From Kalymmatonema hyalinum WJT4-NPBG1 (GTDB taxonomy: Bacteria; Cyanobacteriota; Cyanobacteriia; Cyanobacteriales; Nostocaceae), in the NCBI GenBank assembly GCA_019359075.1, contig JAHHIB010000052.1:1-60813 (forward strand): 60,813 nt of DNA. The letters are read 5' to 3'. Position numbers and translations under genes: made by a program. Of the stretch, positions 1-60,813 are shown piece after piece. Under the pieces are notes generated by a model. That model made no database searches. It saw nothing but the letters and a program-made list of their open reading frames with translations, and was not told the origin of the DNA. The first letter of the stretch is position 1; each line of letters starts with the position of its first letter.

Positions 1-1
1 G

Positions 2-106
2 GAAATAGAACGCAATCAACAACGAGCTACTGTTAACTGGCGCTTCACCACTAAGGATGCACGAGTTAAACTCAACAGTCTTTATCCTACTCCTGACCTG
101 TCATAA
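2..106 (+). mobile_element. IS630-type transposase, C-terminal end (cut by window edge)
   Basis: Frame 2 is open from the window edge to TAA at 104-106 and gives 34 residues containing NWRFTTKDARVKL, which I recognise as the typical C-terminus of cyanobacterial IS630-family transposases. The catalytic DDE part would lie upstream, outside the window. The element's right end is probably shortly after the stop, near a TA at about 121-122, because a different open frame resumes there. Family assignment is from memory of the motif and is fairly secure; the exact end of the element is inferred. Confidence 0.7.
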
Positions 107-122
107 TTTCTGTGGTGAACTA

Positions 123-242
123 CTAGATGCAGTTTACAAAAAATATCCTGAAGCTGTCTTTGCACTACCAGGAATGCAACAGTGGCTAAACGCAGCCTCA
201 GATCAGCAGGAAACTATCTCTGGTTATGAGCTTACTGTCTAA
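123..242 (+). pseudogene. C-terminal remnant of an unidentified gene next to the IS end
   Basis: Just after the transposase the sequence stays open to TAA at 240-242 and encodes about 39 residues (beginning LDAVYKKYPEAVF and ending SGYELTV) that look like genuine protein. No suitable start or ribosome binding site lies outside the IS sequence. The simplest reading is the tail of a gene whose front was separated by the IS630 insertion. I do not recognise the family; a glutathione-transferase-like C-terminal helix is conceivable but unsupported. Confidence 0.35.
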
Positions 243-343
243 CTACCCGTGTAAGCTTAAACATAACAAGCTTTCTACAATATGTAGCGTAAGTAGCACC
301 TGTGTTGGAATACAAAACGTTAAATGGCACAAGGAATTGCATC

Positions 344-640
344 ATGAGTACAATCAATTTTGTCAACGAGAATCAGGAAGTTGTAGCAGCCTATGGTGCA
401 AACTTGAGGCTAAACGCTTTAGAAAACCGCATTCCCATTTACAAGATGATGGCAAAACTTATGAACTGCGGGGGTTCCGGTCAATGTGGTACCTGCATTG
501 TGGAAATTGTTGAAGGGATGGAAAACCTTTCTTCCCGGACGGACGTAGAAAAGGTGATGCTCAAGAGAAAGCCGGAAACTTACCGCTTGGCGTGTCAGAC
601 TTCTGTCTATGGTCCTGTCAGCGTCAAAACCAAACCTTAG
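344..640 (+). CDS. [2Fe-2S] ferredoxin-type protein
   Basis: A 98-residue soluble electron carrier. The cluster motif [10 protein letters not shown] gives cysteine spacing C-x5-C-x2-C, followed by a distant fourth Cys in RLACQT; this spacing is that of the adrenodoxin-like branch rather than C-x4-C of photosynthetic PetF. The ATG at 344 (MSTINFV) is chosen over the upstream in-frame start at 302 because it matches the usual N-terminus of this cyanobacterial ferredoxin and the extra 14 residues look non-coding. It stands alone, between the IS remnant and a long non-coding stretch. Redox partner cannot be told from the sequence. Confidence 0.85.
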
Positions 641-1435
641 TTTTGGTTCAAATTTACTAACTAGTAGGTAAGTTTTGGTGAGATGTAGAGTGTAGAGATG
701 CCGATGCTGCTAAATAGTAGTGGGAGAAACTGGGGAAAATGTTACTTTTTTCTATTCATCGCTAACTAACCCAAGCAAAGGCTATTTTCATTACCAAGTC
801 CCGTTTGGGGGCGGGGTGTAGGGGCGCAATGCCTTCTCCTATACCCCGTCAGGAACTTCAGCCTTATACTTTGAACGTTAAAAGTTTTACTCCAGACTAC
901 TTTTAAAGCTAACTTAACCTTGCTTTTATCTTTAGCAATTATAATTCTTAATGTTTAAGTAATAGCACGTAATCATTTTGATAAAACTAAAATTAATTTG
1001 ACTTTCTACTTTATTAGAAGAACTTATAGGTAATGCTACAGGTATCAGGTTTCTACTTCTCCTCAAAAGGCAAATAATACTACTATCTATCCACTCGACA
1101 ACATCAAAATTTCACAATGAAATTAGTGAATAACCACAATTTTTACTCTAAATAATGTAGTAATATACACGTTATGCCAGGGCAGTAAAAAACACTGAAT
1201 TAAGATGACCAGGGTAAAGGTAAGCATCTACAATTACATCTACCCTCGTTCCAACTGGTAAGGACATTTCAATAGCTAGCAAAAATATTTCCACAGGTGT
1301 ATTCACTTTAAGTGTGTCAACTTAAATACACCTTTATTGATATGGCTCGCTTTTGGCTAAGAAACAGGCAGTAGGCGGACGAGTCGGAAATTGTCTTTCT
1401 CTATTAAATTCATACTTCTCATAGAGGTGTCTTAA
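641..1435. other. Non-coding stretch upstream of the secreted nuclease gene
   Basis: About 800 bases with no convincing open frame on either strand. It is AT-rich, with one GC-rich patch around 805-850. It probably holds the leader and promoter of the nuclease gene, but I could not pick a promoter with confidence. Confidence 0.5.
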
Positions 1436-4400
1436 ATGTCGTCTGCATATTACGTTCTAGCGATCGCTCCCTTCACCCAAGACTGGAGTAACACAGGACT
1501 CATCACCACCGATGACAACTGGGATAATGTCCCTAGCATTGTTGGCTACCGGGGCGATGATTTGACAACTGCTACAGGTACGGACCCGCAGACTGTTGTC
1601 GCCGACGGAACCTCAACTCCAGTTGATGTAATAGCAAATCAGACTAATCCCAACATAACAACTGGTGGCGTTGCCGAGTTCCAGATAGCTAACCCTGTCG
1701 TTGCTCTCCAAGGATCGGGTACGGCAGATGCCCCGTTTGTGCAAATTTATCTCGATACTACAAGTGTCAACAATATCAACGTCTCCTATCTCCTACGAGA
1801 CATTGACGGTTCGGCTGATAATTCTACACAGCCTGTTGCCTTACAATATCGCGTCGGTACGACAGGGAACTTCACGAATGTACCCGCTGCCTTTGTTGCA
1901 GATGCTAGCACTGGACCAAGTCAGGCAACTCTAGAAACCGCAGTTAACGTTCAATTGCCAGCAGCTGTAGCAAATCAGTCCCAAGTCCAACTGCGGATTA
2001 TCACGACTAATGCTGTTGGTAATGATGAGTGGATTGGGATTGATAATATCTCTATCTCAGGAACACCGATAACATCAACAGTTCCAACCCTCACGATTCA
2101 AGCAACAGACGCAGCAGCAGCAGAGGCGGGATCTGATCCAGGAACTTTCAGAATCACACGCACGGGTGATACCAGCGCTTCCCTGGGTGTCAATTACACC
2201 GTTGCTACAGGTGCAGGTCAGGCAACGAATGGTACTGATTACACACCTAACTTAACTGGCACTGCCGCGATCGCAGCAGGTCAATCATTTGTAGATATCA
2301 CGATTACACCTGTTGATGATACTACAGTAGAAGGGAATGAGACAGTAACACTCACACTGGTTGATACTACTGACTATGACTTGGGTGGTACCAGCACCGC
2401 AACCGTGACTATTACAGATAATGATGTTGCTGCTGGAACTCGCATCCGTGACATTCAAGGTGCGGCGCACATCTCACCCCTGAATGGTCAGGCGGTGAAC
2501 AACGTACCCGGTATCGTCACGGCTACACGTTCCAACGGCTTCTACCTGCAAGACCCTAATCCAGATACCAATGATGCCACCTCAGAGGGCATTTTTGTCT
2601 TCACCTCCTCTGCACCGACAGTAGCTGTAGGAAACTCGGTAACGGTAAGCGGTACCGTATCGGAGTTCCGCCCTGGTGGTGCCAACAGTGCTAACCTCAC
2701 CACCACTCAGATTAGCAGCCCATCGATTACCACAGTCTCGACAGGTAACCCGTTACCTACTGCCACAGTGCTTGGCAATGGCGGACGGACAATTCCAACT
2801 ACTGTGATTGAAGATGATGCAAATGGCAGTGTAGAAACCAGTGGCGTTTTTGACCCTGCACAAGACGGCATTGACTTCTACGAAAGCGTGGAAGGAATGC
2901 TAGTACAGGTCAATAATGCTGTGGCGGTGGGACCAACCAGTGATAATGGTGAAATCCCAGTGTTGGCAGACAACGGTGCAAATGCTAGCGTTCGCACGGC
3001 TCGTGGCGGCATTGTGATTCAGCCTGGTGACTTTAACCCAGAGCGGATCATCATTGATGATGCGATTATTACCAGTGAGCCACAGGTGAATGTCGGAGAT
3101 AGCTTTAACGGGGCGACTGTTGGGGTAATTGATTACAGCTTCGGCAACTTCAAGCTGTTGAATACTCAACCTCTGCCTAGCGTGACCTCTGGTGGTTTGC
3201 AGCGGGAAGTCACCAACCTGAGTCCCACCGCTAACCAACTCACAGTTGGCACCTTCAACGTAGAAAACCTTGACCCTAGTGATGGGGCGACAAAGTTTAA
3301 CAACCTCGCGAGCCGAATTGTCAATAACCTAAAATCCCCAGACATCATTAATCTGGAAGAAATTCAGGACAACAACGGACCAACAAATGACAGTGTCGTT
3401 GATGCTAGTCAAACGTTCCAGACATTAATTAATGCGATCGCCACTGCTGGTGGTCCCACGTATGAATTCCGCCAGATTAACCCAGTAGATGACACCAACG
3501 GCGGAGAACCTGGTGGTAATATCCGGGTAGGCTTCCTGTTCAATCCTGGGCGCGTACAGTTTGTTGACCGTCCCGGTGGCACTTCCACCTCCGGCACCAC
3601 AGTCAGTAACGTGGGTGGTGCTCCTGAGCCTTCTTTTAGTCCTGGTTTGATTGACCCCACCAACTCCACCTTCAACAACAGTCGCAAGCCTTTGGTTGGC
3701 GAATTCACCTTCAACGGTCGAAGCGTATTTGTGGTGGGCAACCACTTCAACTCCAAAGGCGGTGATCAACCCCTGTTTGGAGCGAATCAACCGCCAGTAC
3801 TCACTAGCGAGACACAGCGCAACCAGCAAGCCACAGTGGTAAGAGATTTTGTCCAGAGTATTTTGGCAATTGACCCCAATGCCAATGTGGTGGTAGCAGG
3901 TGACTTAAATGACTTTGAGTTTTCCAACCCCGTCAACAATCTTGAAAGTGCTGGGCTGACGACTCTGATTGAAACGCTGCCTCAGAACGAGCGATACAGC
4001 TACGTCTTTGACGGCAACTCCCAAACACTGGATCATATTCTTGTCAGTAGCAATTTGCTCAATAACTTGGATGGGTTTGATTCGGTTCATATCAACTCAG
4101 AGTTTGCCGATCAAGACAGTGACCACGACCCCGTTCTGGCTCGGTTCAATCTAGCGCCTAGCGTGATTAATGGCACATCTGGTCGCGACACTCTAGTTGG
4201 CACCTCTGACAATGACAGAATTATTGGCGGTGCAGGAGCTGATACGCTCAGTGGTGGTCCTCGCAGTGACCAGTTTGCTTATACCAATATCCGCGATCGC
4301 GGTGACACAATCAATGACTTCCAGGTAAGCATTGACAAACTAGTCTTCACGGAACTACTCGACAGCCTAGTTCCTGGAGGCTACAGCGGCACCGACGCCA

Positions 4401-4564
4401 TTGCCGATGGCTATGTGAGAGTTGTACAGGGCAGCAGTTCCAATAACTTTGGCGTGGAAATTGACTCCGATGGTTCCACAGGCGGAGACATCTTTAGACC
4501 GTTCATTGGTGTGAACGTAGCTGGTACAGGTAGCCTTAATAGCCCCAGTAACTTTGTATTCTAA
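1436..4564 (+). CDS. Secreted multidomain nuclease/phosphoesterase (ExeM/NucH-like) with Calx-beta and RTX-like tail
   Basis: A 1042-residue protein of the extracellular endonuclease/exonuclease/phosphatase class. In order: an N-terminal beta-rich region (about 1-215); a Calx-beta domain (about 216-330, with the typical DDTTVEGNETVTLTL ending); a beta-rich region with an OB-like part; the EEP fold from about 600, with TFNVENL, then NLEEIQDNN, the metal site GDLND near 822 and SDHDP near 895; and an RTX-like segment GTSDNDRIIGGAGADTL near 920-940. No classical signal peptide is visible; the RTX-like repeat suggests type I export. It likely degrades extracellular nucleic acid for phosphate or in biofilm. 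The next gene, 130 bases on, is also an exported protein. Confidence 0.85.
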   Translation: MSSAYYVLAIAPFTQDWSNTGLITTDDNWDNVPSIVGYRGDDLTTATGTDPQTVVADGTSTPVDVIANQTNPNITTGGVAEFQIANPVVALQGSGTADAPFVQIYLDTTSVNNINVSYLLRDIDGSADNSTQPVALQYRVGTTGNFTNVPAAFVADASTGPSQATLETAVNVQLPAAVANQSQVQLRIITTNAVGNDEWIGIDNISISGTPITSTVPTLTIQATDAAAAEAGSDPGTFRITRTGDTSASLGVNYTVATGAGQATNGTDYTPNLTGTAAIAAGQSFVDITITPVDDTTVEGNETVTLTLVDTTDYDLGGTSTATVTITDNDVAAGTRIRDIQGAAHISPLNGQAVNNVPGIVTATRSNGFYLQDPNPDTNDATSEGIFVFTSSAPTVAVGNSVTVSGTVSEFRPGGANSANLTTTQISSPSITTVSTGNPLPTATVLGNGGRTIPTTVIEDDANGSVETSGVFDPAQDGIDFYESVEGMLVQVNNAVAVGPTSDNGEIPVLADNGANASVRTARGGIVIQPGDFNPERIIIDDAIITSEPQVNVGDSFNGATVGVIDYSFGNFKLLNTQPLPSVTSGGLQREVTNLSPTANQLTVGTFNVENLDPSDGATKFNNLASRIVNNLKSPDIINLEEIQDNNGPTNDSVVDASQTFQTLINAIATAGGPTYEFRQINPVDDTNGGEPGGNIRVGFLFNPGRVQFVDRPGGTSTSGTTVSNVGGAPEPSFSPGLIDPTNSTFNNSRKPLVGEFTFNGRSVFVVGNHFNSKGGDQPLFGANQPPVLTSETQRNQQATVVRDFVQSILAIDPNANVVVAGDLNDFEFSNPVNNLESAGLTTLIETLPQNERYSYVFDGNSQTLDHILVSSNLLNNLDGFDSVHINSEFADQDSDHDPVLARFNLAPSVINGTSGRDTLVGTSDNDRIIGGAGADTLSGGPRSDQFAYTNIRDRGDTINDFQVSIDKLVFTELLDSLVPGGYSGTDAIADGYVRVVQGSSSNNFGVEIDSDGSTGGDIFRPFIGVNVAGTGSLNSPSNFVF

Positions 4565-4695
4565 AGCTGCTTTTAAGCTGCACTGGGAAGCACTACCCCA
4601 AAGAAAGACTCGAATACCAGACATCAACAATAAAAGCTGGCATCTACCAATTTATTCATCGATACAGTTGTTAGACGCAACTCATGGAGTTCTAA

Positions 4696-5388
4696 ATGTC
4701 AGCGAAAACTTTGCTCAAGTCTTTACTTAAATGTTCATCTCGAAAGGCTGTAGTATTAAGCTTGTTCAGCTTAGGTAGTTTGACGATTGCCTCCCCCTCT
4801 TTTGCTGCCAGTCTCGATGTTGGCAGTTGGACTAGATCGGGTGATGTTTCTCAGACTCCTGGTCAAGCCACACTGACCAATGCCTTCCCTGGTGGCGTTG
4901 ATGATACTGCCGCTAACCCCAACAATATTTCCAATGTCTCTGGCAATCAACCGACCTTTATTAGTAACCTAGAAACTTTTCTCGGTGTTAATCAAGGAGC
5001 TCTCGGTCTTGATGCTACCGAAGGCTCTGCCATCCAGACGCCTTTAAGCATCATGGCTGGAGATGTTTTCAGCTTTGACTCGAACTTCTTGACCAACGAC
5101 GATCCCGGCTTTGACCGCGCCTTTGTGACAATTGTGAACTCAACGATTGGCAACTCAGTCATTCCTGTGACGGGCAATTCTCGTTTCAGCTATACCTTCA
5201 CAACTGCTGGTAACTACAACGTTGGCATTGGCGTTGTTGATGGAGGGAATGATTTTACTCGCTCGTCACGATTGTCAGTAAGCAACGCGAACCTAGAGCC
5301 AGTTCCCGAACCCCTGACCATTCTGGGTTCACTTTCGGCTTTGGGGTTTGGCGCAGGTTTGCGGCGGCGGTTCCGCAAACAAGCGTAA
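4696..5388 (+). CDS. PEP-CTERM sorting-signal protein, function unknown
   Basis: A 230-residue exported protein. It has an N-terminal signal peptide (basic start, hydrophobic core, cleavage around SFAASLD), a Ser/Thr/Asn-rich beta-type body, and a C-terminal PEP-CTERM signal: VPEPLTILGS, a short hydrophobic helix and the basic end RRRFRKQA. Proteins with this tail are processed by exosortase and often end up in the extracellular matrix or sheath. The body has no recognised domain. A terminator follows 25 bases after the stop, so this gene ends its transcription unit. Confidence 0.85.
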   Translation: MSAKTLLKSLLKCSSRKAVVLSLFSLGSLTIASPSFAASLDVGSWTRSGDVSQTPGQATLTNAFPGGVDDTAANPNNISNVSGNQPTFISNLETFLGVNQGALGLDATEGSAIQTPLSIMAGDVFSFDSNFLTNDDPGFDRAFVTIVNSTIGNSVIPVTGNSRFSYTFTTAGNYNVGIGVVDGGNDFTRSSRLSVSNANLEPVPEPLTILGSLSALGFGAGLRRRFRKQA

Positions 5389-5412
5389 GTATTGAGCCTT
5401 AATCCTTTTGTG

Positions 5413-5436
5413 AGACGGGTATCTCGCCCGTCTTTT
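5413..5436 (+). terminator. Intrinsic terminator after the PEP-CTERM gene
   Basis: A seven-base GC-rich stem (AGACGGG / CCCGTCT) with a seven-base loop runs into TTTT. It lies 25 bases after the plus-strand stop and before the convergent dapF gene. Confidence 0.75.
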
Positions 5437-5477
5437 CCATATCATAGGCAGGCAATATGCCCACCTGACAAGAGCCT

Positions 5478-6326
5478 TTATTCAACTTTGCCAGTAAAAA
5501 CTCGCTCGGCTGGTCCTGTCATATAAAGGCGTTGGTCAATTTCTGACCATTCAATTAGCAGAGGTCCTCCCGGAAGTTCAACGGTTGCAATGCGAGCGGA
5601 CTTCCCCGTCAATACACCCGCGACCAACGACGCACACGCGCCCGTGCCACAAGCTAAAGTAATACCAGCCCCTCGTTCCCATACCCGCATTTTTACGTAG
5701 TCAGGACGCACCACTTGAATAAATTCTGTATTTATCCTTTGGGGAAAAGCTGAGTGATGCTCAAACTCGGGACCAATGACTTCCAGAGGGATTGCTGCAA
5801 CGTCATCTACAAAGGTAATACAGTGAGGATTCCCCATACTGACACAGGTGACATCCCAAGTTTTCCCCGCTACCTCCAGGGGTTGATCAATTACTTTTTC
5901 GTTAGCTGGGCGTATAGTGGTAGGAATTTCACCAGCGAGTAGCTTGGGGATACCCATATCCACCTTAACTTGACCATCGGCCATGAGTTGGGGCGTAATC
6001 ACACCAGCTAGCGTATGAATGCGATATTGGCCGCTGTTTTTGGCGTCACCTTCTAAATCAGCTAAAAAAGCAGCGAGACAGCGAATGCCATTACCACACA
6101 TTTCTGGTTCTGAACCATCGGAATTGAAAATTCGCATGGTGTAGTCAGTACCGTTTTCGGCAGGCAAGGCAAAAATGACACCATCGGCACCGATACCAAA
6201 GTGGCGATCGCACAACTTAACTGCTTGTTCGGGAGTGATGATGGGCGTTGATGACGAGCGATTGTCAATCAAGATGAAATCATTGCCCAGACCGTGATAC
6301 TTAGTAAATTCGATTGCCATTGCCAA
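5478..6326 (-). CDS. dapF: Diaminopimelate epimerase
   Basis: This 282-residue cytoplasmic enzyme converts LL- to meso-diaminopimelate for peptidoglycan and lysine synthesis. It opens with the family hallmark KYHGLGNDF, and the two active-site cysteines are present: Cys77 in EMCGNGIRC and Cys226 in ACGTGACAS. Length is normal. Translation may begin at the first Met or at the third residue (MAIEF); the second fits homologues slightly better. hfq starts divergently 89 bases away, an arrangement I recall from other cyanobacteria. Confidence 0.96.
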
Positions 6327-6400
6327 AATCGATGAAGTATATTTAAGTTTCTATGTCATTAGTGTATTGTGCTTTGTCAATTGTGAGTTACGACTAAATT

Positions 6401-6421
6401 AATGACTAATAACTAATGACT
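6401..6421 (+). repeat. TAATGAC-type heptamer array covering the hfq start codon
   Basis: Three adjoining seven-base units (AATGACT, AATAACT, AATGACT) run straight into the hfq reading frame. The ATG at 6416 lies in the third unit. This is the same short tandem repeat family seen at 6661, 24568 and 47628. Confidence 0.8.
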
Positions 6422-6637
6422 ATGATTACGGAATTTGACACCTCACTGCCTAGCGTTCGGCAAATACAAAACCTGATTCAACAAGCAGCGACAATTCAGT
6501 TAAAACTGCTAACTGGCGACACATTGACTGGGAAAGTCATATGGCAAGACGCACAATGTGTGTGTCTTGTAGATGAAAACAGCGAGCAAACCACTGTGTG
6601 GAAGCAAGCCATTGCATACATCAAGCCCAAACAATAG
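6416..6637 (+). CDS. hfq: Cyanobacterial Hfq homologue
   Basis: A 73-residue Sm-like protein. It matches the divergent cyanobacterial Hfq: LPSVRQIQNLI at the start, then KLLTGDTLTGKVIWQD in the Sm1 region and IAYIKPKQ at the end; the canonical enterobacterial Sm2 motif (YKHA) is absent, as is usual in cyanobacteria. In Synechocystis this protein is needed for type IV pilus motility and binds the pilus ATPase rather than acting as a general RNA chaperone. Two in-frame ATGs (6416 and 6422) are possible starts; the first lies inside a heptamer repeat. It is divergent from dapF. Confidence 0.9.
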   Translation: MTMITEFDTSLPSVRQIQNLIQQAATIQLKLLTGDTLTGKVIWQDAQCVCLVDENSEQTTVWKQAIAYIKPKQ

Positions 6638-6660
6638 TCCTTTGTTGATTGTCCTTTGTG

Positions 6661-6693
6661 CTAATGACTAATGACTAATGACTAATGACTAAT
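6661..6693. repeat. CTAATGA heptamer array overlapping the antiporter stop codon
   Basis: Almost five perfect seven-base units. The last unit supplies the CTA (TAG on the minus strand) at 6689-6691 that ends the antiporter gene. It lies between the convergent hfq and antiporter genes. Confidence 0.9.
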
Positions 6694-9028
6694 CCAGCAC
6701 AGTATCCATCGGTAAAAACTCTTTGAGTGCTTCTGCTTCGCCTGCTTTCACCAGTGGGATAGATAGCGGTATTTCCCGACCTGGGGTAAACAACTGTACA
6801 AGTTGATTCAGACAAAACAAGTTACCGCACAATAAAACTTGGTCGCGGACTTGCAAGTCCTTGCTAGGATCAGGAAAGCGGATAAACTTGCTATCTCGCC
6901 GTATTGCCTGCACCATGACCCCATATTGGTTGCGGATGTCCAAATCTGCAAGAGTTTTCCCAACAACTGGACTGTCGGCTGAGATAGTTACCCATTGACA
7001 AGCGCTATTTTCACCGGGAACAGCAGCTTGACCTTTAGCGAATTCATCCAAAGCCGCCAATTCATCATCAGAACCAACAACCAAAAGGCGATCGCCCTCT
7101 TTTAAGGTAGTCTCAGCCGGAGGATAATCTATTTCTTCACCTCCTTCGCGACGAATTGCCATCAAACTTGCCCCTGTTAAGTAGCGCATATCCGCTTCGT
7201 CTAAGGTCATACCGACCAGAGGTGAACCAGATGGTAAGGGATACCAACGCTTGTTGAGGTCTTGAGTTGCTTGTTGCAAATCGCGGGAAACCTCAGACGC
7301 GGATTGTTCTGGTCGCAAATCCAAATAATGACGATTGCGGATTTCCTGCATTTCTCGCTGCACCACAGCAGTATTGAAACCCAAGTCAGTTAATATGTAA
7401 GCCACCATTTCTAAACTCGCTTCAAACTCTGGTTGCACAACTTCCCGCGCCCCAAGTTGATAAAGCACCTCAATACTTTTATCATTGGTAGCGCGAACAA
7501 CGACATCCAAATTAGGAGACAATTCCAAAGCGCGTTTCAGGGAAAGACGTGTACTCATGGGGTCAGGAAGTGCGATCGCCATTCCTCGGGCGGTGTGTAC
7601 CCCAGCGGTTTCTAAAACGTGAAAACTCACGCAATTGCCATAAACATAAGGAACTCCAGCTTCCCGCAACTGCTGAATTCGACTTTCTGCCTGGTCAATC
7701 ACCACCACAGCCAAATCGTGCTGCTGTAGCAACTTCACCAAATTGCGTCCCACTCGCCCATAGCCGCAGACCACCACATGGTTTTTCGTCGGTAGTTCGT
7801 CAGCAACCGCCAACGGCTGACCTTCTCCGCTTAAATAGGGCTTCAGCCAAGGTATTGATTCTACCCAGTCAAATAAAATCGGAACCAAACGCAGCACAAA
7901 AGGGGTCAGCACCAATGTTACTGCTGTTGTCCCCAAAATCAGTGAATAGACTCGTCGGGAAACCAGTCCCAGCGCCTGTCCTTCACTGGCAAGAACAAAG
8001 GAAAATTCTCCAATCTGAGCTAGTCCCAACCCAACAATTAACGCTGTTTTCAAGGGGTAGCGAAACAATTTCACCAGTGGCGTAATAATCAAAAATTTAC
8101 CAACAAACACCAGTGTCACCAATCCTAGAATTAATTCCAGGTTGTTCCACAAAAACACTGGGTCGATTAACATCCCAATAGAGGCAAAAAATAAACTGGC
8201 AAAAATATCTCGCAGTGGCTCTACATATGTTAAAGTTTGGTCGGCGTATTCCACCTCTGAAATCATCAAACCAGCGACAAACGCCCCCATTTCAATAGAA
8301 AGCCCCATATACTCTGTCAGTAGGGCAATACCTAAACACAGCGCCACCACGCCTAATAAAAATAATTCTCGGCTTTCAGTACGGGCTAGCAGTCGCAACA
8401 AAGGAGGGATGAGCCAAATCCCAGCGCCGACTGCACCAGCAGCAAATAAACCAATCCGCAACAGCGCCAAGAGCACTGCTATACCAATTGATTCCATTGG
8501 TTGGTTAAGAGCTGGTAGAACCGCGATCATCAGTCCCAGCGCTAAATCCTGCACTACCAAAATTCCCAGCATCACCTGTCCGTGGGGCGTTTCTGTTTCA
8601 TTACGCTCCATCAAGCACTTAAGGACAACTGCTGTGGAAGACAAAGATAGAATTGCCCCCAAAAACATACCCTTAGCTGGTAAATATGCCCAAGCTCCTG
8701 CGGCACCACATACCAAAACGGTGATTAGAATCGTCAGGGCAATTTGTAGTCCGCCTCCCCCAAGAGCGATCGCCTGGACTTTTTTAAGTTCTGTAAAGGA
8801 AAACTCAACTCCCAAGGCAAATAATAAAAAGGCGACTCCGAACTGAGCCAAAGTTTCTACTTGAATCAATTCTTTAACGAGTCCTAGTCCGGCTGGTCCT
8901 ACGACCATCCCACCAATGAGATACCCCAGTAAAACCGGTTGTCGCAAAAGCGCCGCCATAAGTCCACCACAGGCGGCTACGGCGAAAACTGAAACTAAAT
9001 CAACTATTAGCCTAAAATCTTCCTGCAC
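6689..9028 (-). CDS. CPA2-family cation:proton antiporter with RCK (TrkA) domains
   Basis: A 779-residue inner-membrane transporter of the KefB/NapA type. Residues 1 to about 390 form a row of hydrophobic helices (starting DFRLIVDLVSVFAVAACGG, with the LLGYLIGGMVVGP and FLLFALGVEFS segments). A TrkA-N nucleotide-binding domain begins near 415 (VVVCGYGRVGRNLVKLL) and is followed by two TrkA-C-like domains near 590-660 and 680-755. Such proteins exchange K+ or Na+ for protons, gated by a nucleotide or ligand on the RCK domains. Two TrkA-C copies are more than in KefB. The gene seems monocistronic; its stop codon lies in a heptamer repeat. Substrate ion not determinable. Confidence 0.9.
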   Translation of the reverse strand: MQEDFRLIVDLVSVFAVAACGGLMAALLRQPVLLGYLIGGMVVGPAGLGLVKELIQVETLAQFGVAFLLFALGVEFSFTELKKVQAIALGGGGLQIALTILITVLVCGAAGAWAYLPAKGMFLGAILSLSSTAVVLKCLMERNETETPHGQVMLGILVVQDLALGLMIAVLPALNQPMESIGIAVLLALLRIGLFAAGAVGAGIWLIPPLLRLLARTESRELFLLGVVALCLGIALLTEYMGLSIEMGAFVAGLMISEVEYADQTLTYVEPLRDIFASLFFASIGMLIDPVFLWNNLELILGLVTLVFVGKFLIITPLVKLFRYPLKTALIVGLGLAQIGEFSFVLASEGQALGLVSRRVYSLILGTTAVTLVLTPFVLRLVPILFDWVESIPWLKPYLSGEGQPLAVADELPTKNHVVVCGYGRVGRNLVKLLQQHDLAVVVIDQAESRIQQLREAGVPYVYGNCVSFHVLETAGVHTARGMAIALPDPMSTRLSLKRALELSPNLDVVVRATNDKSIEVLYQLGAREVVQPEFEASLEMVAYILTDLGFNTAVVQREMQEIRNRHYLDLRPEQSASEVSRDLQQATQDLNKRWYPLPSGSPLVGMTLDEADMRYLTGASLMAIRREGGEEIDYPPAETTLKEGDRLLVVGSDDELAALDEFAKGQAAVPGENSACQWVTISADSPVVGKTLADLDIRNQYGVMVQAIRRDSKFIRFPDPSKDLQVRDQVLLCGNLFCLNQLVQLFTPGREIPLSIPLVKAGEAEALKEFLPMDTVLD

Positions 9029-9342
9029 AAGCTTATAAAAGTACTATTAAAACCTATTAACATAAAGCATACAAAGTTTTTCATTAGTGTGGAAGTCAGT
9101 TCGTTACAGTTGCCAACGCTATGAGTATGGCGTGGACTAAACTTAGAACCAGTGGTTTTAAGGTATCAGAATTGTGCTTCGGTGAATTTGAGTAATCCGC
9201 TTATAACTACCACATCCGTAAAATTGACATGAGATTTTGGTAGCATATGATTTCAATACTGTTTCAACAACAGCAAATTTAGGAAACTCAAACTATACTT
9301 TAATCTGTCTTTCAAAAGAAGAAGATTTTTAGTAGCTCCTCT
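9029..9342. other. Divergent intergenic region
   Basis: About 310 AT-rich bases between the divergent antiporter and M23 peptidase genes, so promoters of both should be here. I see no open frame or strong palindrome. Confidence 0.5.
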
Positions 9343-10275
9343 ATGACGACCGAATATTACGCTAGTAGTTCTGGGAAAAAGTTACTGGGTTTAAGCGTGA
9401 CAGCTTTCAAAACCAACGTACGTGCAACCACTGTCGTACTTGGGATATTTGCCCTACCCTTTGCATTGGCAGCACCCGCAAAAGCGTTAGAAGTACAAGT
9501 CAATCCACCAACTCCCCAACTTGGCGATACCATATCAGTTGTAGTCAGTTTAGATAATCCAGCTAATGGTAGCAATGTCACAGTTACTAATGGTTCGGAG
9601 ACTTACCCAGTATATGAAATAGCACCACGACAGTACCGGGCTTTGATCCCGACAACGCCTTTGGAAAAAGCTGGAACCAGAACTCTTACGATTTCCGGCG
9701 AAGGTCAAGTGCAGAACTTGTCAGTACAAGTACGAAATCGCAAATTCCCCGTACAGCGCATTAATCTACCCCCAGGAAAAGCTGGGGTAAAAGCCACAGA
9801 GTATGAACTCAAGCGTGCAACAGAGTTTAAGGCGATAAAAACACCAGAAAAGTTTTGGGATGGTCCTTTTATCGCACCTAATAAAGGACGTGTCAGTACA
9901 ATTTATGGTGTACGTAGGTACTATAATGGAAAATTCGCAGATGATTACTATCATCGCGGTATTGACTATGCTGGTGGTGCCGGTTCGCCTGTTGTTGCTC
10001 CAGCGGCTGGACGGGTTGCTTTGGTAGGCAAGGTATCGCAAGGATTTCGGGTTCACGGTAATGTTGTTGGCATTGACCACGGGCAAGGAGTGGCAAGTAT
10101 TTTTATGCACCTCAGCCGCATTAATGTTAAAGAAGGTGATTTTGTTAAACCCGGTGAATTAATTGGCGCAGTCGGTTCAACAGGCGCATCCACGGGTCCG
10201 CATTTACACTGGGGGCTTTATGTCAATGGCAAATCTGTTGACCCCGTACCCTGGCGAAATGAAGGAGTAAAATAG
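9343..10275 (+). CDS. M23-family peptidoglycan metallopeptidase
   Basis: A 310-residue exported LytM-type endopeptidase predicted to cut peptidoglycan cross-links. The N-terminus has a late hydrophobic signal segment (around residues 28-47, ending APAKALE). Residues 48-130 look like an Ig-like beta domain, and the M23 domain lies at about 175-305, with the zinc ligands in place: His204 and Asp208 (HRGIDYAGG) and the HLH of His287-His289 (GPHLHWGLY). It probably acts in the periplasm in wall remodelling. A ComFB-type gene follows 99 bases on. Confidence 0.92.
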   Translation: MTTEYYASSSGKKLLGLSVTAFKTNVRATTVVLGIFALPFALAAPAKALEVQVNPPTPQLGDTISVVVSLDNPANGSNVTVTNGSETYPVYEIAPRQYRALIPTTPLEKAGTRTLTISGEGQVQNLSVQVRNRKFPVQRINLPPGKAGVKATEYELKRATEFKAIKTPEKFWDGPFIAPNKGRVSTIYGVRRYYNGKFADDYYHRGIDYAGGAGSPVVAPAAGRVALVGKVSQGFRVHGNVVGIDHGQGVASIFMHLSRINVKEGDFVKPGELIGAVGSTGASTGPHLHWGLYVNGKSVDPVPWRNEGVK

Positions 10276-10374
10276 TAACTTTTTGCGTATTATGCGTATT
10301 ATTGCCTTATGAGTGGGCAAAATAAATAGGATTGATTGGTACCGTACCCACCTTGCTTGGATAGCTGAAAGATA

Positions 10375-10926
10375 ATGAGCGTTATGAGTATTGACAAAAT
10401 TGTGGAACAGGCTCTCCAGGATGGTTATCTTACACCAGCAATGGAAGCAGAAGTCGGGCGAATCTGTGATAGCGCTAGTGAACTCTCAATAGAGGAGTAC
10501 AAAGCGTTGGATCGGCTGATGGTGTCGCTATTGAGTGGGGATGTGGTGGCGGTACCACGCAAACAATTTATCAACGTTATGGAAGAGTTGGTACTGACAG
10601 AGGCAATATCTCGTGTAGCGGAAATTGAAGCGACTAGCGAAAGTTCTCTGGATGTTGGGGATATTGCCGCTTACGCCCTCAACCGGCTACCACCTCTATA
10701 TGCTACTACAGAAGAAGGTGCCAACTACCAGCGCCAACGCGCAAGAGCAGAACTTCAGGAATTGATTGCCCAGCAAGTTGGCGAGGCGATCGCCCGCAAC
10801 CTAGACCGACCAAATGATGATAGAACGCCTGTCGGAACTAAAAACACTGGCAATGAGGTTTTGCGCCAAGTCAGTACCTTACTCCAAGTATACGCACCCC
10901 ATTTTGAGCAAAAATCAGAGTATTGA
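10375..10926 (+). CDS. ComFB-domain protein (cyanobacterial c-di-GMP receptor family)
   Basis: A 183-residue soluble protein. Residues about 60-145 match the late-competence ComFB domain as found in cyanobacteria: FINVMEELVLTEAI, then DVGDIAAYALNRLPPLYATT and RARAELQELIAQQV. Members were recently described as c-di-GMP receptors affecting cell size and competence. The N-terminal 55 residues are helical and acidic. Two ATGs (10375 and 10384) are possible starts. Its TGA forms the edge of a perfect 19-base inverted repeat shared with the convergent L,D-transpeptidase. Confidence 0.8.
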   Translation: MSVMSIDKIVEQALQDGYLTPAMEAEVGRICDSASELSIEEYKALDRLMVSLLSGDVVAVPRKQFINVMEELVLTEAISRVAEIEATSESSLDVGDIAAYALNRLPPLYATTEEGANYQRQRARAELQELIAQQVGEAIARNLDRPNDDRTPVGTKNTGNEVLRQVSTLLQVYAPHFEQKSEY

Positions 10927-10972
10927 TCACTCATGAGTCATTAACCTACGACAAATGACTCATGAGTGATCA
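10924..10972. terminator. Perfect 19-bp inverted repeat holding the stop codons of two convergent genes
   Basis: Arms 10924-10942 and 10954-10972 are perfectly complementary with an 11-base loop; the arm core ACTCATGAGT is itself a palindrome. The left edge is the TGA of the ComFB gene and the right edge is the TGA of the L,D-transpeptidase gene on the other strand. It most likely acts as a two-way terminator, though no T-run follows. Confidence 0.7.
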
Positions 10973-11641
10973 TTGACGTACTTCCACTGGTGTCCCCAAA
11001 CTCACCTGCTTGTAAAGCAGGCGGACATCAGGATTACGCATCCGCAAGCAACCGTGGGATATTGCACTCCCTATGACTTCATCATCTGGTGTGCCATGAA
11101 AGCCAATTTGATTGCGTCCATCTGACCAAAAACCAATCCATCGGTCTCCTAAAGGACTATCAGGACCCGACGCAAATATTTTGCCAGTAATCGGGTGACG
11201 CCAGGTAGGATTGAGTTGCCTATACATAACTTGGAAAGAACCAGTGGGCGTTTCCCAACCTTTCTTACCCACAGCAATTGGGTAACTTGCTATAACGAGA
11301 TCCCCACGTTGAACGTAAACACGGCGATCGCTCAAATCAACTATCAATTGATTGTTTTCAGATGCCAGGCTTTGAGAGAATTTCTGTTGAGCAGAACCTT
11401 GACCTGAGAGCAAACTTGATATATGATACGCAATTGCATTCTGTCTTTTTTCCTGCGTCAGTTGCCCCGGTTTTTCTGCTGCCCAAGCTTGCCCAGATAA
11501 AACCTTTCCACCTGCTGTTCCTAACTGGGTATGAGGGGTCATAGTCGTCATGCGCCAATGGACAGCCAGAGATAGGATTGCTGTACCAAAACAGAGCAAC
11601 ATCACTACACGCGTTAATGAGTCGTTTCTTACTATCGCCAT
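10970..11641 (-). CDS. L,D-transpeptidase (YkuD family)
   Basis: A 223-residue membrane-anchored or exported protein. An N-terminal hydrophobic helix (about residues 12-27) serves as anchor or signal. The YkuD domain starts near residue 92 (LIVDLSDRRVYV) and contains the catalytic motif with Cys198 (SHGCLRM) and an upstream conserved His (GFHGTPDDE). Such enzymes make 3-3 cross-links in peptidoglycan or attach proteins to it. With the M23 peptidase nearby it forms a loose cell-wall neighbourhood, but it is transcribed from the opposite strand. Confidence 0.92.
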   Translation of the reverse strand: MAIVRNDSLTRVVMLLCFGTAILSLAVHWRMTTMTPHTQLGTAGGKVLSGQAWAAEKPGQLTQEKRQNAIAYHISSLLSGQGSAQQKFSQSLASENNQLIVDLSDRRVYVQRGDLVIASYPIAVGKKGWETPTGSFQVMYRQLNPTWRHPITGKIFASGPDSPLGDRWIGFWSDGRNQIGFHGTPDDEVIGSAISHGCLRMRNPDVRLLYKQVSLGTPVEVRQ

Positions 11642-12119
11642 CGTCTCTCTCCAGCAGACCCAGATCTTCCATTTAGCTATCAGCTTACCCTAGCTTACCC
11701 TACCCTAAAGCAGAAAGCCGCTCTACTAATAAATAGTGCGCCATGCAAATGACGCGTGACGGCTATGGTGTGTGCCATGCTCTTTTTTATGACATCCTAC
11801 TTCCAGTCGCAAGTCTTAGTCAAACTGAGTTTCTACTCTCCGGTTCTGACTCCTGAATTCTTCTTAGTCAAAATTAGCTTGCAATATTAATAGCATCTAC
11901 GGATAGTTGAACTGATCCTCTCATGATTCGGTCACTAAAAATTCATAAATACTTATTAGTTCCCTCATGAATTTGTCAATAGTCGCAGGCAAACTAGGGC
12001 TATGGAGATTGTGCTACTGCAATGACGATGAAAAAGTCTAGGTGAGAAACCTTGAAAAGCGAGGAACTCTTCACTAAATGTAGCAATCAATCATTATTGG
12101 TGTGGGGGACAGAAAAACT

Positions 12120-12275
12120 ATGTTAGAAAAACTATTACTAGCGATTACGATTACTTTTTCGTTAAATCTGTTTTTGCAAGTTCAGGTCAGCGAGCAAACT
12201 AATACAAATAACAAAATTTACCCACAAGAAGCTGAAACAGCACCAAACCTCGTAGTAACGTTGCCACGGGAATAA
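12120..12275 (+). CDS. Small exported peptide candidate (51 aa)
   Basis: ATG at 12120 follows a purine-rich GGGGGA about 12 bases upstream. The product begins MLEKLLLAITITFSLNLFLQ, a plausible signal peptide or membrane helix, followed by a polar tail ending VVTLPRE. I recognise no family. Support is the signal-like start and spacing only; it could be chance. Confidence 0.4.
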   Translation: MLEKLLLAITITFSLNLFLQVQVSEQTNTNNKIYPQEAETAPNLVVTLPRE

Positions 12276-12444
12276 AGTTTTACGAAGCAGTAGTGGCGAG
12301 CCAATGCCTGCTTGTATCTTTGTCCTTATTGCGTAACTCAAATATGTCAAGCGTAGGTGGTCAGTTCTTAATATTGCACAAGTATAAGTAACATTGCCGT
12401 GCCTCAATTACGTAATGACTGAACGGTGAAGGAGGCAAGTTTCT

Positions 12445-12504
12445 ATGCAAAGACTCAGGAAGAAGTTGTTTGTGCCGCCACGTATCTACCACTCGTTGGT
12501 ATAG
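12445..12504 (+). CDS. 19-residue upstream ORF before the sigma-factor gene
   Basis: ATG at 12445 has a near-perfect Shine-Dalgarno AAGGAGG nine bases upstream, the best such site I noticed in this part of the window. It encodes a basic peptide (MQRLRKKLFVPPRIYHSLV) ending at TAG 12504, 96 bases before the sigma gene. It could be a leader peptide or a true micropeptide. Confidence 0.4.
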   Translation: MQRLRKKLFVPPRIYHSLV

Positions 12505-12600
12505 CCTAGTGTTCCAGTCATAAATCCGTCACTCAATAAGGGAACTTCCTGCTCATTAGCAGGTCTAATAGATAGGGATGATTTACAGCCAGTACGATCT

Positions 12601-13257
12601 ATGAGTCAATCGATTACTGTATCCTGGTCAACGGTTGATACGAGACTTCCAGAAGTTTCGGTGCAAGTTGACAAAATCTCAAACCACGACCTAATTTTGC
12701 GTTGTCAAGCAGGACTACGCCCTGATCGTGCGGCATTTGCCGAATTATTGCACCGTTATCAATCCCAGGTTGATAGAGTTCTATACCATCTGGCTCCTGA
12801 TTGGCCTGACAGAGCTGATTTGGCTCAAGAGGTTTGGATTCGGGTGTATCGGAATATTAACCGATTACAAGAACCCGCCAAATTCCGGGGCTGGTTAAGC
12901 CGCATCGCTACCAACTTATTTTACGATGAGTTGCGCAAGCGCAAGCGAGTTGTCAGTCCCTTGTCGCTGGATGCTCCCCGTGCGGTAGAAGATGGCGAGA
13001 TGGATTGGGAAATTGCTGGAGATACTCCAGGACCTGAGGAAGAACTGACGACTAGAGAGTTTTACGAACAACTGCGGGAGGCGATCGCTGATTTGCCAGA
13101 GGTGTTCCGTACTACAATTGTTCTTAGAGAAATCGAGGGATTGGCATATGAAGAAATTGCTGAAATCACTGGTGTTTCTTTGGGAACAGTCAAGTCGAGA
13201 ATAGCCAGAGCAAGAGCGAGATTGCAATCTCAGTTGCAAAATTATCTAGATGCGTAA
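12601..13257 (+). CDS. sigG: ECF (group 4) RNA polymerase sigma factor, SigG-like
   Basis: A 218-residue sigma-70 family protein with region 2 (about residues 30-105: FAELLHRYQSQVDRVLYHL, then DLAQEVWIRVYRNI) and region 4 (about 150-212, ending EIAEITGVSLGTVKSRIARA). Region 3 is missing, as in ECF sigmas. Sequence and the following anti-sigma gene resemble SigG of Nostoc/Anabaena; the symbol is a best match from memory. A 30-residue N-terminal extension precedes region 2. The gene probably autoregulates together with its partner 157 bases downstream, and a long leader with a small ORF precedes it. Confidence 0.88.
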   Translation: MSQSITVSWSTVDTRLPEVSVQVDKISNHDLILRCQAGLRPDRAAFAELLHRYQSQVDRVLYHLAPDWPDRADLAQEVWIRVYRNINRLQEPAKFRGWLSRIATNLFYDELRKRKRVVSPLSLDAPRAVEDGEMDWEIAGDTPGPEEELTTREFYEQLREAIADLPEVFRTTIVLREIEGLAYEEIAEITGVSLGTVKSRIARARARLQSQLQNYLDA

Positions 13258-13413
13258 TGAACAATTTCCGTCGTTTGGTCAATGGCAGATATGATAATTC
13301 ATTAAGAATATTAAAGAAATTACAGAGTGCTTCTGCCAACAGGAGAAGAATTGATTAAGTTCTCATGCTTGTCCGCTGTGTTTACCCGTGTAGGAATTGG
13401 TAATAATGTTAAG

Positions 13414-14052
13414 ATGACTACTGATTCTCAGTTTGATGACCGTTCCCAATTGCAAGATCATAAAGATTTGCCAGATGGTTCGGCAAAGCATACCAATGAA
13501 TCAACGGGTGCTGCTATGGATATGGTGAAGCGCGATCGCTTCGAGTTATTGAGTGCTTACCTCGATGGTGAGGTGACGGCTGCTGAACGCAAGCAAGTTG
13601 AACAATGGCTTGCAGACGATCCGACAGTTCAGCGTTTGTATGCCCGACTGTTAAAGCTGCGGCAAGGTATACGGACTATTCCAGTACCGGAACCACAACA
13701 GTCATTAGAAGAAACAGTTGAGCAAGTGATGGCGCGTTTGCGCCGTCGTTCTAGGCTAGTATGGTTCGGTGGAGGCGCTGCTGTTGCTGCTTGCGTTCTT
13801 GGTGCATTGTCTGGTTTACTAGGCGGCGAATCAAGGCTGCCTCAAATGGCTCAAAAGCAACCAATACAACAGGCACAATCAGCAATACCCACTCCTGGTG
13901 TTGTCAGTTCACCGCTCATGGTTGCCATAAATAACCCGGTGATCCCAATTCCAAAAACAGCAAAATCCTCTGGTGAAAATCCACTGAATCAGATGGAACC
14001 TCAATCGCAGGATGTCGATCAGGACCTAAATATTGAATCCGATATAAACTAA
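13414..14052 (+). CDS. Membrane anti-sigma factor, partner of the ECF sigma
   Basis: A 212-residue protein when started at ATG 13414 (MTTDSQF); an upstream in-frame start at 13327 would add 29 doubtful residues. Residues about 40-85 form an anti-sigma fold (RFELLSAYLDGEVTAAERK) without the HxxxCxxC zinc motif. One transmembrane helix follows at about 113-137 (WFGGGAAVAACVLGALSGLL), then a Pro/Gln-rich periplasmic tail. It is expected to hold the upstream sigma at the membrane until a stress signal. The lack of Cys ligands argues against direct thiol sensing. Confidence 0.8.
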   Translation: MTTDSQFDDRSQLQDHKDLPDGSAKHTNESTGAAMDMVKRDRFELLSAYLDGEVTAAERKQVEQWLADDPTVQRLYARLLKLRQGIRTIPVPEPQQSLEETVEQVMARLRRRSRLVWFGGGAAVAACVLGALSGLLGGESRLPQMAQKQPIQQAQSAIPTPGVVSSPLMVAINNPVIPIPKTAKSSGENPLNQMEPQSQDVDQDLNIESDIN

Positions 14053-14102
14053 AATTATGAATTATGAATGAGAAATTTTAAAAATTTCATAATTCATAAT
14101 TT
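14052..14102. terminator. AT-rich inverted repeat between convergent genes
   Basis: Arms 14052-14065 and 14089-14102 (AAATTATGAATTAT and its complement) surround an inner pair GAAATTTT/AAAATTTC. It lies between the convergent anti-sigma and GGCT-like genes and probably ends transcription from both sides. The AATTATGAAT unit also resembles a common dispersed repeat. Confidence 0.55.
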
Positions 14103-14109
14103 AAACTTT

Positions 14110-14514
14110 TTAAATTTCAGAGCCACTCCACCAACCGTCAGGTAGGTGGACGCCTCCTAATCGAAGCGCTCGCTCTTCCGTCATTATGTAAACCCAAGCC
14201 CAACCAAGCGCATTGCCTTGTGGCTCATGGGTTTCAATTTCTTTTCTATTGTAAAGATTTTCTGACGCGGCTCGGGCGGGGTGGTAATCTTCCAACTCGT
14301 CGAGAGCTTTCAAGACATCTAAATTAGTGAACGAGAGTAAGTAGCCGTGGACAAGGCTATTTCCTGGTGTCATCGCCGGATAGCCCATTGGTAAGGCAAA
14401 CAATTTTCCTTGTGCGATCGCTTTAGTAGTATTGACCACCTTACCAGCACAGTATCTAGGATAGTTTTCTTCACCTGGTTTGAGCGTGCCGTAGACAAAG
14501 ACTTTTAGCACCAA
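14110..14514 (-). CDS. Gamma-glutamylcyclotransferase-like (AIG2/GGCT) protein
   Basis: A 134-residue cytoplasmic protein. It begins with the diagnostic VFVYGTLKPGEENY and contains GKLFALPMGYPAM and ALDELEDYHP, whose Glu is the likely general acid/base of the family. These enzymes release 5-oxoproline from gamma-glutamyl compounds; the exact substrate is not known for this subgroup. It appears monocistronic. Confidence 0.85.
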   Translation of the reverse strand: MVLKVFVYGTLKPGEENYPRYCAGKVVNTTKAIAQGKLFALPMGYPAMTPGNSLVHGYLLSFTNLDVLKALDELEDYHPARAASENLYNRKEIETHEPQGNALGWAWVYIMTEERALRLGGVHLPDGWWSGSEI

Positions 14515-14601
14515 GAATCCTCAATACTAATATCCTACTTTTCGATTTTAGAAAATAGGGCAAGAAACCATAACTTAATTTATGGACAAAGTTACCCATG
14601 A

Positions 14602-14766
14602 TTACTCATTTTTGGGTAGCTTTTCTCTCGCCATACGTTCAATGACATCGCTTAAACTTCCTGCTTTCATGTCAATCTGCTTTTGCTCTAACCAGTTTAT
14701 TGCTGTTTGTGTCAAAGTCATCGTAAATCTACGTTTTGGTTCTGAATAGATTTTTTTCCTAGCCAT
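14602..14766 (-). CDS. Small ribbon-helix-helix (CopG-like) protein (54 aa)
   Basis: Start at 14766 (minus) gives 54 residues: a basic N-terminus (MARKKIYSEPKRR), a beta strand FTMTLTQ, then two helices around AINWLEQ and SLSDVIERMAREK. This is the ribbon-helix-helix pattern. It lies divergently next to the front of a degraded TnpB-like frame, an arrangement I recall for IS200/IS605-type elements of cyanobacteria. A perfect 13-base palindrome 11 bases upstream could be its operator. Confidence 0.65.
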   Translation of the reverse strand: MARKKIYSEPKRRFTMTLTQTAINWLEQKQIDMKAGSLSDVIERMAREKLPKNE

Positions 14767-14777
14767 GTTGTTGATTT

Positions 14778-14806
14778 GATATGCTCATATATAATATGAG
14801 CATATC
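14778..14806. promoter_or_regulatory. Perfect 13-bp palindrome between RHH gene and mini-TnpB
   Basis: GATATGCTCATAT and its complement are separated by three bases. Position between two divergent frames suits an RHH operator; alternatively it is the left-end hairpin of the IS200/IS605 element. The two readings are not exclusive. Confidence 0.55.
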
Positions 14807-14823
14807 ATTGAAAGGTTGAATCA

Positions 14824-14985
14824 ATGCTGCTAGGTTTCAAAACAGAACTGAAACTGAATAACCACTTTACAGCGTTAGAAGCAGAAAGCCCATCCCCTTC
14901 TAGGCGCAGGGCTGTTTCATTCGATAAGGAGGGAGGATTTGTCAAAATGCATGAGCAAGGGGTAAATTCATTGGAATCCCTATGA
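14824..14985 (+). pseudogene. Remnant TnpB joining N- and C-terminal ends in frame (53 aa)
   Basis: ATG at 14824 gives MLLGFKTELKLNN, the classical TnpB opening. By about residue 20 the sequence passes straight into a C-terminal-like segment (RRAVSFDKEGGFVKMHEQ) and stops at TGA 14985. Roughly 350 residues, including the RuvC-like nuclease core and zinc finger, are missing. The frame has stayed open. It has no nuclease residues and is best seen as a deletion remnant. Confidence 0.65.
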
Positions 14986-15141
14986 AGCAAGAATCCCACG
15001 GCTGTTAAACTGAGCGTAGCAATAGTTTAACAGCCGTGGGAGTGTCAATCGTACAGCATTAATGAAACATTGCGGTAACTCTAGAGTATGCCACAATAAC
15101 GAAACAGAAGCGACCACTAGATTCAGTTAGGAGTTCTCGTT

Positions 15142-17727
15142 GTGGAGTCCCGATACAACCCAGCAGCAATTGAGGAAAAATGGCAAAAAACATGGACTGA
15201 ACAAGGTTTAGATAAAACTGTTACAGATAGCAGTAAACCAAAATACTACGCCCTGTCCATGTTTCCTTATCCTTCGGGCAGCCTACACATGGGTCACGTC
15301 CGTAATTATACCATTACTGATGTGATTGCCCGCCTCAAACGGATGCAAGGGTATCGGGTACTGCATCCTATGGGTTGGGATGCCTTTGGCTTGCCTGCAG
15401 AAAACGCCGCAATTGACCGAGGTGTTCCGCCATCAAAGTGGACTTATGAAAATATCGCCCAGATGCGGCAGCAATTAAAGCGTCTTGGCTTTTCTATCGA
15501 CTGGGATTGCGAAGTTGCCACGTGTTCCCCAGACTATTACAAGTGGACGCAGTGGATTTTCTTACAGTTTTTCAAAGCGGGGTTAGCTTACCAAAGAGAA
15601 GCTGCTGTCAACTGGGATCCCGTTGACCAAACTGTCGTGGCAAATGAGCAAGTTGATAGCGAAGGACGTTCTTGGCGCAGTGGTGCTAAAGTTGAACGTA
15701 AACTCCTGCGGCAGTGGTTCTTTAAAATTACTGACTATGCCGAAGAATTATTGAATGACCTCGACAAGTTAACAGGTTGGCCTGAACGTGTCAAGTTGAT
15801 GCAGGCAAACTGGATTGGTAAGTCAACAGGAGCGTACTTGGAATTCCCCATTGTCGGGATGGAAGAAAAAATCGGCGTGTACACCACTCGCCCAGATACA
15901 GTTTATGGCGTCAGCTATGTTGTGTTAGCGCCAGAACATCCCTTGACAAAGCGCGTCACGACACCAGAACGGGAAGCAGCGGTAGAAACCTTTATTCAAG
16001 AGGTTTCCAATCAAAGCGAGTTGGAACGGACTGCGGAAGATAAACCGAAGCGTGGTATCCCCACTGGCGGTAAGGCAATTAACCCATTTACTGGGGAAGA
16101 AATTCCCATCTGGATCGCTGATTACGTGCTGTATGAATACGGTACGGGCGCGGTGATGGGCGTTCCCGCACATGATGCACGCGATTTCAAGTTTGCTAAG
16201 GAACAGAATTTGCCTATCAAAGTGGTGATTGTGCCACCAGATACAGATAATGTACAGACGGGTCATGGCGCGTCTGTACAACAGGCATACACAGAACCGG
16301 GATTTGTGATTGATTCCGGTCAATTCGATGGAATGGCTTCCACAGATGCCAAGCAAGCGATAGTGGAATATGCTGAAAAACAAGGTTTTGGCAAAGCGCG
16401 GGTACAGTATCGCTTGCGGGATTGGTTGATTTCGCGGCAGAGGTACTGGGGCGCACCAATCCCAGTGATTCGCTGCCCTAACTGTGGTGTGGTGCCAGTT
16501 CCAGACGAAGACTTGCCTGTGCAGTTGCCTGAAAATGTCGAATTCTCTGGACGTGGTCCTTCGCCTTTGGCTAAGTTGGAAAACTGGGTAAATGTTCCTT
16601 GCCCAACTTGCGGCACTCCGGCAAAGCGGGAAACCGATACGATGGACACCTTTATTGATTCCTCGTGGTATTTCTTGCGCTTTACCGATGCTAAGAATGA
16701 GCAACAAGTTTTTGACCCTGCGAAGACAAATGACTGGATGGCAGTCGATCAGTACGTGGGTGGTATTGAACACGCGATTTTGCACTTGTTGTATTCGCGG
16801 TTCTTTACGAAGGTACTGCGCGATCGCGGTTTGTTGAATTTTGACGAACCTTTCCAACGCCTGTTGACTCAAGGCATGGTACAGGGTTTAACTTATATGA
16901 ATCCCAACAAATCTGGAAAAGATAAATGGATTCCTTCCTCTCTCGTCACCAATCCAGATGATCCTCGTGATCCGCAAACAGGTGAAGTCTTGCAACGCCT
17001 TTACGCCACCATGTCCAAGTCTAAGGGCAACGGTGTCGCGCCAGAAGATGTCATTAAGAAATACGGTGTAGACACTGCCCGGATGTTCATTCTGTTTAAA
17101 GCGCCGCCAGAAAAAGACCTCGAATGGGATGAAGCTGACGTGGAAGGGCAATCCCGCTTCTTAAACCGCGTTTGGCGATTGGTGACAGATTTTACTAACC
17201 AGCCAAGAGTAGCCCGCAATCAGCAAGGACAACTGAGTAAAGCGCAAAAAGACTTGCGGCGGGCAATTCACATTGCTATCAAAGAAGTCACCGAAGATGT
17301 GGAAGGCGAATATCAATTCAACACGGCTGTGTCAGAATTGATGAAGTTGAGTAACGCTTTGGCTGAAGCTAGCTGCAAAGATTCAGCGATTTATGTAGAA
17401 GGGATTGAGACTTTGGTAGTGTTGCTGGCACCCTTGGCACCCCACATTGCTGAAGAATTGTGGCATCAATTGGGTAACAGCGAATCAGTCCACAAACAAG
17501 CTTGGCCCAAGTATGATGAATCTGCCTTGGTTGCTGATGAAATCACTTTAGTGATTCAAGTCAACGGCAAAAAGCGTGCAGATCTTCAAGTTCCGGCACA
17601 AGCAGATAAAGCAGAGTTGGAAAAGTATGCCCGTGAGTCAGAAGTTGCCCAGCGTTACATTGAAGGTAAGGAAATTAAAAAGGTGATTGTGGTGCCAGGG
17701 AAGTTAGTCAATTTTGTAGTCGGTTAA
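15142..17727 (+). CDS. leuS: Leucyl-tRNA synthetase
   Basis: An 861-residue class I aminoacyl-tRNA synthetase that charges tRNA-Leu. The HIGH motif appears as HMGH near residue 50 ([16 protein letters not shown]) and the KMSKS loop as MSKSK at 624-628; the CP1 editing domain lies between ([12 protein letters not shown]) and zinc-type cysteines occur in RCPNCGVV and CPTCGTP. Length is normal for the bacterial enzyme. It uses a GTG start at 15142, preceded by TTAGGAG, and a strong terminator follows. The gene directly follows the IS605 remnant. Confidence 0.97.
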
Positions 17728-17760
17728 AGGTTTTTTCTTACTAACGAAATGAAGAAAAGG

Positions 17761-17788
17761 AAGAAGGTTCTTGTTGCCTTCTTTTTTT
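17761..17788 (+). terminator. Intrinsic terminator after leuS
   Basis: Stem AAGAAGG / CCTTCTT with a nine-base loop, followed by a run of seven or more T. It begins 34 bases after the leuS stop. Confidence 0.85.
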
Positions 17789-17878
17789 CGTAGTTTCTCA
17801 GGGAATATGCGAAATTTGCCAAATTTATGCGAGAGGGAGAATTTATAATCAAAACAATGCCTTCAGGAGATTGACACA

Positions 17879-18403
17879 ATGACATATATCTCCCCAAAAA
17901 CCCTCTCCTTAGAAGATTTTCTCGCCCAATACCGAGACAATCCTCGTTATGAACTGGCAGACGGAGAACTCATTGACATGGAACCCACCGATCCGCACGA
18001 AACGGTGAGTGGCAAACTTGCAACCCAAATTGGTATCTACCTTGTTGCAGAACAACTTCCCTGGTTTATTCCTCGCACTTGTTTAATTTACCCCTTCGCA
18101 GATGCTGCCACAGTTCGTCGTCCTGATATCGTGGTTCTTGATGAAACCGTTCTCCACCGTGAACCCCTTTGGGAGCGAGAACCTGTAATTACGCTAGGAC
18201 GCTCTATTAAACTAGTGGTTGAAGTCGTTAGCACTAACTGGGAAAGTGGCTATGCTCGGAAGGTTGAGGAATATGCACTCTTAGGCATTCCAGAATATTG
18301 GATTGTGGATTATCGCGGACTGGGCGGTGTGGCATTTATTGGTAAACCGAAACAACCTACCTTCACTGTCTGTCAACTGGTTGAAGATACTTATACTCAA
18401 TAA
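17879..18403 (+). CDS. Uma2-family (DUF820) putative endonuclease
   Basis: A 174-residue protein of the PD-(D/E)XK-like Uma2 family, greatly expanded in cyanobacteria. Conserved parts are RYELADGELIDMEP, RRPDIVVLDE (active-site Asp), LVVEVVS and the ending PEYWIVDYRG. Function in cyanobacteria is not established; many copies sit near mobile DNA. It stands alone with its own AGGAGA site upstream. Confidence 0.88.
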   Translation: MTYISPKTLSLEDFLAQYRDNPRYELADGELIDMEPTDPHETVSGKLATQIGIYLVAEQLPWFIPRTCLIYPFADAATVRRPDIVVLDETVLHREPLWEREPVITLGRSIKLVVEVVSTNWESGYARKVEEYALLGIPEYWIVDYRGLGGVAFIGKPKQPTFTVCQLVEDTYTQ

Positions 18404-18674
18404 CAATACCGACTAAATCAATCAATTAACTCGCCACTTTTGCCTGGTTTTCAACTTCGCCTAGATGATATCCTCCCTCGGTAAGTGGTTGCATGATCGT
18501 AGTAGTGAGATGGTAGCCAAGCGGATGATTCGGCTAGGCAAGTGGCGATCGCAAATAATTATTACGGCATATACAGCACTTGGTTTGTTCGACCTCTTGC
18601 ACTGGCTATCATGCTTTGAGGGTAGCTTTTTTGACTTGTGTTAGTATGCTGTGGTTGATAGTCGATGTCCGCTC

Positions 18675-18902
18675 ATGCCAAAGAAAATTAGGGAGCTAAA
18701 ACAAAAGCTACTTCAAGCCGGTTTTACGAAACTCCCAGGCAAAGGAAGTCACACCAACTGGATACATCCTTTGTACTCTGGAAAACTAACAGTTTCTGGC
18801 AAAGATGGTTCGGACGCTAAACCCTATCAAGAAAAGGATGTACAGCAAGCTATAACAGAAGTAGAGGAGAAGCAACAGCAAGAGAAGCAAGAAGATGAGT
18901 AA
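18675..18902 (+). CDS. hicA: HicA-type toxin
   Basis: A 75-residue mRNA-interferase toxin with a dsRNA-binding-like fold: MPKKIRELKQKLLQAGF at the start, then GKGSHTNWIHP, whose His is the catalytic residue of HicA. ATG 18675 is preferred to the in-frame upstream start at 18651 because it matches family members. The tail (EEKQQQEKQEDE) is an unusual charged extension. It overlaps hicB by eight bases, so translation is probably coupled. Confidence 0.88.
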   Translation: MPKKIRELKQKLLQAGFTKLPGKGSHTNWIHPLYSGKLTVSGKDGSDAKPYQEKDVQQAITEVEEKQQQEKQEDE

Positions 18903-19113
18903 ATTTAAGTATCAAATGTTGATTCAATGGTCAGAAGAAGACAACTGCTTCTTGGTAGGATTTCCTGATTTTCCTGGACAGCGTTGGCGGACTCATGGTG
19001 ATACCTATGAGGAAGCTGTTGTAAATGGTATTGAAGCCTTAGAGTCTCTAATTATGGCTTATGAAGCAACAGGCGAACCACTTCCAGAACCAACTGTTAA
19101 CAAAGCGGCTTAG
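18895..19113 (+). CDS. hicB: HicB-type antitoxin
   Basis: A 72-residue antitoxin partner of the preceding toxin: the partially degraded RNase-H-like HicB fold reads YQMLIQWSEEDNCFLVGFPD, then TYEEAVVNGIEALE. There is no separate DNA-binding domain after the fold, so any autoregulation would differ from that of two-domain HicB proteins. The start codon overlaps the end of hicA. Confidence 0.88.
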   Translation: MSKFKYQMLIQWSEEDNCFLVGFPDFPGQRWRTHGDTYEEAVVNGIEALESLIMAYEATGEPLPEPTVNKAA

Positions 19114-19592
19114 TAGCATACACTTCCTTTGAATAAGCAAATAGATAGATAGCAAAACCTTTTTTCTTCAAAGATTTACTTTTAATTTAAGAATTAAAAC
19201 AACTATTATCTATTGCATAGACTTTATTCTCAGAGTAGAACAGGGCAATGGTGTGCTTTTCTAGATTAACGAGCAAACTCCCTGCTGCTTGCACATCTGC
19301 AAGTTTGGCAGCACGGATGTATCTGTCTGTACCTGTTGCGGGTTCAAAAGTTTGAGTCATATGCGCCTGATGGGATAGGGGATGAGAAGCACAGGTGATA
19401 ACTTCTACTTCCTACTCTGGCGAAATTTTAAGGGTTTGAGCAGAAATTGATTCTAAATTTTGTTAAGTAAGCCAGCATAGAAGCAGATCCCCCCAAGTCC
19501 CCTTAAAAAGGGAGGCTTTATTTTTTCTTTTTTTTCTCACAGTAAATTTACGGTAGTTGCCCACAATATCCATAGCCTAATGTTTTATTAGT
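19114..19592. other. Non-coding stretch with a degenerate palindrome
   Basis: About 480 bases with no convincing gene. It contains a poor copy (19496-19516) of the CCCCCC...GGGGGG palindrome that also borders the DUF559 gene, followed by a T-rich run. Confidence 0.5.
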
Positions 19593-20063
19593 GTGAATAC
19601 TAAATTGAACGCTCACTCAATTCCCCCCTTTTTAAGGGGGGTTAGGGGGGATGATCACGAGAATCGGCATATCCCCAAACAAAAACGCCTACTCAACACA
19701 GATTTTCACTTACCCTACAACCCAGAACTTGTTGAAAGGGCAAAGGAACTTAGAAAAAACATGACTCCAGCCGAGAATAAGCTGTGGAACGACTACCTAA
19801 AAACATTCAAATTTCGGGTTTTAAGGCAAAGACCAATTGATAATTTTATTGTTGACTTTTACTGTGCAAAGTTGAAATTGGTGATTGAGATCGATGGAGA
19901 TAGCCATTTCACCATTGAAGGCAAAAATTATGATACAGAAAGAACACAGATATTAGAAGGGTATGGACTAGAAGTGATAAGATTTACCAATAAGGATGTG
20001 TTAAACAATTTTGAAAGTGTGTGTCAGCAAATACAGGAGTTGATACGTCAAATCCTCGGTTAA
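19593..20063 (+). CDS. DUF559 (Vsr-like) putative endonuclease
   Basis: Up to 156 residues from a GTG at 19593. The DUF559 domain starts near residue 40: ELRKNMTPAENKLWNDYL, RVLRQRPIDNFIVDFYC, LVIEIDGDSHF, then EVIRFTNKDV. This family shares the fold of Vsr mismatch endonucleases; its role is unknown. The first ~38 residues are partly encoded by a palindromic repeat (IPPFLRGVRGD), so the true start may be further in. A copy of the same palindrome in inverted orientation abuts the stop codon. Confidence 0.75.
   Translation: MNTKLNAHSIPPFLRGVRGDDHENRHIPKQKRLLNTDFHLPYNPELVERAKELRKNMTPAENKLWNDYLKTFKFRVLRQRPIDNFIVDFYCAKLKLVIEIDGDSHFTIEGKNYDTERTQILEGYGLEVIRFTNKDVLNNFESVCQQIQELIRQILG
19623..19652. 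repeat. C6-T5AA-G6 palindromic repeat, left copy (inside DUF559 ORF)
   Basis: CCCCCCTTTTTAAGGGGGG followed by TTAGGGGGGAT. It is the near-exact reverse complement of the right copy at 20064. Confidence 0.85.
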
Positions 20064-20094
20064 GATCCCCCCAACCCCCCTTAAAAAGGGGGGC
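20064..20094. repeat. C6-TTAAAAA-G6 palindromic repeat, right copy
   Basis: GATCCCCCCAACCCCCCTTA... ending in GGGGGGC, starting at the base after the DUF559 stop. Could also act as a terminator. Inverted relative to the copy at 19623. Confidence 0.85.
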
Positions 20095-20333
20095 TTTATC
20101 AAGTCAACGCTTGCGTGTCTTTCTACACGCTACATCCCACACCTTATTATTTAATCACTTTTTCAGTAGGTAGATTCGCTTAGTTTGTTATGTGGATAAA
20201 TGGTAGGTTTCAAATACTCTAATTCGCCATTTTCCCCTGCAATCACTTTGTTTGCCAGGTATTAGGCGTACCCAATGACAAACAGTTGTAAAATTTTATC
20301 CTGGATAGAAAAACAGTGCGGTATATCTAGAAG

Positions 20334-21248
20334 ATGAAAAAATTTTTGGTGTCAGGTGCGTTGCTACTATTGCTCCCTTTAACAGCTTGTTCCCCCAGCA
20401 CATCTGGAAATTCTGGTACAGGTGCAAAAGAGGTAAAACCTTTGATCACAGGGGCAATTCCCGATCAAGACCCGGAGAAGTTGCAGCGACAGTACACCAA
20501 ATTAGCCTCTTATTTACAAAAAGAACTCAATGTTCCTGTAGAATACAAACCCGTCACGGATTATACAGCAGCAGTCACAGCATTTAAAGTTGGAGATTTA
20601 GATTTAGTTTGGTTTGGGGGATTAACTGGCGTTCAAGCAAGGTTGCAAGTCCCAGGTGCGGAGGCGATCGCCCAACGTGACGTAGACGAAAAATTTCACA
20701 GCGTTTTCATTGCCAACAAAAAAACGAATCTCAAACCATTCAAAGATACTGCCGATCTCCAACAACTCAAAGGGCGTACCTTCACCTTTGGTAGCGAGTC
20801 TTCCACATCTGGGCGTTTAATGCCACAACACTTTCTTCAACAAGCTGGCGTCAACCTCACAGATTTTAAAGGACAAGCTGGCTTTTCCGGCGACCATGAC
20901 AAAACCATCAAATTTGTAGAAGCAGGAACCTATGAAGTCGGCGCTTTAAACGAAAAAGTTTGGCAAAAGCGTGTCAACGCCAAAGAAGTAGACTTAAATA
21001 AAGTAGAAGTTCTCTGGCGCACCCCTGCATACTACGATTATCACTGGGTACTCAACCCCCAAATCAAACAACGCTACGGTGAAGATTTCGGCAAAAAAGT
21101 GCAGAATGCATTGTTCAAACTAGACTCCAAAGTCCCAGAACAAAAAGAAATTCTCGACCTCTTACAAGCAGAAAAATTCATTCCCACAAAGAACGAAAAC
21201 TACGCTCAAATCGAAAAAATTGGTCGAGAAATAGGTAAGATTAAGTAG
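20334..21248 (+). CDS. phnD: PhnD-type ABC substrate-binding lipoprotein
   Basis: A 304-residue lipoprotein with lipobox LTAC (Cys19) anchoring it outside the inner membrane. The mature part belongs to the phosphate/phosphite/phosphonate binding family: GAIPDQDPEKLQRQYTKLA, then GDLDLVWFGGLTG and RGRTFTFGSESSTSGRL-like segments. Related proteins are annotated as phosphonate, phosphite or putative selenate binders, so the ligand is open; no C-P lyase or ptxD gene is in the window. The matching ATPase and permease genes lie 2.5 kb downstream rather than adjacent. Confidence 0.85.
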   Translation: MKKFLVSGALLLLLPLTACSPSTSGNSGTGAKEVKPLITGAIPDQDPEKLQRQYTKLASYLQKELNVPVEYKPVTDYTAAVTAFKVGDLDLVWFGGLTGVQARLQVPGAEAIAQRDVDEKFHSVFIANKKTNLKPFKDTADLQQLKGRTFTFGSESSTSGRLMPQHFLQQAGVNLTDFKGQAGFSGDHDKTIKFVEAGTYEVGALNEKVWQKRVNAKEVDLNKVEVLWRTPAYYDYHWVLNPQIKQRYGEDFGKKVQNALFKLDSKVPEQKEILDLLQAEKFIPTKNENYAQIEKIGREIGKIK

Positions 21249-21269
21249 TTGCAATGCTGTTGCAAAGAA

Positions 21270-21722
21270 ATGGAAACGACATTCAAACTAGCAGACAACT
21301 TTGATACTGAACTTCTTATTCAGTTCATCCAAGAGTTTTACAAGTATGATGGTCATCCATTTGATGAAGCGACTGTTGGCACAGCTTTGGCAAAAATTTT
21401 AAATGACGATTCTCTAGGGCGAGTGTGGCTAATCCAACAAGATAGCCAAGTGATTGGATACATTATCCTGACGTTTGGCTACAGTTTAGAGTACCGAGGA
21501 CGCGATGCTTTTATTGATGAATTTTATATCCGAGAAAGTCATCGAGGGCAAGGAGTAGGCGTGAAAACTATTCAATTTATAGAAAGTGTATGTCCTTCTT
21601 TAGAGATTAAAGCACTGCATCTAGAAGTTGAACGGGAAAATACAATTGCACAAAGCTTTTATCGAAAGGTTGGTTTTGCAGACCAAAATCGCTATTTAAT
21701 GACAAAATGGATAGCAACCTGA
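21270..21722 (+). CDS. GNAT-family N-acetyltransferase
   Basis: A 150-residue acetyl-CoA-dependent acyltransferase from ATG 21270 (METTFKL). The acetyl-CoA loop is ESHRGQGVGVKTIQFI and the C-terminal part ends ENTIAQSFYRKVGF, typical of the family. It follows phnD by about 20 bases and may be co-transcribed, but nothing links the functions. Acceptor substrate unknown. Confidence 0.85.
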   Translation: METTFKLADNFDTELLIQFIQEFYKYDGHPFDEATVGTALAKILNDDSLGRVWLIQQDSQVIGYIILTFGYSLEYRGRDAFIDEFYIRESHRGQGVGVKTIQFIESVCPSLEIKALHLEVERENTIAQSFYRKVGFADQNRYLMTKWIAT

Positions 21723-21818
21723 TCCCGCCGACGACTCCGTGTAAATTTCTCTGCTCCCTCTGCGTCGTCTGCGGTTCCATTATGCATTTTCTGAGCAAAG
21801 CAGCAGGGGTGGTTCATA

Positions 21819-21926
21819 TATAGCGGATTTCAACAGCGTGAGGTACAAACTTAGAACAGCTCATATCTTGTGGGGTGGGCGTCCTCGCCCGCCCGAATGT
21901 ACCTCATTGAATTGCAAATCGCTATA
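21819..21926. repeat. MITE-like foldback element (about 108 bp)
   Basis: Outer arms TATAGCGGATTT / AAATCGCTATA, a middle pair TGAGGTACA / TGTACCTCA (21839-21847, 21898-21906) and an inner GGGCG / GCCCG nest symmetrically, so the whole unit folds into one long hairpin. I recall similar sequences dispersed in Nostocales genomes. It lies between the convergent GNAT and SDR genes. Confidence 0.65.
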
Positions 21927-21932
21927 AGTTTC

Positions 21933-22682
21933 TCAAACATTCATATAGCCGCCATCAACTACAAGATCAGCCGCTGTCATGTAGGACGATTCATCACTAG
22001 CAAGAAATAGAGCAGCATTGGCAATTTCTTCCGGTTGCCCTAAACGCGCCAGTGGTGAAGTCTGCATGACATAGTTAGCAAAACCATCAACTGCTTCCTG
22101 TGGAAGGTTAAGCTTTTCTTGAAAAGAAGTCCTCACTAGCCCTGGACTTAGGGCATTCACCCGAATTTTGCGTGGTGCCAGTTCAGCTGCTAAGGAACGA
22201 GCAAATGACCGTACAGCAGCCTTGGTGGCAAAATAGACACTACCTGTTGATGCACCTTTCTCATTCACAGCTGAAGCATTTACAATCACACTTGCACCTT
22301 CTTTCAACAACCCAGCTAACTTTTGCACTGTGAAGAACACACCCTTCACATTGATGTCAAACTGGTTATCGTATAGTGTCTCATCAACCTGCTCCAGAGG
22401 GGAAAAGTACCCAATACCAGCGTTAGCAAACAAAATATCCAGATCACCAAATTCTTGCTTTACACGCACAGCTAAAGCCTCCAAATCACCAAGCGATCGC
22501 ACATCGACAAGCACTGGAATAACTTGCTGATCCCATTCCTTTGCCGCCGCAGCCAGCCGTTCTTCATTTTGTCCAGTAATTATCACACGACATCCCTCTG
22601 CTACAAACCGCCGCGCTGTTGCTAAACCTATACCTGTTGTGCCACCAGTAATCAAAGCCCTTTTGCCTGCTAGTTTTGCCAC
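21933..22682 (-). CDS. Short-chain dehydrogenase/reductase
   Basis: A 249-residue classical SDR. The NAD(P) motif TGGTTGIG is at 12-19, NAG in LFANAGIGY, and the catalytic Ser137, Tyr150 and Lys154 (VYFATKAAV) are all present. The substrate is not predictable. It follows a TetR regulator on the same strand after 71 bases, and a palindrome in that gap matches one in the regulator's promoter, so the pair is probably co-regulated by the repressor. Confidence 0.9.
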   Translation of the reverse strand: MAKLAGKRALITGGTTGIGLATARRFVAEGCRVIITGQNEERLAAAAKEWDQQVIPVLVDVRSLGDLEALAVRVKQEFGDLDILFANAGIGYFSPLEQVDETLYDNQFDINVKGVFFTVQKLAGLLKEGASVIVNASAVNEKGASTGSVYFATKAAVRSFARSLAAELAPRKIRVNALSPGLVRTSFQEKLNLPQEAVDGFANYVMQTSPLARLGQPEEIANAALFLASDESSYMTAADLVVDGGYMNV

Positions 22683-22710
22683 GATTCCATCTCCTTTCTA
22701 ATCGGTTTAT

Positions 22711-22726
22711 TTGACTGAACGGTCAA
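22711..22726. promoter_or_regulatory. TetR operator candidate between tetR and SDR genes
   Basis: TTGACTGAACGGTCAA, an imperfect palindrome. Its reverse complement differs by one base from the palindrome upstream of the TetR gene at 23355-23370. Confidence 0.65.
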
Positions 22727-22753
22727 AAATTGAAGAAAAAAAATTGCTTGATT

Positions 22754-23335
22754 TTACTTCAGCACTGACAATGCTACTTTAAGAATGTCATCAATAGATG
22801 AACAACTGAGACTAGCTTTACCTCTGACATTGATGCCTAAAACAACATGGTAGAGAAAACAAGCTAGTTCTCTAGGATTGGTAGAAGCAGATAATTCACC
22901 AGCTACCACCGCTTTTTTTAAAGCTCGCTCAAAGGCTTGCTCCAATCGCCTGACAACTATCCCAACAGCTTCTTCTACAGCTTTGTCATGAGGGGCTAAC
23001 TCCATAATGGTATTCGCTACTAAACATCCTCGATATTCAGGACGAGCAGCATTTTCAGCCAGTGTCTTGAGCAAATTGCGGATGTTTTCTAGAGGTTCAC
23101 CAGGAGCATCCAACTGTTGTTCAAGACTCCTCACTACAGTATCGCTATAGTATCTAATAGCCTCCAAAAATAGAGCGTGTTTACTGCCAAAGGTATTGTA
23201 CAAGCTCTGGCGTTGGATACCCATATGGTTAAGCAGGTCATTCAGCCCAGTGGCGTTATAGCCTTTAAACCAAAAAAGGTTCATTGCTTTCTCTAAGGCT
23301 TCTTCCCTGTCAAACTCTAACTTTCTTCCAACCAT
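22754..23335 (-). CDS. TetR/AcrR-family transcriptional regulator
   Basis: A 193-residue repressor. The N-terminal helix-turn-helix (about residues 10-55) reads EKAMNLFWFKGYNATGLNDL, then MGIQRQSLYNTFGSK. The C-terminal ligand domain is of the common TetR_C type. It is the first gene of a unit with an SDR dehydrogenase; palindromes in front of both genes share a consensus. The inducer is unknown but such pairs often respond to the substrate of the neighbouring enzyme. Confidence 0.9.
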   Translation of the reverse strand: MVGRKLEFDREEALEKAMNLFWFKGYNATGLNDLLNHMGIQRQSLYNTFGSKHALFLEAIRYYSDTVVRSLEQQLDAPGEPLENIRNLLKTLAENAARPEYRGCLVANTIMELAPHDKAVEEAVGIVVRRLEQAFERALKKAVVAGELSASTNPRELACFLYHVVLGINVRGKASLSCSSIDDILKVALSVLK

Positions 23336-23350
23336 GTCATCACAGTATCA

Positions 23351-23374
23351 AAACTTGACCATTCAGTCAAGTTT
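23351..23374. promoter_or_regulatory. TetR operator candidate upstream of its own gene
   Basis: Nine-base arms AAACTTGAC / GTCAAGTTT around CATTCA, located 16 bases upstream of the TetR start codon. It contains TTGACCATTCAGTCAA, which matches the site at 22711 in the reverse orientation with one difference. Confidence 0.7.
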
Positions 23375-23602
23375 TCGTCACAAAATTTTTTTGTTACTGA
23401 CTGCCACGCTTTTTGTGTTACCCGTGCTATTGTGCGATCGCTCTGTTGTTCAATCAGGCATTTTCGTAGCAGTAGATTGAAAAGCGAGATACTTGGAAAA
23501 GTGACTTCTACAAAGCTGCTGATAAGAGCCGTTATGAGAAGTTTTTAGCCTGCAATGCTTCTAATAATGTGCTCTTAGGACTGGCTTAACAGTGCATGCA
23601 TC

Positions 23603-23651
23603 ACTTCTGCTACTAAGGAAGCGTTTTAAATGCTGCCTTAGTAGCAGAAGT
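23603..23651. repeat. Perfect 16-bp inverted repeat upstream of phnC
   Basis: Arms ACTTCTGCTACTAAGG and its complement (23603-23618 and 23636-23651) with a 17-base loop. No T-run follows. It could be a regulatory hairpin in the phnC leader or a dispersed repeat. Confidence 0.65.
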
Positions 23652-23739
23652 CTCTGTAATGTCAAAACACATACCTCTTAAGCATTACAGGCTTAACGAC
23701 GTTTATTGTTTTTGTGCTACGAAAACGCCCATTATTACT

Positions 23740-24489
23740 ATGAACTCACCTACACCAATTTTTGAACTCAAAAACGTCACCAAACAATTTGGAACCTTCC
23801 AATCTCTAACTGACATCAACTTGCAAATTTATCCAGGTGAACGAGTCGCCCTTGTTGGTTCCAGTGGTGCAGGAAAAAGTACCTTAATTAGCTTACTCAA
23901 CGGTACACTGCAACCCACACAAGGAGAAGTATGGGTACTCGGTCGCAACCTTGCACATCTACGTCCCAAGTCTCTACGACAAATACAGCGGCAAATTGGT
24001 ACAATTTACCAGCAATTTCATCTAGTGGACAACCTGCGAGTCATTCACAATGTCAACGCTGGACATTTGGGATGCTGGTCATTTTTTAAAGCTGCTGCTT
24101 CACTCATTTATCCCCTAGAGGTGGAAACAGCTGCAAAAGCATTAGCGCAGGTAGGAATTCCGGAAAAACTTTACGAACGTACAGACCGCCTTTCTGGTGG
24201 ACAGCAACAACGGGTGGCGATCGCCCGTGTTCTCGTGCAAGATCCCGCTGCTATCCTTGCTGATGAACCTATCTCTAGCCTCGATCCAGAACGCAGCCGC
24301 GAGGTGATGAATTTGTTATGTTTTTTAAATGACAATACGGGGAAAACACTAGTTATTAGTCTGCACGCAATTGAATATGCCCGCAGTCACTTTCAGCGCC
24401 TTGTTGGTTTGCAACAGGGACGAGTTTTGTTTGATGCACCTGTTGAGGAGGTGTCAGCGGGAATGGTGGAAAAATTGTATAGAATTTAA
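23740..24489 (+). CDS. phnC: PhnC-type ABC transporter ATPase
   Basis: A 249-residue ATP-binding subunit from ATG 23740; an upstream in-frame start at 23659 adds 27 residues unlike the family. Walker A is GSSGAGKST (about 40), the signature LSGGQQQRVAIAR (about 151) and Walker B AAILADEP (about 170). Together with the following double permease and the PhnD lipoprotein upstream it should form an importer for phosphonate, phosphite or a similar oxyanion. It is 100 bases ahead of the permease, with a GA-rich low-complexity stretch and a heptamer array between. Confidence 0.88.
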   Translation: MNSPTPIFELKNVTKQFGTFQSLTDINLQIYPGERVALVGSSGAGKSTLISLLNGTLQPTQGEVWVLGRNLAHLRPKSLRQIQRQIGTIYQQFHLVDNLRVIHNVNAGHLGCWSFFKAAASLIYPLEVETAAKALAQVGIPEKLYERTDRLSGGQQQRVAIARVLVQDPAAILADEPISSLDPERSREVMNLLCFLNDNTGKTLVISLHAIEYARSHFQRLVGLQQGRVLFDAPVEEVSAGMVEKLYRI

Positions 24490-24567
24490 CTGTATAGGGA
24501 CAGGGGACGCGGAGGAAGAGATGGGGAGAAGAAGGACACAGGGACACAAAGACGCGGGAACACGGAA

Positions 24568-24598
24568 AATGACTAATGACTAATGACTAATGACTAAT
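24568..24598. repeat. AATGACT heptamer array containing the phnE start codon
   Basis: Four perfect seven-base units. The ATG at 24590 that begins the permease lies in the fourth unit; no Shine-Dalgarno other than repeat sequence lies immediately upstream. Confidence 0.9.
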
Positions 24599-26245
24599 TC
24601 AATATTGCCTAAACGACCTTCACCTCTGAACTGGCGGACTCTGTGGGGGTTAGTGTTTCTTTTGTCGGTGGTTTGGTCGTTGTCTGTGGCTGGTGTATTT
24701 CAGCAAGATTTGGTGAATGAGGGGGGTTGGTATCTTGTTGTCCGCTTTCTTGTTGCTGCACTTTCACCGGATTTGAGTCCAGAATTTTTGCTGCTGACTC
24801 TGGATGCGACTCTGAAAACTCTTGCTTATGCTGTTTGTGGCACGTTTTTCTGTGTGGTTATCGGGTTGGCGGGTGGTGTTTTATCGACTGAGGTGTGGTG
24901 GAAGTCAGTTTCATTCAGAGGTTCTCAAGCACCTTGGCTAGTAGTCAGGGCAATTTTAGCAGTCCCGAGAGCAATTCACGAACTGATTTGGGGATTGTTT
25001 TTCGTGAATATTTTTGGACTTGATCCACTGGTGGCGGTGCTAGCGATCGCCATTCCTTTTGGTGCTATCACCGCTAAGGTATTTTCTGAAATTTTAGACG
25101 AAACTCCCCGTGCTCCTTTACTTGCACTACTCAATAGTGGTGTTCCGACCCTAAGTGCTTTTGCTTACACCCTGATTCCTCAAGCTTTCCCCAATCTACT
25201 TTCTTACAGCTTTTATCGGCTTGAATGTTCAATTCGTTCTGCTGCTGTCTTGGGTATCATTGGTGCTGGTGGATTAGGTTATCAAATTTTCCTTAGTCTC
25301 CAGTCACTGCGTTATGAGCAAATGTGGACTTTGATGTTTGCGTTGCTGTTGTTGAGTGGTGGAACAGATTTTTTCAGTGGGTTGTTACGTCAGCGCTTAG
25401 GTGTCCCTAGTCGTTTGGATTTGAATGTTCTGAATTTAAAGCAGCAAAAGTTACTTCGAGAGCGCGATCCAGTGGTAACTTTTTCAGTACTGGGTGCTGT
25501 TGCTTTATTAATATTCTCGTTCTGGTACGTCAAAGCCGATTTTACAAAACTCTGGGCACCACGAAGCGCCCAACTGTTGGCGGGAGTGTTTCACGACTTG
25601 TTCCCTCCGGATGTAAGCCAGTTGAATCAGATGTTGACCCTTTCGGCGCAGACTTTAGCTATGTCAATTTTGGCAAGCACAGCCGCAGGTTTGGGTGGAA
25701 TTTTGCTTTCTTTTCCAGCAGCAAGGGGAGACAAATCAATTCAAAATTCAAAATTCAAAATTCAAAATTCAAGATTTCTCTTGACTCGGTTTCTTCTGCT
25801 TTTTGCCCGTGCGGTTCCAGAACCAATATGGGCGTTAATCTTTCTGTTTGTGTTGTTTCCAGGGATTTTGCCGGGTGCGATCGCCCTTGCTATCCACAAT
25901 TTAGGTATTTTAGGGCGTTTGATGGCAGAGGTGATAGAAAATTTGGATGAGCGACCTTTGCGTTCCCTGAAAGCTTTGGGTGCAACTCAATCTCAAGTCT
26001 TCCTCTATGGTATTCTTCCCTTAACTCTTCCGCGCTTCCTTGCTTACATCCTCTACCGCTGGGAAGTCTGCATTCGTGCCACAGTGATTGTCGGGTTGGT
26101 GGGTGCTGGTGGTTTGGGGCGTCTCCTCACAGAGCAACTAAGTAGCTTTGATTACAAAGGTTTGCTGGCAACCTTAATCGTTTTTCTTAGTCTTACCTTT
26201 GTGGTAGACATAATTAGCGCTTCAGTACGGCGGTCTTTGAGGTAA
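24590..26245 (+). CDS. phnE: PhnE-type ABC permease, two permease domains in one chain
   Basis: A 551-residue membrane protein formed of two PhnE-like halves (about 1-275 and 305-551). Each half has an EAA-type loop: IPRAIHELIWGLFF-like and then IGAGGLGYQIF in the first, VPEPIWALIFLF and VGAGGLGRLLTEQL in the second. In most systems PhnE is a single-domain protein that dimerises, so this is an internal fusion. A heptamer repeat (25738-25772) encodes a hydrophilic insert QNSKFKIQNSRF inside the second half. The start codon itself comes from another heptamer array. Confidence 0.85.
   Translation: MTNSILPKRPSPLNWRTLWGLVFLLSVVWSLSVAGVFQQDLVNEGGWYLVVRFLVAALSPDLSPEFLLLTLDATLKTLAYAVCGTFFCVVIGLAGGVLSTEVWWKSVSFRGSQAPWLVVRAILAVPRAIHELIWGLFFVNIFGLDPLVAVLAIAIPFGAITAKVFSEILDETPRAPLLALLNSGVPTLSAFAYTLIPQAFPNLLSYSFYRLECSIRSAAVLGIIGAGGLGYQIFLSLQSLRYEQMWTLMFALLLLSGGTDFFSGLLRQRLGVPSRLDLNVLNLKQQKLLRERDPVVTFSVLGAVALLIFSFWYVKADFTKLWAPRSAQLLAGVFHDLFPPDVSQLNQMLTLSAQTLAMSILASTAAGLGGILLSFPAARGDKSIQNSKFKIQNSRFLLTRFLLLFARAVPEPIWALIFLFVLFPGILPGAIALAIHNLGILGRLMAEVIENLDERPLRSLKALGATQSQVFLYGILPLTLPRFLAYILYRWEVCIRATVIVGLVGAGGLGRLLTEQLSSFDYKGLLATLIVFLSLTFVVDIISASVRRSLR
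25738..25772. repeat. AATTCAA heptamer array inside phnE
   Basis: Five perfect units (35 bases) within the reading frame, in the loop before the second set of membrane helices. Related ATTCAAA units occur at 38590-38620 and 49892-49908. Confidence 0.9.
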
Positions 26246-26270
26246 TATATATAAATATTATTACGTATTA

Positions 26271-26314
26271 TCACGCTTAACCCCACCTCGCGTGCGGAGT
26301 GGGGTTAAGCGTGA
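26271..26314. terminator. Bidirectional terminator, 16-bp perfect stem
   Basis: Arms 26271-26286 (TCACGCTTAACCCCAC) and 26299-26314 with a 12-base loop, between the convergent phnE and peroxiredoxin genes. Confidence 0.75.
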
Positions 26315-26322
26315 TCGTTGAT

Positions 26323-27057
26323 TTAACTAGCAGTCAGGTAAGCTTCTAATGCTTCGGAACCACCGATGAGTTTGCCATCAACAAACACTTGGGGAACAGT
26401 TGATGCACCAGTGACAGCTTTTAACGTGCGAGGTGTCACACCTTTACCCAAAACAATTTCTTCGTAATCAATGCCACGTTCTGTCAGCATTTCTTTAGCA
26501 TGGGCACAGAAGGGACAACCAACTTTTGTAAACAGGGAAACTAAGTTAGGTTTCACTGCTTCAGGGTTGATGTATTGAAGCATTGTCTCTGCATCAGATA
26601 CCTTAAAGGGATCGCCTGGTTCTTCTGGCTCAATGAACATCTTGTCAATCACGCCATCTTTCACCAACATCGAATAGCGCCAAGAGCGTTTGCCAAACCC
26701 TAGGTCTGTTTTATCCACAAGCATTCCCATGCCTTCTGTGAATTCAGCATTACCATCGGGTATAAAAGTTATATTTTGTGCTTCTTGGTCTTTCGCCCAT
26801 TCATTCATCACAAAAGTATCATTAACGGAGATACAGACGATATCGTCCACGCCATTGTCTTTAAAAACTTTTGCCAACTGGTTGTAGCCAGGAACATGAG
26901 TTGATGAGCAAGTGGGAGTAAACGCACCTGGCAGGGAAAAAACTATTACGGTTTTACCTGCGAATAAATCATCGGTTGTTACATTTACCCACTTATTATC
27001 CTGACGCAAGCGAAAGGTAACATTGGGAACTCTTTGTCCTTCTCGATTAGACAACAT
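26323..27057 (-). CDS. Peroxiredoxin-glutaredoxin hybrid (Prx5/Grx)
   Basis: A 244-residue cytoplasmic peroxidase. Residues 1-165 are a Prx5-type peroxiredoxin with peroxidatic Cys50 in [12 protein letters not shown]; residues about 170-244 are a glutaredoxin with Cys181 and Cys184 (GCPFCAHA) and the TVPQVFVDG segment. The fused glutaredoxin lets the enzyme use glutathione directly to reduce peroxides. It is a stand-alone gene with a strong stem-loop after it. Confidence 0.95.
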
Positions 27058-27378
27058 TGGGTTTGCCTCCTTGGTGAATCTCCTGATTAATCATACTCAT
27101 AACGAATATGACTTTTCAATAGCAAATTTACTACGTCATTCTAATGCAACATACGCGCGATCGCACTCCCGTGACCGCCCCAAGGGAGCGAACGCACCAA
27201 AGATCGGGTTCCTTAGGTACGAAACCGTACTGAATCCTGATGCGGGTTGGAGTTATCTTGAAAGAAGATAAAAAATAAAAAATTAATTGCATTTGTCTTT
27301 GCACACAAAGGCAAGCCAATGTTGTCTGCTCCATTTAGCAACAATCTTTACCTTAGGACAAGGTGTTCTCTACTAGCT

Positions 27379-27798
27379 ATGTATAATCATTCTTTGCCGC
27401 TCAACGGTCTGCGAGTGCTCGTTGTTGATAGTGACCTTGATTCTAGAGTTTTGTTGACAATGGTGTTTGAAGAGTATGGTGTGGAGACGATCGCCGCAAC
27501 ATCGGCTTTTGAGGCTCTAGAAATCGTCAAACAAGTTAAACCAGACCTCCTGATCAGCGAAATTAGCTTGCCCAATGAAGATGGTTACTCGCTAATGCGG
27601 AAGGTGAAAGCCGTTGAGAAGGCGCGACAAGTCGAGATCCCAGGGATCGCTCTGACGACATACGACGGGGAGGACGATCGCGCCCACGCTCTATCGGTCG
27701 GCTTCTGCAAGCATTTACCTAAACCTTTTGACATCGACGAGTTAATCACAACAGTTGCTTGCCTAACTAGACAAGTTCAATGGGAGCTTACAACATGA
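27379..27798 (+). CDS. Receiver-domain protein with Glu at the phospho-acceptor site
   Basis: A 139-residue single receiver domain from ATG 27379 (MYNHSLP); an earlier start at 27319 looks spurious. It has the N-terminal acidic residues (VVDSD) and conserved LPKPF lysine (Lys115), but at the position of the phosphorylated Asp it has Glu61 (PDLLISEISLP). Glu there cannot be phosphorylated normally and may mimic the active state. The stop overlaps the next start (ATGA), so it is translationally coupled to the PAS-Crp regulator. Confidence 0.85.
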   Translation: MYNHSLPLNGLRVLVVDSDLDSRVLLTMVFEEYGVETIAATSAFEALEIVKQVKPDLLISEISLPNEDGYSLMRKVKAVEKARQVEIPGIALTTYDGEDDRAHALSVGFCKHLPKPFDIDELITTVACLTRQVQWELTT

Positions 27799-28955
27799 AT
27801 GCCACTGCCTTTACTCAACAGGTCAAAGCGATGTCTGATCGCTTAGTGAACCTGTATCAAGGAATCGACATATCCTCTTCACTACCGCCATCGGCTCTTT
27901 CTGAACTCGGCATTGCCTCTGAGCGACTTGAGGTAGCAGCAAAGATGCTGTACCAGCAGAATCAGAAGTTATCATTGGCTGACCAAACTGTGGAAGCTGA
28001 GCGCCAGCGCTACCAGGAGTTGTTGGAGTTTATCCCCGATGGTTGTCTGTTGACAGATGCAGCAGGAAGGATTCAGGAAGCGAATCAGGCGGCTGCCAAG
28101 TTGCTTAACCGCCAGCAATCCTTCTTAATTGGTCGGTCTATAAATGCTTTCGTCACTCATGAAACTCGGCAACAGTTTCAGACTAAGTTGCAGCGGCTGC
28201 AGCAAAGACCAGGGAAACAGGAGTGGCAGGTCCGCTTGCAACCGCATCAAGGTGTAGCGTTTGATGTCAGTGTCTTCGTAGAGGCCATCTGCCAAGAAGC
28301 AAACCAACCGCTGACCGTGCGCTGGCTGTTGCGCCACGCGAGCCATTGCAACCAGGTCGAAGCACAAGAACAGCCTGACAGCAATACCGATTTGGGCTAC
28401 CCTTTGCAGGTTTATCACAAGGGGGAAACAATTCCTTTAAACCCTCAGACGATTTGGCAGGTTCGTTCAGGACTGGTGAAGCTAACAACGTTTTCTCATA
28501 GCGGTCAAGAGGTGTTGGTTGGGTTAGCAGGTGCAAAAGCCCCCTTTGGTGCTAGCTTGACTGCCCTGCCGCTCTATCAGGCAACTGCCCTCGCCGATAC
28601 TCAGGTATGGTGCATTCCACTCACCGATTTCGCGACTTCTGCTGAACTCAAGCAGCAACTTTTACCTCAAATTAGCCAACGACTCAGACAAACCGAATTG
28701 CTACTCGCAGTTTACGGACAAGCACGAGTCGCAGACCGCTTCGATAGTTTATTACGGTTGTTAAAACAGGAAATTGGACAGCCTGTAGCAGATGGCACTC
28801 GCCTTTTGGTTCGTCTCACCCATGAAGACCTTGCTACTGCCTGCTGCACAACCAGAGTCACCATCACCCGGTTGCTTAAAAAACTACAGCAGCAAAAGAA
28901 GTTGAGCGTAGATTTCCAGCGTCACCTGATTCTGAAGGGATGGGACAGCGAATAA
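27795..28955 (+). CDS. PAS-domain Crp/Fnr-type transcriptional regulator
   Basis: A 386-residue protein from ATG 27795, overlapping the preceding stop by four bases. Order: an N-terminal helical part, a PAS domain at about 75-180 (YQELLEFIPDGCLLTDAAGR), a cNMP-binding-like beta barrel at about 200-290 (WQVRSGLVKLTTFSHSGQEV) and a Crp-type helix-turn-helix near 345-386 (LTHEDLATACCTTRVTITR). A sensory PAS joined to a Crp output is uncommon. Likely regulated by, or forming a complex with, the receiver protein encoded upstream. Confidence 0.82.
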   Translation: MNATAFTQQVKAMSDRLVNLYQGIDISSSLPPSALSELGIASERLEVAAKMLYQQNQKLSLADQTVEAERQRYQELLEFIPDGCLLTDAAGRIQEANQAAAKLLNRQQSFLIGRSINAFVTHETRQQFQTKLQRLQQRPGKQEWQVRLQPHQGVAFDVSVFVEAICQEANQPLTVRWLLRHASHCNQVEAQEQPDSNTDLGYPLQVYHKGETIPLNPQTIWQVRSGLVKLTTFSHSGQEVLVGLAGAKAPFGASLTALPLYQATALADTQVWCIPLTDFATSAELKQQLLPQISQRLRQTELLLAVYGQARVADRFDSLLRLLKQEIGQPVADGTRLLVRLTHEDLATACCTTRVTITRLLKKLQQQKKLSVDFQRHLILKGWDSE

Positions 28956-29064
28956 GTGTTTAGTGCTGACGGGACCAGAGAACCTCTATCTAGACACAAC
29001 CGGATCGAGGGTTAATCAACAGTTAATCAACGGCTTTAAGTTCTTAACCCAGAGGTATTGAGTC

Positions 29065-29355
29065 ATGACCGAAGAAGTTCGAGTCAGCACTAAGGCTGAG
29101 CGTATAGAGTTAGAGGAGCAGCATCGTGTATCCGAGCAGTTGCGAATCTCTGTTGAGAAAGCGCGGCAATTCGCACAGATAGCGCGAGCAACTGCTGAGG
29201 AACTGCGGCAATTCACACAGATAGCGCGAGCAACTGCTGAGCAGGCGGGGCAATTCGCAAGCAAAGCGCAAGCATCTGCTGAGCAGAGGCGCTTTGCTGC
29301 CGAGATGCGTTACAGTGTCCAGGAGCTTGCTCGCTCTCACCAGAAACTAGAGTAG
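29065..29355 (+). CDS. Coiled-coil protein with 14-residue tandem repeats
   Basis: A 96-residue, highly charged helical protein with no recognised family. Residues about 34-75 contain three copies of a 14-residue unit (consensus RQFAQIARATAEEL), which is exactly two heptads, so a long coiled coil is expected. No signal peptide, membrane helix or Cys is present. It lies between two Crp-type regulators on the same strand and may be a scaffold or regulator for them; this is inference. Confidence 0.7.
   Translation: MTEEVRVSTKAERIELEEQHRVSEQLRISVEKARQFAQIARATAEELRQFTQIARATAEQAGQFASKAQASAEQRRFAAEMRYSVQELARSHQKLE
29164..29289 (+). repeat. Three tandem 42-base repeats in the coiled-coil gene
   Basis: Units 29164-29205, 29206-29247 and 29248-29289. 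The first two are nearly identical; the third has diverged. Unit length is a multiple of three and of seven codons. Confidence 0.85.
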
Positions 29356-29452
29356 CTTCACGCCCGCTGGACTACGCCAATTTTTACCTGTGTATGGAGC
29401 TTTGAGGCTTTGCTTTTAGCTACGCTTAAAGAAAGCTCATCACACGATTTTT

Positions 29453-30178
29453 TTGAAAAACGCTCACATGACTGCTGAAAACCGCCTGCTTGCTGCCCTG
29501 CCCCCTGAGTTATACGAGAAGCTTGCCCCCAACCTGAAACGAGTCTCGCTGGAACAGGGCACGATACTCCACCATCCCGGCGAGACTATAAAGTATCTCT
29601 ATTTCCCCATCGATTGCCTGCTCTCGATCACCATCACGATGACTGACGGCTCCACGGCTGAGGCGGGTATGGTCGGCAACCGTGAAGTGCTCGGCGTCAA
29701 TGCCTTCATGGGCGGAAGAGAAACTACGCAGACGGAGTACATCGTACAGATGGCGGGCAGCGCGTTCAAGGTGGATGCAGGGATGCTGCTGGAGGAGTTT
29801 GATCGCAATAAGGATCTGCGCGACGTGCTGCTGCGCTACACACAAGCACTGATCGCGCAGATCTCGCAGACCACGGGCTGCAACAGGCTCCACGTTCTAG
29901 AACAACGCTTGGCACGCTGGCTGCTGGAGGCGCAAGACCGCGTTGACTCGGATGATCTTAAGCTTACCCAGGAGTTCCTCGGCCATATGCTGGGCGTGCG
30001 CCGCGCTGGCGTCACCCAAGCTGCCCAAAAGTTTCAGGAGAGCGGTCTCATCCGATACCACAGAGGTCACGTCCAGATATTGGATCAGCGGGCGCTGGAA
30101 GCGACTTCGTGCGAGTGTTTCAGAGTTCTCAGAGAAGAATACGATCGCTTGCTCGGAGCAAAGGAGAGAAATGGCTGA
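29453..30178 (+). CDS. Crp/Fnr-family transcriptional regulator
   Basis: A 241-residue regulator; translation could begin at the first Met or at MTAENRL six codons later. A cNMP-binding fold occupies about 15-140 (GTILHHPGETIKYLYFPIDC) and a Crp-type helix-turn-helix about 165-225 (LTQEFLGHMLGVRRAGVTQ). The Arg/Ser phosphate-binding cassette of true cAMP sensors is not evident. This subgroup is common next to two-component proteins. The codon use is visibly more GC-rich than that of surrounding genes, hinting at transfer. Confidence 0.87.
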   Translation: MKNAHMTAENRLLAALPPELYEKLAPNLKRVSLEQGTILHHPGETIKYLYFPIDCLLSITITMTDGSTAEAGMVGNREVLGVNAFMGGRETTQTEYIVQMAGSAFKVDAGMLLEEFDRNKDLRDVLLRYTQALIAQISQTTGCNRLHVLEQRLARWLLEAQDRVDSDDLKLTQEFLGHMLGVRRAGVTQAAQKFQESGLIRYHRGHVQILDQRALEATSCECFRVLREEYDRLLGAKERNG

Positions 30179-30336
30179 TCAGATCGTTCTCACCTTCTAT
30201 CGTGCGGCAGAGAGTAAAGCACCAAGCTGAGGCTCCCCGTCTGATTGTGTACAAATTAAGTTTCTTCAAGCTGTAAGATTATCTCTTCTCCTCAGTCTGC
30301 AACTAACAATTCTAAAGAGGAGCAAACGCGGAACAA

Positions 30337-30735
30337 ATGAGCGAGAAAAAAGATGTGCCACCGACAATTCTGATGATGGAACTGGATGACGATACGCGTC
30401 CGCTGCTGAAGCTAAACCTCGGTAACTGGGGCTACCACGTGATTTCAGCGCTACAAGAAGAAGACGCGATCGCCTTGGCGCGTGGTGTGTGCGATCGCCC
30501 TGACTTAATTTTGCTCAACCAAGTCGATCTGCCGATAGACGAGGTGACTAACATAGGGCGGCGCATCCGTCACGGCGCAGAACTCCCCACCAGCACGCCG
30601 ATTGTCGTCATGGCTGAGCGGTACGGGGAGCATATGGAAGGCAAGGACGTTAAGGTGGGCGAAAGTGAGTACGTCACCTACCTGGAAGATGGGGAACAGT
30701 TGATGAATCTGCTACACCGTCTTTGCCCGGTCTAG
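30337..30735 (+). CDS. Degenerate receiver-domain protein (Asn at phospho-site)
   Basis: A 132-residue protein with receiver-like spacing: hydrophobic first strand followed by acidic residues (ILMMELDDDTRPLL) and PDLILLNQVDLP, where Asn61 replaces the phosphorylated Asp. The conserved LPKP lysine motif is missing. It is probably a pseudo-receiver working by protein contact. It is the last gene of a same-strand run (27.4-30.7 kb) and ends 30 bases before the convergent selenium-binding-protein gene. Confidence 0.75.
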   Translation: MSEKKDVPPTILMMELDDDTRPLLKLNLGNWGYHVISALQEEDAIALARGVCDRPDLILLNQVDLPIDEVTNIGRRIRHGAELPTSTPIVVMAERYGEHMEGKDVKVGESEYVTYLEDGEQLMNLLHRLCPV

Positions 30736-30764
30736 ACGCAGCCTCATCAACTTGCGTGGGTTGT

Positions 30765-32117
30765 TTAAATCCAAATATCAGAGGTGCAATCGCCACCAGG
30801 ATAACGCATCTCATGAGCGCGAGATGGACCTGCTGGTTCTTTGCCAAAATCAATGTAGAAATTCTCGTTGATTTTCAATCCCCCGTTTTCAGTGTCACAA
30901 TCAATCTGCAATAAATATGAGCCAGCCTTGGATAAGTCAGGGTAAAACTGATTGTCCCAGGTACTAAACAGGGAGTTGGTAACATAAAGCCGCTTGCCAT
31001 CAAGGCTGAGTTGCAGCATTTGCGGTCCACCAGCCAATTTTTTGCCCTTACTTTCCTCACTCTTGCCCAACAAGCCACCGATCCAAACTTGACCTGTCAG
31101 TTTAGGATGTGCGGGGTCGCTGATGTCATACTGGCGTATATCTCCGTGCAACCAGTTGGAGAAATACACATAGCGATCGTCCATTGAAAGTAGGATATCG
31201 GTAATCAACGATGGTACAGGGATCGGCCAGCCTTCGACTTCGACTGATGGTACATCAATCACTTTCTCGACTTGCCAATGACCGTTCGGTTTATGCCAAT
31301 GCCAAACATTGCTGCTGAGTGCGGCACCAACAAACCCGTGAGTGCTGTCGGGGTTATGGTGAAAGCGCACTTCTAAGGGGATGAGTCCTTCTTCACCCAA
31401 GTCAAAACTTTGGATAATTTCGTGTTTCGACCAATCCCAAAAATGCAGTTGGCTACCGTAATTCCCTGCTGCCACATCCTTGAGGTCAAAGCCGGGATAG
31501 TAGGTTTTGGGTGCGCCCCACTCGCTACTCACCATGATATTATGACGCGGTTGGTACCAAAAGTCGTAGTTAAAGCGCATACCGTTGGCTTGGCGTTCCC
31601 AGCGTCCAGCAATGTCAAAATTCTCATCGAGTAACAAAAAGCCGCCAGGACCGTTCCCTTCGCTGTCACCCAGCATAGAAATCATCACATGACCATCAGC
31701 AAGGCAGTGTACAGTATGGGGCGCTGTTAGATTGGTTTTTTCCTTGATTTCTTCAGGTTCAATGATTTTATGAAGTTTCGGGGCTTTTGCATCCGCTGTA
31801 TCTACAATGTGAATCCTGCTGGAACGTTGACCAGGAATCACCATAAAACGCCGAGATTTGCTGGCATCCCCATGACAAGAACTGCAAGCATTCCAGCCAA
31901 AGTGGTGTAGTTCATCGCCGATATATGGCATTGGCAAGCGGTGAATGACTTGCGAGTATGTCGGGGAGTTGGGATCAACGTCTACGGTTGCAAGATAATC
32001 CGGTTCCTCTATACCTGTACCCGTATAAAGTGCAACTGTATATAATACCTTTTCGTGTTCTGCTTTCGTTGCTGCTTCTGGGGAAGCGTAGCCGGGACCG
32101 CAGCAAGCATGAGCCAT
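30765..32117 (-). CDS. Selenium-binding protein 56 family (methanethiol oxidase homologue)
   Basis: A 450-residue protein of the SELENBP1/SBP56 family, predicted beta-propeller. Conserved marks: N-terminal CCGPGYASP, the [14 protein letters not shown] segment with Cys78 and Cys81, [16 protein letters not shown], and the C-terminus [16 protein letters not shown]. Bacterial and human homologues oxidise methanethiol to H2O2, formaldehyde and sulfide using copper; selenium binding is the older observation. It follows a NIL-domain gene on the same strand after 62 bases, which fits a sulfur-compound role. Confidence 0.93.
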
Positions 32118-32179
32118 ATTTTTATATCTCCAACAACTTTTGAAATATCAGAATACACAATCCCAATTAATATAAAAAA

Positions 32180-32791
32180 TTACAGCCAAATTTGTAAGCC
32201 TAATTCTTTTAAATATCTTAAGCCCAACACAATCTGCTGACGGCTACCCCAAAGCTCTAAATCAAACCAGCCGTCATTTCCAGTATTGGTATCTAATATG
32301 GCTCCGGTAATGTTAACAGTTAATCCATAACAAGAAATTAGCCCTGCAATGACCGGATAAGAACTATAGTTTTTAGGAATACAAACTTGAAATTTAGCAC
32401 GAGTGGTTTGTCCTTCTACCATAGTCAAAGCAGCTTTTTTTTCATCCTCTTCAATGTTGTCACTTGAATTGCCACTTGTGCATAAAAGCTGTAGCTTATC
32501 TCTGTTTTCTTCTGGAAGGCTTTTGAAGTCTAACTGCAAAATCTCTATATTCAGTTCTTGAAGATAGGCAAGACCTGCTTCTACTTGTTGAGAAATTCCT
32601 TGAATTTCAAGATGAAACCAGCCATCATCTTTTGTATGAGCTTCTAAAAGAGCTGCTGCAATGTTGATTGTTAAATCATAACGAGAAATTAATCGCGAGA
32701 CAATGGGTTGGCGATAGTAGTGCTGAGGAACCTTAATGCGGATATCACGTAATGTGGTATGAAAAATTGTAGATAATGCCATCAGCCTCAT
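32180..32791 (-). CDS. Tandem NIL-domain protein
   Basis: A 203-residue soluble protein with two NIL-like (ACT-fold) domains at about 12-85 and 128-203. The halves align clearly: SRLISRYDLTINIAAALLEA against AGLISCYGLTVNITGAILDT, and DDGWFHLEIQGISQQV against NDGWFDLELWGSRQQI. NIL domains normally sit on the methionine transporter ATPase and bind methionine or cysteine. A free duplicated copy upstream of the selenium-binding-protein gene may be a sulfur-amino-acid sensor. Confidence 0.8.
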   Translation of the reverse strand: MRLMALSTIFHTTLRDIRIKVPQHYYRQPIVSRLISRYDLTINIAAALLEAHTKDDGWFHLEIQGISQQVEAGLAYLQELNIEILQLDFKSLPEENRDKLQLLCTSGNSSDNIEEDEKKAALTMVEGQTTRAKFQVCIPKNYSSYPVIAGLISCYGLTVNITGAILDTNTGNDGWFDLELWGSRQQIVLGLRYLKELGLQIWL

Positions 32792-33046
32792 TCCTCAAAT
32801 TATCAGCAATTTCACGAGCTGATACAAATCAAAAATTCTCCTAGCCTTTGAAATTGACAACGGCAGGCTTATAAATTCCAGTAAATCTATAGATTTACTG
32901 TAGTTTATCATAACTCATTTTGCTTTTTAGGAGGTAGAGGAAATTGCAGCCATTACGACTTTAGGAAGAGAGTCTTAAGGTAGATGAGTTTTAGCCGCAG
33001 TTATTTCACCTTGGTGTAGAAGAGATGCTGCACAGAGGTAAGCGCG

Positions 33047-33289
33047 ATGGCTAATCACCGACGAGACAAGTCTGGCTTGGCACAGCAGTTTGAGAAACTC
33101 AAGCAACAAATCTCCATCAGTTTAACTCCAACAGCGATCGCGCTCTGCGCGGCTCCCTTTGGGAGCATCGCCGAAGGAGGCTCATCTGGAGCATCGCCCC
33201 TTTGGATACTCTTGGGCGCATTTTTGGAATTGAAGGTACCGCTGTGATTAAGCAGTTAGACTGCGATCGCTATCCCATACCAGACAGCA
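33047..33289 (+). pseudogene. Unidentified small gene interrupted by a HIP1-rich repeat
   Basis: A frame opens with MANHRRDKSGLAQQFEKLKQ and continues to TPTAIA, where a palindromic HIP1-type repeat (33134-33209) interrupts it. After the repeat, protein-like sequence resumes in another frame (TLGRIFGIEGTAVIKQLD). The simplest reading is a frameshifting repeat insertion in a small helical protein gene. I do not recognise the family. Confidence 0.45.
33134..33209. repeat. HIP1-associated palindromic repeat
   Basis: Begins with GCGATCGC, then GCTCTGCGCGGCTCCC, TTTGGGAGCATCGCC and related short inverted segments. It resembles repeats common in Nostocales, such as the one at 49911-49957. Confidence 0.6.
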
Positions 33290-33481
33290 ATGCTACTAGA
33301 CCTCAAACTTCCACAATGGGGGTTTAAAGTTTTTGCTTGGATAAGGCAAGAATCTCATGGGAAACACCTACCGATAGTGGTGTTAACTTCTTTTGAGCAG
33401 CTGAACATTAATCGAGCCTATGCTCTTGGAGCAAACTCCTATTTATTTCAATTCCTGACAGGTTTTTTTTGTAATATTTAA
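33290..33481 (+). pseudogene. Truncated receiver-domain remnant
   Basis: 63 residues matching the second half of a receiver domain: MLLDLKLPQWGFKVFAWIRQ, then LPIVVLTSFEQ and the ending LGANSYLFQF, where K-P should follow. The front half is missing or frameshifted and the C-terminal helix is lost. It resembles the intact receiver gene 30 bases downstream, so it may be a decayed paralogue. Confidence 0.7.
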
Positions 33482-33511
33482 TACAGAATTGAGTCAAAGA
33501 GTGTACAACAG

Positions 33512-33952
33512 ATGACAAGGAGAGCTTTGCAACAGAAAACAATTTTAGTCGTTGACGACGAATCGTCCGACCAATTTCTGATTCAAAGGGCGTTTAGTCA
33601 CCTCAGTCCAGAATTTGATCTCCAAGTCGTCGAAACCGCAGAAGATGCGGTTCGTTATTTGGAAGGTAAGGAACCTTATCAGGATCGGGGAAAATACCCC
33701 TTACCCGTTTTGGTTCTGCTGGACTTAAAACTTCCTGGAATGTCAGGTTTGGATTTGCTTAAATGGATACGACAACAATCGTATTTAGAGGGCTTAGCAA
33801 TTATAGTTTTGACGGCTTACGGTAACCGTGAGTTACCCCGCGCGTATGACTTGGGTATCGATTTTTATTTGCTTAAACCAATACAAGCTAATAGTTTGGC
33901 TGAAATCTTATATGGACTTGGCTTATATGATAATAGTGATCAAACACAGTAG
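33512..33952 (+). CDS. Single-domain response regulator (Rcp1-like)
   Basis: A 146-residue intact receiver domain: acidic pair Asp15-Asp16 (VVDDE), phospho-acceptor Asp71 (LLDLKLPGMSG), Thr in VLTAY and Lys122 (LLKP). The insert after the third strand (EGKEPYQDRGKYPLPVL) is typical of small cyanobacterial regulators paired with phytochrome-type or hybrid kinases. There is no output domain and no kinase gene nearby. Confidence 0.9.
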   Translation: MTRRALQQKTILVVDDESSDQFLIQRAFSHLSPEFDLQVVETAEDAVRYLEGKEPYQDRGKYPLPVLVLLDLKLPGMSGLDLLKWIRQQSYLEGLAIIVLTAYGNRELPRAYDLGIDFYLLKPIQANSLAEILYGLGLYDNSDQTQ

Positions 33953-34058
33953 GCTTTCTGCTTTTATAGCTCTAAAGCTAAACTTTTAGCGTCGATTCCA
34001 TGACGACGCCCAAAAGCTAATACGATTCAGTTAAGGACTTTGGTAAGATTGGGTGATC

Positions 34059-34088
34059 TGTAGAGACGAGAGGTGGCGCGTCTCTACA
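34059..34088. terminator. TGTAGAGACG palindrome, likely terminator
   Basis: Ten-base perfect arms with a ten-base loop. The same arm sequence recurs at 37250-37282. Position between the convergent response regulator and HdeD genes suits a terminator. Confidence 0.55.
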
Positions 34089-34145
34089 TTGTGCTCTTGA
34101 TAAGGGTTCTGGTCTTATCACCAAGCGTATTGCACTATAGTTGCT

Positions 34146-34730
34146 TTATGCTTGTGTTGCAGAATCAGAATGATTCAAGGCAGAACGACCATTCAATGAC
34201 AGCATTACGCGTGAAACACCAGTGGAGAGAATGCTAACACCTACCAATGTCCCAATCACCCAGGGTGCATTGAAGGGCCATTGGAACCAAATCATTGCGC
34301 CTAAGAGCAGGGTAATAACGCCGTTACCCAATGCCCAAGTCCAGTTCTGTTGCGGACGCAACCGGAATGCCAGAATAAGCTCAAATACGCCTTCTGTAAG
34401 CAGAAAGCTACCTAACAACAGAGTCAGTGTGAGAATTCCTGTAAAGGGATTAACAAGCAGCATTACGCCCGTTGCGAAGTAGAGAATACTCAGCAGGAGT
34501 TTCCAAATAAAGCCTCCCTGCTCGCGGGTTTGAAACGCGTAGCCCGCTTTGGCAGATCCAGCAGTAATCAGCATCAAAGCAATCCAACTTTCAGCGAAGA
34601 TTGTTGTGACTCTAGGCACAGCAACTGCTGCAATACCTAGGACAGTTAGGAGAATGCCAATGAAGAGTGAGTTATTGCTACCCTTGTTGATATCACCCTT
34701 GTTGATATCACTAGAAACGTTGGTTGTCAT
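34146..34730 (-). CDS. HdeD-family (DUF308) membrane protein
   Basis: A 194-residue inner-membrane protein with about six hydrophobic helices arranged in DUF308 repeats (FIGILLTVLGIAAVAVPRVT, then LLLSILYFATGVMLLVNPF and VIGTLVGVSILSTGVSR). In enterobacteria HdeD supports acid resistance at high cell density; the cyanobacterial role is unknown. The N-terminus contains a short duplication DINKGDINKG caused by a 12-base direct repeat. Confidence 0.88.
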   Translation of the reverse strand: MTTNVSSDINKGDINKGSNNSLFIGILLTVLGIAAVAVPRVTTIFAESWIALMLITAGSAKAGYAFQTREQGGFIWKLLLSILYFATGVMLLVNPFTGILTLTLLLGSFLLTEGVFELILAFRLRPQQNWTWALGNGVITLLLGAMIWFQWPFNAPWVIGTLVGVSILSTGVSRVMLSLNGRSALNHSDSATQA

Positions 34731-34941
34731 AAAAAATTTTTCCCTGTAGTTAATTGAACTCTATGATTTAGGCTAGAAAATTTATCAAGAACTTTATAGA
34801 ACCCTAAGACATACATCCTACGAGGCTCTACCTCTCTAACCAACCACTTGGACAACGAATTGACGTTCCTGCTCTCCACATCCTCCCGACAGGTATTAGG
34901 CTTAACTGAACCGTATTGAGTTATAAGGTTATGTAGTGGAA

Positions 34942-35943
34942 TCAATCTATTCCTTCATAATGATTGACAAACAGTCTCTTAAGTAATTTCATGAGATAGA
35001 GCTTAAATCCTTGGTTTCGTTTTTGAAGTGATTCAAGCATGATTGTATCGAAAGGATTGAAGATCTTATTTGCCAATTGAATACCCAGAGGTCTTAAATG
35101 TCCACCTTCTAAACTTTCCTGAAAATCTGTAGAAGGTTTTTCCAGAGTATTCATAAAAAAATCACAGGTTGATTTGGCAATATTATCAGACTTAAAACAA
35201 ATTAAACCCATGAGATTAAATAGATTGCTCTCCTTGATGAAGCGATACGTCTCCTGGGCGGTTGGTTTCACACCCAAGCCAAAGGTATCGAGCAAATCCG
35301 CTAAAAATTGAGGTCGGATTGCACTGCTCGTGTCGCTAATAACAGGAGCTAATAGAATAGAGAACTGCCCTTTAATAAAGATGCTGTTAATTTTGATATC
35401 CCGATCCACGTAATCGTGAATTAGTCTACGAACTTCAATAATCTTTTGCTGAAGCTGCTCAATAAGGATGTTAATGTCTGAAATGGTACTTTGGATCTGT
35501 GATTCATTTGAAGTCTTAGACAGCACTTTCCGAATGAACTGTTCTCTATCTTGAGAAGCATTTGGCAGGGCGCTAAACCCTTCTAATAGGGAAATGTATT
35601 TACAGCCGAGGCTATGTCCGATCCAAGAAAAATTTTTATCATCTAGATAGGCTTCATAGTCGTAGCCCTTAAACCTTGCCATCCTCACAAGTTCTGGTAG
35701 AATTTCATATTGTTCTCTAATTAGAAAACCAGCTTCTAGGTAATGATTAAAAGTAAAATTATATGGCAGAATAATAATTGTATACTCCTGCTCAAATAAA
35801 AACTGAAGTAGATAGCGATAGAAAAACATAGGAGCGAATGTACCAAAGAAAGCTCCTGCAATAAATTGAATTACGCCTTTAGGTTGTGGATGAAGAGCAA
35901 CCCAACTATGAGAAACTGGTTGAAATTTCATATTTTTATTCAT
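34942..35943 (-). CDS. DUF1350 family protein (alpha/beta-hydrolase-like)
   Basis: A 333-residue protein of the DUF1350 family found in cyanobacteria and plastids. It opens with SHSWVALHPQPKGVIQFIAG and FFGTFAPMFFYRYLL, and carries a nucleophile-elbow-like WIGHSLGCKY (Ser111). No enzymatic activity is established. The middle part (about 125-190) has a coiled-coil-like insertion that makes it longer than many family members. It seems monocistronic. Confidence 0.82.
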   Translation of the reverse strand: MNKNMKFQPVSHSWVALHPQPKGVIQFIAGAFFGTFAPMFFYRYLLQFLFEQEYTIIILPYNFTFNHYLEAGFLIREQYEILPELVRMARFKGYDYEAYLDDKNFSWIGHSLGCKYISLLEGFSALPNASQDREQFIRKVLSKTSNESQIQSTISDINILIEQLQQKIIEVRRLIHDYVDRDIKINSIFIKGQFSILLAPVISDTSSAIRPQFLADLLDTFGLGVKPTAQETYRFIKESNLFNLMGLICFKSDNIAKSTCDFFMNTLEKPSTDFQESLEGGHLRPLGIQLANKIFNPFDTIMLESLQKRNQGFKLYLMKLLKRLFVNHYEGID

Positions 35944-36292
35944 ATTTTTTTCAGATTTTTGTAATTTTAGTAAGATATTGCTTTGGATAATTATTCAAAG
36001 AAATTTTGATTTAAAATTATCGCTTTTAGAAGAACTATGACCTTTACTTGCTAACCATTTGTAAAGAAGCGATGGGACTATTTTGATTTCTTTATTAGTC
36101 AATATATAAGTACGTCGATACAAAACAACTTAGGTATTGAGAACCGTACTTAGTCATTGGTCATTGATTAGGTAAGAAGCAGAAACGATAAATGACCAAT
36201 GACGGTTAACTATGAATAAGCCTCAATACACATTATATTTATGCATTTTTGAGGCTTATCACAGAGCAAACTATGTGAAGTTTACTAAAATT
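35944..36292. other. Non-coding region with two inverted repeats
   Basis: Contains a 13-base perfect repeat (GTCATTGGTCATT, 36153-36165 with 36191-36203) and an 11-base one (ATAAGCCTCAA, 36216-36226 with 36249-36259). The second lies just downstream of the minus-strand gene at 36293 and may terminate it. Confidence 0.55.
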
Positions 36293-36880
36293 CTAATGGA
36301 AGGAAAGCTCAAAAAGTGAGCCACCATGAGATGTAGGCAGAGAATATGCTATTTGATCAAGCTGAACTGGAGTTTCCTCTGAGTCTAAGTTCTTGTAAAA
36401 TGTTCCTCGATGTTCAGGAGTTAATAGAAGTCTAGCCGAGTTGTGACCAGTTGAAAGGGAAGATATGAAAATTTCTACATAGCCCCGAACCTCGAACTTT
36501 TCATTCTGTAATAATTCGGGTTTGAGAATGTTTGGCTGTAGAAGAAATAAACCGGTATCACTAGCTCCTATAGTTCTCGTAAATCTTATCTTGTTAGGAA
36601 CAAAATCTGGCTGAATATTAGCCACCATATTACTCTCGTCTACATCAATAAAAGCCACAAGATCCTTAATCTTGACGGGAGGATTAGAAACTATGGTGAA
36701 GACAAGAGACAAAGTCACATCAAAGGCATTAAGATTACTAATAGTTAGAAAATAGCCTTGGATCACTGTACGGCTAAGTTTTTCAATCTTAGACTTTAAA
36801 TCTTGTGGCACTTGTACAGGAAGAGCTTCCTGCTTAGGAAATTGCCGTTTTACAAGAAGTTCAAAAGTAGAGACGAGCAT
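36293..36880 (-). CDS. Conserved-looking hypothetical protein (195 aa)
   Basis: I do not recognise this family. The 195-residue product has no signal peptide, Cys cluster or membrane helix. From about residue 40 it alternates short hydrophobic strands (GYFLTISNLNAFDVTLSLVF, then FEVRGYVEIFISS), suggesting a beta-sandwich. Codon use looks normal. A possible 29-residue ORF lies just upstream on the same strand and a hairpin follows downstream. Confidence 0.65.
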   Translation of the reverse strand: MLVSTFELLVKRQFPKQEALPVQVPQDLKSKIEKLSRTVIQGYFLTISNLNAFDVTLSLVFTIVSNPPVKIKDLVAFIDVDESNMVANIQPDFVPNKIRFTRTIGASDTGLFLLQPNILKPELLQNEKFEVRGYVEIFISSLSTGHNSARLLLTPEHRGTFYKNLDSEETPVQLDQIAYSLPTSHGGSLFELSFH

Positions 36881-36949
36881 GTTTTTTACCTTTTATTGTT
36901 GATATGGAATCATTCTTGAACTTTGGACTTGTTTATCCAAAATCTAATA

Positions 36950-37039
36950 TTATGCTTCACAACCTTCTGTTGTTTTTTCGGAAAAGCTTTTTACAAACAC
37001 CCGAAATGTAGTACCTCCACTCAAGGTGTCGTCTGTCAT
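36950..37039 (-). CDS. 29-residue small ORF candidate
   Basis: ATG at 37039 (minus) follows GCAGGTG at suitable distance. The peptide begins MTDDTLSGGTTFRVFVKSFS and ends EGCEA. It lies 70 bases upstream of the hypothetical gene at 36293-36880 on the same strand. Evidence is limited to the binding site and position. Confidence 0.3.
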   Translation of the reverse strand: MTDDTLSGGTTFRVFVKSFSEKTTEGCEA

Positions 37040-37249
37040 TTTTCACCTGCTTTATAAAGAAGAAAGGACATTTTGGAGTTCTATGTGGTGATAAAGCTTG
37101 AACTTTATTGACTCGTCAGGCTGAGAGTTAGGAATTGTGCAACAATTTAGAACCCTTTACATCTGGGCACACTCACGCTCTCCTATAAGAATGGACAAAG
37201 GGAGGCAATACTACTCGGGTTTTGGGTTATGGGTGGAAATTTCACCCCG

Positions 37250-37282
37250 TGTAGAGACGCGGTGAATGAAAGCGTCTCTACA
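37250..37282. repeat. TGTAGAGACGC dispersed palindrome
   Basis: Eleven-base perfect arms with an 11-base loop; the arms are shared with 34059-34088. Confidence 0.7.
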
Positions 37283-37651
37283 GAGTTTGCCGATTAATAA
37301 ATCAGCTTATCCGAGCAGTATTGCAAAGGGAGGGATTTTCATCTGCGGTGACGGCGAATTCGCCATCATCGACTGATTTGTCATATGAGTAACTTGATAG
37401 AACTTATGCAGTTGTGAAAATAGGGAGGGATTAGGGAGCATCCCCAATTGGCTGATATACGTTTTTTGGGAGAAAGGACAGGTGGAGCTTGGGCAAGAAA
37501 ATGGAACAGCCATGCCCTACTCCCCACCTAGCCATATTTCCAGGGTGAATTCTCCCCATTCTTCTGATGTCATCTATAAGGACAAAACGGCACGATCGCA
37601 ACATACGGAAAAGTTACTCCTAATTTTTCCATCAAAAAGCGGAGAAATGGA

Positions 37652-38581
37652 ATGTCTTCACCTGGATTCGATACGTCTAATGCTTTATTGGCTTTGTCCA
37701 ACAATTTAGCTGACACTGTAGAGCAAGTTGGGGGTGCTGTTGTTGCTGTGAACGCTGGTACGCGTATTTCCCCTAGCGGTATTCACTGGCGCAATAGTAT
37801 CATCGTTACTTCTGACGAGTCACTCCAGCGCTATGACGAAATCACAGTCACTCTATCAAATGGTAATAGTGTACCTGTGACACTTATAGGGTATGACTCT
37901 AGCACCGATGTCGCTGTCTTCAAAATAGAAAATGCAGACATCCCGGCGGCGAACATAGGCGACGCCAAAACACTAAAAGTTGGTAATTTGGTACTGGGGT
38001 TAGGAAGAAGTAGCGAAGGTGACATCCGAGCAGCTATAGGTGCAGTGAGTGTTGTTAGTGGTGCTTGGCGGAGTATGAGCGGTGGTAATATAGACCAGTT
38101 CATTCGTCCAGACATCAGGCTTTATCCTGGGTTTGCAGGTGGACCACTCATCGATGCTGCGGGTTCTGTGGTAGGCATGAACACATCGGGACGACGCGGT
38201 ACTGCTCTTACTATACCCGCTTCTACAGTTAATCGAGTGGTTGACCAACTGTTGGCAAAAGGACACATTGCACGCGGTTACTTGGGTTTAGGGATGCAAC
38301 CCGTACGCTTACCAAAGAACCTGAAAACGTCACTCAATTTAACTTCTGCTGCTGGAGTGATTGTCGTTAATGTAGAGCCAAATGGACCTGCTGACAATGC
38401 TGGCGTGCTGATTGGGGATGTTTTGGTAACTTTTGATGGGACTCTTGTGAATGATACGGGTGATGTGTTGGCGCTTTTGAACAGTGGCGATCGCGTTGGC
38501 AAAACTATCAAAGTGCAGCTGATCCGAGCTGGTGCGTTAGTTGAGTTAGCAATCTTCATTGGCGAAAGATCCGTGCTTTGA
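37652..38581 (+). CDS. Catalytically dead Deg/HtrA-like protein with PDZ domain
   Basis: A 309-residue trypsin-fold plus PDZ protein. Compared with HtrA motifs, the His of TNAHV is Glu56 (VTSDESL) and the Ser of GNSGGP is Ala162 (PGFAGGPLID); only the Asp remains (Asp86, STDVAVFKI). The PDZ domain covers about 210-305 (GYLGLGMQPVRL, then GPADNAGVLIGDVLVTFDG). No signal peptide is seen, so it is probably cytoplasmic. It heads an operon with an intact paralogue and a LuxR-type regulator, suggesting a regulatory or substrate-binding subunit. Confidence 0.85.
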   Translation: MSSPGFDTSNALLALSNNLADTVEQVGGAVVAVNAGTRISPSGIHWRNSIIVTSDESLQRYDEITVTLSNGNSVPVTLIGYDSSTDVAVFKIENADIPAANIGDAKTLKVGNLVLGLGRSSEGDIRAAIGAVSVVSGAWRSMSGGNIDQFIRPDIRLYPGFAGGPLIDAAGSVVGMNTSGRRGTALTIPASTVNRVVDQLLAKGHIARGYLGLGMQPVRLPKNLKTSLNLTSAAGVIVVNVEPNGPADNAGVLIGDVLVTFDGTLVNDTGDVLALLNSGDRVGKTIKVQLIRAGALVELAIFIGERSVL

Positions 38582-38631
38582 AGAGTAATACCAATTCAAA
38601 ATTCACGCATTCAAAATTCACTCATCGGAAC

Positions 38632-39483
38632 ATGAGTATTGCAACAATGACACGCATAACTGATGAATTGGCTGCAGTGGCTGAAAATCTACGCAAAGTG
38701 ACTGTGAAAGTGCAAAGTAGCTCTTATGGAGGTGGTTCCGGCGTTATCTGGCAATCTTCCCCCCTTTTAGGGGGGACTGAGGGGGGTAGTTTAATTATCA
38801 CGAATGCTCATGTTGCTACCAACAACCGAGCAACTGTGGAACTGTGGGATGGACGGGTATTTGAGGCTGTACGTACCAATATAGACCCCACAAAAGATTT
38901 AGCTGCTCTTAAAATTGATGCGACTGACTTACCAACTGCAACCATCGGCAATTCGGATGCATTGCGAGTGGGAGAATTCGTCTTGGCTGTCGGGAATCCT
39001 TTTGGTGATAGCGGTGCTGTGACAAGCGGGATTATCCACGCGAATCATCAACGTATGGTTATGGCTGATATTCGGCTGTTTCCTGGCAATTCTGGGGGCC
39101 CACTTGCTGACTGTCTTGGACGAGTCATCGGGATTAACACCATGATTGTAAACGGTTTGGGTGTGGCGATACCAAGCCTTGCTGTAGAAGGTTTTTTGCG
39201 TGGAAATCGTCAAAAGCTTGGTGTCACTGTGCAACCTGTGGTGGTAGATGCAACCAACAAACGCACCTTAGGTTTATTGGTGTTGTCTGTCAATTCTGGA
39301 AGTGCTGCTGAAGCTGCTGGTGTGCTTGTTGGTGATGTCCTCATGGGAGTCTCAGGACAAGATTTTACCAGACTTGATGATTTAAGCAAGTATCTTGAGC
39401 GTACCGACAGCACCAAACCGCTACCGTTACAAATCCTGCGTGGCGGACAGCAATTGGTTTGTCAGGTGGCGGAGGTGGTATGA
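38632..39483 (+). CDS. Deg/HtrA-like serine protease with PDZ domain (intact triad)
   Basis: A 283-residue protease from ATG 38632 (MSIATMTRI); earlier in-frame codons come from an ATTCAAA repeat. The catalytic triad is complete: His60 (IITNAHVA), Asp89 (TKDLAAL) and Ser154 (FPGNSGGPLAD). A C-terminal PDZ follows (GSAAEAAGVLVGDVLMGV). No signal peptide is visible. Residues about 41-53 (QSSPLLGGTEGGS) are encoded by a palindromic repeat inserted just before the strand carrying His60. It overlaps the next gene by ATGA. Confidence 0.9.
   Translation: MSIATMTRITDELAAVAENLRKVTVKVQSSSYGGGSGVIWQSSPLLGGTEGGSLIITNAHVATNNRATVELWDGRVFEAVRTNIDPTKDLAALKIDATDLPTATIGNSDALRVGEFVLAVGNPFGDSGAVTSGIIHANHQRMVMADIRLFPGNSGGPLADCLGRVIGINTMIVNGLGVAIPSLAVEGFLRGNRQKLGVTVQPVVVDATNKRTLGLLVLSVNSGSAAEAAGVLVGDVLMGVSGQDFTRLDDLSKYLERTDSTKPLPLQILRGGQQLVCQVAEVV
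38759..38786. repeat. C6-TTTTA-G6 palindromic repeat inside the protease gene
   Basis: CCCCCCTTTTAGGGGGG followed by ACTGAGGGGGG. This is the same family as the copies at 19623 and 20064. It keeps the reading frame open. Confidence 0.8.
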
Positions 39484-40127
39484 TACGTCGGGTGTTTGTA
39501 GTTGCTGCTTCTCCAGTGGTGCGGGCTGGATTGTCAGCTGTCGTGACAACCAGTTCCAAACTGACAGTCGTGGGCAGTGCATCAGATTTGGATGCATTTA
39601 CAAGGGAATTTGAGCAATTACAACCCGATGTTGTCCTGCTGGATGTGAGTGGCAACTTTCAGGAATTAGTCTGGGAATTGCTTTCCTCACAACAGCAGCA
39701 AGACCCCTGTGCAATGATTGTTCTTGCTGATGTCGATAGTATAGACTTTGAAGCAGCACTGCGTGCTGGTGTACGCGGCATATTACCAACTACCAGCACA
39801 GAGTCAGAAATTGTCGCTGCTGTTGAGGCGATCGCTCTTGGGTTAGTGGTGCTGCATTCTGATACTATCGAGTCTGTGCTTCCTTTAAAAGAGTCGAGTG
39901 TGCGGCAAAAAGAAACCGCAAATCCTGTGCAAGCACTGACACCACGAGAAATAGAGGTTTTAGATATGCTTGGTTCTGGACTAGGTAATAAGGCGATCGC
40001 CAAACGTTTAAATATCTCAGATCATACTGTTAAGTTTCATGTCTCATCTATTTTTCAAAAGCTGAGTGTCTCAAAGCGCACAGAGGCTGTTGCTGTTGCT
40101 GTGAGGCTGGGTTTGATTATGTTGTGA
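39480..40127 (+). CDS. NarL/LuxR-type regulator with atypical receiver
   Basis: A 215-residue regulator. The receiver keeps the phospho-acceptor position (Asp55, PDVVLLDVSGN) but both Mg-binding acidic residues are Ala (Ala9-Ala10 in VVAASP) and the conserved Lys is missing (GILPTTS), so classical phosphorylation is doubtful. A LuxR helix-turn-helix covers about 150-212 (LTPREIEVLDMLGSGL, then SDHTVKFHVSSIFQKL). ATG 39480 overlaps the protease stop, indicating translational coupling with the two HtrA-like genes. Confidence 0.88.
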   Translation: MIRRVFVVAASPVVRAGLSAVVTTSSKLTVVGSASDLDAFTREFEQLQPDVVLLDVSGNFQELVWELLSSQQQQDPCAMIVLADVDSIDFEAALRAGVRGILPTTSTESEIVAAVEAIALGLVVLHSDTIESVLPLKESSVRQKETANPVQALTPREIEVLDMLGSGLGNKAIAKRLNISDHTVKFHVSSIFQKLSVSKRTEAVAVAVRLGLIML

Positions 40128-40378
40128 GATTACTTTAACCGCAACTTGAGCCTAGAAAACACTTGCGCAACTATCAACCGCAAGTTTCAAAATTCTGCTA
40201 CTGGCACTTTTAGATAAAAAATCAACAAAATCAACACATATTTCTAAAGACATATGTTAATTCCCAATTGGCTAAGCCTTAAGGGGGATTTTCATAATGT
40301 CTATTATTAACTTAAGGTTAAGGATACTTCGGTTTTGATGGAGAAGAGTTCATTTTTGAAAGTTGTGGGAGGAGTGCC

Positions 40379-40582
40379 ATTGAGCCTAAAGTTGGAGAGA
40401 AAGTGCTGATTCTACATCCAGCATATGTAGCTGGACGAGTTGGGAAAATCTGTGCCAAAGAAGTACTATCAGGCGCTCACCCTAGTGGACGCTGGCTGAT
40501 TCAGGTAGATTCAGAAGACATTGTGGTGTCTTTGAGCCCAAAAGAATTTGAGGTGGTCAAGGATGATTTTGAGATACTTTAG
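40379..40582 (+). CDS. Small KOW/SH3-like protein with apparent ATT start (67 aa)
   Basis: An open frame with strongly protein-like sequence (KVGEKVLILHPAYVAGRVG, then PSGRWLIQVDSEDIVV) and an SH3/KOW-like pattern. In this frame no ATG, GTG or TTG lies between the upstream stop (about 40316) and the domain. GGGAGGAG at 40367-40374 sits four bases before ATT 40379, giving the only plausible start. Its TAG overlaps the stop of the convergent gene by two bases. Family not identified. Confidence 0.5.
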   Translation: MEPKVGEKVLILHPAYVAGRVGKICAKEVLSGAHPSGRWLIQVDSEDIVVSLSPKEFEVVKDDFEIL

Positions 40583-40851
40583 GTTATGTCTTTAGTTATG
40601 TCTGATGATCCGTTGCCAATTCCCAATTCTTTTTTGCTGCGTTTGAGCTGTTTCCAAAGTGCCTTAATCTTGTCATAAGCTTCTTGTGGTGCTAATTTCC
40701 CTGATGTTTCTAAACAAGTGATATAGCTCACCTTGTGAGAAAATTCTTGGAGATTGGCGTTAAACACTAGATTTTCTGGCTTTATTTGACCGTAGTAGCG
40801 AGCCTGAGGGTAGAGAAGTTTTTCCTTGTCTCTTTGATTAGAGTTTTCCAT
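40579..40851 (-). CDS. Conserved small cyanobacterial protein (90 aa)
   Basis: A 90-residue soluble protein of a small cyanobacterial family I recall as DUF7219. Conserved-looking parts are KLLYPQARYYGQIKPENLVF, FSHKVSYI and ALWKQLKRSKKE. It has no motif indicating activity. It converges on the SH3-like small gene, with overlapping stop codons, and is otherwise isolated. Confidence 0.7.
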   Translation of the reverse strand: MENSNQRDKEKLLYPQARYYGQIKPENLVFNANLQEFSHKVSYITCLETSGKLAPQEAYDKIKALWKQLKRSKKELGIGNGSSDITKDIT

Positions 40852-41416
40852 GAATCTACCTCCTATTTAGAATTTACTTTAATTGTATTTAATTTGAATT
40901 TAACTTATGTAATTTTTATAACAACTTAAAACAGTAATGCTTACGTTGCATCCTCATAAATAAATACTTTTACCTACTAAATACGTAAAAGTATGAAAAA
41001 TGAGAGCGACAAATAATTTCTTCTCTACATCTTGTTTTGATTAACCTGTATTCTAAATTAACCGTTTGTGTATAAGCTTTTCCGATTATTTCACCACAGA
41101 TTCGTTTCTTAACCTAAAGTTAACAATTAAATACAACAAGCCGAGACATTAACCGTATATTTGAAGGCTCATAAGACTATAACATGGCAGCGTTAAAGAC
41201 AATCTAGCTACCTTTAGCTTGTTTCCACCCAAGGCGCTGGTCAATTGAAAGAAAATATACCACCAAAGATGATTTGGAGAATAGGCTTTGTTAAGGCTGG
41301 GTAGGTAGCCGTCACCTTGTGATGAACCGTAACCGAACTGTATTAGATGAACGCCACCCAGTGGAGAGAATACCTGAGAAAATGGTAATCGCAACCGCTT
41401 TCAGTTATAGCCAACC
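40852..41416. other. Intergenic region upstream of fni
   Basis: About 565 AT-rich bases between divergent genes. I see no coding sequence; an 81-residue minus-strand frame at 41149-41394 does not look like a protein. Confidence 0.5.
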
Positions 41417-42460
41417 GTGAATCCTACAACTCCAGCAGCAACCCAGTCACGCAAAGCCGATCACATCCGTATTTGCTTAGAAGAAGATGTACAATTCCAG
41501 CAAACCACGAATGGACTGGAACGCTACCGTTTCACCCATTGTTGCTTACCCGAACTCAATCTTGATGAGATTGACATCAGTACTACCTTCTTGGGGAAAC
41601 AGCTTCTAGCACCACTGCTGATTTCTTCTATGACTGGAGGAACCGAACAAGCGGGAATCATTAACCATCGTTTAGCGGAAGTTGCTCAGCATTATAAAAT
41701 AGCGATGGGTGTTGGTTCCCAGCGTGTGGCGGTGGAAAAACCCCAAGTTGCTGATACCTTTGCCGTTCGCAAGTACGCCCCTGATGTTCTGTTGTTTGCC
41801 AATTTGGGTGCAGTGCAACTGAATTACAGTTATGGTTTGGATCAGTGTTTGCGAATCATTGATATTTTAGAGGCTGATGCCTTGATTTTGCACCTCAACC
41901 CGCTACAAGAATGTATTCAACCTAAAGGTGATAAAAATTTTAAAGGCTTACTTGACAAAATTCATATTTTATGTAGTAAAATATCAGTACCCGTAATTGC
42001 TAAAGAAGTGGGCAATGGCATCTCCTGGGCAATGGCAGAGAAACTCATTGCTGCTGGAGTCAAGGCGATTGACGTGGCTGGTGCTGGTGGCACATCTTGG
42101 GCAAAGGTGGAAAGCGAACGGGCAGAAAATTCTTTGCAACGCCGTCTGGGAAGCACATTTGCAGACTGGGGTTTGCCAACGGCGGAGTGTATTACTAGTA
42201 TTCGTGCGATCGCTCGTGATGTGCCTTTGATTGCCTCCGGCGGATTGCGTCATGGATTGGACATAGCAAAAGCGCTGGCACTGGGAGCAGACATTGCTGG
42301 GTTGGCAATGCCTTTTCTGCAAGCAGCTGCTGTTTCAGAAGCTGCTGTTTCTGACTTAGCTGAGGTGTTAATTGCCGAAATCACGACTGTCTTATTTTGC
42401 ACTGGTAACGCTACACTAGAACAACTGAAGTGTTCAAAAAGTTTACAAGAAATAAAATAA
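41417..42460 (+). CDS. fni: Type 2 isopentenyl-diphosphate delta-isomerase
   Basis: A 347-residue FMN- and NADPH-dependent enzyme that interconverts IPP and DMAPP for carotenoid, chlorophyll and quinone side chains. Recognised by [45 protein letters not shown] and the FMN-binding GAGGTSW and SGGLRHGLD. It starts with GTG at 41417. Type 2 is the usual form in cyanobacteria. It stands alone, 170 bases before sppA. Confidence 0.95.
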
Positions 42461-42630
42461 TAATAAGAACCCTTAGTGTTTAGGTTGTTGGGTGATTGGT
42501 GTGAGAAATTGAGTCTAATAGAGTGGAAATATCAAGAAGATACAGGGTGAAGTCATTAGTTCTCAATTCCTAAGTCTAAGCACTAACGACTGACGACTAA
42601 TGACCAATAATTAATGTCTAAATATCGAAT

Positions 42631-44469
42631 ATGCGTAATTTTCTCAAACAAACTTTTGCCAGCTTAATCGGAAGCCTACTGGGGCTGTTCATTTTCTGCG
42701 GTCTGGGAACGACAGGACTATTGTTGCTAATATTTGCAGCAGCTTCATCCAAAGATACGGGTCCTGTTGTCAAAGATAAGTCAGTGCTGGTTTTTGACTT
42801 GTCAACAAACATCACTGATGGGGAGCCAAGTTCTAGCGAATTTCTTGAGAACGCATTATCAGCAGACGATAACAAAAGGATGTCACTCCGCACCGTTTTG
42901 AACACGTTGGAAAAAGCACAACGTGATAAACGAATTGTGGGAATATATTTAGATGCCAGCGGCGCTACAGAAGGTGGTAGAAGCACTGGCTTTGCGACTC
43001 TTAAGGAAGTCCGTCAAGCGTTGGAGAAGTGCCGCGCTGCGGGGAAAAAGATTGTGGCATATGGCATGGATTGGGGGGAAAGAGAATATTACTTAAGTTC
43101 GGTAGCTGATAATATTGTTGTTAATCCGTTAGGAGCAATAGAAATTAACGGTTTTAGCACGCAACCGTTATTTTTTGCAGGAGCATTACAGAAGTACGGT
43201 ATTGGGGTTCAGGTCATACGAGTTGGCAAGTTTAAAGGAGCAGTTGAACCGTATTTACTGACAAAGCTGAGTCCAGAAAACCGTCAACAAACTCAGCAAT
43301 TGTTGAATGATGTTTGGGGTGAGTGGCGTGCTACGGTAGGAGCAAGTCGCAAAATGAACTCGCAACAATTGCAGGCGATCGCAGATAGTCAGGCTTTGTT
43401 GTTGGCAGATCAAGCCAAAACCAATCGCTTGGTGGATAAGGTCGGGTATTTCGATCAGGTGGTTGCTGAACTCAAGCAGTTGACCAACAGCGACAAGGAA
43501 GATAAAACATTTCGTCAAATCAGCCTCAGAGAGTATGCGGAAGTTCCTGGCAAGTCCTTTGGTGTAGAACGCGACTCGAAAAATAAAATAGCAGTAGTTT
43601 ATGCAGAAGGTGAGATTGTCGAGGGTTTAGGAGATGGTGGAGATGTAGGAGGCGATCGCTTTGCCAAAATCTTCCGGCGACTGCGACAGGACAAAGATGT
43701 TAAGGCTGTCGTCTTGCGGATCAACAGTCCAGGTGGTAGCGTCACGGGTTCTGAACAAATGCAACGGGAAGTGCGGCTGACGAATCAGGAAAAACCAGTT
43801 GTGGTATCGATGGGTAATGTCGCAGCCTCTGGTGGCTACTGGATTGCAACAGACTCCAAACGCATTTTTGCTGAACCAAACACAATTACAGGTTCGATAG
43901 GTGTGTTTGGACTACTCATAAATGCCCAAAAGCTAGCCAATAACAACGGTATCACCTGGGATTCAGTGAAAACAGCCCGCTATGCTGATAATCAAACAGT
44001 TGCTCGTCCCAAATCACCGGAAGAATTGGCACTATACCAGCGCAATGTTAACCGCATCTACAGTCTATTTTTGAATAAAGTGGCACAAGGTCGTAAACTC
44101 CCACAGCAAAAGGTGGCTGAAATTGCTCAAGGACGAGTTTGGTCGGGTGCAGCGGCGAAGCAAATAGGTTTGGTGGATGAAATTGGCGGTTTGGATGCTG
44201 CTATTAAATACGCTTCTGTTGCGGCGAATCTGGGAGAAAATTGGGAATTGCAGGAACATCCCAGAGGAGGCACCCTTAGAGAACGCCTATTCGGACGAGT
44301 CACTGAAGAAGTGCGAACTGCTTTAGGAGTGGATGAAGCGCAACTCAAAGCACCAGATCCGTTGATGGCTGAATTCCAAAAACTGCAACAGGAATTAGCA
44401 ATATTGCAAAAGATGAACGACCCACAGGGTATGTATGTTCGCTTACCCTTTAACTTACGGATTGAGTAA
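42631..44469 (+). CDS. sppA: Signal peptide peptidase SppA, long (67K) type
   Basis: A 612-residue membrane-bound serine protease with a Ser-Lys dyad. One N-terminal transmembrane helix (about 9-37) is followed by two ClpP-like halves. The catalytic Lys is probably Lys202 (RVGKFKGAVEPY) and the nucleophile Ser400 (NVAASGGYW). It removes cleaved signal peptides; in cyanobacteria SppA also affects phycobilisome degradation in strong light. Length is that of the double-domain form. Confidence 0.95.
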   Translation: MRNFLKQTFASLIGSLLGLFIFCGLGTTGLLLLIFAAASSKDTGPVVKDKSVLVFDLSTNITDGEPSSSEFLENALSADDNKRMSLRTVLNTLEKAQRDKRIVGIYLDASGATEGGRSTGFATLKEVRQALEKCRAAGKKIVAYGMDWGEREYYLSSVADNIVVNPLGAIEINGFSTQPLFFAGALQKYGIGVQVIRVGKFKGAVEPYLLTKLSPENRQQTQQLLNDVWGEWRATVGASRKMNSQQLQAIADSQALLLADQAKTNRLVDKVGYFDQVVAELKQLTNSDKEDKTFRQISLREYAEVPGKSFGVERDSKNKIAVVYAEGEIVEGLGDGGDVGGDRFAKIFRRLRQDKDVKAVVLRINSPGGSVTGSEQMQREVRLTNQEKPVVVSMGNVAASGGYWIATDSKRIFAEPNTITGSIGVFGLLINAQKLANNNGITWDSVKTARYADNQTVARPKSPEELALYQRNVNRIYSLFLNKVAQGRKLPQQKVAEIAQGRVWSGAAAKQIGLVDEIGGLDAAIKYASVAANLGENWELQEHPRGGTLRERLFGRVTEEVRTALGVDEAQLKAPDPLMAEFQKLQQELAILQKMNDPQGMYVRLPFNLRIE

Positions 44470-44637
44470 TATGTAGAGAGCCGAGGGCAAGGCAATAAAG
44501 GGAAAAGGAGGAATTTTCTCCCTCATCCCCCTCATCTCCCTCATCTCTCTACTCTCGATAAAGAATGAACACCCAGCTGACAAGAGCGGCGTAGATGTGT
44601 AAAGTAGTTGTGGACTACTTACCATGCACAACAATTT

Positions 44638-44889
44638 ATGCAACTGCCCAAAGACATAAAAACTAAACGCCTTTTGCTCCTCGTTGTTTCCTGTAGTTTA
44701 GCTGGTGTGATTGTAGGAGGCACCACAAGTTGGGCAGAGAGCAATTCGTGTTTGCAAGCCAGTACAGTTACTAGTGAATGTTTGACCAATGACCCAACGA
44801 GTAGAACTATAGAGGGAATGAGTACCGGTTTGATAGTTGGGGCTGGGGCGGCTTTTGGTGCAGCATGGCAACATCGGGATGAAGATTAA
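44638..44889 (+). CDS. Small membrane protein with signal-like segment
   Basis: An 83-residue protein from ATG 44638 (MQLPKDIKTKRLL); a TTG start at 44608 would add ten residues. It has a hydrophobic helix at about 10-30 and a Gly/Ala-rich segment near the C-terminus (GLIVGAGAAFGAAW) that may be a second helix. Two Cys flank the middle loop. Not recognised; it could be a periplasmic or inner-membrane peptide. Confidence 0.6.
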   Translation: MQLPKDIKTKRLLLLVVSCSLAGVIVGGTTSWAESNSCLQASTVTSECLTNDPTSRTIEGMSTGLIVGAGAAFGAAWQHRDED

Positions 44890-44959
44890 AAGCGTTTGTT
44901 ATACTCAATAGCTTGTAGCTGCGCCCAAGCGCAACTACAAACTCATTACTTGAAGCAAA

Positions 44960-45328
44960 TTAGATGCGTTTACCCTGGCGCTGAATATTGGCATCTTTTA
45001 ATTCCAAGTCTTTGCGTAGCTTCTCGTTTTCTTTTGCTAGCTGATTAATGAATACTTGGTCAATCAGGTCGATGTTAGCGGTGGTGTAGACGTTGACGCC
45101 GCGCTGTTGAGGTGGTTTCTCGTTATATCGGCTTATGTACAACTGCTCTAACTTGCGCCCGACGTCTAACAGCTTAGACTGAGTACAGTTTAACTGTAAC
45201 TGCTGACACCTTTCACTAATAGTGATGCGAGGAGCTACAGTACTTACTTCTGCATAGGATTTTTCGGCTACAAAAGCTGATGTGCAGGTCATAAGTAAAG
45301 TTGCAAATATCACAATGACGGTTTTCAT
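44960..45328 (-). CDS. Exported coiled-coil protein, unknown
   Basis: A 122-residue protein with a clear signal peptide (MKTVIVIFATLLMTCTSAF, cleavage near KSYAEV), two closely spaced Cys (RCQQLQLNC) and a C-terminal helix likely to form a coiled coil (QLAKENEKLRKDLELKD). Probably periplasmic. Family not recognised. It converges on the preceding small membrane protein gene. Confidence 0.65.
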   Translation of the reverse strand: MKTVIVIFATLLMTCTSAFVAEKSYAEVSTVAPRITISERCQQLQLNCTQSKLLDVGRKLEQLYISRYNEKPPQQRGVNVYTTANIDLIDQVFINQLAKENEKLRKDLELKDANIQRQGKRI

Positions 45329-45424
45329 ATCTCAGTGCAATGAGAAAACTTATTTCATCACCTACTGTAACTTAAGAAAGCACCATAGCAATCCTCCGCT
45401 TTCTTTGTGATAATTGAAAGCCAC

Positions 45425-45458
45425 AGATCCCCGACTTCGTAAAAGTTGTCGGGGATCT
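45425..45458. repeat. AGATCCCCGAC palindrome
   Basis: Eleven-base perfect arms around TTCGTAAAAGTT. It is a relative of the repeat at 52184-52216 (AGATTCCCGACTTCTT). Confidence 0.7.
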
Positions 45459-45531
45459 TGTTTCTCACGTTCAAAGCAGCGGGCAAGGTAGGGCTTATGA
45501 TTTAGGATTGCTATAGCAACTGCCGTAATAT

Positions 45532-45660
45532 TTATGCATGCTGATAGTAGTCCATACCAAGGTCGGCATACTGATCACGAGTCGTCCAGATTCGGTACAA
45601 TAAGCGTGCTAGCTTGTGCGCGGTAGCCGTAATCGCTTTGGAGACACCTTTCTTAACTAA
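45532..45660 (-). mobile_element. IS110-type transposase, C-terminal remnant
   Basis: On the minus strand an open stretch ends at TAA (45532-45534) and contains LVKKGVSKAITATAHKLARL and WTTRDQYADLGMDYY, typical of the end of IS110/IS116/IS902 transposases. The N-terminal DEDD part is absent, so this is a dead fragment. The upstream limit is uncertain. Confidence 0.6.
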
Positions 45661-45691
45661 AAGACTATTAGGGCTATATTGACAACATTTT

Positions 45692-46660
45692 ATGGAGAAA
45701 GCTTCTAATTTATTACTTAAAGTTTCGCGCCGTTTATTTAAAAATCTAGATGAACAAGAGAAATTTGTTGATGCTTTAATTCATCCCAAACCTTTCCATC
45801 CGTGCATTCTTTGGTGTCAAGAAAAGCCTGAAATTTATCCCTTTTCTGTCGAAACACCAACCACTTGGCAACCACAATTCATAGACCGTTTATCCTTTGG
45901 AGAAAAACCCGGTCAACATCCCCTGCACGCACAGGGATATTTTTATTGTCTAGATTTTTCTTCTGTATTTGCGGCTTCTATTTTGTTAACAATTCCTAGT
46001 CCTGTCAAGTTAGTTTTTGATATGTGTGCCGCACCTGGAGGAAAGAGCGTCTTTGCTTGGAAAGGCTTGCAACCTGAATTGCTCATAAGTAATGAAGTCA
46101 TTGGCAAACGCTTGGGAATGTTAATCTCTAATTTAAAGCGTTGTCATATTAACCCCTCTGCTGTGGTTAATAAAGATTCTAGTATTTTGGCTGAAAGGAC
46201 ACCTTTATCTAGTGATTTAGTAATAGTAGATGCGCCTTGTACTGGGCAATCTTTACTTGCTAAAGGGGAGAAAGCACCAGGATGTTTTCATCCAACAGCT
46301 ATTAATAAAAGTGCGAATCGGCAAAAGAGGATTATAGCCAATTCGGCTCAAGTCGTGGCACCACACGGGTATCTTGCTTATATGACTTGCACCTATTCTC
46401 CTCAGGAAAATGAGGAAGTTTGTGAATGGTTTTTGGAAAGATTTCCTCAGTTTCAAGCGGTGGAAATTAGCCATTTACAAAGTTATCAGTCGCATTTAAC
46501 TTCTGTGCCTTGCTATCGGATGTTTCCTCAGAATAGGTTGGGCGCAGGTGCGTTTACAGTGCTATTTCAAAATACTCAAGAGGGTGAGAGAAAGGAGATA
46601 GATGTAGAGGTTTTATCTACCATTTGGACGAACACAAACCGCGAGGACATTAAGGAGTAA
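45692..46660 (+). CDS. RsmB/NOP-family RNA (cytosine-5) methyltransferase
   Basis: A 322-residue SAM-dependent methyltransferase. SAM motif I is DMCAAPGGKSV (110-120); the two cysteines of the m5C RNA methyltransferase mechanism are Cys183 (DAPCTGQSL) and Cys233 (MTCTYSPQENEE). It lacks the NusB-like N-terminal domain of full RsmB, so the target may be another rRNA or tRNA position. Its start region abuts the IS110 remnant. Confidence 0.9.
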   Translation: MEKASNLLLKVSRRLFKNLDEQEKFVDALIHPKPFHPCILWCQEKPEIYPFSVETPTTWQPQFIDRLSFGEKPGQHPLHAQGYFYCLDFSSVFAASILLTIPSPVKLVFDMCAAPGGKSVFAWKGLQPELLISNEVIGKRLGMLISNLKRCHINPSAVVNKDSSILAERTPLSSDLVIVDAPCTGQSLLAKGEKAPGCFHPTAINKSANRQKRIIANSAQVVAPHGYLAYMTCTYSPQENEEVCEWFLERFPQFQAVEISHLQSYQSHLTSVPCYRMFPQNRLGAGAFTVLFQNTQEGERKEIDVEVLSTIWTNTNREDIKE

Positions 46661-46694
46661 TATCATGTCTGGTTAAATAACCGTGCGGAAGTTC

Positions 46695-46747
46695 GTAGTG
46701 AGGACTAAAGTCCTCTCCACTAAAGCAAGGACTAAAGTCCTTACTAC
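46695..46747. repeat. Paired AGGACTAAAGTCCT palindromes
   Basis: Two copies of AGGACTAAAGTCCT lie within 53 bases and are bounded by GTAGTG and TACTAC. A single copy occurs at 56786-56806. Confidence 0.8.
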
Positions 46748-46851
46748 AAAAATAAACCACAGATAAATACAGAAAAACACAGATATGTGAGATTTATCTG
46801 TGTCTATCTGTCAGAAGCGCTTTGCACGAGGCTTCGGCTCTTGTAGAATTT

Positions 46852-47310
46852 TTAGCTAGCTACAACTTGAATGTTGACTGTTGCTGTCACGTCAGAATAC
46901 AGCTTAATTTCAGCCTCATAAGTACCTAACTGACCAATATCGGGTATGGTAATACCACGCCGATCTATTTCCAGTCCTGTGGTTTGTTGAATGACATCTG
47001 CCACGTCTTGGCCGGTGACAGTACCGAAAATAGCTTCGCCTTCACCAGCCTGCTTAGCAATTTTGAAGCTTTCAACTTTTTCCAAAACTGCTTTTTGCTC
47101 TTGAGCCTGTTGCTTCAATTCTAATTGCCGCTGGCGTTCTAACTCGCGGCGACGTTCGACTTGCTTGAGAATACCAGCAGTGGCACGAGTTGCCAAACTT
47201 TTGGGAATGAGATAATTACGAGCATAGCCAGGGGCAACTTCTACTAAGTCGCCAGATTTGCCTAGCTTGATGATATCTTGAGTTAAAACTAACTGTACAC
47301 GTTTCGCCAT
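46852..47310 (-). CDS. rplI: Ribosomal protein bL9
   Basis: A 152-residue large-subunit protein. The N-terminal rRNA-binding domain has the signature [20 protein letters not shown], then a long central helix ([20 protein letters not shown]) joins it to the C-terminal domain. Normal length. Here it is isolated from other ribosomal genes, as is usual in cyanobacteria. Confidence 0.97.
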
Positions 47311-47646
47311 CGTTCTTCTTTTTTCTGTGCTTTCTCTAAAATCTTAATTGCTTGGGCAACAGCCGGATAGTTCACATGAGTGTAGCTGTCTTCCAAGGAG
47401 CTTTGCGTATAGCCCGAAACTTACAAATCATAGCGAAATGTAGGGCGCGATCGCAACTGTTCCCTAAACGAATAATCAACCTAGTGCCAGAACTCAGAAA
47501 TCAGAAGTCAGAACTCAGGAGAAAAAACTTACATCACCAAGGTTTTAACCTATTTCTAACTGTCTAGTTATTTCTGTCGTCCTATACTAGTTTCTGAGCG
47601 TCCTTGTATCCTTTTGTATCCTTTCGCAATGACTAATGACTAATGA
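47311..47646. other. Intergenic region between gloB-like and rplI genes
   Basis: About 335 bases holding the rplI promoter side and, at its left-transcribed end, a heptamer array. No gene is supported; the 71-residue plus-strand frame here looks random. Confidence 0.5.
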
Positions 47647-47650
47647 CTAA
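47628..47650. repeat. AATGACT heptamer array supplying the gloB stop codon
   Basis: Three perfect units. CTA at 47647-47649 (TAG on the minus strand) ends the glyoxalase II gene, as in the antiporter gene at 6689. Confidence 0.9.
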
Positions 47651-48420
47651 AATTTATCTTTCATTCCTCGTATCCACGCAAAGGTTTGCACGGAGTCGCG
47701 ATTGTTAGCAGCTGATTGTAATGCTGGTTGCTCCCAGCGTAAAAAGGGATTTGTGCGTTTTTCCACCCCCAAAAGCGAGGGAACAGTCGCTTCTTTCCGA
47801 CTCCGGGACGCCTTCACCTCATCGTAACGGGTTTGTAAGTCGGCGTTTTGTGCATCTACGGTGAGGGCGAATTTTAGATTGTTCAGAGTGTATTCGTGGG
47901 CACACCAGACGCGGGTATCATCAGGTAATGAGCGGAGTTTGCTTAAGGAGTCTACCATTTGCGTTGGTGTCCCTTCAAACAAGCGACCACAACCACCAGC
48001 AAACAGAGTATCGCCGCAGAATAACTCACCCGTCTCACCTGGGTTCTCAGGAGGAAAATAATAGGCAATATGAGCGCGGGTATGTCCGGGAACGAAGATC
48101 ACATCAGCTGTTCTGTCTGCAAATTGGACGCGATCGCCTTCTTGTAAAAACACCTGCTGTCCTGGTATTCTCCCTTTATCCTCAGCCCCACCATAAACTG
48201 TCACATCAGGGAATTGTTGCATCAGTTCGCGGTTCCCTCCTACATGGTCATTATGATGGTGCGTGTTAAAAATCGCCACCAACGACGCCTTTAATTCCTT
48301 TAGTTTCTCCAAAACTGGTTTTGCTTCGGCTGGATCGACAACAGCAGCAATATTTTGCTTTGGATCGTGCACCACAAAGATGTAGCTATCTGAAAGTGCT
48401 GCTAACCGGATGACCTGCAT
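47647..48420 (-). CDS. gloB: Hydroxyacylglutathione hydrolase (glyoxalase II)
   Basis: A 257-residue metallo-beta-lactamase-fold enzyme that hydrolyses S-lactoylglutathione in methylglyoxal detoxification. The metal motif is [11 protein letters not shown] (His54, His56, Asp58, His59), with [13 protein letters not shown] and [16 protein letters not shown] further on. Length is typical of glyoxalase II. No glyoxalase I gene is in the window. Confidence 0.95.
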
Positions 48421-48966
48421 TTCCTCTGCCTCCTTATTGAAACACTCGTCTTTTTGGTAAAGTCTCGTTTGGACACAAATTCATTCGCTAAGGTAATCCT
48501 GCACAAGCTTTGTCATCTATCATATTTTTCTTTGACGAGAGCTTGAACAGCCCATGATAAATCATAATTTATAACCGTACTTTTACTGAAAACCTACTTA
48601 TCTCTAGTACTAGTGCAGCGGGCGCGGAAATAACTATTCAGTTGAAAAAGCTTAAAAAGCTTACTGTACAAGCAATATTCCTACCCTACGACAAGGGCTT
48701 TGCCCTACAGCATAGCTGACGAATTGCACTACTACCATCAATTTATGAGTAAAATATCTCCGATAGTAACAGCAAATACAAAGTTATAGTTATTTCGTTT
48801 ATTTTGTCTTTTAAAGATACTAAAATTTTGCAGAATTAGGAACCAAATAGCAAAAACCAATATGCTATGAATTATACTCTATAAGAATGCAAAAATACTA
48901 TGTTATACCTTGAACGTAGAAAAAAACTTCATGAAATCTTAACTAAATAGGTTTCCGGTTATAAAT
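48421..48966. other. Intergenic region before the glycan cluster
   Basis: About 545 AT-rich bases between divergent genes; probably the promoter region of the glycosyltransferase cluster. No gene, terminator or clear operator seen. Confidence 0.5.
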
Positions 48967-49890
48967 ATGTTAGTCATATCTGCAAAATCTGGACAATTAG
49001 GCAATAGGCTGCTACTTTTTGCTAACTTTATAGCTTTCGCTAGAGAAAATAAATTCACAGTGTTGAATCCAGCATTTGAAGAATATGCTGATTTTTTTCA
49101 GTCAACAGCTAAAGATTTTCTCTGTTGCTATCCTGCTCCTCAATTGTCAATTTCAGGAAATAAAAAATTACGCCAATACTACTATAATTTCAACCGTTCC
49201 CTAGTTGAAAGCGGACGCTTCAATACCATTGATATTAAGCGAGAGCAACCATTTAATTGGAGTCGTTCCAATATAGTTGAACAGTTAAAACCGAAGTCGC
49301 TCAACTTCTTCAAAGGTTGGCTGTTTCGGGATGGATGGTTTGTCGATGAAACAGCAAATCTCCGGAAACACAGTGATGCTATTCGTGCATACTTCCAACC
49401 TCTAAAAAAATATCAAGAAAATATTGCAAAACTGATATCCAATATTAGGAATGGAACCGATATCCTTATAGGAGTTCATATTCGTCAAGGAGATTATCGA
49501 CAGCATCAAGATGGCAGGTATTTTTATCAAGCTGAACAGTATTTAAAGGTTATGGAGTCAGTGCAAGCGCTATTCTCTGATAAACAAGTCACTTTTTTGA
49601 TTTGCTCTAATGAGAAGCAAGAGGCGGATTTTTTCCAACATTTATCTTATGTATATGGAAATAATCATATTATTGAGGATATGTATGCCTTAGCAGAATG
49701 CGACTATATTATCGGTCCTCCCAGTAGTTATACTATGTGGGCGTCTTTTTATGGAGAGCGACCACTTTATATGATTAGGGATGTGAATAAAGCTTTAGAA
49801 CTGAAAGATTTTGTTCATTATTATCAATGGCAAGGTCTGTTTCACTATAACGATGACTGGAGCAAAAGTTTTTGGGAATGGACGCATTAA
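48967..49890 (+). CDS. GT11-like (alpha-1,2-fucosyltransferase-type) glycosyltransferase
   Basis: A 307-residue enzyme of the O-fucosyltransferase-related fold. The nucleotide-sugar motif is GVHIRQGDYR (His171, Arg173, Gly175, Asp176), and the N-terminus SGQLGNRLLLFANFIAFA matches GT11 openings. Later DYIIGPPSSYTMWASFYG is also typical. It would transfer fucose (or another GDP sugar) to a growing glycan. It is the first gene of a same-strand cluster; a palindromic repeat separates it from the next gene. Confidence 0.82.
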   Translation: MLVISAKSGQLGNRLLLFANFIAFARENKFTVLNPAFEEYADFFQSTAKDFLCCYPAPQLSISGNKKLRQYYYNFNRSLVESGRFNTIDIKREQPFNWSRSNIVEQLKPKSLNFFKGWLFRDGWFVDETANLRKHSDAIRAYFQPLKKYQENIAKLISNIRNGTDILIGVHIRQGDYRQHQDGRYFYQAEQYLKVMESVQALFSDKQVTFLICSNEKQEADFFQHLSYVYGNNHIIEDMYALAECDYIIGPPSSYTMWASFYGERPLYMIRDVNKALELKDFVHYYQWQGLFHYNDDWSKSFWEWTH

Positions 49891-49910
49891 GAATTCAAAA
49901 TTCAAAATAT

Positions 49911-49957
49911 GCCCTACGGGCACGCTACGCGTTAGCGCAGCTCCTCCGGAGGAGGCA
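49911..49957. repeat. Compound short palindromes between glycosyltransferase genes
   Basis: GCCCTACGGGC, GCTACGCGTTAGC and CTCCTCCGGAGGAG follow each other, after two ATTCAAA units. This is a typical dispersed Nostocales repeat. Confidence 0.7.
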
Positions 49958-49988
49958 CAAAGTTCAAAATTATCTAGATAAATATTAA

Positions 49989-50846
49989 ATGTCTAAAGAT
50001 TTTATGGCAAAAGAAAGGAGAGGCTTTATTACAATCTTGACAGGTCTTTACTCTTTTCAAGATTGTGTTCATTTTTTAGCTGCAGTCAGGAAATTTCATC
50101 AAGAACCAATCATTATTTTAATTGACAGTGTACCCAAAGTTCTATATCCTTCCCTTCTCGCTTTTAAAAATATCATCTTGAAACCTGCTCCCACTAATGA
50201 AAATACAGTTTTGGCATCACGGCTAGCAAAATTAGCTTTGTATGAATCTTCGGAATTTGACAAAACAATTTACTTAGATTCTGATATTTGCTTACTGACA
50301 GATATTAATGATGTCTTTGAGTCTTTGGATGATTATGATTTTTTATTAACTGAAGATGTACAACCTTATATTCTTAAAGCTACAAATTTGTTAAGAGGTA
50401 ATCAACAAGAAAATTTACCCAATGTTTTGCCAACCCTACAATCTGTTGGTCTACCGCTTAAGGAAGATAGTATTCAGTATAATGGCGGTTTTATGGCTTT
50501 TCGGAAAACAGAGACTACCAAGGTATTTTTTGAGGAATTTAAACGTTATTTTGAAATAGTGAAAAACAATCAAGATAAATTGTTACTAAAAGACCAAGGT
50601 GCTTTTGCTTCAGCTATTGAAACTGTCCGCCCTAAAATGAAAATATTACCACCTACATATAATTATCTAAGTAAATGGAAGGATTATTATAAAATTGAAG
50701 GACAAATTAAGGTGCTTCACTGTACTTATCCTTACAGACCTCAGTACGCTAAAGATATTACTCGTTCTTTTTATACCCGAGTATTTGACAAATTGGCAAA
50801 AGTATTTTTACCCAATCAAGTGAAAAATCCTTGGCGTGTTAAATAA
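49989..50846 (+). CDS. GT8-like nucleotide-sugar transferase
   Basis: A 285-residue GT-A-type enzyme. The metal-binding motif is YLDSDI (Asp97-Ser98-Asp99) after an N-terminal Rossmann-like part, with a later NGGFMAFRKT strand as in GT8 and related families. Donor and acceptor are unknown. It is 98 bases after the GT11-like gene and about 45 bases before a GT4 gene, so it is part of the cluster operon. Confidence 0.78.
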   Translation: MSKDFMAKERRGFITILTGLYSFQDCVHFLAAVRKFHQEPIIILIDSVPKVLYPSLLAFKNIILKPAPTNENTVLASRLAKLALYESSEFDKTIYLDSDICLLTDINDVFESLDDYDFLLTEDVQPYILKATNLLRGNQQENLPNVLPTLQSVGLPLKEDSIQYNGGFMAFRKTETTKVFFEEFKRYFEIVKNNQDKLLLKDQGAFASAIETVRPKMKILPPTYNYLSKWKDYYKIEGQIKVLHCTYPYRPQYAKDITRSFYTRVFDKLAKVFLPNQVKNPWRVK

Positions 50847-50891
50847 AAATAAGTATTGCCATGCAATATTTTTTTTGATTACGTAAATATA

Positions 50892-52049
50892 ATGAGAACA
50901 AAAGTTTCACTAGTCGTGAGCGATCTGTCCGGAGGCGGAAGTGTCCGGGCGTTTTTACTAGCTCAAGTCTTCAAAAGTCTTAATTATCAAGTAGAAATTG
51001 TTGGTTTTCTTTACGGAAAAGAATTGTATGCAATTCCTCCTTCTGGAATTGAGATTATTTCCATTCCTGGCACAAATTATCCTAAGTTTTTTGGCTCCAT
51101 TCCGAAGCTTTTACAAAAATTAGATGGAGATATTATTTATGCAGTAAAACCCAAGCCTACAAGTTTTGGTGTATCTCTACTTAAGAAGTTCAGCAGTCGT
51201 CGTCCTTTACTGTTAGATATGGATGACTGGGAACTGAGTTGGTATGGCGGTTTTGAATGGAAGTATCATCCTAGTCTCAAGCAATTTTATCGGGACATTT
51301 TCAAGAAAAATGGTGCATTGAGATTTCCGGATCATCCTTTGTATCTACAGTGGATGGAAGCAAGAGTGCAAAATGCAGATGCAGTAACCATAGATACTGC
51401 GTTTCTTAAAGAACGTTTTGGCGGTGCTTATTTGCCTAATGGCAAAGATACTGCAATGTTTGATCCGGATAAGTATAACCCAGAAGCAAGCAGAGAACGT
51501 TATGGTCTTTCTGATTATCGAGTTGTCATGTTTCCTGGCGCACCACGACCTCACAAGGGGGTTGAAGATGTTTTAATAGCATTGGATCAGTTGAATCAGC
51601 CAGATATAAGACTCGTCATTGTCGGTGGCAGCCCTTACGATGATTATGATGATAAACTCATTCAAAAATGGGGACGTTGGATTATAAAATTACCAAAGTT
51701 TCCTGTAGAGGTTATGCCTGAGATTGTCGCAGCTGCTCATATCGTGGTTGTTCCTCAGCGAGATACTCTGACTGCTCGCGCCCAGTTTCCGCTAAAGTTG
51801 ACAGATGGGATGGCAATGGCTAAACCTGTATTGTCAACACGAGTTGGAGATATTCCAGAAATTTTAGACGAAACTGGTTATTTGGTTGACCCCAGTTGTC
51901 CGGAACAAATTGCACAGCAAATTCAGTGTATATTTCAGGATTTAGAGTCAGCTAACGAGCGAGGCTCAAAGGCGAGAGCAAGATGCATAGAAAAATATAG
52001 CATAGAGACTATGGCATCTACCCTAAAGTCGGTGATTGCTAAGTTGTAA
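50892..52049 (+). CDS. GT4-family glycosyltransferase
   Basis: A 385-residue GT-B enzyme from ATG 50892 (MRTKVSLVVSDLSGGG). An upstream start at 50856 would add 12 residues without support. It has the glycine-rich loop SGGGSVRAFLLAQ, FPGAPRPHKGVEDVLIALDQ in the linker, and a C-terminal donor site region (FPLKLTDGMAMAKPVLSTRV) with the family's E-x7-E-like variant. Likely a sugar transfer step in the same glycan. A gap of 242 bases with a palindrome separates it from the exporter gene. Confidence 0.85.
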   Translation: MRTKVSLVVSDLSGGGSVRAFLLAQVFKSLNYQVEIVGFLYGKELYAIPPSGIEIISIPGTNYPKFFGSIPKLLQKLDGDIIYAVKPKPTSFGVSLLKKFSSRRPLLLDMDDWELSWYGGFEWKYHPSLKQFYRDIFKKNGALRFPDHPLYLQWMEARVQNADAVTIDTAFLKERFGGAYLPNGKDTAMFDPDKYNPEASRERYGLSDYRVVMFPGAPRPHKGVEDVLIALDQLNQPDIRLVIVGGSPYDDYDDKLIQKWGRWIIKLPKFPVEVMPEIVAAAHIVVVPQRDTLTARAQFPLKLTDGMAMAKPVLSTRVGDIPEILDETGYLVDPSCPEQIAQQIQCIFQDLESANERGSKARARCIEKYSIETMASTLKSVIAKL

Positions 52050-52183
52050 GGTAAAAGATAAGTCCTGTTTGAATCAGGGATTGGTTATTTTTTAACTGAA
52101 AAAGGAGTGGGGGTGTAACTGTGTTGTATGGAATAGAGTTATGAGGATTATTTATAGCAATCTTAAATCATTCCTGAACAACA

Positions 52184-52216
52184 AGATTCCCGACTTCTTC
52201 AAGAAGTCGGGAATCT
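52184..52216. terminator. Perfect 16-bp palindrome (AGATTCCCGACTTCTT)
   Basis: Arms 52184-52199 and 52201-52216 with a one-base centre. Related to 45425-45458. In this position it may terminate the upstream glycosyltransferase genes; it is also a dispersed repeat family. Confidence 0.6.
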
Positions 52217-52291
52217 AAGCATACTCGTTCTGAGATTAAGTGATTGATAAAGAAGTGAAGAAATATAAGTAAATTGTGATAAAGATTCCTG

Positions 52292-54535
52292 ATGTCAACC
52301 AGTAAGCTACTACTAAGATTTGCTAAACCTTATCCAGTTGTCATTTTCCTAACCATTCTATTAGGATTTTCTGGAGCTTTATTTAATGGTGTGAGTACGG
52401 CTCTGATTGTGCCAGTCATTCTCAGGATTGTGGGACAAGAAGTAGATTTAAGCGGTGCTCCTGCCATTATCAAAAAAATCATTTATCCATTTGATAATAT
52501 TTCAGAAGATTACCGCTTATTGGTCATGGCGGGGGCAATTATATTCACAATTTTCTTGAAAAATTTAGCGAGTTACGCGAGTACGTTGGCTTCTAGTAAT
52601 TTAACACGTCGGCTGACTTCTGATATGCGCGAAGCAGGCTTACAGTTATTGCTAGAAATCGATATAGATTATTACACCAAGATGAAAGTTGGTGATTTAA
52701 TTAACAGCCTTGGTGGAGAAATTGGTCGTGCCGCCACTGCTATAGGTAGTATAGTTAAGTTAATTATTCTTGGAATAACAATTATAGTTTTCGTTGGCTT
52801 ACTGCTGTCAATTTCTTGGGAATTGACAATTGCTTCTACAATTTTGCTCTCTCTTGTAACGTTAGTCAACCAATATGCTATTTCCCGTTCTAAGAAGTTT
52901 GGCAAGCAGCTGAGCGATATGTCTAAAGCATATTCAATCTCTGTGCTGGAAACCCTCAACGGAATTCGTTTGGTGAAGGCAACGGGTAATGAACAAAGAG
53001 AACTTTATCGCATTAAGAAACTCATTCGCGATCGCGAAAAAGCAGATTTTCAGTCTCAGATCAATTCTGAGGCAATAGCACCTGTGAGTGAAGTCATGGG
53101 TATTACAGCCATACTCCTGATTGTCTTTTTAAGCCGCACGTTCTTTGCACAGCAAATTACGTCGCTTTCCGCTGTCATGCTTACATATTTATTAATACTA
53201 TTGCGAGTACTACCTTTGATTTCTCAGCTCAATACCATTCGTAGTAGCTTTGCCAGTACCGCTAGCAGCGTGGAAGTTGTTGCTGACTTTTTACGTCTGG
53301 ATAATAAGCCGTTGATGGGTAACGGTAAAATACCGTACACAAAATTACAAAAGGGAATACATTTCAAGTGGCTTTCCTTTGCCTACCCTGGTCATGATAA
53401 GTTAGTGATAAAAGATGTAAATTTATACATAGCACGCGGTACAACACTGGCTTTGGTAGGAAGTTCTGGTGCAGGGAAATCTACACTGGTAGACCTTTTA
53501 CCCAGATTTTATGACCCCACATCTGGCTGTATTACTATCGACGGCGTGGATTTACGCGATTTCGAGTTGAAATCGTTGCGAAAGGCAATGGGAATTGTCA
53601 GTCAAGATACCTTCCTGTTCAATGATACAGTGCGGAAAAACATTGGCTATGGACGACCGGAGGCGACAGACGAAGAAATCATGATTGCAGCCAAGCGGGC
53701 AAATGCTTATGAGTTTATTATCAAATTGCCTCAGGGATTTGATACCTTGATTGGCGATCGCGGTGTCATGTTGTCTGGAGGACAAAGACAACGCCTTGCT
53801 ATAGCCCGTGCTTTGCTACAAGACCCAGAAATTCTGATTCTAGACGAAGCAACCAGCGCTTTAGATACCGTTTCCGAACGCTTAGTGCAAAGTGCGCTGG
53901 ATGATTTGAGTCGCGATCGCACAACCTTAGTGATTGCTCACCGCCTTTCCACAGTCCAAAAAGCTGACCAAATCGCCGTACTGGATCAAGGACGCGTGGT
54001 AGAGGTGGGAAACCATAAAGAACTTTTACAAAAGGGTGGTTTCTACTCGCGCCTGTACGCAATGCAATTTGCCGACAAGTCAGAAACAGCTAGCAAACGT
54101 AAGCAAAGCTTAATCCGCGTTTCTCACGAAATTCGCACGCGCCTTAACTCAATGCTTGGCTTTTTACGCTTATTAATTGATGATATGGCAGACAATTCCC
54201 AAGAGCGACAGGAATTAATTGAAGAATCCTACAAATCTGCCTTGAGAATTCTCAATACTCTAGATGTTTTTGATGATATTGTTAACCTACAGAAAAACTG
54301 GCAATTTTCAGCAACAGAAGAAAATAACGGCGTCGCTCCGGGACATGAAACTTTGAAGGTTGTGACTGAGGATCTGAGAACAAACCTTAATCCTATGCTT
54401 GGCTCTCTCCGCTCCCTTGCCGATAATTTAGTAGACACCCCCCAAAAACAAAATCAAATCCTTTCAGAAGCTTATCACTATGCGATGCATCTACTTGATA
54501 AATTAGAGCATTTTGAGGATAGTGTTAAAGTCTAA
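52292..54535 (+). CDS. ABC exporter (MsbA/HepA type) with two C-terminal HisKA-like repeats
   Basis: A 747-residue half-transporter. About 1-320 is a six-helix exporter domain. The ATPase follows: Walker A GSSGAGKST (about 390), signature LSGGQRQRLAIAR (about 494), Walker B ILILDEATSALD (about 514). The transporter normally ends near 595. Here about 140 residues follow: SHEIRTRLNSMLGFLRLLID (His612), then a second, weaker copy TEDLRTNLNPMLGSLRSLAD with Glu693 in place of His. Both match the H-box and four-helix dimerisation domain of cyanobacterial histidine kinases; no kinase ATPase domain follows. Likely exports glycan or lipid-linked sugar for the cluster. Confidence 0.88.
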   Translation: MSTSKLLLRFAKPYPVVIFLTILLGFSGALFNGVSTALIVPVILRIVGQEVDLSGAPAIIKKIIYPFDNISEDYRLLVMAGAIIFTIFLKNLASYASTLASSNLTRRLTSDMREAGLQLLLEIDIDYYTKMKVGDLINSLGGEIGRAATAIGSIVKLIILGITIIVFVGLLLSISWELTIASTILLSLVTLVNQYAISRSKKFGKQLSDMSKAYSISVLETLNGIRLVKATGNEQRELYRIKKLIRDREKADFQSQINSEAIAPVSEVMGITAILLIVFLSRTFFAQQITSLSAVMLTYLLILLRVLPLISQLNTIRSSFASTASSVEVVADFLRLDNKPLMGNGKIPYTKLQKGIHFKWLSFAYPGHDKLVIKDVNLYIARGTTLALVGSSGAGKSTLVDLLPRFYDPTSGCITIDGVDLRDFELKSLRKAMGIVSQDTFLFNDTVRKNIGYGRPEATDEEIMIAAKRANAYEFIIKLPQGFDTLIGDRGVMLSGGQRQRLAIARALLQDPEILILDEATSALDTVSERLVQSALDDLSRDRTTLVIAHRLSTVQKADQIAVLDQGRVVEVGNHKELLQKGGFYSRLYAMQFADKSETASKRKQSLIRVSHEIRTRLNSMLGFLRLLIDDMADNSQERQELIEESYKSALRILNTLDVFDDIVNLQKNWQFSATEENNGVAPGHETLKVVTEDLRTNLNPMLGSLRSLADNLVDTPQKQNQILSEAYHYAMHLLDKLEHFEDSVKV

Positions 54536-54539
54536 AATT

Positions 54540-55751
54540 ATGAAAAATATTGCTTTTAAAAAATACTATATTTTTTTTATTAGAGAAGAGTTGCCAAAAC
54601 CAGAAGCTCACTTAGTTCAGTCTACGAATTCGGCAAACGCTGCTGCAAACTTGGGTTACTTAACGATTTTGGTCTATCCCTACAAAGGATTAGCAGCATT
54701 CAACCCAATTGATTTAGTTCTGCCTTTTCGACCAAGAAAAACACCAAAAAATTTGGTGAAATATTACAACCTCCAGGACAAACTAAAAGTTACTCCCCTA
54801 CCGATGCCTTGGCCCATCGATTATTTGCCAAGCAAATTCACAGACTCTAACACCATCGCCTCAAAGTATTATTTCCCGTTTCACATATTGCCCCAAACCA
54901 AAATTGTCCACAGTCGAGACTGGAACTTTGTGAAAGCTGCTGTTCAAAATGGAGTTCCAGCAATTTACGAACACCACCACCACGAAGAAAAGTTATTTGA
55001 ACCAGAAATAGTTAATAGCCCGCTGTTTCAAATTTCGATCACAGTTGCAGATACAATCCGGGAAACCATGATTCAAAATGGTATGCCACCGCAAAAAGTC
55101 ATAAAGCTGCACAATGGTTTTAATCGCCTGTTTATGATGAGACAGCCTCAAAAAGCAGCCGAATGGCGTCAAAAACTTTTGGTAGATGGACGCTCGCATC
55201 TAATCGTGTATTCGGGAGCACTACAGCAATTTAAAGGCATCGAAATCCTCATTGATGTAGCTCGTGAAATGCCAAATATTCAATTTGCCTGTGCAGGTGG
55301 CAAGGAAAACGAGGTAGCGCACTATCAGCAATTAGCAAAAGAAAAGCAGGTGAACAACATTATATTCTTGGGGTACATCTTACAAGAAGATTTGGCATCT
55401 TTGCTCCAAGCTGCTGATGTTTTAGCTCACCCTCACTGTTCGGGAAAAGCAGCGACATTCACCTCTCCTCTAAAATTGTTTGACTACTTTGCCTCTGGAA
55501 CTCCGATTGTGGCGACGGAAATTCCCTCGTTAATGGAGTTTAGAAATACGAAGGCGATCGCTGCTTGGTGTGAACCAGATAATCCCAGCAAATTTGCCGA
55601 AGCAGTGGCGCAGGTTTTAGAAACTTATCCTAGGAAAATTGAAGGTTATCAAGATAGTGTCAATTTTGTGAAACAATTTTCTTGGGAAAATCGAGCGGCA
55701 AAAATTTTGAGTTACGTTGATGAATCTTTTCGTCCTCCTATTGTTGCATAA
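54540..55751 (+). CDS. GT4-family glycosyltransferase
   Basis: A 403-residue GT-B enzyme from ATG 54540, only four bases after the exporter stop, so the two are surely co-transcribed. The C-terminal half has the acceptor-binding LIVYSGALQQFKGIEILI, FLGYILQEDLASLLQAADVL and SPLKLFDYFASGTPIVATE (family Glu motif). The N-terminal half is unusual, with an HHHHEE run in the middle. Sugar unknown. Confidence 0.87.
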   Translation: MKNIAFKKYYIFFIREELPKPEAHLVQSTNSANAAANLGYLTILVYPYKGLAAFNPIDLVLPFRPRKTPKNLVKYYNLQDKLKVTPLPMPWPIDYLPSKFTDSNTIASKYYFPFHILPQTKIVHSRDWNFVKAAVQNGVPAIYEHHHHEEKLFEPEIVNSPLFQISITVADTIRETMIQNGMPPQKVIKLHNGFNRLFMMRQPQKAAEWRQKLLVDGRSHLIVYSGALQQFKGIEILIDVAREMPNIQFACAGGKENEVAHYQQLAKEKQVNNIIFLGYILQEDLASLLQAADVLAHPHCSGKAATFTSPLKLFDYFASGTPIVATEIPSLMEFRNTKAIAAWCEPDNPSKFAEAVAQVLETYPRKIEGYQDSVNFVKQFSWENRAAKILSYVDESFRPPIVA

Positions 55752-55787
55752 GCAATTCGTAACAACTAACAACTAATAACTAAAAAA

Positions 55788-56747
55788 ATGGCTATAAAAA
55801 CTGTTGGCATGATTAGCAGCTATCAAAATCTTGATAAAAGATGCGATTGGCTGTGGCAACAAACACCTCATCAATTTGGTGTTTGGGGCAATATACAAAT
55901 GCAGGCGCTTGTACCCAAGCCAGATTTTCTGCTGATGTATCAATTTGATTTTCCCCAACCTACACAGCAGAAATCTTGGTTAAATTCGTTTCGCAAACAA
56001 CAGCAAAAATCTCAATTAAACATCGATTCTCTACTACGCGGCGTCAGCAAAGAAGGGGGGATTTATCTGCTGCGAGAACCACCATTAGATGAGGTTCTTG
56101 AAAGAAACAAACAGAATTATCAGCAAGCGCAGAAATATTGTGGCTACGTTTCCGGACCTGATGATTTTGCTCCCACTCCTGATTATATGCCTGCAATTTG
56201 GTATCACAGCAACTCATTTCGCGAATTAAATGAAATGCCACCTCCCGAAAAGGTTGCATCTTGCAGTTGGATTACCTCTGGAATTAGCCGCACAGCTAAC
56301 CATCGCCAACGCTTACAGTTTTTGCAATCCTTACAAGCTAGTGAAGTGAAGTTTGATTTGTACGGGCGCGGCTTACCTACATGGGCGACAACACCACGAG
56401 AGTTGGGCAACAAATGGTACGGCATGGCACCCTATTATTACAATCTGGCGATTGAAAACTATGCCGACAATAATTGGTATGTCAGTGAAAAACTTTGGGA
56501 TGCAATTCTTGCATGGTGTCTGCCAATTTACTATGGTGGACCAGCTGCTGATAAACTATTGCCTCCAGGAAGTTTTCTGCGGTTACCCAGCTTGGATGAA
56601 AAAGGCATTGCCTACATACAAGAGGTGACTGCTACCCCTGATGCTTGGTATGCAGCAAAGGAAGCGATAAGCGAAGCCAGACAAATTATCCTCCACAAAC
56701 TCAATCTGCTCAATTGGCTTTCAGAATTTGTTACCAAATTCTCCTAA
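55788..56747 (+). CDS. GT10-like (alpha-1,3-fucosyltransferase-type) glycosyltransferase
   Basis: A 319-residue protein with the GT10 C-terminal signature: NYADNNWYVSEKLWDAILA followed by WCLPIYYGGPAADKLLPPGS. The FDLYGRG strand before it also fits. This family adds fucose in alpha-1,3/4 linkage in animals and bacteria. With the GT11-like gene at the start of the cluster, it points to a fucosylated glycan, though no GDP-fucose synthesis gene is in the window. Confidence 0.85.
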   Translation: MAIKTVGMISSYQNLDKRCDWLWQQTPHQFGVWGNIQMQALVPKPDFLLMYQFDFPQPTQQKSWLNSFRKQQQKSQLNIDSLLRGVSKEGGIYLLREPPLDEVLERNKQNYQQAQKYCGYVSGPDDFAPTPDYMPAIWYHSNSFRELNEMPPPEKVASCSWITSGISRTANHRQRLQFLQSLQASEVKFDLYGRGLPTWATTPRELGNKWYGMAPYYYNLAIENYADNNWYVSEKLWDAILAWCLPIYYGGPAADKLLPPGSFLRLPSLDEKGIAYIQEVTATPDAWYAAKEAISEARQIILHKLNLLNWLSEFVTKFS

Positions 56748-56785
56748 TGAGTTTTCATATCATGTTCGTATTTGCATTACTGGAA

Positions 56786-56806
56786 GAGGACTAAAGTCCT
56801 CACTAC
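56786..56806. repeat. AGGACTAAAGTCCT palindrome before the next gene
   Basis: GAGGACTAAAGTCCTC followed by ACTAC. It is a single copy of the repeat doubled at 46695-46747 and lies 60 bases before the chosen start of the next gene. Confidence 0.8.
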
Positions 56807-56862
56807 GAATTTCCGCAGGTGATTTGGTAAATTTCTCCTTTTGTCCTCTCCTCCAGAAAGAT

Positions 56863-57858
56863 ATGGATGGTATTTGTACCCTCGCTAATGACCGAGTTTA
56901 CGACCAACTCGTTGCCCTACTCAATAGCATCGAGGCAATTTATGGGCAAAAAATGCCCGTTTGCGTCTATCCCTACGACGACAACACAGCCCAAATTGCT
57001 GCGGAAATTGCTCGCCGCCCTAATGTACAACTTTACAATCATCAAGATTCAATTCAGCAATGGGATGAGTTTGTCCGCAATATTTGGAATACTCATCCTA
57101 CCGCGCAAGAGCATTGGCGGCAAATTGGTAGTGACAAATATTATCGAGTCGGCACCCATAGGCGTTACTGTGCCTTTGATGCTCCTTTTGACCGCTTTGT
57201 ATACATGGATGCTGATACTTTATTAATGAGTTCCTTAGAGCAAGTTTTTGCTCAACTCAATCAATATGACTGGGTGGTGTATGACTTCCAGTTCAAAGAT
57301 TTATCTCATGTCTATAATACCTCATCGACTAAATTAAAAGAATTATTTACACCAGAAAGACTGCAAACAGAAATATTTTGTTCGGGCTTTTATGCCTCCA
57401 AAAAAGATATATTTGATACTCACAAGCGTTCATGGCTGCTGGAACAACTGCGGCAAGGAGAAGCAGAAATTCTTTATGATATGGCTCCTGACCAAACAAT
57501 TCTTAACTACATGGTCATGCGGTCAGGCATCTCTAGCTATAATTTTGCTCACTCTCTTCCTGAAAGTGAAAAAACTGGCTGTTGCGTTACTTCTTCTCAT
57601 TTTCAAGGAAAAGACAATATCTTGTATGACAAAGGTAATCGGTTAACTTATATTCACTATATCGGTTTGTCGTCTAAGTTATTTAGCCGGGTTTGTGCTG
57701 GGGAAAATATTGATTTTCCTTACCGGGAAATTTTCTTGCACTATCGCTATCTGCACGAACCAGACAAGCGACCAAAGTTCAAGAGTAAGCCGAAAGCTTA
57801 CAATGCACCTCCAAGTTTAGCTACGCGAATTTTAAGAAAGATAGGATTAGCAGGTTGA
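56863..57858 (+). CDS. Glycosyltransferase-like protein (Npun_R2821/R2822-type family)
   Basis: A 331-residue protein from ATG 56863 (MDGICTLANDRVYD). A longer frame from 56728 would include a dispersed palindrome and is rejected. It has a GT8-like fold with the metal motif YMDADTLL, the opening LANDRVYDQLVALLNSIEA and VCVYPYDDNTAQIA. I recall this family from Nostoc punctiforme, where two members are adjacent, as here. Substrate unknown. The next gene starts ten bases after its stop. Confidence 0.8.
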   Translation: MDGICTLANDRVYDQLVALLNSIEAIYGQKMPVCVYPYDDNTAQIAAEIARRPNVQLYNHQDSIQQWDEFVRNIWNTHPTAQEHWRQIGSDKYYRVGTHRRYCAFDAPFDRFVYMDADTLLMSSLEQVFAQLNQYDWVVYDFQFKDLSHVYNTSSTKLKELFTPERLQTEIFCSGFYASKKDIFDTHKRSWLLEQLRQGEAEILYDMAPDQTILNYMVMRSGISSYNFAHSLPESEKTGCCVTSSHFQGKDNILYDKGNRLTYIHYIGLSSKLFSRVCAGENIDFPYREIFLHYRYLHEPDKRPKFKSKPKAYNAPPSLATRILRKIGLAG

Positions 57859-57868
57859 GGATTATTCA

Positions 57869-58801
57869 ATGACTAGGGGAATTTATATTATTGCTAACGA
57901 TAAGGTGACTGACCATGCGATCGCACTACTCAATAGTATCCGGTTGCATGATAAAGAAACACCAATTGTCATGATTCCTTACGATGACAATTATCACGGC
58001 ATTGCAGATACACTTAACCAGCATTATGGAGTAACAATATACGAAGATTTAGATTTCATCGATAGATTATCAAAAAAATTACATGATGTTTTTGGAAGTA
58101 AGTTTTTTGCCCGTCCCAATCAATTTCGTAAGCAAGCTTGTTGGTTTGGACCATTTGATGAGTTTTTGTACATAGATACAGATATAGTTGTCTTTGAAAA
58201 AATAATTGACAATCTTAACTATCTGGCTGAATATGATTTTATTTGTTGTGATTATCAACATGCAGGAGGCATTAATAATGTCTTCACACAGCAAGTTTTA
58301 GAAGAAAAAGTATTTACTGAAACTGAAGTTAAAGATATTTTCAACGGTGGTTTTTGGGCTTCAAAGAAAAACATCATCTCAGAACAGGATTTGTATGAAA
58401 CCTTTGCCGAGTGTGCCGCCCATCCAGAATACTTTGATTTTTCCCAAAAAACTTCCGACCAACCGATTATTAATTATATGCTCCTCAAGCGGATTGGGCA
58501 GCGCTTCAACATTGTCCGCAGAGAGGGTAAAGCACCAGGAAATTGGGGAGGAAGTCCTCATTTTCAGACTCAGGGAAATATACTGATTGACCCTTCAGTT
58601 AATCAACCCCTGCAATACCTTCACTGGGCTGGTATTCGGATTGAACCTGGTTGTCCCTACTGGGAGATTTGGGAATATTACCGCAATCTTAATCCTGCAC
58701 TCCCACCTGCAGTTTTCCCACCAAAACCAAAGAAAAGTCAGTGGCAGCAAACATTCGATAATCTGAAGAATCAATTAAGGCAAATCAAAGCTAAGTTATA
58801 G
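57869..58801 (+). CDS. Glycosyltransferase-like protein, paralogue of the preceding one
   Basis: A 310-residue member of the same family: IYIIANDKVTDHAIALLNSI, MIPYDDNYHGIADTL and YIDTDIVVF (metal motif). It lies ten bases after its paralogue, so both are in one operon. The C-terminus ends in a Lys/Gln-rich helix. Probably adds one sugar of the glycan made by this cluster. Confidence 0.8.
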   Translation: MTRGIYIIANDKVTDHAIALLNSIRLHDKETPIVMIPYDDNYHGIADTLNQHYGVTIYEDLDFIDRLSKKLHDVFGSKFFARPNQFRKQACWFGPFDEFLYIDTDIVVFEKIIDNLNYLAEYDFICCDYQHAGGINNVFTQQVLEEKVFTETEVKDIFNGGFWASKKNIISEQDLYETFAECAAHPEYFDFSQKTSDQPIINYMLLKRIGQRFNIVRREGKAPGNWGGSPHFQTQGNILIDPSVNQPLQYLHWAGIRIEPGCPYWEIWEYYRNLNPALPPAVFPPKPKKSQWQQTFDNLKNQLRQIKAKL

Positions 58802-59112
58802 CTCAATACGCTTGGTGATAAGAGCAAAACCATCAAGTTTTGTAGTGTCTTGTCGCGTAGCGCAATGCACCATCCCAGATTTTCGGTGCGTTAGGACTAA
58901 GGTCCATAACGCACCCTACTAAGGCTATAGGATAGGTACTGCCCACCTTATCAAACTGACTGAAAAAGTTAAATAATTATGCTTTATTCCGAGATTACGA
59001 CAAGAGTGCAAAAGTCAATTATATGAAAATGAAACCACAGATTAACACTAGTTATTCATCTGTGTGCATCTGGGGTTCTAAATTCTAAATACGGACTTTT
59101 GCAAAAAGTTTA
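58802..59112. other. Intergenic region after the glycosyltransferase pair
   Basis: About 310 bases between convergent genes. It holds a nested palindrome at 58885-58915 (GGTGCGTTA / TAACGCACC around GGAC / GTCC), a dispersed repeat type that may also terminate transcription. No gene seen. Confidence 0.55.
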
Positions 59113-59550
59113 TTATATATTGCTAGAATTATCCCTACATGACTTGGTTTTTAAAGTCTTAAGCATTCTTTTAAGTGAGGTTTTCCTAACGCAGCTGATT
59201 GCTTGAGTGACATCTAACCATTGCCGCTTTCTTTGATTTGCTTCTGGATAATCTTCCAAAACATTTTCGACAGGCAACAAAAACATTCTAACTTGGTAAA
59301 TGTTGCCCCGTTTACGATAGTTATAGATGCCAATTTCCTCAGTCTCCACCTGACCGACAACTCCGGCTTCTTCCCACGCCTCTTTTGCTGCTGATTCGGG
59401 TGGACTCATTCCATTGGAGATACCCCCTTTCGGGACGACCCAGTCTTGACGGTTACGGCTTGTAATCAGCAAAACTTCAATTTTTCCGTTTGTGACTCGA
59501 TATGGAATTACCCCAGATTGCTTAAGTACTTTATTATCTTTTTGGCTCAT
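59113..59550 (-). CDS. NUDIX hydrolase
   Basis: A 145-residue enzyme of the diphosphoinositol-polyphosphatase/ApnA-like NUDIX type: SGVIPYRVTNGKIEVLLIT, then DWVVPKGG and the NUDIX box at 42-64 ending KEAWEEAGVV. The box carries the metal-binding EE (60-61) but Met48 stands where the first box Glu is usual, and Lys56 replaces Arg. It lies inside the glycosyltransferase cluster on the opposite strand and its link to it is unclear. Confidence 0.85.
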   Translation of the reverse strand: MSQKDNKVLKQSGVIPYRVTNGKIEVLLITSRNRQDWVVPKGGISNGMSPPESAAKEAWEEAGVVGQVETEEIGIYNYRKRGNIYQVRMFLLPVENVLEDYPEANQRKRQWLDVTQAISCVRKTSLKRMLKTLKTKSCRDNSSNI

Positions 59551-59858
59551 GCAATTCTGATTCCTTTGATATCAATGTTGTTTTTCTTAAAAAAGTACCT
59601 TTTTGTAGATGTCCTTGGCTTTCTATCAAAAGAAGAGTTTAATGTTAAGTTATTATGTAATCACCTATACAAGTGTTGAGGCTTTATACTTAGCTGATGT
59701 CACTAAACTGATTTCTCAAACATAATATATGCTTAAGATAACTGCTAAAACTACCAATGCTCAGCCAATATCTACCTTAAGGTAGTTTTTTTACCCCTTG
59801 TTATTGGCTATAATCTATATCTACCAGATGCTATCAAGGATAATAGAGGCAGAATCTT
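59551..59858. other. Divergent intergenic region with internal terminator
   Basis: About 310 bases between the NUDIX and last glycosyltransferase genes. Besides the promoters it contains the terminator at 59772-59792 in plus orientation, with no plus-strand gene directly before it. Confidence 0.5.
59772..59792 (+). terminator. Intrinsic terminator without an obvious gene upstream
   Basis: CTACCTTAAGGTAG, a perfect palindrome, followed by seven T. It sits 67 bases before the start of the last gene on the same strand, so it may end a small RNA or attenuate the gene's leader. Confidence 0.65.
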
Positions 59859-60632
59859 ATGAGTCAAAAGCAAAAATCTTTTTGCTTCTGCACATTAGCC
59901 TTGGGCAAAAAGTATCGCCTGCTTGCTCAACAGTTAGCTAAGGATTTAGAAGAAAATTCGCCAGGCACTTCCATCGTAATTTACACAGATGAACCAGAAG
60001 ATTTTAAAAGTTACGGTAATACTTTAGCGTATAAACATCAACAACAAGGCATTCTTCTTTGTTATCATGATAAACGTTTTGTTCTAGCCAAAGCTTTATC
60101 AAATTTTCATGCTGCTATTTATATTGATGCAGATACTAGAATATCATCTAAAGTTTCGGATAATGTAGACTGGCAACCTGGAATTACGGCAGGTCATTGC
60201 GAGAATTTAATTGAACATATCAGCAAATATAGCCCTGAGAGATTAGAAGCTTTCAAGAAGGTAGCATCAAAGTTAAATTTACCTTTAGAAAATACTCAAT
60301 ATATCGGAGAATCTTTATTTGTTATTGCTCGAGATGAGGGAAGAGAAAGCAAATTTTTCGAGCAATGGGGGATGATTGGTAGGTATTTGGAATTGAAAGG
60401 CATTCACTCTGGCGAAGGCAATGCTATGGGATTAGCTGCTGCTGAGGTAGGATGGACTGTTAAACAAGAAGGTTGGCAACCAATTAAACAAGCTGTTAAG
60501 CATATAGGGGCTTCTATGACCTACACGCAGCAGACATATTGGGATAAATGGAAAATGAGGCTTGGTTATCACTACCGACTCAATTTAGCTAGGCTAATCG
60601 CATTGAAGGATTATGACTTTTTCTATAAATAG
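59859..60632 (+). CDS. Glycosyltransferase-like protein (GT-A fold)
   Basis: A 257-residue protein with the GT-A-type motif YIDADTRI, preceded by SIVIYTDEPEDFKSYGN. A conserved-looking GESLFVIARDEG strand and KQEGWQPIKQAVKHIG follow. It is isolated from the main cluster by the NUDIX gene but has the same direction and general type. Assigned as a nucleotide-sugar transferase by fold features only. Confidence 0.72.
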   Translation: MSQKQKSFCFCTLALGKKYRLLAQQLAKDLEENSPGTSIVIYTDEPEDFKSYGNTLAYKHQQQGILLCYHDKRFVLAKALSNFHAAIYIDADTRISSKVSDNVDWQPGITAGHCENLIEHISKYSPERLEAFKKVASKLNLPLENTQYIGESLFVIARDEGRESKFFEQWGMIGRYLELKGIHSGEGNAMGLAAAEVGWTVKQEGWQPIKQAVKHIGASMTYTQQTYWDKWKMRLGYHYRLNLARLIALKDYDFFYK

Positions 60633-60813
60633 ATACCAAATTCAGTAGACCGAAAAGTTTGGCGATCGCTAAAAAATAGTAGCCTGTGATACCGTTTTTG
60701 GAGAAAAATGCAAAAGCTAAATCTCTGGGACAGAATATAAGATTAACTTATCAGGATATACCAAAAATCAACCAAAATCAGCCGGACGGTAAATAAACTT
60801 CGCAGGCTACACC
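60633..60813. other. Sequence to the window end
   Basis: About 180 bases with one HIP1 site (GGCGATCGC). No open frame long enough to call. Confidence 0.5.

Follow-up and report, generated by a model that had tools for sequence, protein, structure and literature searches.

Why should an ABC exporter end in a domain that belongs to histidine kinases, and what could such a domain do there? The question is raised by a gene of Kalymmatonema hyalinum WJT4-NPBG1 (GenBank assembly GCA_019359075.1, contig JAHHIB010000052.1), lying in a stretch of 60,813 nucleotides that was analysed as a whole and is referred to here as the window. An open frame of 747 amino acids runs from an ATG at 52292 to 54535 on the forward strand. 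An earlier note, made from the sequence, had read it as a normal exporter, its ATPase ending near residue 595, followed by two repeats of a kinase dimerisation-like domain (DHp, HisKA), and had known of no described exporter with such a tail. Within the open-licence literature, judged on titles and abstract openings, no description of an exporter-HisKA tail fusion was found. Both domains are already known; the novelty lies in their being joined, in how widely the fusion is spread, and in an acceptor residue that is not conserved.

The exporter portion has the domain order of a half-transporter. ABC_membrane (PF00664, residues 58-304, 52463..53203, Pfam E 1.7e-21) precedes the ABC_tran nucleotide-binding domain (PF00005, residues 374-522, 53411..53857, E 9.6e-35), both on the forward strand. 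In an alignment of full exporters the ABC motif columns, which we take to be the P-loop, signature and Walker B, are invariant or almost so. The NCBIfam model for HepA (NF045513) scores 576.1 bits over residues 4-593, below its curated cut-off of 725, and that for MsbA (TIGR02203) scores 453.7 bits over residues 43-595, below its cut-off of 602. Solved MsbA and Sav1866 structures align with the same portion, the best solved exporters ending at 592-594. Exporter homology thus stops at about residue 592-595, as first read, and the HepA and MsbA models stop short of the 152 residues that remain, in which two hairpins of about 60 residues each are found. The three top-scoring exporter paralogs in the window's genome have just 4-5 residues at the point where the tail starts.

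Scanned alone, residues 596-747 match Pfam HisKA (PF00512) at 43.1 bits (E 4.4e-11), above the gathering score of 26.9, and the whole protein matches in two stretches at 37.7 bits (E 2.1e-9), so that the HisKA likeness holds under an HMM check. Hairpin 1 (residues 605-664, 54104..54283, forward strand; Pfam HisKA 610-658) scores 119.7 bits with a repeat-1 profile, which was built from 20 hairpin-1 sequences and searched against the window's genome. The degenerate hairpin 2 (about residues 687-745, 54350..54526, forward strand) scores 61.3 bits with the same profile (E 6e-16), and because the repeat-1 profile finds it at this level, the duplication goes beyond chance. Elsewhere in the genome the tail has its closest relative in the DHp domain of a kinase on contig C10 (G000:C10, 62.6 bits), which has a C-terminal ATPase region; the next matches reach 42.1 and 39.3 bits, and the rest 31 or less. 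From these scores it is most likely that the tail was derived from the DHp domain of a kinase and later duplicated.

The tail resembles the DHp/HisKA domains of kinases in scoring above the gathering score, in its predicted helical hairpins, and in mostly keeping the E-x-R-T and N of the motif. It differs from them in that its acceptor His is not conserved, no HATPase is present, and it sits behind an exporter. The Pfam scan, which covered the exporter protein and the glycosyltransferase gene following it, found no HATPase, so the HATPase_c domain that follows HisKA in a histidine kinase is missing, as the first reading had it. A kinase ATPase lying farther downstream was considered and rejected, being absent from that next gene. 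As a separate observation, the tail's second-nearest relative other than the exporter itself (G000:C52:34883-35041) is a 317-aa kinase-like protein with the H-box THVLRSPLN and an ATPase part that looks degenerate by eye.

A frameshift or assembly error joining two genes could have produced such a protein. This is excluded by the recurrence of the tail in 51 of the 59 genomes of the same genus or family, G024 among them in a broken frame, and in all 80 named loci from Nostocales. The same frame appears in orthologs of 98% and 96% identity and in many genera. The nearest named relative, Scytonema sp. NIES-4073 (taxonomy name Kalymmatonema gypsitolerans), carries the 98% identical protein. The 80 named loci, from Nostoc, Scytonema, Tolypothrix, Fischerella, Chlorogloeopsis and others, were kept from 142 relatives and are cyanobacterial by title. 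One of them is cut by a contig end, and at least 21 are the same genomes as members of a separate 60-locus set. Their 80/80 represents no frequency, because the search itself started from the tail sequence.

Frequencies come instead from the genome sets. Eight of the 59 family genomes show no visible tail; for five of these eight the exporter status is covered, G021 having a tailless ortholog and G014, G028, G032 and G035 having no exporter match at E 1e-140. Across the phylum, 75 of 386 genomes (the window's own included) match the exporter at E 1e-140 or better, and 70 of the 75, again including its own, carry the tail. In these 70 the frames are at least 669 aa long, and the match reaches query residue 646 or beyond in 67; in G007, G236 and G432 it ends at 597, and the tail was seen on separate inspection. 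The other five (G021, G252, G352, G072, G084) have tailless orthologs, as their sequences were read, and the tail is accordingly not essential to the transporter. In the roughly 700 bases behind these five orthologs no convincing tail remnant was found, one match reaching E 0.17 on the other strand.

Two hairpins are the usual state in the window's family. Outside it, 24 tails from 21 genomes comprise 18 single-hairpin and 6 two-hairpin forms (all of the latter in G125, G136 and G204), the number being classed by tail length and set to one by hand for L100. Because 18 of these 24 tails have a single hairpin, duplication is not the defining feature of the fusion. A quick exporter-core tree (84 rows, rooted with three paralogs, 25 of 81 inner branches weak) requires five changes for tail presence and eight for hairpin number, counts that leave gain and loss undistinguished.

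Frames of 877-893 aa in G125, G136 and G204 were considered as an exporter joined to a whole kinase, and this was rejected: G125 C10, G136 C63 and G204 C9 represent a paralog with a long stretch ahead of the hairpins, and in the G204 C7 ORF the normal two-hairpin form is preceded by about 120 additional residues. A paralogous exporter of 864-873 aa, with a long insert separating the DHp-like hairpins from the ATPase domain, was also seen at L236, L237 and L238, loci that have no GT4 gene. At L090 (G024), a 389-aa tailed exporter frame (3822-4991) starts near the ATPase domain, and the ORF upstream is another exporter piece, representing either a broken gene or an assembly error.

The genes around the exporter suggest a probable substrate. 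Of its eight neighbours scanned with Pfam, six match glycosyltransferases and two have no match. The most constant is a GT4-type glycosyltransferase (50856..52049, forward strand), which immediately precedes the exporter, in the same orientation, in 79 of the 80 named loci, the remaining one being cut by a contig end. It lies directly upstream in 58 of the 60 loci of the second set as well, another ORF coming first in L080 and an exporter piece in L090. In the 29 loci that were laid out, it adjoins the exporter in 25, being absent from L236, L237, L238 and L243, and it adjoins all five tailless orthologs. Downstream on the forward strand follow a second group-1 glycosyltransferase by Pfam, whose ORF overlaps the exporter end by 23 bases (54513..55751; 70/80), a GT10 (fucosyltransferase-type) gene by Pfam (55788..56747; 78/80), a conserved gene with no Pfam match (56728..57858; 77/80), and a putative mannosyltransferase-type gene (57869..58801; 77/80) with a weak Pfam match (E 8e-5), the fractions counting homologs anywhere in the named loci, not proven orthologs. 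On the opposite strand upstream lie 47647-48420 and 46852-47310, which we take to be gloB and ribosomal protein L9; their homologs occur in 70 and 62 of the 80 named loci. The search for the same fusion beside glycosyltransferases in other Nostocales was therefore answered positively, and the exporter's glycosyltransferase setting stands. Judged from these neighbours, the substrate is probably a sugar polymer or glycolipid. A GT11-type gene at the cluster start (48967-49890) has a homolog in 10 of the 80 named loci only, the rest of the cluster being stable.

AlphaFold2, given 61 sequences, predicts four helices for the tail (6-39, 46-85, 93-120 and 127-156 of a 157-residue query; mean pLDDT 85.1, pTM 0.78), which suggests one compact four-helix unit; the full-length model is poor (pLDDT 59.2, pTM 0.42). 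The alignments behind these models comprised 61 of 80 extracted tails and 59 of 80 full proteins, the window's being in both; L153, cut by the contig end, was omitted from the full-length alignment, and L142 from the tail list, since the script required MQF. Foldseek against the PDB matched a designed single-chain four-helix bundle over the whole tail length (TM 0.72, E 0.028) and otherwise returned generic helical bundles, and helical bundles match easily. Among the best 50 of 679 matches none reached E 0.001, and the sole kinase-named entry was the FAT domain of focal adhesion kinase. DHp bundles in the PDB are usually made of two chains, and a search at the level of single chains would therefore be unable to match both hairpins. 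Covariation between hairpins 1 and 2, drawn from 111 sequences (effective number about 58), gave top pairs with no clear pattern.

Because the acceptor residue, counted below, is often replaced, the tail probably now has a structural or docking role. With moderate confidence we take it to be the dimerisation domain of a kinase, converted into a non-catalytic tether or docking module. The half-size ABC exporter, which should act as a homodimer, would move a glycan or glycolipid across the membrane together with the GT4 and other glycosyltransferases. Its tail, presumably descended from the DHp (HisKA) hairpin of a histidine kinase, would have dropped out of phosphotransfer and would form a helical-bundle module beside the nucleotide-binding domains. 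In single-hairpin orthologs, one hairpin per subunit could build a DHp-like four-helix bundle tethering the two ATPase domains, and in the two-hairpin form of the family the predicted four-helix unit within each subunit may serve as a docking or spacing module; any effect of the bundle on transport is a guess. We lean towards two alternatives that the earlier note had itself offered, that the tail may dimerise the half-transporters or be bound by a kinase. Of its interpretation, the HisKA homology, the duplication, the missing kinase ATPase, the glycosyltransferase setting and the lack of a description in the literature searched stand; phosphorylation of His612 as a conserved function is not supported.

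The strongest competitor, possible although unlikely, is that a histidine kinase or response regulator docks on the tail, by way of a mixed DHp bundle or receiver binding; two-component signalling would then tune export, or the exporter would titrate the kinase. A precedent for such hetero-interaction between DHp domains is known from RetS and GacS, where one DHp can substitute for the homodimer partner of another (PMC12148439). The likeness to this mixed bundle lies in the use of a DHp domain for binding and in a weak match of RetS and GacS chains to the tail profile; the difference is that RetS and GacS are both sensor kinases and the carrier of the tail here is a transporter. When the tail profile was compared with solved structures, histidine kinase chains, GacS and RetS included, matched at E 0.00035 to 0.028. 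However, unrelated coiled-coil chains (viral fusion proteins, a nucleoporin) reached similar E-values, and this mixture makes the kinase match weak when taken alone. Docking would fit a tail whose closest kin is a kinase of the same genome and whose motif is kept around the acceptor without the acceptor itself. Yet no two-component domain was found by Pfam among the eight scanned neighbours, nor any HisKA, HATPase or receiver match in ten further ORFs of the window at the thresholds used, and a 609-aa frame with a DHp match occurs in G021 too, although the exporter there is tailless. Rather doubtful is the wider proposal that in cyanobacteria the dimerisation half of a histidine kinase has become a standing accessory domain, coupling a glycan exporter to a two-component kinase or receiver through mixed-bundle docking while the exporter stays unphosphorylated.

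That the tail acts as a phospho-acceptor, a kinase phosphorylating His612 in trans and thereby switching the exporter, is a reading we consider quite improbable. The residues themselves were read correctly: codon 612 (54125..54127, forward strand) encodes His in the window, although Tyr in many orthologs, and codon 693 (54368..54370, forward strand), its counterpart in hairpin 2, encodes Glu. In the family, represented by 53 sequences (the window and 51 genomes, one contributing two copies), position 612 is His in 33, Tyr in 16, and Gly, Gln, Val and Asp in one each. His thus predominates in the window's family, where the H-E-x-R-T context is largely retained (E613 in 50, R615 in 51, L618 in 50, N619 in 51, L625 in 52), and a family-specific use of His may exist. 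Nevertheless, among the 24 tails from other families 23 have Tyr, one has Phe and none has His, so the phospho-acceptor His of HisKA domains is not conserved here. The exporter-core tree requires at least eight His/Tyr changes by parsimony and 13 over all residue states, and the codons involved (CAC/CAT for His, TAC/TAT for Tyr) are one transition apart. Pro is usual in the H-box motif of kinases, but only one of the 53 family sequences has it. An H-box count on the 80 named loci was set aside, one of the two search patterns having demanded His. The earlier contrast between His612 and Glu693 is likewise a local state, since position 693 is spread over D (16), E (12), N (7), V (5) and K (4), with Y, I and S in two sequences each and A, Q and H in one each. 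Phosphorylation is therefore not supported as a common function of the tail on these sequence counts. A further observation concerns L069 (G019), where two tailed exporters lie about 4 kb apart (2825-5065 and 9222-11513), the first with Asp at the acceptor position of hairpin 1 and His in hairpin 2.

Purifying selection acts on the tail. Across 29 close pairs within the family, median dN/dS is 0.131 in hairpin 1 and 0.197 in hairpin 2, against 0.098 in the exporter core; the pairs have branches in common and so are not independent, and the ratios are rough because several of the pairs have a dS of about 1 or higher. The broken frame L090 was omitted from both the tree and dN/dS, and the second G019 copy (L069_b) from dN/dS. 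In a 20-row alignment from inside and outside the family, hairpin 1 has 7 invariant columns and 10 more at 90% or above. That the tail is an almost neutral relic of an ancient gene fusion would suit the five tailless orthologs among 75 genomes and the faster evolution of repeat 2 than of the exporter core, but is very unlikely with both repeats far below a dN/dS of 1 and hairpin 1 so constrained.

Read as a repurposed tether or docking module, the tail represents a widespread case of a signalling domain that has parted from its kinase and been joined to a transporter, in a glycosyltransferase-exporter locus shared by cyanobacteria of different families. Such tails could reveal how non-catalytic modules arise from DHp domains, and the orthologs with zero, one or two hairpins, and with His, Tyr or another residue at the acceptor position, provide a natural series for probing the domain's role. 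An automatic HisKA label on such exporters implies neither a kinase nor phosphorylation. Elsewhere in the window, a single chain encoded at 27780-28955 combines PAS, cyclic-nucleotide-binding and Crp-type DNA-binding matches, and a 1042-aa protein at 1436-4564 combines Calx-beta, endonuclease/exonuclease/phosphatase and RTX calcium-binding matches.
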